Source: Xiphias gladius
Lineage: Eukaryota > Chordata > Actinopteri > Istiophoriformes > Xiphiidae
Length of the DNA: 64,000 bases
Direction: 5' to 3'
NCBI RefSeq assembly: GCF_016859285.1
Contig: NC_053422.1
Span: 15,843,501 to 15,907,500, forward strand
Part shown: piece after piece, positions 1 to 64,000 of the stretch
Layout of the letters: every line of letters starts with the position of its first letter
How positions within the stretch are numbered: the stretch's first letter is position 1
The notes under the pieces: model-generated
The model's input: only the letters and a program-made list of their open reading frames with translations
Database searches by the model: none
Told to the model about the DNA's origin: nothing
Made by a program: the position numbers and the translations under genes

Positions 1-918
1 GTCAATGTTCCCTTTAACCGTTATTGTTCCCGTTTCCGAATCAATGTCAAAAATGTCCAAGACCCGGTCCTGATCTTTCGAATTTAGTAAATATACAATG
101 TCTTTGTTTGGCCCGTCGTCGGCGTCTGTTGCAGTCACTGTCACTACTGTAGTGCCAAGTAGTGCATTTTCTGAAATACTTGTTTTATACAGTGTTTTGG
201 TAAAGACTGGAATATTATCGTTGTTATCAAGAACATGAATGAATATTTCTGATGTGCCTGACTTTGGAGGCGTTCCTCCATCTACGGCGGTCAGTGTCAG
301 TTTAATTAAAGCCTGTTTTTCTCGGTCTAAGGATTTCTGCAGAACTAGCTCGGCTGACACACTCTCTCCTTTGTGCACCGCTAAGGAAAAATATTCATTG
401 TGATTCAGCTTGTATGTGTTAATACTGTTTTTCCCTACGTCGGCGTCGTAGGCCGAGAGCACGGGGAATGTAGCTCCCGGCAGTATGCTCTCTGCTATGT
501 CGATAGTTTGTGATTTGGCAGTGAAAGAAGGGGGGTTATCATTGACGTCGAGAATATTAACTTCAATACGGTAAAGTTTCAGCGGATTATTAATCACGGC
601 CTCTACATTTATTTTACATTTTGCAGCTTTCGCACAGAGCTCTTCCCTGTCTATTCTTTCGGCAACGTAGAGGAAACCCGACTTCAAATTCACATCCAGA
701 TACCTTCGCTTTGATCCCTTAACGATCTGGAACATACGTGACTCCAAATCATGGACATTGAGATTTAGATCCTTGGCGAGATTTCCAACATTAGTCCCCG
801 GGTTTACCTCCTCTGAGACGGAATAGGAGAGCTGCCCGGATACCGCTCCCCAGTTATACTCCAAGACAACAAGCACTAGATATATCCCAACGGAGGTTTT
901 TCTTCCCGGCAGCCGCAT
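1..918 (-). CDS. Clustered protocadherin, gamma-type variable exon G1 (partial, 3' part beyond left edge)
   Basis: The frame is open from an ATG at 918 to the left edge, 306 codons. It encodes a signal peptide ([20 protein letters not shown]...), then [13 protein letters not shown], the start of EC1. EC1 has the C-X5-C loop typical of clustered protocadherins (ELCAKAAKC). EC2 follows, and the frame leaves the window in EC3 at [20 protein letters not shown]. The linkers carry the calcium motifs DVNDN and DNNDN. By family knowledge this is the first exon of a neuronal adhesion receptor that is spliced to shared constant exons. It is the most downstream exon seen, hence nearest the presumed constant exons. 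EC4-EC6, membrane helix and tail are not in the window, so its subtype is inferred from EC1-EC2 and from neighbours. Its promoter motif lies at 1138-1161. Confidence 0.92.
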
Positions 919-1047
919 AATTCCATACAACGACCACAAAGCATAGATCCGTATATCAATGCGCCTGTCGCTTACTAAGACCAACAAGCCGATGGAAAGA
1001 TCAAGTTATGTGGCAGTATAATTTCTGCACACGTTCTCCTTCGCCCT

Positions 1048-1161
1048 GCGTCTCATTCTAACAAAGCACGGACAAAAATGATGATCCTTTTAATGTGGGA
1101 GGGCCCCTCCACACGTCGGCGACCTGCCGGCGGTGTTATGGTCTGTAGCGTCACCTCATGG
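1048..1161 (-). promoter_or_regulatory. Promoter of G1 with CTCF-like conserved sequence element
   Basis: On the minus strand 1161-1138 reads CCATGAGGTGACGCTACAGA followed by CCAT. This fits a CTCF core and contains the CGCT word of mammalian Pcdh promoter elements. Downstream, toward the gene, come GGAGGGGCCCTCCCAC and then GTGCTTTGTTAGAATGAGAC, a decayed form of the palindrome seen in other gamma-type promoters. The element lies about 220 bp upstream of the ATG. No RE1 site is visible upstream of this promoter. Confidence 0.65.
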
Positions 1162-1439
1162 CCATTTGAAATAACTACAGTGCTCTCAAATAAACACAGG
1201 CAAACATTGATTTTTAGCAAGAAGTCACCAGAATTTAAGTTACTCTTGCCCGTGACAAACAACAAAAGTGACAGCTGCTTCAGTGCTGAGTGCACTGCCA
1301 TGCCCTCATAACTGGACATAGTGTATTGGCCACATATTTCAGAGCCATGTATAGAGCATAATAATGCTGATGTATCGCGGTAAGCACACTTGGGGCGAGA
1401 CGGTCTGTGAGAAGACCTAAATAATGTTTGATCGGAATT

Positions 1440-1444
1440 AAAAA

Positions 1445-1517
<73 letters not shown>

Positions 1518-1541
1518 ATATGTATATATGTATATGTATAT
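1440..1541. repeat. A-run followed by (TA)n and TATG-rich microsatellite
   Basis: A run of 23 A (1440-1462) passes directly into about 26 TA units (to 1513) and then TGTATA/TATG variants. It is simple-sequence DNA, and short frames read across it are meaningless. Confidence 0.95.
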
Positions 1542-2362
1542 ACTATAGGAGTAACATGCAGCAGTAAATTGTCTCTTGAAAACAAAATAACATATTTAGA
1601 CTACAAGGATTTAGCAGACCCAACATTAGATGCCTATTCCCATACAAAATACTCTTAATGAAAGGATTCAAAAATCAGCAATCATCATTTTTTTTCTTTT
1701 TTTTTACTGTACTGGTTACACGTTGAATTTGCATCCAGAACTTGAATACACAACCAGAACAGCCAGGTTTTATACATTATACAGGAAAGTAATGCATATT
1801 TCTGCGTCTCTTTACAAAATAGATTCATATCAATGTTTCCGTGCACATCAAATGACTGAACTACATTTCTAAAGTAATCTCAAGTTGAGGCTCTATGAGT
1901 ATCTCCTTTGTTTTTGCTGAATTTTCTTTGAGACTCCAGTCAAGCATTACAAAAATCACGTTATGAAGTTGACTATAGAAAGAGATTCATTTCGCATTAA
2001 ATAACTTAGTGATACCGTTTTTCTGAAGGAACATACTCACTCAACATTATAAGCAATGGAAGTAAACTTTGATACATGTGATTCATTTAATTAGATTTCA
2101 TTTAGTATCTAACAGTTATTGTAGTGTTGAATTTGGTGTTGTGACTTAACACACATGTCTAAGTAGGTTTTGAATGTCAAGTCTCTATCACATTTAAGAA
2201 GATTACACGTGATGACGAGCTGTGTTGTGTCTTGTGGTTGTAAATGCAAATTCATAAAAACAAGTACAGGTTTAAACATCTCTTCTTAAGTTACACTTGA
2301 CAAAATTATATGACAACTCTGCAAAAGAAGAGAATTTACTTGTCTAATTAGTAAACCCTTAC
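1542..2362. other. Spacer between exons G2 and G1
   Basis: AT-rich spacer that would be intron for transcripts starting at G2. I see no exon, no RE1 site and no clear repeat besides T-rich stretches. The first bases left of 2363 are the splice donor of G2. Confidence 0.6.
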
Positions 2363-3778
2363 CTTGTCTTTATTGGGTAAAGTCTGAGTCCTGGTAAACG
2401 TGTCTCCTCCATTAATACTGACCAGCTCCGCGTCTACAGACGGAAACGGTGCGGGGAAAACCACTACGTCACTCTTGAGTGTGTCTGAGCTGAAACAGAC
2501 GTCGTACTGCTGAGTAGCTTTAGAGTAAGACCAGCTCCCGTCAGGGTGGGTGGTGATCATTGGGGCGCCGTACCTGCTGAAACTGCCGTCTGACCTGTGG
2601 CACTTGACCGCTATTAAACTGATGAGGCTGAGCAGAAAGATCAGTGACACCGACGCGATGGCGATCAGCAGGTACAGGTTTAAATCGGAGAAGCTCTCCT
2701 CCTTTATGGGCACATGTCTGAACTGAGTCTGGATGTCAGCTGTGCTTTCGACCACCACCACCTCGATAGACACGGTAGCCGACAGGGAGGGTTCTCCGTT
2801 ATCAGAAACCAGGACCACCAGGGGGTGAGTCTTCAGGTCATTGTCACTCATTCTCCTCTTAGTCCTGATTTCCCCGGTGCTGGTTCCGATGCGGAAGAGG
2901 TTGTTTCCTTTGGGCTCAGAGAGGTGGTAAGAGAGCAGCGCATTGTATCCAGAGTCTGCGTCTACAGCCCTGATCTTTGCCACAAAGTATCCCGCTTCAG
3001 CAGAGTAGGGGATGCTCTCGCTGTTAATGGATCCGTGCTCGGAATAGGGCGCGAGAATCGCGGGACTGTTGTCATTCTCATCCAGGATGAAAACGTTCAC
3101 AGTCACGTTGCTGCTGAGCGGAGGAACACCAGAGTCTGTGGCCTGAACTTTAAACTGAAACGTTTTTAGCTCCTCGTAGTTAAAAGACTGCAGACTGACT
3201 ATATCTCCGGTCTCTGAGTTGATGTTTACCATAGTAGAGAGCGGGACTATGTTGTTGTCACCGACTAATGAGTAGCTCACGTGACCATTTTGACTAATGT
3301 CAGCATCAGTAGCTGAAACTGTTTTAATAACTGCCCCTACTGGACTGTTTTCTTTCACGTAGACACTGATGACAGTTTCTGTGAATATAGGTTTGTTATC
3401 ATTCACATCTAAGACGATCATTTCAATCCGGTACAGTTTTAACGGGTTATTAATAACTGCTTCTACGCTGAGGGAACATTTGGGTTCATCGCCGCAGAGT
3501 TCCTCTCGATCTATTCTCTCATTAACGTACAGGACACCAGTCCTTAGATTTACCTCGAAATATTTCCTCTTTGATCCAGAAACGATCTGAAACATACGAG
3601 ACTCCAAATCCTGGACATTAATGTTCAGATCTTTAGCGATGTTTCCGACGACAGTCCCCAGGTTTACCTCCTCTGAGACGGAGTAAGAGAGCTGCCCAGA
3701 CACCGCTTCCCAGCAACAGTCCAGCAGCACGAACAAGAGATATATCCGCACAGAGCTCGTTCTGCCCGGTAAATGCAT
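2363..3778 (-). CDS. Mini-protocadherin, gamma-type variable exon G2 lacking EC2-EC4
   Basis: 472 codons from ATG at 3778 ([20 protein letters not shown]) to a splice donor (AAAGACAAG then GTAAGG). Signal peptide and EC1 are almost identical to those of G5 (12338-14713). At DVNDN the protein jumps straight to EC5 ([20 protein letters not shown]), then EC6, membrane helix and the standard gamma-type tail. G5 has 792 codons; the difference is exactly 320 codons, or 960 bp, so the frame is kept. The joint at 3399-3410 is the 12-base word tcattcacatct, present at both G5 breakpoints (13374-13385 and 14334-14345). Promoter and upstream flank also match G5, while NYEE in the EC5 region and a tail ending NKDK match G3, so it is a chimera. 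By family knowledge EC1-EC4 form the trans interface, so EC1-EC5-EC6 alone should lack normal homophilic binding. It may be a functional oddity or an allele on its way to loss. The ORF itself is intact. Confidence 0.93.
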
Positions 3779-3923
3779 AATTCCATACACGGAGGAGGAG
3801 TATGTTGGCAAATCTGAACAATATGTTGCAGCAACAACGATATCAAGGTCAAGGAAGAAATATTCCAAACAAATACGTTGGCATTTTCACGGCCAAACAC
3901 GACAGCCGTTCTTTGTCGTCCGA

Positions 3924-4033
3924 TCTCTTTGTAACAAAGCCTCGAGATACATCATCATCCTCTCAACCTGGGAGGAGCCCTGAGCCACTGAGGAGGAAGT
4001 TCAAATGTGATGGTCTACAATGTCCCCATGTGG
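3924..4033 (-). promoter_or_regulatory. Promoter of G2 (duplicate of the G5 promoter)
   Basis: Minus-strand core CCACATGGGGACATTGTAGA at 4033-4014, followed by CCAT. Then come GGCTCCTCCCAG (about 3971-3982) and the palindrome GCTTTGTTACAAAGAGA at 3940-3924. The sequence from the gene start to about 4130 closely follows the G5 upstream region, showing that the duplication carried the promoter along. Confidence 0.7.
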
Positions 4034-5340
4034 ACACTTGTAAGAACTGCATTCAATATCAAACACGTAGCAATATTACAAATTCCCCTACATTAATGTC
4101 CTGTGAAACATTTAGCCAAGTCTGAAGTAAAGATATGGTCAATATGACTCTTCCGTTCATTTCACTATTGATTTTCAGCAGGTGCATTTCGCCGTAAAAC
4201 TATCTTAGAATTAAATCAAACAATTGAACACCAGTACAATGAGTCAACTGTTATGGAAATAGAAAACAATGTAGCTGAAAATATAAACACACAGTCTCTA
4301 AAAACATACCCCACACAACGTAAACATACTCACCACCCGCATATACACAAACAAATAGGAAATAGAGAAGTAAAATATGGATAATATCGACATACATACC
4401 CTTCCGAATAATGATTAAATCTGAGAGGATACACTTGTGTGAAAATATACATAAAAATCATAGAGTTGTGTAATTTTATGTTATTAATCAATTTGCTTAC
4501 AGGTTAAAGAGTACAGGCCCCACACATTCACAAACTTCCGCTGTTAACACGGACAGCGATGTTCACTTTGAAAATGCCAAGTATGTTTCAAAAATTACTC
4601 TGAATTTTAATTCCGTAAGGACGAAGTATGCATACGCCAACCTTTCCCAACATTTGAATCCCTTCTGTTCAAACGCCAAGCCCATTTAACTGTCACTTTG
4701 CCCGTCACGTATGTGGGAGAAAGCGCTGATTTCACTAATAAAGACTGCATTGCATTGCCTTCCCGACATAGTGTAATATAGTGCCAAAGTAGTTCACTTG
4801 GTCTAACTTAAAAAAAATAAATAAACAAAAAGAAAAAACAAATCTGAGTTCGCTTAAATACGCCGCCTTTTTTAATTGAAAAACCGATGGCAGATATTTA
4901 ATCTGCACAGATATATTGAAAACGATTAATGAGATCTTTGACATACTTTAGTTTAACATTGCATAAGATACATGTAAATGTACTCATATACAGTATATGA
5001 TACGCTTGAACAGGGTCTTTAATGTAACCTCAGTCTTCTCAGGATTACAAGCCATGCACATTCAGATACTGGCCTTCAGCACCACGGACAGTGGCTTGAA
5101 CATTGAAATAACGAAGAGGCAGCCGGCAACTACTGAGACGAGAAAACCATGACAGAAAATGTCAGTCTACTCCACCTGTACTTGATGTCATATCCGTTTT
5201 AAATCAAATGGTAGTTCAAATTTAATTGTCTTGTCTGTTACATAGCACAAAGCCATTTACAATAACCTAAAACTGCATCTCTTCGCCTCTAATTCTAGAA
5301 ACAGTGCAGTAATAAATACTTAATGCAACTACGTTCTTAC
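4034..5340. other. Spacer between exons G3 and G2
   Basis: AT-rich non-coding DNA. To about 4130 it still aligns by eye with the G5 upstream flank. It holds one RE1 site (5075-5095). I see no other gene or clear mobile element. Confidence 0.55.
5075..5095 (+). promoter_or_regulatory. RE1/NRSE (REST-binding) site
   Basis: TTCAGCACCACGGACAGTGG plus one base, nearly identical to the 21-bp RE1 consensus (TTCAGCACC A/T..GGACAGCGCC). It lies 246 bp 3' of exon G3 and 1.0 kb upstream of the G2 CTCF-like element. REST represses neuronal genes in non-neuronal cells, and RE1 sites are known from Pcdh clusters. Confidence 0.8.
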
Positions 5341-7722
5341 CTTGTCTTTATTGGGTAAAGTCTGAGTCCTGGTAAACGTGTCTCCTCCGTTAATACTGAC
5401 CAGCTCCGCGTCTCCAGACTGAAACGGTGCGGGGAAAACCACTACGTCACTCTTGAGTGTGTCTGAGCTGAAACAGACGTCGTACTGCTGAGTAGCTTTA
5501 GAGTAAGACCAGCTCCCGTCAGGGTGGGTGGTGATCATTGGGGCGCCGTACCTGCTGAAACTGCCGTCTGACCTGTGGCACTTGACCGCTATTAAACTGA
5601 TGAGGCTGAGCAGAAAGATCAGTGACACCGACGCGATGGCGATCAGCAGGTACAGGTTTAAATCGGAGAAGCTCTCCTCCTTTATGGGCACATGTCTGAA
5701 CTGAGTCTGGATGTCAGCTGTGCTTTCGACCACCACCACCTCGATAGACACAGTAGCCGACAGGGAGGGTTCTCCGTTATCAGAAACCAAGACCACCAGG
5801 GGGTGAGTCTTCAGGTCATTGTCACTCATTCTCCTCTTAGTCCTGATTTCCCCGGTGCTGGTTCCGATGCGGAAGAGGTTGTTTCCTTTGGGCTCAGAGA
5901 GGTGGTAAGAGAGCAGCGCATTGTACCCAGAGTCTGCGTCTACAGCCCTGATCTTTGCCACAAAGTATCCCGCTTCAGCAGAGTAGGGGATGCTCTCGCT
6001 GTTAACGGATCCGTGCTCGGAATAGGGCGCGAGAATCGCGGGACTGTTGTCATTCTCATCCAGGATGAAAACGTTCACAGTCACGTTGCTGCTGAGCGGA
6101 GGAACACCAGAGTCTGTGGCCTGAACTTTAAACTGAAACGTTTTTAGCTCCTCGTAGTTAAAAGACTGTAGACTGACTATATCTCCGGTCTCTGAGTTGA
6201 TGTTTACCATAGTAGACAGCGGGACTGAGTTAGTGTTACTTTGTAAAAAATTATAACTCACTTGGCCGTTTTCATTCATGTCAGCATCCAATGAGGATAC
6301 TGTGTTGAGAACTGCTCCCACTGGGCTGTTTTCCGTTACATAAATATTAATGTCTGGCGATGGGAAGCGAGGTGCATTATCATTAACATCGGAAACGTGA
6401 ATAGTGATAATATTAGTGCTGGAGAGGGAGGGGCTGCCTCCATCACTTGCTATTATGCAGACATTATAGTGAGAGATGGTCTCTCGGTCTAGGGGCCCTT
6501 CAACTACTAACGAGTAATAGTTTTTATAGTTTGTTTCCAATTTAAAGGGAGTCTTGCCATCTATCGTACAATGCACTTCCCCATTCTTGCCCCCATCCTT
6601 GTCTAACACAGAAACAAGCGCAATAGCTGTACCTACTGTTGCGTCCTCCTTAACTGAGTTCAGGAGTGACGTCACAGTGATCTCGGGAGCGTTGTCGTTG
6701 AGGTCCACCACTTCTACCAGCACCTTGCAATGAGCAGACATCGGAGGCTGACCTCTGTCACTGGCCTGTGCTCGAATCTCAAAGGCTGGGTTTTCCTCAA
6801 AATCCACATTTCCCTCGACTGTCAACGTGCCTGTGTTTGGGTTGATTTTAAAAATCTGCAGTATGTGGTCCTGCTCCTTTGTGCTAAGTGTATATATGAT
6901 TTCTTTGTTTGCTCCCTCGTCTGCATCTGTAGCATTTAAAGTCAACAGAGTGGTGCCTATAGGCACATTTTCAAATACGCGAGTTTTGTACAGTGACTTT
7001 GCAAACACCGGGGTGTTGTCGTTATTATCCAAAACATGAATTATAATATCGGATGTCCCAGACTTCGGTGGACTTCCGTCGTCTAACGCTGTTAAAGTGA
7101 GCATGATCAGAGGCTCCTTTTCTCGGTCTAACGCTTTCTGTAACACTAACTCAGTAGAAATGCTCCCTCCCGCTTTGGTTATTGCGAGTGAGAAATGGTC
7201 GTTGGAGCTGAGCTTGTATGTGTTTATGCCATTCCTTCCTACATCTGCGTCGTAGGCTTGCAGTAGGGGAAATTTGATCCCAGGTAACGTGCTTTCGGCA
7301 ATGTCTATACTCTGTGACTTGGCAATGAAATACGGAAAATTGTCGTTGACATCAAGAATATTGATTTCTATACGGTACAGCTTTAGAGGATCGTTAATCA
7401 CAGCCTCTACATTTACCGTACACTTTGCAGCTCTCGCACAGAGCTCCTCTCTGTCTATTCTCTCACTCACGTAGAGGACACCAGTCTTCGTATTTACCTC
7501 GAAATATTTTTTCTTTGATCCAGCAACAACCCTGAACATACGGGACTCCAAATCCTGTACGTTAAAGTGTAGATCCTTAGCGACATTTCCAACAAATGTC
7601 CCCGAATTCACCTCCTCTGAGACGGAATACGAGAGCTGCCCAGACGCTGCATCCCAGCAATAATCCAGTATCAGAAGCATTAAACATGTCCAGGGAGAGC
7701 GCTCGCTTCTCGTTAAAGGCAT
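5341..7722 (-). CDS. Clustered protocadherin, gamma-type variable exon G3
   Basis: 794 codons from ATG at 7722 ([20 protein letters not shown]) to the donor GACAAG then GTAAGA. Signal peptide to about residue 28, then EC1 with CARAAKC, EC2-EC6 with DVNDN/DNNDN/DLNDN linkers, membrane helix at about 690-713 ([20 protein letters not shown]...) and an 81-residue tail with [15 protein letters not shown]. The start is fixed by position: the hydrophobic core follows directly and no in-frame ATG lies upstream. The tail has FQSGDAEL where the others have FPSVDAEL. The EC3-EC4 joint ([20 protein letters not shown] to [20 protein letters not shown]) matches G6 and G7 almost fully, but EC1-EC2 do not. 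The 3' end appears to have been shared with G2 (NYEE instead of NHEE). Confidence 0.95.
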
Positions 7723-7863
7723 AATTCCTTCAGACTTGAACGCAGCATAGATTCAAACCTGCCAGTTCTTATTAAAACAAGCCGGACAAAGACAGTATAT
7801 TAATGATCTATTTTCTTTCTTTTCACCCAGGACTAGAAAGCCGGCTGTCGCACTGTACCCTCT

Positions 7864-7969
7864 CCTCTTACGCCTCTTTGTTGCAAACCTCGGTGAACTG
7901 ACACTGGGAGGGGCGTTAAAACACGAAAAGAGAAGTCTCCATGTTATGGTCTACACTGTCGCCTCGTGG
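7864..7969 (-). promoter_or_regulatory. Promoter of G3 with CTCF-like element
   Basis: Minus strand 7969-7946 reads CCACGAGGCGACAGTGTAGA then CCAT, one of the better CTCF matches in the window. It is followed by CGCCCCTCCCAGTG and a weak version of the palindrome (GGTTTGCAACAAAGAG). The RE1 site at 8132 is only 163 bp upstream. Confidence 0.7.
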
Positions 7970-8790
7970 CGATGTTAAACATCTACAGTTATAGGACCTA
8001 CCAACACAAGTTCAGTGATATCACTCTCTTCCTCTGATTCAAAGTTACCGAAAAAGCTCTTAAAAGCTCGTGAAAACAGAAAACCCAATGGAACAATTCA
8101 TTACGGGATCATGTAGGTACACTGTTCTTATTTCAGGACCACGGAGAGAACCGTGTATTTTTTTTTTTTTTTTTTTAAATCAGACTGGTATAAGCACTGT
8201 AGTTGAATCAAAGTAGCCGAAAGGGGAGATGTTAAATAAGATACACTAAAATTCAAATATTGTAGAAATCGAAAAGATTGTTTGTTTCGCCGGTGTCTGT
8301 GTTTTCAAAAAGAAAAAGTTTGTAAGATTTCTTCATGGTTTCAGAACACCTAATATCGTATAATTAACTGTCGCTACTATTTCTAAAGATGATACTGCAG
8401 AGTGTGTGGACAAATAAAGATCATTATTCCATCTCAGAAATGGGGAGTTGAATATAAAAGCAGGCAAAGTGTTAGAACAAAGAATATCTTGCCGCAGAAA
8501 TTCATACAATAAAACTTGATAAGCGATTAGTACTGATTGAAACTTTTACACCTACTTATCGCATAACTGACCAGATGGATATTTCATCTTAAAGGACAAG
8601 TATAGAGTATACAACACAACTTGGTTATTCGTTTGTAAACATGCAAGATCATTCTTATGTGACTTATTGTTTTTTCTCTCAAACACTTCAAATAGAAGGC
8701 GATGGTGATTGTGGTCTATAGGACAGGTGAAATAGATCTGAAACCCCAAAGCACAATAGAAGGGATATGTACAAGATTTAATGGACTCAC
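7970..8790. other. Spacer between exons G4 and G3
   Basis: Non-coding, AT-rich, with a T run near 8158-8176 and one degenerate RE1 site (8132-8152). No exon seen. Confidence 0.55.
8132..8152 (+). promoter_or_regulatory. Degenerate RE1/NRSE site
   Basis: TTCAGGACCACGGAGAGAAC plus one base matches RE1 with three or four changes, including C to G in the left half-site. It lies 163 bp upstream of the G3 CTCF-like element and 639 bp 3' of G4. Binding is less certain than for the others. Confidence 0.5.
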
Positions 8791-11166
8791 CTTTTCTTTA
8801 TTGGGTAAAGTCTGAGTCCTGGTAAACGTGTCTCCTCCATTAATACTGACCAGCTCCGCGTCTACAGACGGAAACGGTGCAGGGAAAACCACTACGTCAC
8901 TCTTGAGTGTGTCTGAGCTGAAACAGACGTCGTACTGCTGAGTAGCTTTAGAGTAAGACCAGCTCCCGTCAGGGTGGGTGGTGATCATTGGGGCGCCGTA
9001 CCTGCTGAAACTGCCGTCTGACCTGTGGCACTTGACCGCTATTAAACTGATGAGGCTGAGCAGAAAGATCAGTGACACCGACGCGATGGCGATCAGCAGG
9101 TACAGGTTTAAATCGGAGAAGCTCTCCTCCTTTATGGGCACATGTCTGAACTGAGTCTGGATGTCAGCTGTGCTTTCGACCACCACCACCTCGATAGACA
9201 CAGTAGCCGACAGGGAGGGTTCTCCGTTATCAGAAACCAGGACCACCAGGGGGTGAGTCTTCAGGTCATTGTCACTCATTCTCCTCTTAGTCCTGATTTC
9301 CCCGGTGCTGGTTCCGATGCGGAAGAGGTTGTTTCCTTTGGGCTCAGAGAGGTGGTAAGAGAGCAGCGCATTGTATCCAGAGTCTGCGTCTACAGCCCTG
9401 ATCTTTGCCACAAAGTATCCCGCTTCAGCAGAGTAGGGGATGCTCTCGCTGTTAACGGATCCGTGCTCGGAATAGGGCGCGAGAATCGCGGGACTGTTGT
9501 CATTCTCATCCAGGATGAAAACGTTCACAGTCACGTTGCTGCTGAGCGGAGGAACACCAGAGTCTGTGGCCTGAACTTTAAACTGAAACGTTTTTAACTC
9601 TTCGTGGTTAAAAGACTGCAGACTGACTATATCTCCGGTCTCTGAGTTGATGTTCACCATTGCAGATAATGGCAATGAGTCACTGTTACTTTCGACTATT
9701 GAATAGCTCACCTGGGCATTTTTATCATTGTCTGCATCAACTGCCGATAAACTTTTTAGAACAGCTCCAACCTGGCTGTTCTCTTTTAAATAAATATTGG
9801 CCAACGTCTCTGAAAAACGAGGTGCGTTGTCGTTGACATCGGAAATATAAACAGTAAGATCCCTGGTGCTCGTGAGAGCTGGGTAACCATCATCCGTTGC
9901 TGTGATGGTGACATTATAATGTGCAGCAGTCTCTCTGTCTAGCTGTCCGTCTACTACCAAAGAGTAATAGTTTTTATAATTTGGTTCCAATTTAAAGGGG
10001 CTATCGTTTTTAATAGCACAATGAACAACTCCATTTTTACCTCCATCTCTGTCCAGGACTGAGACAAGTGCAACAGCAGTACCTACTTTCGCATCCTCTC
10101 TAACTGTGTCAGTCAGTGATGTTACGGATATTTCAGGCGTATTGTCGTTTAAATCCACCACCTCTATTAGTACTTTGCACTGTGCTGCCATTGGAGGAGA
10201 GCCTTTATCACTAGCTTGCACACGGATTTCAAAAGCCGGGTGCTCTTCAAAGTCAATCTGTCCCTTGACCGTCAGTAAGCCTGTGTGTTTATCGATCTGA
10301 AATATTTCTAAAACATTGTCTTGATCTTTGCTGCTCAGTGAATATGAAATCTCCCCGTTTGGCCCTTCATCGGCGTCTGTCGCCGTTACTGTTGTTACTG
10401 ACGTACCTAGCGGTAGATTTTCACTAATACTGGTCTTATATAATGGTTTGGTAAACATTGGGATGTTATCATTGATGTCTAAGACATTGATTATTATCTG
10501 TGATGTACCGGATTTCGGAGGAGTCCCGCCATCTACAGCAGTCAACGTGAGTTTAATTACAGGCTGTTTTTCGCGGTCTAATGCTTTCTGGAGGACCAGC
10601 TCAGCAGACACACTTTCGCCTTTGTTCACTGATAATGAAAAATGGTCATTTGGATTTAGCTTGTACGTGCTGATGCCGTTTTTTCCTACATCGGCATCAT
10701 AGGCCGAAAGCACAAGAAATTTAGACCCAGGTAACGTGCTTTCGGCCACTTCAATACTCTGTGAATTAGCACTGAAAGACGGATAATTGTCATTCACATC
10801 TAGAATATTTATTTCTAAACGATAAAGCTTCAGTGGAGCATTAATCACAGCTTCTACGCTCACTGTGCATTTGGTTGCCTTCGCACAGAGCTCCTCTCTG
10901 TCTATTCTGTCATTGACGAAGAGAACACCAGTCTTTAGATTTACCTCGAAAAATTTTCTCTTTGATCCGGTAACAATCTGAAACATACGGGACTCCAGAT
11001 CATCGACACTGAGGTTTAGATCCTTGGCTATATTTCCTACAGAAGTCCCCGGATTCACCTCCTCAGATATGGAGTAGGAGAGCTGCCCTGACACCGCTTC
11101 CCAGTAACAATCCAGCAGCACAAATAACACGTATGCCACCACAGGAGCCCTGCTATTTGAAGACAT
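8791..11166 (-). CDS. Clustered protocadherin, gamma-type variable exon G4
   Basis: 792 codons. The frame runs upstream to 11343, but I place the start at the ATG at 11166 ([20 protein letters not shown]): a normal signal peptide follows, length matches the siblings, and the upstream stretch is lysine-rich junk from a T run. EC1 has CAKATKC. The EC2-EC3 region ([20 protein letters not shown]) and EC4 ([20 protein letters not shown]) are distinctive among the eight, so this exon should have its own binding specificity. From [15 protein letters not shown] to the end it is the common gamma-type block. The tail ends NKEK at donor GTGAGT, unlike the GTAAG donors of most siblings. Confidence 0.95.
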
Positions 11167-11289
11167 AATCCAATCCGACTTGAAACCGACATAGGAACAA
11201 GTCCAATCGATGTGGAGAATCAGCAGAAGCCGTGTTTCTTTTTTTTTTTTTTTTAATAGTTTGTCCACAATGATGATTGTGTTCCAGCC

Positions 11290-11420
11290 TTTCCTCTGTG
11301 CCTCTGCGTCTCTTTGTGTCAAAGCCCAACAAGGCATCATCACGCTCTTAATCTGGGAGGGGCCTCAACATTCAAAAAAACAATTTTCTCTGTCTCATGG
11401 TCTATAGTGCCCCCTTATGG
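11290..11420 (-). promoter_or_regulatory. Promoter of G4, strongest CTCF-like element
   Basis: Minus strand 11420-11397 reads CCATAAGGGGGCACTATAGA then CCAT. AAGGGGGCACT is close to a consensus CTCF core. GGCCCCTCCCAGATTAAGAG follows, and further down GGGCTTTGACACAAAGAGA is the local form of the shared palindrome. Confidence 0.75.
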
Positions 11421-12337
11421 TCTTGTGGACTAATTACACTACAAACCATGGTGAAAACAGTATAACATGTAAGGTCATTACAAAAAACATCTCTCTCTAA
11501 CGCTCAGTACGAAAATAGCCAATTTCAAATTGAGCTGAAGGCCAGGAAATATCAGGTTCCTTTCTTAAAACTACTGAATTAACTGGTTATATTATCTAGT
11601 AATATGCAACGTTTCTTGTATTTCAAAGTGAGGGGAAACACATCCGTTTGTAATTGGCATGTATACACCTTTTGGCACAAATGTAATCCAGGCAAACACC
11701 TTTACAATATACTATAAATGGTATGGCGAAATAAGAGAAAATCTCCAAAGGTCATTGTTGACTTACTCAAACAAAAGACTAAAAATAAAAGAAGTGGCTG
11801 AAAAAAGCAGGTGTACACCTCCTTATTTATATAATAGAGACTTAATGAGTTTCTTACATAGCAACAAGAGTGGACTGAAAAATACTCCAACAATTCGAGC
11901 TAATCAGCCTTCAAATTTATGATGTATACTTTTGGACGTTTGGAAACTGCGCCAAAAATATAAATTAGTAAAGGGAAAAAAGAAAGATTCAACGTAATAT
12001 CATTGACAACTGAAGTCAATGAGAATGAACTTAACCTTCATTTGTATGTGTAAAAAACAGCGAAACACCAACACAATCTTTGCATCTGTACAGACTAGTT
12101 TTCGTCTACAGCACCATGGACAGCGACTATTGCATTTCAATGGAAAAGACTGGTTTACATGTTGTAGACAATGACAGATTAAAAATGTCACCGTTGTTAC
12201 AGGATTCCAAACAAAGAAATGAAGAACAAAAGAAACAAACGTACGACTAAATACATGAATAGCAACAAAGGCCAGCGTTTATTAACCCTCACAACATTGT
12301 CTGAATTTGGAGGCCGTTATAAACGTGCTGCTCTTAC
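11421..12337. other. Spacer between exons G5 and G4
   Basis: Non-coding, with an RE1 site at 12107-12127. Short frames on both strands (for example near 11659-11922) have no sequence character of protein. Confidence 0.55.
12107..12127 (+). promoter_or_regulatory. RE1/NRSE (REST-binding) site
   Basis: TACAGCACCATGGACAGCGA plus C, one or two changes from the consensus. It lies 211 bp 3' of exon G5 and 687 bp upstream of the G4 CTCF-like element. Confidence 0.8.
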
Positions 12338-14713
12338 CTTCTCTTTGTTGGGTAAAGTCTGAGTCCTGGTAAACGTGTCTCCTCCGTTAATACTGACCAG
12401 CTCCGCGTCTACAGACGGAAACGGTGCGGGGAAAACCACTACGTCACTCTTGAGTGTGTCTGAGCTGAAACAGACGTCGTACTGCTGAGTAGCTTTAGAG
12501 TAAGACCAGCTCCCGTCAGGGTGGGTGGTGATCATTGGGGCGCCGTACCTGCTGAAACTGCCGTCTGACCTGTGGCACTTGACCGCTATTAAACTGATGA
12601 GGCTGAGCAGAAAGATCAGTGACACCGACGCGATGGCGATCAGCAGGTACAGGTTTAAATCGGAGAAGCTCTCCTCCTTTATGGGCACATGTCTGAACTG
12701 AGTCTGGATGTCAGCTGTGCTTTCGACCACCACCACCTCGATAGACACAGTAGCCGACAGGGAGGGTTCTCCGTTATCAGAAACCAAGACCACCAGGGGG
12801 TGAGTCTTCAGGTCATTGTCACTCATTCTCCTCTTAGTCCTGATTTCCCCGGTGCTGGTTCCGATGCGGAAGAGGTTGTTTCCTTTGGGCTCAGAGAGGT
12901 GGTAAGAGAGCAGCGCATTGTATCCAGAGTCTGCGTCTACGGCCCTGATCTTTGCCACAAAGTATCCCGCTTCAGCAGAGTAGGGGATGCTCTCGCTGTT
13001 AACGGATCCGTGCTCGGAATAGGGCGCGAGAATCGCGGGACTGTTGTCATTCTCATCCAGGATGAAAACGTTCACAGTCACGTTGCTGCTGAGCGGAGGA
13101 ACACCAGAGTCTGTGGCCTGAACTTTAAACTGAAACGTTTTTAGCTCCTCGTGGTTAAAAGACTGCAGACTGACTATATCTCCGGTCTCTGAGTTGATGT
13201 TCACCATAGTAGAGAGCGGGACTATGTTGTTGTCACCGACTAATGAGTAGCTCACGTGACCATTTTGACTAATGTCAGCATCAGTAGCTGAAACTGTTTT
13301 AATAACTGCCCCTACTGGACTGTTTTCTTTCACGTAGACACTGATGACAGTTTCTGTGAATATAGGTTTGTTATCATTCACATCTGAGACGCGCACAGTA
13401 ATGACGCTCGTGCTGGAGAGAGGTGGGCTCCCCTCATCAGTAGCGGTGATGCTGATATTGTACTGAGACGCGCTCTCTCTGTCTAGAGGACCGTCCACCA
13501 CCAACGAATAGTAATTCTTATAATTCGACTCTAGTTTGAAAGGAACGTTATTGGAGATTTTGCAGTTCACCATCCCGTTCTTACCTCCGTCCTTATCAAA
13601 TACTGAAACAAGCGCAATAGCTGTGCCAATGGACGCATCCTCTTTCGCGGTGCTCAACAGTGATGTAACTGAGATTTCAGGAGCGTTGTCATTGACGTCT
13701 AAAACTTCGATCAGTAATTTAGCATGTGAGGTAAGAGGAGAAGCTGCTCCATCACTGGCTTGTACTCTAATCTCAAAAGCATTATTCTCTTCAAAGTCGA
13801 TATTCTTTTTATTTGTTACAGTCCCAGTTCTTTCATCTATAGTAAACAGATCCGTTTGTTTCCCTCGACCTGCTTTACTAAATGAATATAAGACTTGTCC
13901 ATTTGAGCCTGCGTCCAAATCAGTAGCGTTGAGTGTTATTATTGACGTGCCTATCTTCACATTTTCATACACACTTGCTTTGTACAGAGTTTGACTGAAT
14001 ACAGGAGCGTTATCATTACTATCCAAGACATCAATTGTAATGACCATTGTTCCTGATTTAGCAGGGTTTCCTCCATCAATGGCGGTCAGTGTGAGTCGAA
14101 TGACAGGCTGTTTTTCTCGGTCCAAAACTTTCTGAAGCACTAATTCGGGAGATACACCCTCTCCTTTATGTGTAGCGAGAGAGAAGTGTTCATTCTGGCT
14201 AAGCCTGTAGGTGTTTACAGTATTTTTACCGACGTCTGCATCGTCAGCAGGATGCAGGGGAAATTTTGCCCCTGCTGCTGTATTCTCACTAATGTTGATG
14301 AACTGTGACGAGCTGAGAAATGTTGGAGAATTGTCATTCACATCTAAGACGATCATTTCAATCCGGTACAGTTTTAACGGGTTATTAATAACTGCTTCTA
14401 CGCTGAGGGAACATTTGGGTTCATCGCCGCAGAGTTCCTCTCGATCTATTCTCTCATTAACGTACAGGACACCAGTCCTTAGATTTACCTCGAAATATTT
14501 CCTCTTTGATCCAGAAACGATCTGAAACATACGAGACTCCAAATCCTGGACATTAATGTTCAGATCTTTAGCGATGTTTCCGACGACAGTCCCCAGGTTT
14601 ACCTCCTCTGAGACGGAGTAAGAGAGCTGCCCAGACACCGCTTCCCAGCAACAGTCCAGCAGCACGAACAAGAGATATATCCGCACAGAGCTCGATCTGC
14701 CCGGTAAATGCAT
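12338..14713 (-). CDS. Clustered protocadherin, gamma-type variable exon G5 (full-length parent of G2)
   Basis: 792 codons from ATG at 14713 ([20 protein letters not shown]). An in-frame extension to 14866 exists, but the conserved start is MHLPGR, as in G2. EC1 has a distinct C-X5-C loop, CGDEPKC, shared only with G2. EC2 ([20 protein letters not shown]), EC3 ([20 protein letters not shown]) and EC4 ([20 protein letters not shown]) are the three domains missing in G2. EC5 starts [20 protein letters not shown]. The 3' block from NINSETGD on is the shared one, with NHEE and a tail ending NKEK. The donor is AAAGAGAAG then GTAAGA. Confidence 0.95.
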
Positions 14714-14869
14714 AATTCCATACATCGAGAAAACGTATAAAGAGAGATTCCCCCAGTAAGTCACTAAAATCAAGAATTTAAACAAAATAAAGTCAGAAAT
14801 AAAATGATTTTTTTTTACCATATTTACTCTCCAGTAAGAAAATGGTCGTCGCACATTCTCTTTCACCCT

Positions 14870-14984
14870 CTTAGTCTCTTTGTTTCACTCGCCTGAGAAA
14901 CATCATCATCCTCTCAACCTGGGAGGAGCCCTGAGTCACTGAAGAGGAAGTTCAAATGTGATGGTCTACAATGTCCCCATGTGG
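14870..14984 (-). promoter_or_regulatory. Promoter of G5 with CTCF-like element
   Basis: Minus strand 14984-14961 reads CCACATGGGGACATTGTAGA then CCAT, the same core as G2. Then come GGGCTCCTCCCAGGTTGAGA and a decayed palindrome (GTGAAACAAAGAGAC). Confidence 0.7.
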
Positions 14985-15244
14985 ACACTTCTCATAACTA
15001 CATTCAATATCAACACATTGCAATATTAGCAAGAACCTGACATCGTTGATTTCCCTTTGAACATTTAGCCAAGTAATTCCATATTTCAAGTTGAGTCACC
15101 ATCGCTACGCATGTTATCGTAGGGATCCTTTAAACTAACATCTTATACCTCAGTGTACTTATAACTGTATAATATGACCTACTTTAGTAACTTGATTCAA
15201 ACGTTGATGAGATAGCTGTAGTGGTTACATAAGAACATACTGTT

Positions 15245-15246
<2 letters not shown>

Positions 15247-15325
<79 letters not shown>
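15247..15325. repeat. (CA)n microsatellite
   Basis: About 39 uninterrupted CA units, the longest simple repeat in the window and likely polymorphic in length. Confidence 0.97.
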
Positions 15326-15330
<5 letters not shown>

Positions 15331-15503
15331 AAAACCTGTATACACTACCCAGACACAAAACACTTATCATTATTATTCTAATAGTCTAGGAAAGGAAATA
15401 TAATCAAGTTGAGTGCAAAGACTTTATCTTCAGAACCACCTTGCTGATAAATGAAAAAAATCGTATATCGTAAAATAATTATTGCCAAGGATATGAAACC
15501 GTA

Positions 15504-15530
15504 TCTCCTAGAAACATAATTTCTAGGAGA
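15504..15530. repeat. Perfect short hairpin
   Basis: Arms TCTCCTAGAAA and TTTCTAGGAGA (11 bp each) around a 5-base loop (CATAA), about 110 bp from the nearest RE1. Function unknown. Confidence 0.7.
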
Positions 15531-15637
15531 CTGAGCTCCAAGTACCGTACAATTGTACGAAGCTTTTTCATTTCTTATTAACAAGGACACTCTTCTTTTG
15601 GTCCTCGGGTTTTAGCTACAACACACGACCAGAAACG

Positions 15638-15658
15638 TTCAGCACCACGGATAGCAAC
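15638..15658 (+). promoter_or_regulatory. RE1/NRSE (REST-binding) site
   Basis: TTCAGCACCACGGATAGCAA plus C, about two changes from consensus. It lies 253 bp 3' of exon G6 and 654 bp upstream of the G5 CTCF-like element. Confidence 0.75.
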
Positions 15659-15910
15659 ATACACATTAAAAACCAAATATGCAGTGAGTGCTGACTGAGA
15701 TCAGAAATCCATCAACACATTTACAAAGGGCTTATATGAACATACATATATAGCTTTAAATATTTCTATTTTAACTGACACTGAAGTCTATTTGTAGTCA
15801 CCCATGTGATACATCGCACTTTGAAAACAACTTAAATGCATCAATTCCCAGCCAGTCGACATGTGTAATAAAATAACATGCCTAACTACGTAATATTATC
15901 ATGTTCTTAC

Positions 15911-18292
15911 CTTGTCTTTATTAGGTAAAGTCTGAGTCCTGGTAAACGTGTCTCCTCCATTAATACTGACCAGCTCCGCGTCTACAGACGGAAACGGTGC
16001 GGGGAAAATCACTACGTCACTCCTGAGTGTGTCTGAGCTGAAACAGACGTCGTACTGCTGAGTAGCTTTAGAGTAAGACCAGCTCCCGTCAGGGTGGGTG
16101 GTGATCATTGGGGCGCCGTACCTGCTGAAGCTGCCGTCTGACCTGTGGCACTTGACCGCTATTAAACTGATGAGGCTGAGCAGAAAGATCAGTGACACCG
16201 ACGCGATGGCGATCAGCAGGTACAGGTTTAAATCGGAGAAGCTCTCCTCCTTTATGGGCACATGTCTGAACTGAGTCTGGATGTCAGCTGTGCTTTCGAC
16301 CACCACCACCTCGATAGACACGGTAGCCGACAGGGAGGGTTCTCCGTTATCAGAAACCAAGACCACCAGGGGGTGAGTCTTCAGGTCGTTGTCACTCATT
16401 CTCCTCTTAGTCCTGATTTCCCCGGTGCTGGTTCCGATGCGGAAGAGGTTGTTACCTTTGGGCTCAGAGAGGTGGTAGGAGAGCAGCGCATTGTATCCAG
16501 AGTCTGCGTCTACGGCCCTGATCTTTGCCACAAAGTATCCCGCTTCAGCAGAGTAGGGGATGCTCTCGCTGTTAACGGATCCGTGCTCGGAATAGGGCGC
16601 GAGAATCGCGGGACTGTTGTCATTCTCATCCAGGATGAAAACGTTCACAGTCACGTTGCTGCTGAGCGGAGGAACACCAGAGTCTGTGGCCTGAACTTTA
16701 AACTGAAACGTTTTTAGCTCCTCGTGGTTAAAAGACTGTAGACTGACTATATCTCCGGTCTCTGAGTTGATGTTCACCATTGCAGATAATGGCAATGAGT
16801 CACTGTTACTTTGTAAAAATGAATAGCTCACCTGGCCATTTTGATGGATATCAGCATCAACGGCAGCCACTGTCTTAACAACTGCTCCTACTGCACTATT
16901 CTCTTTCACATAAACATTAACCATCGGCTCCGAGAAGCGAGGTGGGTTATCATTGACATCAGAAACACGAACAGTAACTATGTTTGTGCTGGATAGAGGT
17001 GGACTCCCTTCATCAGTTGCTACGATAGTAACATTGTACTGGGCCTTAGTTTCTCTGTCAATTGGACCATTGACTACTAAAGAGTAATAATTTTTATAGT
17101 TTGTGTCCAGCATAAATGGGACATCATTCACAATTACAGCTTTTACTGCCCCGTTTTTCCCGCTGTCTTTGTCCAGTACAGAAACAAGCGCAATAGCTGT
17201 ACCTACTGTTGCGTCCTCCTTCACTGAGTTCAGGAGTGACGTCACAGTGATCTCGGGAGCGTTGTCGTTGAGGTCCACCACTTCTACCAGCACCTTACAA
17301 TCAGCAGACATTGGAGGCTGACCTCTGTCACTGGCCTGTGCTCGAATCTCAAACGCAGGATTTTCTTCGTAGTTGATTTGACCTTTGACTAAAATCGCAC
17401 CTGTCTTAGAGTCTATTTCAAACAAATCTAAAACCTGATCCTGACCTTTACTTCTCAGCGAGTATTCTACTTCACTGTTTAAACCATCATCTGCATCCGT
17501 CGCATTCAGAGTGATAACTTTAGACCCTGTTGGCAAGTTTTCGGGAATCTGAATTTTGTATAACGATTTACTGAAAACGGGGGGATTGTCATTATTATCC
17601 AAAACTGTGATAATAATTTGTGAGGTTCCTGACTTCGGTGGATTTCCTCCGTCTACTGCAGTTAGTGTGAGTTTTATAACAGAGTCGTGCTCCCGGTCTA
17701 AAGCCTTCAGCAGTACTAAATCAGCAGAAACGCTGTCTCCCCCTTTGTGAATTTCCAGAGAAAAATAATCATTATTACTAAGCTTGTATATAGTAACACC
17801 GTTCTTACCTACATCCAAATCTGATGCCTCTATCAGTCCAAATTTCAGTCCTGGTAAAGTACTTTCTGAAATGTCAAGTGACTGCAGTTGCTCAGAGAAA
17901 ACGGGTGCGTTGTCATTTATATCTACTATAGTTATCTCTAAACGATAAAGCTTCAGTGGGTCATTGATCACGGCCTCGACACTGACAGTACATTTTGTAG
18001 CCTTCGCACAGAGCTCTTCCCGGTCTATTCTCTCATTCACATAAAGAACCCCCCTTTTCAGATTAACGTCGAAATATTTTCTCTTTGACCCGTTAACAAT
18101 CTGAAACATGCGAGACTCTAACTCGTGGACATTGAGGTTAAGGTCCTTAGCGATATTTCCAACAGTAGTCCCCGGGTTTACCTCCTCTGAGACGGAATAC
18201 GAGAGCTGCCCAGACGCCGCTTCCCAGCAATAATTCAGCAGCACGAAAAGGAGATATATCCGAAAAAGGTTCGATTTGGTGGAGAAATACAT
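15911..18292 (-). CDS. Clustered protocadherin, gamma-type variable exon G6
   Basis: 794 codons from ATG at 18292 ([20 protein letters not shown]). A further in-frame ATG at 18349 would put 19 residues with a hydrophobic stretch ahead of the signal peptide and is less likely. EC1 carries [20 protein letters not shown], and EC2 has [20 protein letters not shown]. From the end of EC2 ([20 protein letters not shown]) through EC6 the protein is almost identical to G7, with only scattered changes such as INYEE/IDYEE and VIVND/VIEND. The two therefore differ mainly in EC1 and EC2. The tail carries [11 protein letters not shown], where the siblings have [11 protein letters not shown]. Donor GACAAG then GTAAGA. 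Confidence 0.95.
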
Positions 18293-18404
18293 AATTGAAT
18301 CCAACACGAAAAATGCGTAAATCCCAATCCAACCACTCCCGTCAAACACTCATCTTAAAAGCCAGTCGGGTAATGTTTTTCATCCTCCTCTCTCTCGCCC
18401 TGCC

Positions 18405-18523
18405 TCTCTTTGTAACAAAGCCCAGAGAAACATCATCATCATCATCGTCCTGTGCTTCTGGGAGGAGCCTTTTGCCTTCTGAAATAACGTCCAGATGTGA
18501 TGGTCTACAGTGTCCCCACGTGG
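18405..18523 (-). promoter_or_regulatory. Promoter of G6 with CTCF-like element and SOX-like palindrome
   Basis: Minus strand 18523-18500 reads CCACGTGGGGACACTGTAGA then CCAT. CACGTG also makes an E-box. Then GGCTCCTCCCAGAAG, a GATGATGATGATG stretch, and GGGCTTTGTTACAAAGAGAG at 18423-18404, whose core CTTTGTTACAAAG is a perfect palindrome. Confidence 0.7.
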
Positions 18524-19374
18524 TGACGTAAAACAACTGCATTCAAACCTCTGATAGTAACAATAGAATACTAACTGTGCAAACGGAGCATTTTCATAAT
18601 AATAACTAACATAATTGTGTTCGACTATATCAGATGATCAAAATGAACAGAATTACGTACATAACACTCTCAAATTCCAACGGTTTTCTTTTTCTTTTTT
18701 TTTTGTATCCATAACTATAGACTTTCACCTGTTACTGATATACCGGCTAGAAATCTACACAAAAAAACAACAAAAACAAAAAAACACGACGTACATTAGT
18801 TAAAACATCACAACACACTGAAGATACAAAAAGAGCTGAAACTGCTGATTGCAAATGGAAATTAGTGCATTCCTTTCTTTTTCAAAAGGAAAAAAAATGA
18901 AAAAATGAAGGCAATGAAATACTCGATGGGAATATATCTTCTTAAATGCGATAAAACGGGGTTTACGTCATTCATCCGTAAATAAAAGTAACTGTCATAA
19001 AATCCAAATAGATGTGCCAAAAAAAGACATTATTCTTTTTTTTTCTTTATTATGGGTAAGCAAATTTTCCGCGTTACAATATCCAGACTGCACACAAAAC
19101 ACTGCGATGTTTATTTTAGCACCATGGACGACGACATACATTTTCTGTATAGCATGACAGGCTTATGACCTTTAAATACTGTTATTATTCTGGCTCATGT
19201 ACCATCGTACATTTCAACACAAACCCAAAGCCTAAAAAATACGTCTATGAATACAATCTGGAGAACCATCACAAAGTTATTTCCCTTCATAAGAGAAAAA
19301 TGCTTTTGGCCTCAGCGCTCGAGATTAAAATCATGTTAACTGAGATTTTTTTTTAATTTTTACACTTCTCTTAC
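18524..19374. other. Spacer between exons G7 and G6
   Basis: AT-rich non-coding DNA with T/A runs and an RE1 site (19115-19135). No exon or mobile element recognised. Confidence 0.55.
19115..19135 (+). promoter_or_regulatory. RE1/NRSE (REST-binding) site
   Basis: TTTAGCACCATGGACGACGA plus C. Left half TTTAGCACC and right half GGACGACGAC are close to consensus. It lies 240 bp 3' of exon G7 and 592 bp upstream of the G6 element. Confidence 0.72.
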
Positions 19375-21756
19375 CTTTTCTTTGTTGGGCAGCGTCTGAG
19401 TCCTGGTAAACGTGTCTCCTCCATTAATACTGACCAGCTCCGCGTCTACAGACGGAAACGGTGCGGGGAAAACCACTACGTCACTCTTGAGTGTGTCTGA
19501 GCTGAAACAGACGTCGTACTGCTGAGTAGCTTTAGAGTAAGACCAGCTCCCGTCAGGGTGGGTGGTGATCATTGGGGCGCCGTACCTGCTGAAACTGCCG
19601 TCTGACCTGTGGCACTTGACCGCTATTAAACTGATGAGGCTGAGCAGAAAGATCAGTGACACCGACGCGATGGCGATCAGCAGGTACAGGTTTAAATCGG
19701 AGAAGCTCTCCTCCTTTATGGGCACATGTCTGAACTGAGTCTGGATGTCAGCTGTGCTTTCGACCACCACCACCTCGATAGACACGGTAGCCGACAGGGA
19801 GGGTTCTCCGTTATCAGAAACCAAGACCACCAGGGGGTGAGTCTTCAGGTCATTGTCACTCATTCTCCTCTTAGTCCTGATTTCCCCGGTGCTGGTTCCG
19901 ATGCGGAAGAGGTTGTTTCCTTTGGGCTCAGAGAGGTGGTAAGAGAGCAGCGCATTGTATCCAGAGTCTGCGTCTACGGCCCTGATCTTTGCCACAAAGT
20001 ATCCCGCTTCAGCAGAGTAGGGGATGCTCTCGCTGTTAACGGATCCGTGCTCGGAATAGGGCGCGAGAATCGCGGGACTGTTGTCATTCTCATCCAGGAT
20101 GAAAACGTTCACAGTCACGTTGCTGCTGAGCGGAGGAACACCAGAGTCTGTGGCCTGAACTTTAAACTGAAACGTTTTTAGCTCCTCGTGGTTAAAAGAC
20201 TGTAGACTGACTATATCTCCGGTCTCTGAGTTGATGTTCACCATTGCAGATAATGGCAATGAGTCACTGTTACTTTGTAAAAATGAATAGCTCACCTGAC
20301 CATTTTGATGGATATCAGCATCAACGGCAGCCACTGTCTTAACAACTGCTCCTACTGCACTATTCTCTTTCACATAAACATTAACCATCGGCTCCGAGAA
20401 GCGAGGTGGGTTATCATTGACATCAGAAACACGAACAGTAACTATGTTTGTGCTGGACAGAGGTGGACTCCCTTCATCGGTTGCTACGATAGTAACATTG
20501 TACTGGGCCTTAGTTTCTCTGTCAATTGGACCATTGACTACTAAAGAGTAATAATTTTTATAGTTTGTGTCCAGCATAAATGGGACATCATTCTCAATTA
20601 CAGCTTTTACTGCCCCGTTTTTCCCGCTGTCTTTGTCCAGTACAGAAACAAGCGCAATAGCTGTACCTACTGTTGCGTCCTCCTTCACTGAGTTCAGGAG
20701 TGACGTCACAGTGATCTCGGGAGCGTTGTCGTTGAGGTCCACCACTTCTACCAGCACCTTACAATCAGCAGACATCGGAGGCTGACCTCTGTCACTGGCC
20801 TGTGCATGAATCTCAAACGCAGGATTTTCTTCGTAGTCGATTTGACCTTTGACTAAAATCGCACCTGTCTTGGAGTCTATTTCAAACAAATCTAAAACCT
20901 GATCCTGACCTTTACTTCTCAGCGAGTATTCTACTTCACTGTTTAAACCATCATCTGCATCCGTCGCATTCAGAGTGATAACTTTAGACCCTGTTGGCAA
21001 GTTTTCGGGAATCTGAATTTTGTATAACGATTTACTGAAAACGGGGGGATTGTCATTATTATCCAAAACTGTGATAATAATTTGTGAGGTTCCTGACTTC
21101 GGTGGATTTCCTCCGTCTACTGCAGTTAGTGTGAGTGTTATTGTAGGTTGTGTTTCTCGGTCTAAAGATTTCTGAAGCACAAGCTTGGCGGACACACTCT
21201 CCCCCCCCTTGTGAATCTCTAAAGAAAAATAATCATTTGGACTCAGCTTGTACGTACTAACACCGTTCTTACCAACGTCGAGATCTGACGCCCCGATAAA
21301 CCCAAACTTCGCTCCCGGCACTGTACTTTCAGCAATGTTAAGAGACTGCAAATTCTCAGAGAAATGTGGTGCATTGTCATTTATATCGACTACATTTATC
21401 TCCAAACGATAAAGCTTCAGCGGATTGTTGATCACGGCCTCTACATTGACGGTGCACTTTGTAGCCTTCGCACAGAGCTCCTCGCGGTCGATTCTTTCAT
21501 CGACATAAAGAACACCCGTTTTCAGATTTACATCGAAATATTTTCTCTTTGATCCGCTAACGACCTGAAACATGCGAGACTCTAACTCGTGGACATTGAG
21601 ATTAAGGTCCTTAGCGATATTTCCAACAGAAGTCCCCGGGTTTACCTCCTCTGAGACGGAATACGAGAGCTGCCCAGACACCGCTTCCCAGTAACAGTCC
21701 AACAGAAAAACGACTATATAAATCCCAGAAGGGCTGCATATCCTCCGCGCGGACAT
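19375..21756 (-). CDS. Clustered protocadherin, gamma-type variable exon G7
   Basis: 794 codons from ATG at 21756 ([20 protein letters not shown]). Upstream in frame there is only TTG at 21768, so the ATG is preferred. Mature start [22 protein letters not shown]1 has CAKATKC, EC2 has [22 protein letters not shown]3-EC6 are near copies of those of G6, EC4 and EC5 included ([33 protein letters not shown]). The tail ends TQTLPNKEK, encoded with a CTGCCC codon pair shared with G8 (leucine-proline, against the TTACCC of the others), so tails of G7 and G8 seem to have exchanged sequence. Confidence 0.95.
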
Positions 21757-21904
21757 ATTTTTATCCAACGTGAACAGAGCATATGGATTCCAGTCTTCAA
21801 AATCCCACCTAATAATTCAGAATAAAAGCGAAATGCCGGAATCCAGTTGCCCGCTCTTCGCAGGAAAAACGGACAAAATGATGGCTACAGAATCCACTCT
21901 TGCA

Positions 21905-22019
21905 TTGCGTCTCTTTGTAACAAAGCCCCGAGAAACCATATCATCCTCTGGATCAGGGAGGAGCCTTACGCCACCAAGAGGAACATCAAAATGTGATGGT
22001 CTACAATGTCCCCATGTGG
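21905..22019 (-). promoter_or_regulatory. Promoter of G7 with CTCF-like element and SOX-like palindrome
   Basis: Minus strand 22019-21996 reads CCACATGGGGACATTGTAGA then CCAT. Then GGCTCCTCCCTGATCC and GGGGCTTTGTTACAAAGAGA (21929-21910). Confidence 0.7.
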
Positions 22020-22712
22020 TCATTTGAAATAAGTACACTCACCACAACACTAGATAAATAACCTACGTTCTTCTGAACTTTCAAGTCAACATGCAGCTAA
22101 AATCACAAATGACAAGAAAAACTGTCAATTTCCCCTATTTACTTATTCACTGACACTTAGTAGTAGAAAAGATGGGGGGAAATATAAACACAAATGCAAA
22201 TAAAAAGTACCGCCTTTCTCCATTTCTCTTTAAGTCTATAAAACAGGGTAATGAAATGATCGAAAGACATACTTTCTCTAAATGTGATGAAATCGGGTAT
22301 ACATCATGCATCACTAAATATAAATAATTGTGAGAAAACTCCGGTGAATGTGCCGGTTAACACCAGGAAAAGACACTGTGCACTAGATGAAATTTAAGTT
22401 TTTCACACTCCATACCACACACTGTTGTTCTTACTTCAGCACCATGGACAACGACACGCACACACTGCACTAGTGTCCTCGGAAGAATGAATACAGAGGG
22501 GTACTGTTTGTTAACTTCAGTATTATCATTACTTTGGCACATGTATCGATACACTCTACACACAAGACATTTATAGATGTAATTGAAAAGTTACTGTGTA
22601 CTCATTTCACTTCATACATAAAAAAAGGAACAAGGAACGACATGTTCTCTGCCAGAGACCCGAGAATAAAATCAACAAAATAAAACTTGTTGCTTTTTTG
22701 TAGTTTTCCTAC
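22020..22712. other. Spacer between exons G8 and G7
   Basis: Non-coding, with an RE1 site (22435-22455). Nothing else recognised. Confidence 0.55.
22435..22455 (+). promoter_or_regulatory. RE1/NRSE (REST-binding) site
   Basis: TTCAGCACCATGGACAACGA plus C, about two changes from the RE1 consensus. It lies 258 bp 3' of exon G8 and 416 bp upstream of the G7 element. Confidence 0.82.
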
Positions 22713-25088
22713 CTTTTCTTTGTTGGGCAGTGTCTGTGTCATGGTAAACGTGTCTCCTCCGTTAATACTGACCAGCTCCGCGTCTACAGACGGAAACGGT
22801 GCGGGGAAAACCACTACGTCACTCTTGAGTGTGTCTGAGCTGAAACAGACGTCGTACTGCTGAGTAGCTTTAGAGTAAGACCAGCTCCCGTCAGGGTGGG
22901 TGGTGATCATTGGGGCGCCGTACCTGCTGAAACTGCCGTCTGACCTGTGGCACTTGACCGCTATTAAACTGATGAGGCTGAGCAGAAAGATCAGTGACAC
23001 CGACGCGATGGCGATCAGCAGGTACAGGTTTAAATCGGAGAAGCTCTCCTCCTTTATGGGCACATGTCTGAACTGAGTCTGGATGTCAGCTGTGCTTTCG
23101 ACCACCACCACCTCGATAGACACAGTAGCCGACAGGGAGGGTTCTCCGTTATCAGAAACCAGGACCACCAGGGGGTGAGTCTTCAGGTCATTGTCACTCA
23201 TTCTCCTCTTAGTCCTGATTTCCCCGGTGCTGGTTCCGATGCGGAAGAGGTTGTTACCTTTGGGCTCAGAGAGGTGGTAAGAGAGCAGCGCATTGTATCC
23301 AGAGTCTGCGTCTACGGCCCTGATCTTTGCCACAAAGTATCCCGCTTCAGCAGAGTAGGGGATGCTCTCGCTGTTAACGGATCCGTGCTCGGAATAGGGC
23401 GCGAGAATCGCGGGACTGTTGTCATTCTCATCCAGGATGAAAACGTTCACAGTCACGTTGTTGCTGAGCGGAGGAACACCAGAGTCTGTGGCCTGAACTT
23501 TAAACTGAAACGTTTTTAGCTCCTCGTGGTTAAAAGACTGTAGACTGACTATATCTCCGGTCTCTGAGTTGATGTTCAGCAATGTTGGTAATAGGTTACT
23601 GTTACTTTGTAAAAATGAATAGCTCACCTTGCTGTTCTGCTCAATATCAGCATCAGTCGCAGTCACTGTTTTAATAACTGCTCTCACTGGGCTGTTCTCA
23701 CTCACGTATACATTTATTCGGGGCTCTGGGAACCGAGGTGCGTTATCGTTGACATCAGAAACGTGTATGGAAACTACACTCGTGCCGGAGAGTGGCGGGT
23801 CTCCTTTATCAGTGGCGATTAGGGTGACGCTGTAGTTAGAGACACTCTCTCTGTCCAGGTTCCCGTAAACTAACAAAGAATAATAGTTTTTGTAGTTTGT
23901 TTCGAGTTTGAATGGAACCTCATTTTTAATTTGGATTTTCACGTCGCCGTTTTTTCCTCCATCTCTGTCGAGGACTGACACAAGCGCAACTACGGTACCT
24001 GCTTCAGCGTCCTCTCTCACTGAGTTATGTAGTGACGTCACCGTGATCTCGGGAGCGTTGTCGTTGAGGTCCACCACTTCTACCAGCACCTTGCAATGAG
24101 CAGACATCGGGGGCTGACCTCTGTCACTGGCCTCTACACGTATCTCGAAGGCTTTTCTTTCTTCAAAGTCTATGTGGCCTTTTACTTTAATGACCCCCGT
24201 TTGACTTTCAATTTCAAACACATCAAGTACACGATCTTGATCCTTGCTTCTCAGTGAATACACAATCTCACTGTTCAGGCCCTCGTCTGCATCGGTGGCG
24301 TTGACGGCGATTACTATAGTGCCCAGGGGAGCGTTTTCGTGAATTTTTGCCTTATACAACGTTTCGCTGAATATCGGAATGTTGTCATTGTTATCTAAAA
24401 CATTAACAACGAGCTGTGAGGTGCCTGATTTCGGAGGACTCCCCCCATCCACTGCTATCAGTGTCATGGGGATCACAGGCTGCTTCTCGCGGTCTAAAGC
24501 TTTCTGCAGCACTAACTCGGCAGACACGCTGTCGCCTGCTTTGTGCACTGCCAAAGAGAAGTGTTCGTTTTGGCTCAGTTTGTAAGTGCTGACTCCGTTT
24601 CTCCCGACATCTGCATCGGTTGCCTCGGATAATGCGAATTTTACTCCCGGCAGTGTACTCTCTGCGATGTACAAATTTTGCAGTTTGGTCGTAAACAGCG
24701 GGGCATTGTCATTTACATCTAAAATGTCTACGTCGATACGATAAAGCTTCAAAGGGTTATTTATCACAGCTTCTAGGCTGACTGAGCATTTAAGTTCCTC
24801 TGCACAGAGCTCCTCTCTGTCTATTCTCTCACTGACATACAGAACACCAGTCTTAACATTTACCTCGAAGAATTTTCTTTTTGATCCGGTAACAATTTGG
24901 AACATACGGGATTCCAAGTCTTGTGAATTAAGGTTTAGGTCCTTAGCGATATTCCCAACAGGACTCCCCGGGTTTACCTCCTCCGAGACGGAATAAGAGA
25001 GCTGCCCCGACACCGCTTCCCAGCAATAGTCCAGTAGAAAAAGCCCTAGATAAATCCCGAAATAGCTCCATCTACAAGGTGAATACAT
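22713..25088 (-). CDS. Clustered protocadherin, gamma-type variable exon G8 (first of the left group)
   Basis: 792 codons from ATG at 25088 ([20 protein letters not shown]) to donor GAGAAG then GTAGGA. EC1 loop CAEELKC and [22 protein letters not shown]2 [22 protein letters not shown]4 [20 protein letters not shown]. In EC5 the usual [10 protein letters not shown] is shortened to LPTLLNIN, two residues fewer, at the edge of the shared block. [10 protein letters not shown] replaces [10 protein letters not shown] in EC6, and the tail has [12 protein letters not shown] in place of FTRTQTLPN. It is the first exon after the 18 kb gap and so the most upstream member of its group. Confidence 0.95.
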
Positions 25089-25209
25089 AATTCTGTCCGA
25101 TATGAACGAAGCCCAAATACGACGGTCAGATATTTCAGGCAGTGTGGAAGATATCAGCCCAGGTGAGCCCTTAATATGATAGGAAAATTCTCTGTTGGTT
25201 CCACCGTCC

Positions 25210-25324
25210 TCCGTCTCTTTATAACAAAGACTGAGGAAACGTCCCTATCGCCTGAAAACAGGAGGGGCTTAGTTGTATCAGAGAGTAGCGCCGTCTCTGA
25301 TGGATCAACAGCGACGCCACGTGG
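25210..25324 (-). promoter_or_regulatory. Promoter of G8, diverged CTCF-like element
   Basis: Minus strand 25324-25300 reads CCACGTGGCGTCGCTGTTGA then TCCAT. It keeps CCACGTGG and gains CGCT but has one extra base and has lost TAGACC. AAGCCCCTCCTGTTTTCAGG and GTCTTTGTTATAAAGAGACG (the palindrome with one change) follow. Confidence 0.6.
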
Positions 25325-25390
25325 GAAAGAACGTAACATGCAGAGGGCAGTGAAAACATCATATGTCGCCTCATAGGCAGCCATTAAGTC

Positions 25391-25420
25391 TCCCCCTCTC
25401 TCATTCTCTCTCTCTCTCAC
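25391..25420. repeat. CT-rich simple repeat
   Basis: TCTCCCCCTCTCTCATTCTC followed by more CT units; low complexity. Confidence 0.7.
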
Positions 25421-25486
25421 ACGCACGGAAATAATCGTACGTTGTGTTGAAGAGCGTAAGAAAACCAAGAGAGCTGGGAATTACCT

Positions 25487-25507
25487 TTCAGCACCATGGA
25501 CAGCATC
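25487..25507 (+). promoter_or_regulatory. RE1/NRSE (REST-binding) site
   Basis: TTCAGCACCATGGACAGCAT plus C, an almost perfect RE1. It lies 163 bp upstream of the G8 element. Unlike the other left-group sites it has no exon 200-260 bp to its right, so it is either G8's own silencer or what is left of a lost exon's 3' flank. Confidence 0.82.
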
Positions 25508-27825
25508 TTAGAGTGTGTCCCAGGTGCAAAGCCTGTTCTGCCCGTCTTGATGCACGGTGGCTGTGTCCAGACCGTGCATGTGTTAAAACATGATGCACTC
25601 GCCCCAAACGCACACAAACACTCTCTGCAGCTCACACTGCCTTCCACCTCTCTACCCCACGTCTTTTTTCCCATTCATATAATTTAGCCAGTAATTCGCA
25701 CTAATTGTGTACACTGTGTCAGTGAGGTTGGTTTCAGTTTTGATGAAATGGCGACACTGGGCTTCCATAGCTACCAAAAATTGCGACATCCAGCCATTTA
25801 TTTCGGGTATCCTGCTCTGGAGGCAATTTCTCAATATCACCCAGGATCTCTATGATAAATTATCAGCCACTCTTTGCCCAATAGTTAGGACTTTAATCTT
25901 TCATTCACGTCTTTTTACTTTGTTAGTATCAAATTATCACATACTGTTTTTTATAAACAATGATTTCAGTCATAATGTATATTTTTACAAGTGTAATAGA
26001 GGGCTTAGCACAGCCAAAAATTGTAGAATTATTAATACATTTTCTTCCCACTGGACCCATGTAACTCCCTTCTCCCTTTCTCTTTGTTTTTTTGTGTCAG
26101 CCTTGAGGCCAATAAATGAATTTAATTGGACCCTGTTGTCCTGCAGCATGCATGCACACAGGAGGGACGTCTGGGTGCTGTGGTGTATTTCGGTGTATTT
26201 CAGTGTTTCTCCCCATTTTCACAGAGAGTGTTGTCATGGGCTTAGGAACATTCCCTCGTTTGTAATCCTAGGATTAAGCCCTGGATTCAGAAACTCCTGT
26301 CCTATTTCCATTCTGTTGGAAACATGATTTGATTTGAAAATATTAATAACCATCACACACTGAGCTGCAGTCATCTGTTAACCCCAAAATGCAATAATAA
26401 TAATAGCACACAAAGGTATGACCTGTGTGCTCAATTTTCCTAATGTATTGCAAGAGAAAATTGTATGTACTGTAGACAAGGACAATAGGTAGCATTTACA
26501 TGTAGGTTATTAACATACATACAACCACGCACGCACGAAATTCACCTGGCCCATCAGACCCAGACAGCCCATGATGAAATTTAGAGATTCATAGTTTATT
26601 TGTAGGTCACTTTCTATGCTGCAGCGACCTTACAGGACTTCGGCCTGGATTACTTTTCTCATAAAATCAGCATGACACATATGGATCATGATGCTAGAGT
26701 TTTACTCAGCATTGTAAAGAGAATTTATCCTTTAAAACGCATCCGTTCTGCTTTGTGGCCTGCTGACCCCGTGACCTTATTTTGTAGGCTAAATGAACAA
26801 GCCATTTAAATGTGTTAGAAACAGCTGCACACAACTCTCCAATAAGTCATAAAAAAAGCTACAATAGTGTCTACATTTACAATCTACGTGTAAAAATACA
26901 CCACATAGCCCACATACGGTATATGAACGAAAGTAGAGGGGATGTAGTACTGAATCCAACGTGAGAGCAAAGTCGGGGCCTGTCACTGAGCATGCCCAAT
27001 AGGACGTGCAGGAAACACCGATTGTGTCACGGGGATGTAAAAGATGCTGAACACGCAGAGCATCCTCTTCCAATGCCAGATACAGCTCCTCTGGGAAGCA
27101 TCCGCAGAGGGGTCAGATAATCTACATACACTCAAATGAAGATGCACGTGTGTGCCGCTTTATTGATATTGTTTTAGTTGATTAACCAGGTCCTCATAAA
27201 GACAGTATTTCAGCTTTTATTTATGAACTCTGTGTGCATTGATGAAAGTTGCATTTCCTGAGGATATGATAATTGAATTTGCTGAATAATTAATAGTGAA
27301 TAAATGGTGGTTAAGAAAAATACACAGTATTTGCTCCGTGTACACAGGGAGCTGTGAATATTAAATCAAGTGGTTAAATACATATGTGCCTGTTAACCTG
27401 CTTGTCTGTCTGCAGTTTACCTATTACATGATACAGTTAAAGGAGAAACAGTACAGAGGAGAGAGAGCAGTGTGATCAAAGGAGGAGAGGGAGCAGTGAG
27501 TGGTGGGTGGGGGGTTAATGGCATGGGCCGAAGCGGTGGACAGCAGTGTTTTAGGTGTGTTCACTGCATTATTAAAGAGCTACCACCACATATAGTCACC
27601 AAATTAACTCCTTTAACTCCTCCATACTAATGATTCCGTTATAGTCCTTTGCATAGCCATCGGTTGTGTGTGTGTGCGCTTGTGAGTAAGTGTGTGTTAT
27701 AAGGATGTGTAATGTATTGTTCATCTGTGTGTGAGGAGATGGGGGAAGGGTGCTATCTGAACATGCTTCAAGGCTAGTACCCACCCACCAACCCCCTTTC
27801 CGCTCTCCTTTTGCACAGCTCCCTT

Positions 27826-27839
27826 GTCTCCATAGCAAC
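27826..27839 (+). promoter_or_regulatory. RFX X-box-like motif
   Basis: GTCTCCATAGCAAC is a close match to the RFX consensus (GTNNCC, short spacer, GGYAAC family). It is followed by GCC in a conserved-looking, GC-richer patch of the gap. Confidence 0.45.
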
Positions 27840-27870
27840 GCCATCTCAGGCACAGACATGATGCATATAT

Positions 27871-27871
<1 letters not shown>

Positions 27872-27902
<31 letters not shown>
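27872..27902. repeat. (CA)n microsatellite
   Basis: About 15 CA units. Confidence 0.95.
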
Positions 27903-27905
<3 letters not shown>

Positions 27906-28413
27906 TGCAGAAGCCTATGGGTTTATTTTTCAAAAGGCATGGGATAGTATATAAAGTAATTCACTGGATTCCTTACACACTTCCACATTTGTATCTGCTA
28001 ATGTTCAGTTTCATGCTGCCCTTTCATCTTTCTGAGCAAGTCGGACCACATCATAGTGACAGCCGCAAAATACGCCCACACACCCAGGCAAACACAAAAA
28101 CTACACTCCTATGCATACCAGACCAGACTGTCCAGGGCACAAGTTGGGCTTCTCATGCATTGGTAATGTAGCACTGCGCACCATATTCACTATGACAGAT
28201 CCACTTTAGCAGCAGCGCCTGCTTCTCTTACCACCCCCACAGCCCCACAGAGAGCCTGACCTTTGCATTCAGCCATGCCCAACCCACTGTACCCTCTCTG
28301 GGCCAGGGCTCTGGAGACCACCCCCACATCTGCAGTCTGCACACTACACCCTGCTTCATGTGACGGGAATCTGATGTCACGGTGCTGTTTTTGTGTGGAT
28401 TAGAGCTCATCAC

Positions 28414-28430
28414 GGCACGAGGGGGCAACC
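28414..28430 (+). promoter_or_regulatory. CTCF-like site in the gap, convergent with right-group promoters
   Basis: GGCACGAGGGGGCAACC fits a CTCF core (GAGGGGGCA) on the plus strand. The promoter elements of the right group lie on the minus strand to its right, so the pair is convergent, as in mammalian alpha-promoter/enhancer loops. One motif seen by eye; occupancy is unknown. Confidence 0.45.
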
Positions 28431-30349
28431 TACTCCTTGTGCATCTTTCCTTCTTTACTCAGTACCCACCTTCTAGTACTATATTATGCTTATTATTCAG
28501 ATGTATTCCTCCTCATTTTTTCCATATAGAGACACTGCTGAACCTAATTCCCCTAGTCCACATTCTCTGGTGATTCTCTGACAAACAGCTGTGATATGGC
28601 TCGTACAGCACTCGCTTTTAGCAACAGTGTGACTAGAACCACACCCAAATGCAGCAGTACACCAATCACTTAGATCTGCTGATAAAGTAGATGGATGAAA
28701 AGAGATAAGGAGGTAAAAATACTGGTATAATGTAATAGAAACATACCACTGGGAGGTGAAATTGCATTATAGGAACACAAATGAATTAAAAAGTGACGGA
28801 GGAAGGGAAATGAGACTCGGAAGATAAAGAAGTCTAAAAAGAGAGTAATGTACTTGGTTTTCCCTGAGAGGAATATTTTCCAAATAGAGAATTAACTCCC
28901 TATCTACCATAGGACACTGAGGTTTCAAAAATCTTTTTGTATTTTAAATCAGAATCCCCAGCCATGCACAGACACGTGTAGAACCCTATATAATACTGTC
29001 CGTTTAGTAGGTGACTAGACTCACATGTGTTAACAGTACACATGAACAGTTACGCAAAGGTATAATCTAAACAGACATATGGCATGAGAAAGAAACAGTG
29101 AAAGAGTTGGAGGGGGAATCACTCCTAGAATTTAATCCAACTACCACTTAATCATTTATTTCCAAATCTGTGCTCGCTTCCACTGGTTTCTGGAATAAGT
29201 AGGACAGGGGCGGGTCCATGGAAACATGAGCCGGAACAAGATGAAAAGCAGGACACAGCAATATGGAGCATGCCCAAACACACACATGCACTTACCCCTG
29301 AGATAAAATTAGAGGCACACCAATACAGTGTTCACTCATTTGGAAAGCAATGGTACAATGCCCAAAACTCACTTAATTAGTTACTCTACTGTAAAACATA
29401 AGCCAGGAGAAACAGCATGCAGTTGTTGCTGAAGTGGTTGTTCCATTCAGTGGTGTCATGAGCTGTCATTGCTCAGCGAGGGAGACAGGACAGTAGAATT
29501 TAGATTTTAATTCAGCACATGTAGTCAGTCTACATACCTAGTATGCCTACAACGCTAGGAATACAATACTGTGTATGCTTCTTTATGATTTTACAGATAC
29601 TTTACGTAATGTCTTAGCCTCTCCGTTAATGCACCCGCTCTAGCTATTTGTTTCTATTAAGTATAAGGACATTCATAAAATTGTGTCAGTGTACAAATGA
29701 TCAGTAGCGCAAAGGGCCAGTGGTTTGCGAAAGCCAAAATATCCTCCTCATAACAGAGCTATGCAATCACAATTTCAGTCTTTACACACACTCAACAGAA
29801 GCAAGGTGTGTTATTGAACCTGTAATGTTAAATATACAGTAAGTAATACTAAGCATTTATACAGCATGAACTGCAGAGGCTCTGTAGGAAGTAATGATCA
29901 GGGTTTTTGTTTTGCTTGTGTTTGTGTCTGTGTAAGAGAGGTGTGAGGGTGAGAAAATGAAAGGATGGGAGAGAGGAAGACAAAGAGAATCTATGTATCT
30001 GTGCATGAATTTAATTATATATATACTTCATTGTAGAAAAGTGAGAATGTCATACGTCTCTCCCTCTATGAAAAAATATTTTAAAAACATCTAACCCAGC
30101 AATCAGGTTATGATTGCAGAGGCACAGTCATGGTTTGCTTTCACAGATCATTACTGTCAATAAAACAGGATGGATTATATGCTTTGGTAACAGCAAAGGT
30201 ACCATAGAGATGTGATTGGTCACCTAGAATCAGTGCAACTGTAATCAACACTCTGATTGGCTCAACATTGTGCCTAGAGACAAAGGCAGTGTCTGATAGA
30301 TCTCGTCTTACACAGGGAGAACCCGTCATTGAGTACTATTTCCCCTCTT

Positions 30350-30363
30350 GTATCCATGGTGAC
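30350..30363 (+). promoter_or_regulatory. Possible RFX X-box-like motif
   Basis: GTATCCATGGTGAC, with the half-sites of an X-box, lies at the edge of a C-rich patch. Weak on its own. Confidence 0.3.
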
Positions 30364-31940
30364 GCAGATGCGGCCCCTGTCAGTGCCCCTCCCTTCACCC
30401 CCCTCCTCTGCACCCCTCTTTATGAGCACTCAGTATATATGGCAAGGACAGGGCATTTATTTTTCCCATTTCACTAACATACAAACACCTATAAACTCAT
30501 AAATATGGGTCGCGCTTGACTAAAACACATTCATTTTTCCATATTCTGCACATTCACCTATTTAACAGAGGATTCACACGCTCCCTGTACACTCTCTGTC
30601 TCCCTTGTTCTCTTTCTCTGTCTCTCAGTCACGCACAGACACAGCCTAAAACAAACAATTTTACTGGGATTAAGAATAAATCTAGCTTTATAGTCAGACA
30701 TGGCTAACCTAGATTTTTCAAACTGTTCACTGGGGGAGAGGGCATGGACTGTGTTTGGCTTAAATCAGACAGAATGGAAAATGGAACCGGACCTGCTATC
30801 TGACACATCAATACTGACACAAAAACTCAATAACAATACCAATCAATACAGCACCGTGTGCAAAATGGCTGCATGCTTAAAAAATTGAATGTATTGACAC
30901 ACAGACACACATACTGCACAAAGGAAGTGGCAAGTAATTTCCACTTTTTGCCACAAGGAGGAGACTTTTCACCCTTTTCTTTGTTCTCCATAGCAGGCTC
31001 CACATGCACAGGCAGACACACTGGTGTCTGAAGCAGGCAGAGCTATAAAGCCTTATATTAGATTAGCACACTCACACATTCCAAAAATTGTATCAGTGGT
31101 ACAGATACGCTAGCGGCCGCGGTGTCTGCCACGCATTTCCCCTGCCTGCGGAAATTAAAATGTCAACTCTCCCAAAGGGGAAAGGAGATGGAGTGGACGT
31201 ATCTAACAATGCCTGTACATTCCCATTCGTGCTGATACATATCAAAACAGAGAGATAAAGACAGAGATACTTCCATCATCCACAACTGAAGATTATGCAG
31301 AATTTATGGTTTCTTTAATGGAGTACTAGCATATATTGTAGTTTACATCATTCACATACTAAGAAAAAATACATAACAGCAACTGTAAAACATAGTTTAT
31401 CCAAACTTTGGTGTCTCATTTATATTTTCCTTGCATCAGCACATTATATGTGTGTCTATATATCAATATAATATTGTGTAATGTCTATTTTTACTGTCTT
31501 ATTAGTCATTCAGTACTGAATATGCAGCAGGCAGTGCAGCATCTGAAGTGCATTGCAGGTGCAGGCCTGCTGCACTAGGGCTTGGCCCATTTCTTCCTCT
31601 TCAAAAAAAAGGTCTGAATAATAGAGGAGAGTGCTGGCCTGCAGAGATTCTGATTCTGGAAATGGTTGAAATGGTTTGGTGAGGTTGCTCCACTTTCCAC
31701 AGAAAATGAAGATAACTATTTATAAAATAATGACTTGCCTACCAGTCATTTAAGCTCGGGCTCTGTCGCTGTAGCTCTCCGAGAATAGCAAACACCATCT
31801 TCCACTCTCATCAGCATCAAAACTTAAACAGCGACATGGACATCGTCGCAGCATGCGCAGCAACAGAAGCTCCTTATACTGAGGTGACAACGAAAAGAGC
31901 AACATGCATGTTAGCTTGTATGGGTGTGGTATGTTGATTG

Positions 31941-31941
<1 letters not shown>

Positions 31942-31985
<44 letters not shown>
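31942..31985. repeat. (GT)n microsatellite
   Basis: About 21 GT units. Confidence 0.96.
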
Positions 31986-31988
<3 letters not shown>

Positions 31989-32010
31989 TAGAGACAGGTA
32001 GAGGGAGTAA

Positions 32011-32303
32011 TACACTCAGTTGCCAATTTATTAGGTATGCCTGGTTTAAAACTAAGGCACACTAATGCTATAGCCGTGCAATTAATCACACCTTCATGAT
32101 GTTTATAATGTTCAGGTTTTTTAAAATTGTTTTAGAGAGGTGTTACTTCATTGTAATGGTCTTTTTGAGGCTGTAGTTGTGTGTGCTGTTGAACTGTACT
32201 GTGTTATTCTGAAAGGTGTCCATCCCATTTGGTTAGAGTAAATATTGGAAACACCTCTTAGTATAACGCAGTACAGTTCAACAGCACCAAAAACTAGAAC
32301 CTC
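32011..32303. mobile_element. Possible non-autonomous DNA element with internal inverted repeat
   Basis: At 32011-32043 there is a sequence (ACACTCAGTTGCCAATTTAT then TAGGTATGCC) resembling a dispersed repeat I remember from many fish genomes. At 32167-32303 there is an imperfect inverted repeat: GTGCTGTTGAACTGTACTG at 32183 faces CAGTACAGTTCAACAGCAC ending at 32287, and weaker pairing extends outward to GAGGCTGTAG and CTAGAACCTC. No coding capacity. Whether these are one element or two is unclear. Confidence 0.45.
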
Positions 32304-34889
32304 CAATCAACACCCCCTCCATTTGGGCTAAACATTGCCACTGACAGTAAATCAAATACCAAATACATCACAGAAAAGGGGCAACTGAATTTGAAAAAAA
32401 ATCGCAGAAATGTTGCACAAATTTTAACAACAATAACAGAACACAAAGTAAAAACTAAAAAAGCAGCCTGGACTTTAGCCTGGAATTTAAGGGTGAGTGG
32501 TATCCTAACTTACTCTACGTGCTTCTGCCTTTCAAATCTACTCTTCATGGCATCATTAAGATGATTCCACCTAATCGCATTAGAGGAGCACCGTAGTCGA
32601 ATTATCTCTTTACACACTTCACAGAAGCCTTAATCCAGGAGAGCTGGGAATGCTGACAGCAGTGGCACAATGGAAGAAATATATTGACAGAAATTTCCTA
32701 TTAAAAACACTTCAAGGAAAAAGGATAATGTTTTTGATATAAAGCATTAGCATTTACATTTACATTTCCACTGCACTAAATGGTGAAACCAAAACCTAAA
32801 ATGTTGGTTTCACAAAAGTAATATTTACTGCAGGGGTACATTACTTTATAATTCTAGTGTTCTTTCTTTTTTGTTTTTATTATTATTATTATATATCGTT
32901 GTTCCATAAGAAGCATCATCTGCACAACTTACTACTCCAGTTCTCAGTTAAAGGACAAAGCAAAGTGAGTCAGGATTAAGACAAACATTAGGGAGTAAAC
33001 AAGGGCTTAGGGAACAATTATACTCCTGTCTTATCGCAAAGACCCTATTTGGGGTAGTCTGTAAACAAGCAGACCAAACTCCTTGTTATTTTGGTATCAT
33101 GTTTTTTAAGGCCTCTGTTTTCTCTGCTCAATTTTGCTCCTCTTATCCACATTAAACAGATTTTCACTTCATTATCTGTAATGTGATGCTTAGATTATCT
33201 AGCCCGGTATCTACTGTGGACGGTTTAGATTTAGTACGCATGAAAGATTTAGTTTTTTTATTAAATTCGTCACGTGATACTTGATCTTGTTATCTGCTAT
33301 TAAACCCTGCTGATATCTAAACCATCAGACTAAACATGATGTGGCACACTAACAGTGGCAGTGAGGCCTGACCTGTAGGTCATATGCTGCTGAATGTGAG
33401 TTGAGAGACACAGATTAGATGAGAGAGACACAGTTACCACTAAAAGTACATCACAACTGGATGTTATTGATCTGCACAAAGTCTAAGAAATTCATCATTA
33501 AATGAAGAATTTAGTGTTTAAGTGATACGTCAAGCCCTTAGATTATGCGTAGCTAAACGCAGACCTTGAATATGTGACATGCACTTGTATGAATAAAACT
33601 AAAATTTAAGAAAAAGGCAGCGTCTGAAAGACAGCAACTCAACAAAAACCAGTTTTGGAAAATGTAACAACAGCAGATGAAGAATGACAAAAAGGAAGAA
33701 AAATCCTTCTGCTGCATCTGAAAATGATTATTATGTTTTCCAGAAAAGAAGACCTTTTGCTTTAAATCAGATAATTACAATTTTTATTTATTTTTCTAAT
33801 TTATTTTTTACAACGATCACTTTAAGGTTATATTTGAACCCCAAAACAAAAATAAAGCACTTATTATATATAAATGGAGCCATCTTTATGCAACGCAATA
33901 CTGTACTGTTTCTTTAAAACAGTTGTAACAGAAGTTATGATCACCATAGTAATTACTTGTGCAGGGACACACACAAACCCACTAAAACAATAACAGTAGA
34001 GCCCAAGGCTCTACTCCAGGAGAGCTCCATCTTTAAATCGGAGCGACATGTATCACATAGTATGTAAGATGCAACTTGTTTATAATTGCACAACAAGGGT
34101 TAGAGGCAATATCGCAACCCATAATAGAACACAATCAGTCTGACTGTACAGAAATTCCCTTATTTGTATTAAAATAAATATTTTTCATGTGGTATGAGAA
34201 GGACAGGACCATGTGGTGTTTTATATAACAAACCAAACAACACTGTGACCAAACTTTATCCTAAATTAACCAAAATAACTATCCTTACTTTAAACCTAAG
34301 ACAACTTAGGCGTGATTTGAGTAGTGATCAGTAATGCTACAGAAAGTAGGCCGCTTTTAATTGTGAACTTGTGGATACACACACATCGACCTAAAACCCA
34401 GACCAAAAAAAAAATAAAAACTTAGGCTAGTTCAAAATGTTTTTCTTATATTCAAATATATACTGTATGTTTGATATATGGAAAATTTAAGTGTGAAAAC
34501 ATGGCAACACATTTTTTAGACAAATGGGGGTTGAAAAATGGGGGTGGGTACCAATTCAACAGCCTATTTTGAGAATGTTATTTAATGTAAAAACATGCCT
34601 CTGCCTTCTCATGCAGCATATGGAGTAGTTATTTACGGCTGCTAAAGCCAAGTCACTTCCACCACAAATAGCTGAAATAGTCACTTTGGGTTCATATACA
34701 GGACACAGACGCACACAGAAAAAGAGGATAGGTTCAGAGTCTTATGTTCGTGACTCCAAGCTTGAGGTTGTGAAGAGCCAGACTAAGGTTTGGTAGTGCT
34801 TTCCATCTCCCTACTTCTGCCGCAGTCATAAGACCGAGAGACAGAGAAAGGTGCTCTGACATCCTCTGACAGCTCTACTCACAGCCTCA

Positions 34890-35430
34890 GTTTGTGGAGA
34901 AAGAGGAGGTAGGGTTGAGAGGAGAGGCTGTGTCTGTGGTCAGAAAGAGAGAGGAGAATGTAGGGTGATTGATAGCGTAAAGACTAATGGACAAGCATAT
35001 GTACCCTAATAGCAATTAGCAACCAAAATAAGAATAACAGGCTCAAATGAAAAAGAGCGGGGACAGAGAATGAGGGAGAGAGTAATCCAGCCTCCAAAAA
35101 GTACCAGCCATTTTCTATCAGCTTGCAGTTACATGAAGAAACAGGAGGGGGCATAAGAGAGAGTACCAACCAGAGAAAATCAGGATGTGTAGGAGGAGGA
35201 GAGGGATGAAGAAAATCAGAGAAAGGAATTCTTTGTCTAAGGATGAGAATGAAAAGATATGAAAATAACGGGTTGAAGCAACTAGTTAACAAAGGCAGAG
35301 AAACCAGTAAAAGGTGTAGATGAGAGGAATAGCATGCATTGCTGTAGAAAAGTGGGGAGGTGATAATGAGAACAAAGGCAGGGGGAAGAGGGAGAGAGCG
35401 AGCCAGTCGGTGGGAGGAGAGAGTGGGATA
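34890..35430. repeat. GA-rich (purine) low-complexity stretch
   Basis: Strongly purine-biased plus strand with many GAGAG/GGAGG words. Frames on the opposite strand (for example 34984-35292) are leucine/serine-rich by-products. Confidence 0.6.
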
Positions 35431-38400
35431 TGAGTCAGGCTTACAGCATTAACACTCATCTTTCACACCCATGTCTCGTTGTGTTTTTTTTTCCATTATC
35501 TGCACCCACTGGATAAGATGGTGGGAAACGTGGATGAACATTTAGTGATCGACACACATGTAAACACACACATACACGGGCTCAATTGTGTGTGGCCGCA
35601 GGGCATCACAAAACCTAATCACCCTAATATCATGATAAAGTAATACTAGCACTAACCCTAAATGCCCAAGGTCTTGATTTTATTTTTTTTTATGACAGAT
35701 GGTTCACCCAAAAATAAACACAGCAAACCACCTTCGCAAAATGAAAAACTACATGTGGGATGAGATGAGTCATCCACTGTACAGAGCAGCTCACTGGTTC
35801 ACACACAAAAAGATGACCAGAGGGAGCCAAATGCCAAATTCCTTCTAATTTTTACCATTTTGAAAATAAGAAAAAACTAGATAAGACATTTCAGGCTGTA
35901 GCTTTAATCAGTGTTAAAAATAGGCTCTCTCTCTGGATCTGCATAACCATATAATTTTCATGTGATCACACAAACTTGATAACAGCACAGTGACTCCGTG
36001 TGCATCCCTGAGAGACCTTAAATCAATGAATTAGGTTTCTGTAAATACATAAGCTGAATGCATATGACCACGTTTTTCAAGAATAAAATGGCAGTTTTGT
36101 AGTAAAAGAGCACTGACACTGATGTTCGGATTAAAACTTACACCTTTAAAAATTTTAACTTTTAAGGAGAAATAAAAAATAAAAAACTCATTTACAGCAT
36201 GACAGTCAGGCTTTTTTGAGTTGATCCAGTTGCCTTTTTAGAAAATGCTTACAGTTAAAAAGATGCAGAATCTTCTCAGAGGGTCTTGCAATTCTTGAAC
36301 TAAAGTTATAACATGAAAACCACTAAATTTGGAGTCATGCTTTTTACATTAGAGCAACAGCATGCACCATGCCTGAGACAAATATCACCTCACACAGGCA
36401 AGTTCTGCCCAGTTTGACCCTATCACTGACTGCACTCTCTACTGAACTAATTAAACCTACTCAAAAAGTTATACACAGTGGTTTCTTTATCAGTTTTCAG
36501 ACAGTTTAGTTGTAGTAAAAGCCTTAGAACCGAACAGATAGAGTAGGTGAATGTTGATCTAGTCTGTCTCAAACCTACGCACACATCACAGAAAACAGCC
36601 TGTAACTGTGTTTTAGTAGAATTCTGCTTGCACCCCTGGCTAACAAAGTAAGCAAGCATTAAAAGAAAAGACAAGTCAACAATACTATGTTGTAGCCACA
36701 TTAAATAAGCCAGTAACATACATAATGTTTGACTAGACAGCTTTATTATTTTGAATACCCAAACAGGGAAAATTCAGAGTAACAAGAATACATTTGCTGT
36801 ACCATAAACAAGGCTAAGAAATTACCCTAGATGCTTAGTGGGACAGGGGGAAAATAGCGACAGGGGGACAAAGAACCCTGCAGTGAGGGACTGGATCCCT
36901 CTAACAACCAACATCTGATCCCATCCATGCATGGCCAGAAATAAATACAACATACGGCATTAATCGGACAACTGTATGGCACTAAGTGTGTGGCTGTGAA
37001 CCCCATCTATACCACAGTGAGCAGTGGAAGGATACTGCTGTAAGAAGGCAATCCTCTTACCAAGGCTGTATCCAGTGTGCAAACAGCTGACTTTAGATTT
37101 CCTCTCATCCATTCATACATTTTTTTTTTCCATCAGAGTTCACAACCGCATCCCCTAAATGAGATATCAGGACACTTCACTGGACACAACAGGGGAGAAT
37201 TTAACGTGGATTTTCAACCACCTGTGTCTTCACTAGTTTTCCACTTGATGGCTGGCTGTCTTACATGCAGCCTTGCGCTGACCCCTCAGTCAGTTCAATC
37301 CTCCAGGCATGCAGTGATGACCTAAGCACAGGAGCAGATGTTGTGGCTGTATGAGTACTGATGCCAAACAAGAACAGTGCAGACCTAACATCTGTTCTGA
37401 TCTCTGTTGATTCAGAAAAAATAAACTATTTAAACATAGCACAGGGCTAACCGTACTTAACAAAGCTATCAAGCATTGGTTATTACATCAGACAGATAAA
37501 CAGACAGACATATATATAGACCTACATGCTATTAAACACTGTAAGTATAATAATAGTGTTACTGAAGGTAAATTACTACATTGTCAAAAGATCAATTCAT
37601 TCAGAAATAAAGCAAAACAGCCCATCAGAATAATGCAGCACCCAGAGCTAAGGTCATATCATCCAGCAAGGATTTAAAATGGCACATGAAGATACTATGC
37701 GCAAATGGATTTCATTAGTGCAATTTTGTTAATGTTCATAAAAGTTGACCTGGCTAACACCCAGGAGAAAAGCCTCAGTGCCTTGATTCAGCTTCAGTGA
37801 AGTGATTCTAATATTAGAGTGGAAAGGTCCAACCTATAGGACTCATCCACAAAGCTATGAGTCAATGAACTGAGTCGTAATGAAACTGAGGGCTTATATA
37901 ACTGAGTGGTGGAGAGGAGAAAGGGTCAGACCTACTCAGCCAATCGCAGTCATGAAAGAGATAGCAGTGAGATGGAAAAAATATGTAATATTTATATTTA
38001 TTATTTGCTATTATACAAAGGTCACATGCGCTGGACAAGCTCACAAACAAAACTAGCATATCTCTTTATCACCATGAAAGAACGAGGTTTGACCCACATA
38101 GTAGTAGTGACTGGCCTGGGCCAGTTCAACTCAAAGCCACGCATGGCTCTGAACCAGTCTCGTCGTGTTCTAGGACAAATGACAAGAGCAAAAGTAGCAG
38201 TGCCAGGGAGTCTTCGCACACAGCTGTAAATGTTGCCAGCATTGAAATTTTTGGCCCACTGACTCTGATTTTTCCCTGGTAGTCAAGAGGCAACAGAAAA
38301 AAAAAAGTAGTGCTTTACATGTCACGTTGTTACTAGTTAATTTAATGACATTGTCGAATAGCTGCAATCAGAAAAAAATGTTTTCTGTAACGTATGAGCA

Positions 38401-38833
38401 TACTGAAGTAGTGTGAAGTTGATATTCAAGAGTGGTGCATTTGGTTTAAAACGCTGTCAGTGTCACATATAATAGAAAAAGAAACTGGTATGAATTCACT
38501 CCAAAGTGCAGGATTTAAACTTCGATATAAAGGACAATAGGATATAAAGTGAAAATCACAAAATGTAAATGCTGTACCACTTAAAAAAATGTGATCTTAC
38601 ACTTAATCTAACCTGATACAGAGAAGAGACATTTCCCTTCTTTTATCATCCTTCTCTGCCATTTGACGTTCAAAGTACAGCAGTACACAGAGACGAACAA
38701 ACACTTCATTGACAAAATACTCTGTAAGCTGCACTGCAGCAGTGCCTGTGCCTGCTGACATTCACAATATCACCCTACTGATTCACCAAACCCAGGTCGC
38801 CTTAATAGTCCACGGAGTGGAAGTGCTGATAAA

Positions 38834-38877
38834 AACACACACACACTCACACTCACACTCACACACACTCACACTCA
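38834..38877. repeat. CACACT-type microsatellite
   Basis: Mixed CA and CACT units. Confidence 0.85.
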
Positions 38878-40319
38878 CCCCCACATGAGAGTACATGTAG
38901 TATCAACCCAGATAATAAACTGTTCAGCCACATCCGGATTGCATGCAGTTAATGTGTCTCAGTGCAATAGAACCTAAAACAGCAAGTCTTCCTCCATTCA
39001 GTCAAAGACCCACATCATTAATTAGTGAAAAACAACTCTCCAGCCAACCTTGTCAAGTGTAAGTGACTAGTGATTAAAAAAAAGATAATACCCCGTCACA
39101 CAGAAAAAGCAAATGCTTGCTAGCACTGTGAATTAAACGCTGTATGGTTATATGTTAATAGATGAGAAAAACAAGCAGAGGACAAAAGTGGTTTTTCCAT
39201 CATACATTGCTATAGAAAGACAAGTACTAGTAGAAAGTTTAAATACTATTCCATAAGTGTTGTTGCACTGCTAGACTTTAACTCAATGCTACTTGTGTGC
39301 TGTGCCAGCGCAGGTCGGGCTAAACAAAACTATTCGGGTTGTTTCTGTATTGTCAGTGGCAGGCCTAACCTGCTCTACGTTCACCTTTCCTCTTTTTAGA
39401 TATAGAGCTGAGGGGGTTAAATGTTACTGATGAACGTTATGTTCATGGCTAAATACCTGCCTCTGCAATTCAGCTTTATCAAAGTTTTTAAATCATGCAT
39501 AGTGTTTGATTAGCAGATTGAACGAATGCGATTGCTTTTCCGATTGGAAGCTGCGACAGAAATGGGCAGAAAGGAAATGAATGTAATGGTAAAGTGGTGG
39601 GTGGGCTTATCTCAGGGATCACGGAGTCTGACTGTATGGTAAGCGACTTTAAATGACTGACGTGATGGATCAAAGGTAAACAAGGCTTACAGGTGATTAA
39701 AAGCACAACAGTAGAGCGAAACGCCGAGGTGGAATTAAATAGATTAAACCAACATCTTGGCTATAGACCAACCATGCATTCAATTAATAAAGTATACAGT
39801 ATACTGAGTAAGAAGGAACGAGTTACAGTAGCTACACTAAGTCCCATTAATAAACATCATTAAACAGATATATATAATATATTACCTGTGTAATTACACA
39901 CACAATGAGTCCACTCAGTGACATGGGTCAGCCAGTCTTTTTGTTTGGTCAGTTTTGCATGTTTGGAAGCTGTTGTTTGTATCAGGTTCATCTCAGTGTT
40001 GAAAGTTTGGTCTGGGGGCGAAGATTAAACTCTGAAATCATGAAGAAGCCACGTCCTTGTCGTTGCGTGTGTGTCAATGAGCACGAGTGTGCATGTGTGA
40101 AGTGTGAACATAAATATAGCGGCTGTTTTCATTGTACCCTACTGTATGTGTAAATTAGATTACCATCACTGTTGCTGACCTTGATGTGAGTGGCACCATC
40201 CTCCAACGAAGCTCGAGAAACAAGAGACAATGTGCCCCACTGACACACAACAGCACATGATGCATCCACGGCCACAACCCTACAGGCATGAGGCACAGCA
40301 ACTCAGAGCTAAAGAGCGC

Positions 40320-40610
40320 ATGGCAGAACGAGAGAGGAGACAGACCACAGAAAGAAAGACAGAAAACCATAGGGAGACAGAAAAGGGTGGCATATGTAAG
40401 AGGAAACGAAGGACAAACACATAAGAGGGAAAAGGAGGCCAAGAGTGAGATGGGGGAGGGGGAAAGCTGAGAGTGATATCAATATGGAGGGTAAGAAATG
40501 AGGAGAGGAACAGTGAGCAGACAGAGAGGGAAGCTGCAAAAACAGAGGAAGGAAAAGCAGGCCACTCAGTGACACAGAACAGAGCAGAGGCAGAACAGAA
40601 CAGAACAGCG
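40320..40610. repeat. GA-rich low-complexity stretch
   Basis: Nearly 300 bp of purine-rich plus strand (AGAGAGGAGACAGACC, GAAAGAAAGACAG, GGGGGAGGGGGAAAG and similar words). Overlapping frames on both strands here arise from composition bias. Confidence 0.65.
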
Positions 40611-42436
40611 AGTACTGCAAAGAACGGTATCTTAGAGCATAACAGTCATATTGCAGTATCTAACAAAAAAGCCCAAAGATGGGCTATACAGTTTGTAGGT
40701 GGAGTTGAAAGTCGACAGTGAAATAAAAGGACATAATACAACAGAACACGTTTTGAAAGGTCTACATAAAAAGTGGGTAAAGGAGGTGGATGCAGAAAAG
40801 GTTAGAAAGCAAAGGCAAGAGTGAAACACAGGGAGAAGAGTTTGCTTGGGAGAAAGTTGTCCACATTTTTGAGTGTGTGAATGCTGAAGAGGAGCAACAT
40901 AAAATAAGGCTAATTCTCTCAAACTGCTAAAATTACACTTTATACAGTATTTACCGTCCTGCTGCAACAGCTGCATCTCCTCTCTCTCTCCCTGACATTT
41001 TGCTTGTCCTCTTACCCTCTCTCCCCTTGACACTGAATACAGTTTAATGTTGAAAATGCTCTCACCCGCTTAACAAGGACAACATACACAGATGCACGAA
41101 ACGCAAGGGTCATTGCACTGTGAATGATTTTTCAGTGCAGACTCTCAGCATGCAAACACAATTGCACAGATCTGCTGAGCCAGCCAAGCAGACAGACAAA
41201 GCCACCGGAGCAAGCAGCCACACCCCCGCCAAAGAGAGCACACAGAAGGAAAATGTGCTGGGATTATACAACGATAGACACGCTGTATTCAGTTTACAGT
41301 CTCCTGTTTTACAGTAATCACAATCAAGATCGCCTAGCTACAAATAACGGATGTGCATTTTAAAATTCAGTTGCATCATTAACACAAACACGATTTGTTG
41401 ATTCATCAGTGGACCAAGGCGCATCCCCGTGTGCTTTCATTTTGAATGACACTAGTTGCAATCATCCACTCCCCTTCTCATCCACTTTTTCTCTCCCAGC
41501 ACAACAAGCAGAAATACCATGGCAAAGTAACAAAAGTGCCTTACAGTTCAGCAAGAGACACGAGTACAATGAGCTGACATTCTAACCAGAGAGACCAAAT
41601 GTGATCCACTGACATCAACCCGCACTTTTAATCAGATGCACTCATTTTAAAATCACATCAAAAAAATCTTTTTTCTGGGCATTTGCTGTCCAGGCACAGC
41701 TTAGCACTGCAGCCGTACTGCAGAGCCCATGATGCCTCACACACCTTCTTATCTCACACACAAACATGTGCACCTAAAATATGCATGCATGCACACATAC
41801 ACACAAAGAGGCAGTTATTGCTATCTAGTAGAGCACTGAATAAAAACTGGACTGCAGAGAAAGTGTGTTCGGCCTCCACTCCATGAAGCCGAGCTGCTGC
41901 CTCACTCTGAATCTGAACGGATCCCTTCCCTTCCTGCTGTCAGACTTCACTCTGGCTTGCTGCTTTATTTCACATGCTGCTCAGTGGGTCAACATATGGC
42001 CGCAGCTTTCAACAAAGGCAAACGTAATGGCTGTTTAAAATACATGTTTTTCCGACAGTTATTTTCGAGCTGGGAAATCTAAGGTTAACCCAGTTGTGTG
42101 AGAGAAAAGATTATCTCCATACTATAAAATCTCTAATTAGAAGCTCAAATTCCTGCCTTTACTATTGCTTCTATATCTGCACCATCTGCTGCTTGATTTA
42201 CAATGGAGATTTTGTTGACATAATCCATGTGTTCCTATCTAAATAAACCCATTTTCATTAAATATTGTGAGATGTCTATAGCTAAGCAATGCAAAGCCAC
42301 TTCCCCTCCCCCTCTTCTACTGCTCTCTCTATCCCTCCCTCCCTCCTTCATCCTCTTTCGCTGCTGTTGCTAAGACCGCTGAGCACATGCTAGTCTGTGG
42401 AAACCAGTAGACTCCAGGAGGTGGATCTCCCAGTTT

Positions 42437-42451
42437 GTTGCTATGGGCAAC
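42437..42451 (+). promoter_or_regulatory. RFX X-box-like motif
   Basis: GTTGCTATGGGCAAC is an imperfect palindrome matching the X-box form GTTGCCATGGCAAC with one inserted base and one change. It lies near CCAGGAGGTGGATC (a weak CTCF-like word at 42414) and a pyrimidine tract at 42300-42360, perhaps an enhancer. Confidence 0.5.
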
Positions 42452-43067
42452 ACACAGTGTTCGATGGAGATTCAGCCTTGAAGCCGAGCATGTAGACCTT
42501 CACACATGTGATAAGATATGACCTATTTTTCAGTCAGTCAAAAGGGATCATCTCCTCAGAAGCTAGTGTGTATGTACGTGAACTGCATACACTCATTTAC
42601 ATCACCGTCTAGTATTTTTTCAAGCCCTAAACACAACGAGCCAATCAAATGAAAACTAATAAAAATACACTGCTGGCTGGCTGATGTGCAGTCCTGTAAT
42701 GAATGAAGATCCCTGCTGAAGCAGAGTGTCCCAACCCCACCTTACTGGTTTGTACATTATAATTCACTGCACATCAATAGGATGTAAGTACAGAAATAAC
42801 ATTATGTCTGACTTGGAAGACCAGTTGCTCAAATGCAGTTGCTCAAATGATGCAGATGTTGGGAAAAGCTGCCGCAGTCATTGTGGGAACACACTTTCCT
42901 GTATATATTGCGAATAAGACTTCTGATGATTCAAGGATAAGTTAACAAAAAGGGTCTGTGGTTTTTGGAATTTACTAAACTTCACTTTTAAAAAACTGAA
43001 CATAAACCTTTCCATACTTCACGGGTGTGCTAAAGTGATGCGTTTATTATGTTTCAAAGTAAGTTTA

Positions 43068-43111
43068 AGACCATGTGTGGTTGTGTGTTATGAAACAACC
43101 ACACATGGTCT
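43068..43111. repeat. Perfect 17-bp inverted repeat (hairpin)
   Basis: AGACCATGTGTGGTTGT (43068-43084) and its exact reverse complement (43095-43111) flank a 10-base loop. It lies 0.8 kb 3' of exon A1. It could form a hairpin in DNA or RNA; no known family recognised. Confidence 0.8.
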
Positions 43112-43450
43112 GAAATAGGCACGTTACAGTTTAAAGTAGTAATAGTCAAACTGGTCAGTGCACTGAATACAAAATTCTCAAAAGACATGAAATACAAAGC
43201 AGACAGAGATGCAGGGGACAACCGCATTCATTTTGTTTAAGTTGAAAAAAAAGTTTAGTTTGAATGTGTTGTTTTTATGATGGAAAGCACAGGGTTAGAT
43301 ATTACTACTTACAGCAACATGTCCTTAGTTTTAGTAATTAATTTATCCAGAGTTTCACAGCAATACACAATATTGCAATATTTAAGTCCTTGATGAACTC
43401 TGTCATAATAAAAGGAGAGTTTTTATCATTTCTTGAGATTAACATGATTT

Positions 43451-43882
43451 TTAAGTACAAGAGGAATAAGGTACTAATCCAGCACAATTACTGCACTGAG
43501 AACCAGCTGCGAAACCACCTTTAAACCAACAACTTAAATCAGCAGTCTCATAAGAACACTTAACCTTCTCATTTTCCTCAGTGATGACTTTTATGTGCCT
43601 GTTGTCCATTTCCATCCAGCTGTTCTGAATACTGTCTAAAACTGAATTATTATTGTTATTATTATAACTAATTACAGGTTTTACGCAATGAAATGTACAA
43701 AGCCAAAAAAATGCACCATTCAAACGTATAGTCATTACTTCATTTTAAGAATACTTGAACTAATGACGCTGATCTCTTAAGCTATGACTCTAAAACAGGC
43801 AGACAGACAGACGAATACTGTATATGGTATGTATGGGTGTGTGTCTGTAATATTAAAAGGGGGCCGGAGACGGTCTCCCTAC
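43451..43882. other. 3' flank of exon A1, shared with other right-group flanks
   Basis: The part 43480-43640 resembles 47560-47695 and 51345-51450 (common words AACAACTTAAATCAGCAGTC and TCCAGCTGTTCTGAATA). The part from about 43650 to the donor at 43882 is almost identical to 46770-47002. It contains short TTA/ATT repeats, and near-palindrome GGAGACGGTCTCC lies next to the donor. No exon. Confidence 0.65.
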
Positions 43883-46240
<2,358 letters not shown>

Positions 46241-46501
46241 ATTTGACGAGGAAAATGGATATAAATCCGCAGAAATCTGAATATAACTACACTGTCATCG
46301 AGACGTCAGCTATCAGATAGGCTAGGCTGACATAAAAAAATGAGTTGTCAGAAAAAAAAAAGAATACTGTGCAATTCACAGATCCAGACCCGGCATCCAC
46401 AGAGAGGTTTGGATGCTGCCTTTTCCGAAAAAATACCGAACTACGTAAGGGGAGGGCTTCTTTATCACAGCATGCTGTCTAGAAACGCAGCCCTGCTTGC
46501 A

Positions 46502-46520
46502 CAGTGACATCATGCGACCA
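46502..46520 (-). promoter_or_regulatory. Promoter element of A1 (CTCF-like, diverged)
   Basis: The minus strand reads TGGTCGCATGATGTCACTG, the local form of the TCGCATGGTGTCAGTG element found before A3, A4 and A5, with one change in the core. It lies about 265 bp upstream of the ATG. No RE1 site is visible further upstream. Confidence 0.55.
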
Positions 46521-46768
46521 GATGCTGGCTAGCAGGAAATACAAATGACTTCCTCTGGAATGAACACATTTTTGAGACTTGTTTCCCACATTTGCCAAGA
46601 CTACAAATACAAGCACAAGAGTAATCCAGAATTGACTGGACAGTGACATCTTTCTTTCCTGCTTTCTTCTTTTTTTCTATCGTTTTAACATATTTTCTAT
46701 TTTAAAAAATATATTTTTCTCTTCTAAAACGTGTTTGAGGGGATAAATAGGCACTATAAAACTTAATT
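46521..46768. other. Upstream flank of A1
   Basis: AT-rich non-coding DNA with T-rich runs. Nothing recognised up to the start of the duplicated segment near 46769. Confidence 0.5.
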
Positions 46769-47002
46769 ATTATTATTATTATTATAACTAATTACAGGTT
46801 TTATGCGATTAAATGTACGAAGCCCAAAAAATGCCCCATTCAAACGTATAGTCATTACTTCATTTTAAGAATACTTGAACTAATGACACTGATCTCTTAA
46901 GCTATGACTCTAAAACAGGCAGACAGACAGACGGATACTGTGTATGGTATGTATGGGTGTGTGTCTGTAATATTAAAAGGGGGCCGGAGACGGTCTCCCT
47001 AC
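46769..47002. repeat. Duplicate of the A1 3' flank
   Basis: Starts with (TTA)n and runs, nearly base for base, like 43650-43882 up to and including the splice donor. It shows that a second variable-exon end once lay here. Confidence 0.85.
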
Positions 47003-47188
47003 CTCTCCAGATGCTCCTCTCCTGTCAGGAAGCACCAGTGTATTGGCATGGCTTCCTGGGACTATAGTAGATCCTATACTCATCCTGGGTCCAACTAACA
47101 TGTACCGTTTGTCTCCAGATCTGTACTGGATGCTGTGACACAGAGTCCCGTCATAATTCGTCTCTTTCAGATATTTAGAAGTACAGTC
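47003..47188 (-). pseudogene. Orphan 3' end of an alpha-type variable exon, splice donor retained
   Basis: The minus strand encodes about 62 residues of the standard right-group tail, from DCTSKYLKETNYDGTLCHSI to the end GASGE, then the donor GTAGGG. No EC repeats, membrane helix or promoter precede it. Upstream there is a 24-bp scrap (47189-47212) identical to EC5 sequence of A2 at 48631-48654, and then the copied 3' flank of A3. Only minor changes against A1 (KE for QE) suggest it is young. It is most simply the old 3' end of A2, displaced when A2 received a new one. A cryptic donor within A2 transcripts is possible but there is no acceptor-bounded exon in view. Confidence 0.85.
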
Positions 47189-47212
47189 AATAGACCAACA
47201 CTTGCTCCACTG
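47189..47212. repeat. 24-bp direct repeat flanking the copied segment (left copy)
   Basis: AATAGACCAACACTTGCTCC followed by ACTG, identical to 48631-48654 within EC5 of A2 and not found in other right-group exons. It marks the left end of the 1.4 kb patch shared with A3. Confidence 0.85.
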
Positions 47213-47798
47213 TGAATTCTGTGGTGCAGTTGGCCATTGGAAGTAATCACCATGGGATTAAAATGCTGTTCAGCTGCTGCAATTTATTCAGAGTCAAGTT
47301 CAAGAGCAGAAGATTTCTCCGAATGAAAGTGTTTTCACGTAATAAATGATCCTATATAATTTGATGCCAACCTGTATAAATGTGTGTACTCAGATTGCAT
47401 AAAATTACTACATAACTTTGTAAAAATAAAGACAGGTAGTGGTAATATCGTATTAATTGCTCTTAGCTCTCCAGGGGTTGGTCTCCAAAGACAAGACAGC
47501 GTTAAGGTACTAACACAGCATACTAACTGCAGTCCAATGTGTTTCCTAGTCAATTAACAATCTGGTCTCTGTGAAAACCAACTGCACAACTACCTGTGAG
47601 CCAACAACTTAAATCAGCAGTCTCATAAGAACACACAACCTCATTTCCCTCATATGCCTGTAGTCCATTTCTATCCAGCTGTTCTGAATAGGTGGTATGA
47701 TTCAGTATTTTTGGCACACTTAAATAATTGGGATCTGCATCTCATCTGTCAGTAGCATTTATATCAGAATTACCCTGATATAAATCAAGCTTTCTTAC
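47213..47798. repeat. 3' flank of A2, near-identical copy of the A3 3' flank
   Basis: Matches 50971-51556 with only scattered changes (for example TTTATTCAG against TGTATTCAG). Similarity continues through the splice donor into the 3' halves of the exons. A short frame at 47335-47553 (paired with one at 51093-51311) is conserved only because the whole segment was copied. Confidence 0.88.
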
Positions 47799-50156
<2,358 letters not shown>

Positions 50157-50340
50157 CGTGTTCAGAAAAAAAAACAACAACTCCGGAATCTATAATACTG
50201 TGGTCAACAAATAATAAACACTCTTATTCCTTTGCACACTGCGCTCCATGGCCAACTCAGCGCTGGGAATGACGCAGAGCTAGTTTCGTGTTCAAGCCCT
50301 TTTCACGTAATGTCAAAATACGGGGTTGCACCCTATGGTG

Positions 50341-50393
50341 ATGACGAAAAGATCTAGGGACACTACTTGCCATTATACCGACACCATGTGACC
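50341..50393 (-). promoter_or_regulatory. Promoter element of A2 (CTCF-like)
   Basis: The minus strand 50393-50376 reads GGGTCACATGGTGTCGGT, a variant of the TCGCATGGTGTCAGTG element. A partial TTTTCGTCAT at 50350-50341 may be what remains of the TTGTCGTCA box of A3-A5. About 220 bp upstream of the ATG. Confidence 0.55.
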
Positions 50394-50970
50394 CACACAG
50401 TTATTGCAGCACTGTCCATCTAAAGATTATAGTAAAATCATAGTTCATACATCAACGAAAACACTAGGCAAAGGAGACAAAGAGTCTTATTATAAAAAAA
50501 GAAATTAGTCAAGTCATTTTTATGAAGCAATGGACTGGATTCACAATCAGCCCCCCCCCCCTTCAAAAAAGCTATTATTTCGAAGAATACATGCTATTAC
50601 GAACATTTCAGGAAAAATGGCTGCGTTCAATAAGCCGAACCTTCAGCACCGCGGACAGCGACGCCTCCTACTGTACTCAGACACGTGGGCACAGACTCCA
50701 GTGCCTACATTGTGGCACGATTCCTACATACGTGAGCGTTTTGGTGAACTGCATTAACATGTAATGTGAACCTGCAACGACCCAGAAACAAATAGACGGC
50801 GCCATGTATATCCAAAAAAAAAACAAATCAACGTGATGTAAACCAGGCGAGGCAAGGGTGCTGCTTTTCATCAGAAATTATATACTTGTTCTAAATGAAA
50901 TTTGACTTAAGCGCGTTCATGTTCAAAAATGTCACCATCTGCTTTCGGCACATTTTTACACGGAGGCCAT
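50394..50970. other. Spacer between exons A3 and A2, unique part
   Basis: Non-coding, contains a run of C and A near 50550-50570 and an RE1 site (50642-50662). No exon recognised. Confidence 0.55.
50642..50662 (+). promoter_or_regulatory. RE1/NRSE (REST-binding) site
   Basis: TTCAGCACCGCGGACAGCGA plus C, essentially the full consensus and the best match in the window. It lies 249 bp upstream of the A2 CTCF-like element and 895 bp 3' of A3. Confidence 0.87.
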
Positions 50971-51556
50971 GGAATTCTGTGGTGCAGTTGGCCATTGGAA
51001 TTAATCACCATGGGATTAAAATGCTGTTCAGCTGCTGCAATGTATTCAGAGTCAAGTTCAAGAGCAGACAATTTCTCCAAATGAAAGTGTTTTCACGTAA
51101 TAAATGATCCTATATAATTTGCTGCCAACCTGTATACATGTGTGTACTCAGATTGCATAAAATTACTACATAACTTTGTAAAAATAAAGACAGGTAGTGG
51201 TAATATCGTATTCATTGCTCTTAGCTCTCCAGGGGTTGGTCTCCAAAGACAAGACAGCGTTAAGGTACTAACACAGCATACTAACTGCAGTCCAATGTGT
51301 TTCCTAATCAATCAACAATCTGGTCTCTGTGAAAACCAACTGCACAACTACCTGTGAGCCAACAACTTAAATCAGCAGTCTCATAAGAACACACAACCTC
51401 ATTTCCCTCATATGCCTGTAGTCCATTTCTATCCAGCTGTTCTGAATAGGTGGTATGATTCAGTATTTTTGGCACACTTAAATAATTGGGATCTGCATCT
51501 CATCTGTCAGTAGCATTTATATCAGAATTCCCCTGATATAAATCAAGCTTTCTTAC
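50971..51556. repeat. 3' flank of A3, probable source of the A2 flank
   Basis: Copy partner of 47213-47798. In A3 the sequence to the left is continuous with unique spacer, without the 24-bp scrap, so this is likely the donor copy. Confidence 0.8.
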
Positions 51557-53914
<2,358 letters not shown>

Positions 53915-54104
53915 GATTACAAGAGAACTGTTATCGATTCCTTTCGGGATTAGTAGGCGTACTGAAAGAAATTAATCCATCACATCTGGACATGCCAATG
54001 GTCGCTCTGTTTCAAAAATGCTGAATATATGGGACAAATATCCACAAAGCCAGCAGAAAGCCGACAAGCGATGCTTTCAGTATCGTGCTGAGAACGCTAT
54101 AAAG

Positions 54105-54174
54105 AGGTGGAACCAAAATGCAGTGACGACAAGCCCAAGCCTTTACTTTCCAAACACACTGACACCATGCGATC
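54105..54174 (-). promoter_or_regulatory. Promoter of A3: CTCF-like element plus TTGTCGTCA and GGTTCCACC boxes
   Basis: Minus strand 54174-54156 GATCGCATGGTGTCAGTGT; then GCTTGTCGTCA at 54134-54124; then TTTTGGTTCCACCTC ending near 54104. The order and spacing recur at A4 and A5. The TCGTCA word resembles a CRE half-site. Confidence 0.68.
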
Positions 54175-54913
54175 CCACTGTTCATTGCAGTATGGGAAGA
54201 TTTGATATTTCTTCACGTTGACTCTGAGATTGTGGACCAACACTACATCTGATGAGGAGACGAATTCTTTAGCTAATCCAACAAGCAAAAGTTAAATTGC
54301 TCCGACTGAAGATGGACACATCAAATCCTCACAGATGTTTGATGTTTCTGCATACTTTGAATTTGATTCGTTTGATATTTAAAAACAAAAACACATGACG
54401 TAACGGTATTTAACCAATCAGTGGTTTGACATTTCTTCTACAGTATTAAGAGGTATCACCATGAGTGCAAAAGAATCAGCACCATCGACAGCGAATAAGA
54501 CAAGCTGCAATTCGTCCCGGCCACAACTATGACTTGAAGTTACATCACAGACGCTAGGAAAGCTCAAATCACATTCTGGTCTGAGTGAAAGTGCAGCATG
54601 TTGGCACTGTGATCTGTTTAACCGACACTGATATGTTTTTCAGAGAACAGTGAAAAAGGCGGAGACTACGAAATAACTATACGTCGACCTTAACAACGGT
54701 TGGTATAGTTACATCTATGACTAAAAGCACGTACAGTATGATCATGACTATAACTATAAACAACAGCGTGCGAGTCAAGTTTCCCACTTAACCGAACTAT
54801 ATTATGATACCAAGCAAACAGTACACACGCAGTGACTGAACTAAGTGATGAACGAACAAATTAATAACACTACCAGCTGAAACAAGCCAGGGTTTTCACA
54901 AAAAAGCTCTTAC
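54175..54913. other. Spacer between exons A4 and A3
   Basis: Non-coding, with an RE1 site at 54475-54495. Nothing else recognised. Confidence 0.55.
54475..54495 (+). promoter_or_regulatory. RE1/NRSE site, moderately diverged
   Basis: ATCAGCACCATCGACAGCGA plus A; one change in the right half-site (TCGACAG for TGGACAG). It lies 301 bp upstream of the A3 CTCF-like element and 419 bp 3' of A4. Confidence 0.65.
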
Positions 54914-57289
<2,376 letters not shown>

Positions 57290-57459
57290 CAGTAGTCATT
57301 CACAATATCAAAACTGCATCGCAATGATCGAATACAAGACGTCCATGTGTGAAATTATTCATCCTCCTCCTACAACGTCTTACATGAGGGGGAGCAGAGT
57401 ATTTCCAAAGGCAGCAGTAAGCTCACAAGCGACTGTGTTAATATCGAAGTGGGGAAGCT

Positions 57460-57542
57460 ATGAAGGGGTGGAACCAAAATATAATGACGACAAGCACATG
57501 TAATGCTGATTTTTTTTTCCATTACACTGACACCATGCGATC
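57460..57542 (-). promoter_or_regulatory. Promoter of A4: CTCF-like element plus TTGTCGTCA and GGTTCCACC boxes
   Basis: Minus strand 57542-57524 GATCGCATGGTGTCAGTGT; GCTTGTCGTCA at 57495-57485; TATATTTTGGTTCCACCCC down to about 57465. The TATATTTT between them might act as a TATA-like box in this copy only. Confidence 0.68.
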
Positions 57543-58908
57543 TGATTTCTCACTGCAGAAAATCAAACAGCCAATAGCACATTAGTGTAATGGCAGATTG
57601 TGTTTATGCGTTTTTAGTAGAGTATTTATCTCGAAACACTACCCAAAAATAGTGGGGTGAACGGAAGTAGATGAGGAAGCTGCTCACTCTTCACACAAAG
57701 CCCCCCTCTAAATAAACAGAAAACCAGTCTTGTCAAAATGTTGAGAAGATTCAACCTAACAAATGGCAATATATTCACGGGATATGGTAAAGCTGCATGG
57801 GTTAAAAAACAAACTGGAATAACGTCACTGGGGTCTGGTTCATCGTTTAGGAACCAACGCTTACTGGGAAATGAGAGAGAGGATGTTCAGCACCATGGAC
57901 GGGGATTGCCACTAACTTTACTGCTGTCCAGCTACATTTAGTGATAGTATTAAATTTCCAGTTTGTTAAAAATGCATCATCAACGCCGGCCTCTTTTCAC
58001 TTCTTCTGGCCTATCATATCTCACACACATCTCTGCGTAGGGGTTTTCATTTCGCGTTGTCTATCGCAAGATAGGGAGTTAGGTATAATGAAGGTCTGCT
58101 GAAGTATCCAAAAATAGGCCGGCTTTTGTATGTTTGAGGGAAAGTTCTCCTCATCTAATAAAATCGTATGAAATACGGTTTCACGGTCAGTTACGTCTGC
58201 AATTTCTAAATATCCGTCAAGTGTAAAAGAGTAGAAGAAGGTCAAAAGACGTTATGAATTGAAAGATTAAGTGTTTCAGTCTGCTTCGCTGTTTATAACA
58301 ACCGATTCCAGATTAATCTCTGTACTGTAAAAGAAAATGTGTCCTGAAACGACATAGGATCAAAATTATCAAGCAAAAATAAAGAGTAGGCGAAGGATCC
58401 AACGCCATACATTTCAAAAGGCTCCAAATAAAATGGTCAGCAGACACGCCACAACTGTTATAAATAATTGTTTGCTCCAAATTATTTCAATAGTAACGAA
58501 TCTGAAATACGAATTTAAGTTCACTGTTAAGTCATCAAGAGCTTTCTCTGGGTTTAACCACGATCACGATGTTTCCACTGTCTTAAGTGAAACGTTTTAT
58601 TTACTTCAGCAACTTCACCATGCTTTAATGAGTTCGTCCCTGCGTTCATATGATGTAGGAAACAATAAATAAATAAAAACTGGACATGAAAACTTTTCAA
58701 ATACATTCATTATAAACGTATCGGCAAATAACTTTTAAGTAAACATTTTGAGGATATCATCTGTTGAATATGAAAGTTTTGCCAGATATACTGATTTCAA
58801 ATAGCAGGTTACCCAAAAAACATATTTCTAAACGTCCACGTTATAACGTGCTTATATATGATTGTACTTCCTTTGAAGAGCAAATAAGCTTGTTTAAATT
58901 TCCCTTAC
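57543..58908. other. Spacer between exons A5 and A4
   Basis: 1.4 kb non-coding with an RE1 site at 57886-57906. Short frames on both strands show no recognisable protein. Confidence 0.55.
57886..57906 (+). promoter_or_regulatory. RE1/NRSE site
   Basis: TTCAGCACCATGGACGGGGA plus T. The left half and GGAC are perfect, the last bases diverge. 344 bp upstream of the A4 CTCF-like element, 1.0 kb 3' of A5. Confidence 0.7.
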
Positions 58909-61284
<2,376 letters not shown>

Positions 61285-61433
61285 CAGTAATCCATCACAG
61301 CAACAATAACCAGGTTTTAAAGACAGAATCCAGCGCTTCCATAGATACACATATCCACTATCTTCCTAACTAGGCAGAAATGGTGGCAAACAATACGAGA
61401 AGAAAAAGCTAATGCCGAAGTGTGAATGTTGTG

Positions 61434-61509
61434 AAGAGGTGGAACCAAATAGCAATGACGACAAGCGCGCGCACTGCTGACTTCTGACATTACACTGACA
61501 CCATGCGAC
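61434..61509 (-). promoter_or_regulatory. Promoter of A5: CTCF-like element plus TTGTCGTCA and GGTTCCACC boxes
   Basis: Minus strand 61509-61492 GTCGCATGGTGTCAGTGT; GCTTGTCGTCA at 61466-61456; TATTTGGTTCCACCTC down to about 61436. 172-225 bp upstream of the chosen ATG. Confidence 0.68.
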
Positions 61510-63087
61510 AAAACCTCTCACTGCAGAAAAATACTTCCCAGGGTTTTTAGCACATTAGATAAATGGTAAACTGTTCCGTAGCTGACTGCGATTCTCTGAC
61601 CAAAGAGAGGAGGTATCTGAAAGAGACGAGGAGGTATTCTCATTGTCAGTTAACAGGCACACAAAAATGTTCCTCCTAATAAAAAAAATAAAAAACAGGC
61701 CGCTCAAAACGTTTTGATTATTCTGCTGTCATTTGCCAATAGTACGTATTTTATGCGATTACCTTGTGTGGATTAAATTACTGAGATTGTAATATTTTGT
61801 GGTTTGAATTTTGTTATATTTTATGAAGACATATTCGAAAATAAGACCAAAAACTTTCAGCACCATGGAAAGAGATTACAACTGACTGCAGCCGAGTCTA
61901 GCTACATTTGGTTAAAGTAATGTCCATCTCTTTCAAGTTTATTGTACAACAGTGCAACATAAACTCCAGCATAATTAATTTTTCTCATGCTTCCACTTTG
62001 TAGCCACGTAGAGAGTTCACATTCGGTATCGTTATGTATGCGTATCGTGTGGGTATTGTAACATTGCTGATGCAGCATGCTACCATAACTGAAGCAGGTC
62101 AAGTCTCGTTGGCTGGAAGCATGACTCTTATCATCTTGACGCACAAGCAACAATAACTGAATTGTAACTACACAGTAGTAACATCCGCGATTTTAGAGAT
62201 CCTACACGTGTAAGTATAACTGTGTGAAAATCGGAAGACCGGTAAAGAAAGACAATAAATTACTAGAAAAAAAACAACTTAACATTGCAACACAGAGGCG
62301 ATGAAGGATTAATCACATCATGGTCTGTAAGACGTGGAAAACAGCAACGAGTGCGCAAAGTCAAAACTGTATATAAGAGAAATGAGAATGGTGATAAGTC
62401 CTTTAAAACTAGTGACAACACTGGTTAACTAGAATTACCATATTAATGCTCACTCACTGTTAATTTTTAACCAGGCAAAGGTTAACCTCTGTTTCTATAA
62501 AAGAAATTGTGTCGTTGAAATGAGAAAGGATCACACCGGCAATGTAAAACAAAAGTACAGCCAATGCATTTAATGCCATATTTTGCAAAGCCATACCACA
62601 GCCCCATAAAGTCGCAAAGCAATGTATGCTTGTAGTAAGAAAAACCAGCACGTCAAAGACTCAGCAAACACACCCCAGTTTCTCACGAAACTTAGCCCCA
62701 TCTCATAAATTTCTTTCATATGCAACTAATGTAAAATATGAGTTTACATTCACTTATAAGAGTTGGTGTCAGTCCAGAACCACAATGTTTCCCCTAATCT
62801 CAACCAAGTATTTTTATTATTTGCCAAAACTTCTCAGTTTCTTAAAGATGTACTTTCAACAAAGGGTAGGAAAGGGATTTAAAACATGGACAGTAAGAAC
62901 TTTCCGGATACGTCAATTTTAACCGTAATTGAGAAAAAAGCATTTGAGGTGGAATTTTGCAAATATTGTTGAATATTAAAGTTTTCCTCATATGTTAACA
63001 AAAACACGTAGGTTACCCTGAAACATATATTGCTGAATACCTGCAAGTAATTTTTGAAACAAATAATCTTGTTTGAATTTCCCTTAC
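61510..63087. other. Spacer between exons A6 and A5
   Basis: 1.6 kb non-coding with an RE1 site at 61856-61876. No exon or mobile element recognised. Confidence 0.55.
61856..61876 (+). promoter_or_regulatory. RE1/NRSE site
   Basis: TTCAGCACCATGGAAAGAGA plus T. Perfect left half; right half GGAAAGAGAT is weaker than consensus. 347 bp upstream of the A5 CTCF-like element. Confidence 0.65.

Positions 63088-64000
<913 letters not shown>

Follow-up and report, generated by a model that had tools for sequence, protein, structure and literature searches.

The locus studied here raises the question of how an exon with only three extracellular cadherin (EC) repeats arose within a cluster of six-repeat protocadherin exons, and what its product would do if it were made. 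We refer to this exon as G2. It lies in the window analysed here, the whole 64,000-nucleotide stretch of Xiphias gladius DNA (C23:15843501-15907500, in a 690-Mb genome). Features are collected in Table 1.

Table 1. Features of G2, of its putative source G5 and of the second group of short exons. Positions are those of the window unless C23 is given.
Feature	Position	Strand	Remarks
G2 coding part of variable exon	2363..3778	-	signal peptide-EC1-EC5-EC6-TM-short tail; from open frame, ATG, donor and Pfam
G2 splice donor GT	2361..2362	-	sequence
G2 transmembrane helix, approximate	2606..2677	-	read from sequence
G2 EC6, bounds approximate	2747..3067	-	homogenised across paralog group
G2 EC5, fused straight to EC1	3068..3394	-	no mismatch to G5 in first half (to 3228)
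G2 EC1 and its DVNDN linker, mature residues 1-100	3395..3694	-	0 mismatches to G5
G2 junction, 12-nt word, sense AGATGTGAATGA	3399..3410	-	common to G5 EC1/EC2 and EC4/EC5 linkers
G5-only matching tract	3228..3789	-	signal peptide, EC1 and first half of EC5, plus 11 nt of leader; single mismatch at 3760
G2 5' leader	3790..3923	-	unalignable with G5 leader
G2 promoter block, -146 to -343	3924..4121	-	84% to G5 (202 columns); part 81% to G7
G5, full-length six-EC exon, source of G2 EC1 and first half of EC5	12338..14713	-	alignment
G5 EC4/EC5 linker copy of the word	13374..13385	-	word search
G5 EC1/EC2 linker copy of the word	14334..14345	-	960 nt from EC4/EC5 copy
Exon A (L054/L056)	C23:15983801-15985400		EC1 joined to EC4
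Exon B (L055/L057)	C23:15985981-15987500		EC1 joined to EC4
D, full-length neighbour used as reference	C23:15988201-15990460		

A short exon in a protocadherin alpha array

The window belongs to a tandem minus-strand array of clustered protocadherin variable exons that extends over C23 from about 15.55 to 16.01 Mb. Matches to alpha-type constant exons were found downstream, also on the minus strand, at C23:15790348 (E 2.4e-6), 15786289 (3.2e-5) and 15776656 (1.0e-11), in a search of 214 kb (C23 from 15763501 upward) that used approximate query pieces. The top gamma-type match in the same 214 kb reached E 0.053 and fell on the first of the alpha places. We therefore read the exons of the window as Pcdh-alpha. 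As far as these approximate queries tell, G2 thus has alpha constant exons downstream on its own strand, as clustered Pcdh-alpha exons do.

G2 holds 472 open codons, from the ATG at 3778 to a splice donor (AAG/GTAAGGG) immediately past 2363, where the exon ends in AAAGACAAG and the donor continues as GTAAGGGT. Like G5 and clustered Pcdh-alpha exons, it is a single large exon with signal peptide, EC repeats, transmembrane helix, short tail and donor, preceded by a promoter block, and it departs from them in having three EC repeats instead of six, with EC1 joined to EC5. Pfam places three cadherin stretches in G2 as against six each in G5 and G3, and DxNDN linkers number two in G2 versus five in G5. 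Both the coding sequence and Pfam agree with a preliminary description in which the membrane part and EC6 were kept and EC2-EC4 were gone. The motifs DRE, DVNDN and DAD are the usual cadherin calcium motifs; in the translation of G2, DVNDN is preserved in the linker at the join, with DRE upstream in EC1 and DAD downstream in EC5. Neither a broken frame nor lost signals, the marks of a pseudogene, are seen, and with frame, start and donor all intact, decay of G2 is ruled out.

To place G2 among its neighbours, EC1 and EC5 matches were paired across the cluster, giving at least 101 exons; each of the 101 EC1 places had an EC5 partner, with no unpaired place remaining. One of the underlying match searches had 21 of its 122 rows excluded (3 being second frames of exons that were in the count already, and 18 lying on other contigs or outside the cluster on C23) and the other 35 of 136 (likewise on other contigs or outside the cluster on C23). 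The EC1-EC5 spacing is 1287-1317 nt in 98 exons, leaving three short ones: G2 (342 nt), A (656 nt) and B (595 nt). Normal spacing together with equal EC1 and EC5 frame length, our proxy for one open frame, was found in 88 of the 101, some of which break further on, in EC6; the proxy fails for B, both of whose frames have 272 codons. No spacing indicative of a domain gain was found among the 101 exons, the largest being 1317 nt. Seven candidate mini-exons (C23:15591284, 15594467, 15600485, 15603514, 15609632, 15974392 and 15980968), examples of a larger number, were rejected as frame-broken full-length exons, having spacings of 1297-1316 nt and EC1 and EC5 frames of unequal length.

The array also carries other signs of turnover. 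Between 15.80 and 15.98 Mb of C23, exons are split between frames or contain stops (for example 15839022, 15811585, 15814569, 15974143 and 15964369). Some 18 kb without variable exons (window 25245-43852) separate two paralog groups, and no constant-exon matches fall there. In the second group, the exons at window 58897-61365 and C23:15906516-15909044 share the same 40-residue in-frame start and look like a recent tandem duplicate. G6 and G7 (window 15911-18292 and 19375-21756) differ in EC1 and have nearly the same sequence from late EC2 to the end of EC6, so that homogenisation in some pairs reaches far beyond EC5-EC6. Outside C23, three matching exons (20130093, 20138802 and 20154051) lie at C17:20128785-20154815, possibly left over from a second cluster that arose in the fish genome duplication.

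The join lies in a repeated linker word

The 12-nt word at the join, tcattcacatct, occurs at 3399, 13374 and 14334, with further copies at 10790, 55917 and 59912. The preliminary description had placed it at the G2 join and in the EC1/EC2 and EC4/EC5 linkers of G5, and all three places were verified. In the alignment of G2 with G5 that the same description had proposed, mature coding sequences of 1332 nt and 2292 nt, respectively, are best fitted by one 960-nt gap with 9 mismatches over the 1332 nt. The gap can be placed at 13 equivalent positions, which bracket the word, and its 960/3 = 320 codons preserve the frame, bearing out the claimed exact in-frame loss of EC2-EC4. All nine mismatches lie from mid-EC5 (G5 codon 476) onward. 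Within the mature coding sequence of G5, this word is the only repeat of at least 12 nt. This comparison rejects a chance origin of the join and establishes both the structure of G2 and its exact point of fusion.

G5 coding sequence within foreign flanks

From the ATG to 3399, one of 380 nt differs between G2 and G5, and from 3410 to 3228 none of 183 does, giving one difference in 551 positions across the signal peptide, EC1 and early EC5 when the word is counted once. In 90-nt windows over EC1 and early EC5, G5 is 99-100% identical to G2, apart from a single window at 81%, where four residues at the join were misplaced by the protein aligner. In the same windows, similarity to G2 is 45-87% for the 13 other paralogs, except that G1 reaches 95% in one EC5 window. 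Downstream of the tract, from 3227, there are 9 mismatches to G5 in 865 nt, eight of which also occur in other paralogs; of the 15 exons compared, G2 alone has the ninth, at 3028. Homogenisation across the paralog group has made the stretch from mid-EC5 to the tail a mosaic, which does not single out G5. On the simplest reading, the copied tract would end near 3228 and the remainder would be the older locus's own.

The upstream edge is sharp. The 11 nt before the ATG are fully identical in G2 and G5, while from -19 to -40 the two agree at 8 of the 22 positions. The intron of G2, like its leader, is unalignable with that of G5. The G2 locus is therefore not a duplicate of the G5 locus; G5 is the closest source of EC1 and early EC5, and the flanks are foreign. 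G5 had been described as parent-like, which holds for this part of the coding sequence but not in the sense that G2 is simply a shortened duplicate of G5. Instead, the tract has the features of gene conversion, namely high identity and sharp edges against a diverged background, with the 3' edge blurred by the homogenised block. The promoter block, which contains a conserved core near 4006-4033 that resembles the known CSE/CTCF element, is common to other array exons and would supply G2 with a promoter of its own. As this block is nearer to that of G5 than to those of the other exons compared, the G2 and G5 loci appear to share some older history.

One change in 551 nt corresponds to a divergence of about 0.005-1.0% (95% Poisson range), indicating that the event was recent and is possibly still polymorphic. 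The preliminary description had noted that frame, calcium linker, helix and tail survive. All four are indeed present, but their survival carries little evidential weight, since the event is very young and the part from mid-EC5 to the tail is homogenised across paralogs.

A second domain loss in the same cluster

The other two short exons, A and B, join EC1 to EC4. Compared with D, exon B lacks exactly 651 nt at the join (217 codons, EC2-EC3), with a separate 6-nt gap before it. The join of A and B lies inside ATGAACGACAAC, a 12-nt word common to the EC1/EC2 and EC3/EC4 linkers of D and different from the word used in G2. A has the same join as B, together with extra small indels and a frameshift just before the join, and B carries additional deletions as well as a frameshift within EC5. 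Most simply, A and B would stem from one event followed by duplication. Two further repeats in D were not used in A and B: a second linker-to-linker word of 12 nt, with copies 1296 nt apart, and a non-linker repeat of 14 nt, with copies 580 nt apart and out of frame.

Across 36 full-length open exons (frames of at least 750 codons, D included), we found 21 internal repeats of at least 12 nt with copies more than 60 nt apart. Twelve of these, in 10 exons, run from linker to linker and all are in frame; the remaining nine lie outside linkers, five in frame and four out. Linkers are thus the main source of long internal identity in these exons, so that any jump between them removes whole domains in frame. 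The earlier proposal that the repeating linker code acts as a cassette boundary gains from both the A/B event and this survey. Judged from the exons themselves, linker-registered whole-domain loss has occurred independently at least twice in this cluster, with the older products decayed, and the older, broken A/B case suggests that such loss can recur. A preference for linkers beyond what repeat length explains is supported, but not proved, by two events; selection against out-of-frame losses would also leave the in-frame ones visible.

How G2 arose

The reading that we consider probable is that G2 is a real, very young, short Pcdh-alpha exon, formed when G5 sequence overwrote an older locus and a linker jump skipped three domains. 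As its leader and intron are unrelated to those of G5, the recipient would have been a neighbouring, older locus that had a leader and intron of its own, into which G5 coding DNA was copied. Ectopic gene conversion would have replaced the part of this locus that begins some 11 nt ahead of the ATG and ends in mid-EC5. During copying or soon after, a strand jump from the EC1/EC2 linker to the EC4/EC5 linker, over the 12-nt identity, would have dropped exactly the 320 codons of EC2-EC4. Gene conversion as the process behind the copy is what we infer from the tract, and we favour a single event for copying and skipping. The direction of copying may have been from G5 to G2, or an earlier full-length G2 may have donated to G5 and then undergone deletion.

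This reading overlaps with a two-step history, in which the full G5 coding sequence was first passed to G2 (or from G2 to G5) and 960 nt of G2 were deleted afterwards at the linker word, through slippage or microhomology-mediated end joining. The end product would be identical, and deletion at this point would be easy because the word is the only repeat of at least 12 nt in G5, but both steps must fit into the short time set by one mismatch in 551 nt, and we rate this history as the less likely course, though a serious one. Far less credible is a plain tandem duplication of G5 including its flanks, followed by internal deletion. It would account for promoter blocks that are 84% alike, but one duplication cannot give both the age implied by the 1/551 mismatch in the coding copy and that implied by an unalignable leader and intron. 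With unrelated flanks and sharp identity edges, we reject this explanation as extremely improbable. An assembly artefact in which an intact EC2-EC4 was collapsed at G2 is also very unlikely. In its favour, G2 and G5 are near identical where they can be aligned, but there are 0 N in the 214 kb around G2. Assembly words or overlaps are usually longer than 12 nt, and a join held by 12 nt of identity alone is an improbable product of an assembler. A genome search with 3300-3778 matched 15 places, with full identity over the join in G2 alone; G5 matched as two separate pieces, each ending at the word, and a diverged exon at C23:15833927 (76%) extended 23 nt beyond the join. Together these points weaken the worry about a collapse, though they do not remove it.

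The fate of G2 is a separate matter from its origin. Selection could maintain the three-EC protein for capping recognition chains, as a cis partner without trans activity, and G2 does possess an open frame, a donor and a promoter block; moreover, engineered fragments without part of EC1-4 serve as cis partners (PMC5106212). On the other side, the event is so recent that an open frame says nothing about use, and both other short exons detected in the cluster are broken, their frameshifts providing a precedent for the decay of short exons that counts for a transient G2. We regard a maintained gene as unlikely. Overwriting with a linker jump remains our preferred origin, and its product is most likely a transient by-product of cluster recombination, not yet a maintained gene.

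Predicted behaviour of the protein

In the cis interaction described for clustered protocadherins, EC5-EC6 of one molecule face EC6 of its partner, and trans binding uses EC1-EC4 (PMC8901172). Judged from its coding sequence, in which EC2-EC4 are missing, the G2 protein, if expressed, would keep the EC5-EC6 cis part, helix and tail, and only EC1 of the trans interface. In the parts of PMC5106212 drawn on here, EC1-EC3 fragments behave as monomers and the contact between EC1 and EC4 is indispensable; fragments that keep EC5-6 but miss part of EC1-4 cause no cell aggregation by themselves, and the same fragments co-expressed with alpha-4 let alpha-4 mediate aggregation. By analogy with solved relatives and with the behaviour of such EC5-6 fragments, the G2 protein should be trans-inert and is perhaps cis-competent.

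Its cis competence is uncertain, since mammalian alpha isoforms depend on a carrier to get to the cell surface and take up just the EC5-6 side in a cis dimer, with cis dimerisation not being the sole determinant of delivery (PMC8901172, PMC12157453, as far as the cited passages go). Read by eye from an alignment to gamma-B4, EC6 positions 555, 558, 562 and 595 of G2 are F, K, V and R, three of the four being in the beta/gamma state of PMC8901172, which is weak evidence. If expressed, the protein would, on the same analogy, end recognition chains or act as a non-adhesive cis partner.

Discussion

Gene conversion in teleost clusters is known, whereas here the signal peptide and EC1 appear to have been copied and EC2-EC4 skipped. 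Near-perfect paralog identity in part of an exon, as seen in G2, has likewise been reported for fugu as part of the regional conversion of teleost protocadherins (zebrafish, fugu), but fugu conversion homogenises the 3' half, and the fugu study treated EC1-EC3 as a conversion-free region (PMC1852091, in the parts relevant here). A frog study exempts EC2 and EC3 alone from conversion, which makes the copying of EC1 alone less surprising (PMC4978886, same limits).

Two other systems show partial likeness to G2. Engineered non-adhesive protocadherin carrier fragments keep EC5-EC6 and have a broken trans interface, as G2 does, but they are laboratory gamma constructs, whereas G2 is natural, alpha-type and known from sequence (PMC5106212). 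Arthropod classical cadherins have likewise undergone repeat loss and reductive ectodomain change; that case, as described in the portion of PMC5473995 cited, is ancient, concerns another cadherin class and, unlike G2, involves no jump between linkers within an array.

Variable exons are described as six-EC in the cluster papers, in the parts cited here (PMC1852091, PMC2764143, PMC4978886). No natural clustered protocadherin with fewer than six EC repeats appeared in the titles and abstract openings of open-licence papers, among the matches listed, which is weak evidence. One survey used a 700-residue frame cut-off and filtered out models without six repeats, a procedure by which a 472-residue product would be missed (PMC4978886, as far as its cited text goes). 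The lack of short forms in print may therefore be one of ascertainment.

We consider the importance of G2 to be moderate to high for mechanism and lower for present functional evidence. Within one cluster, whole domains have been lost in frame at linker words at least two times, with one exon still intact. The chain-termination model of neuronal self-recognition could readily be tested with a natural protein that retains the cis part and lacks the trans part. More speculatively, and in our view improbably, the DxNDN code may serve as a recombination register, such that conversion-rich arrays keep making in-frame EC-loss exons, some of which, like G2, would be natural trans-dead caps. If this were true, trans-dead cis partners would cap recognition chains and thereby change the effective self-identity code.
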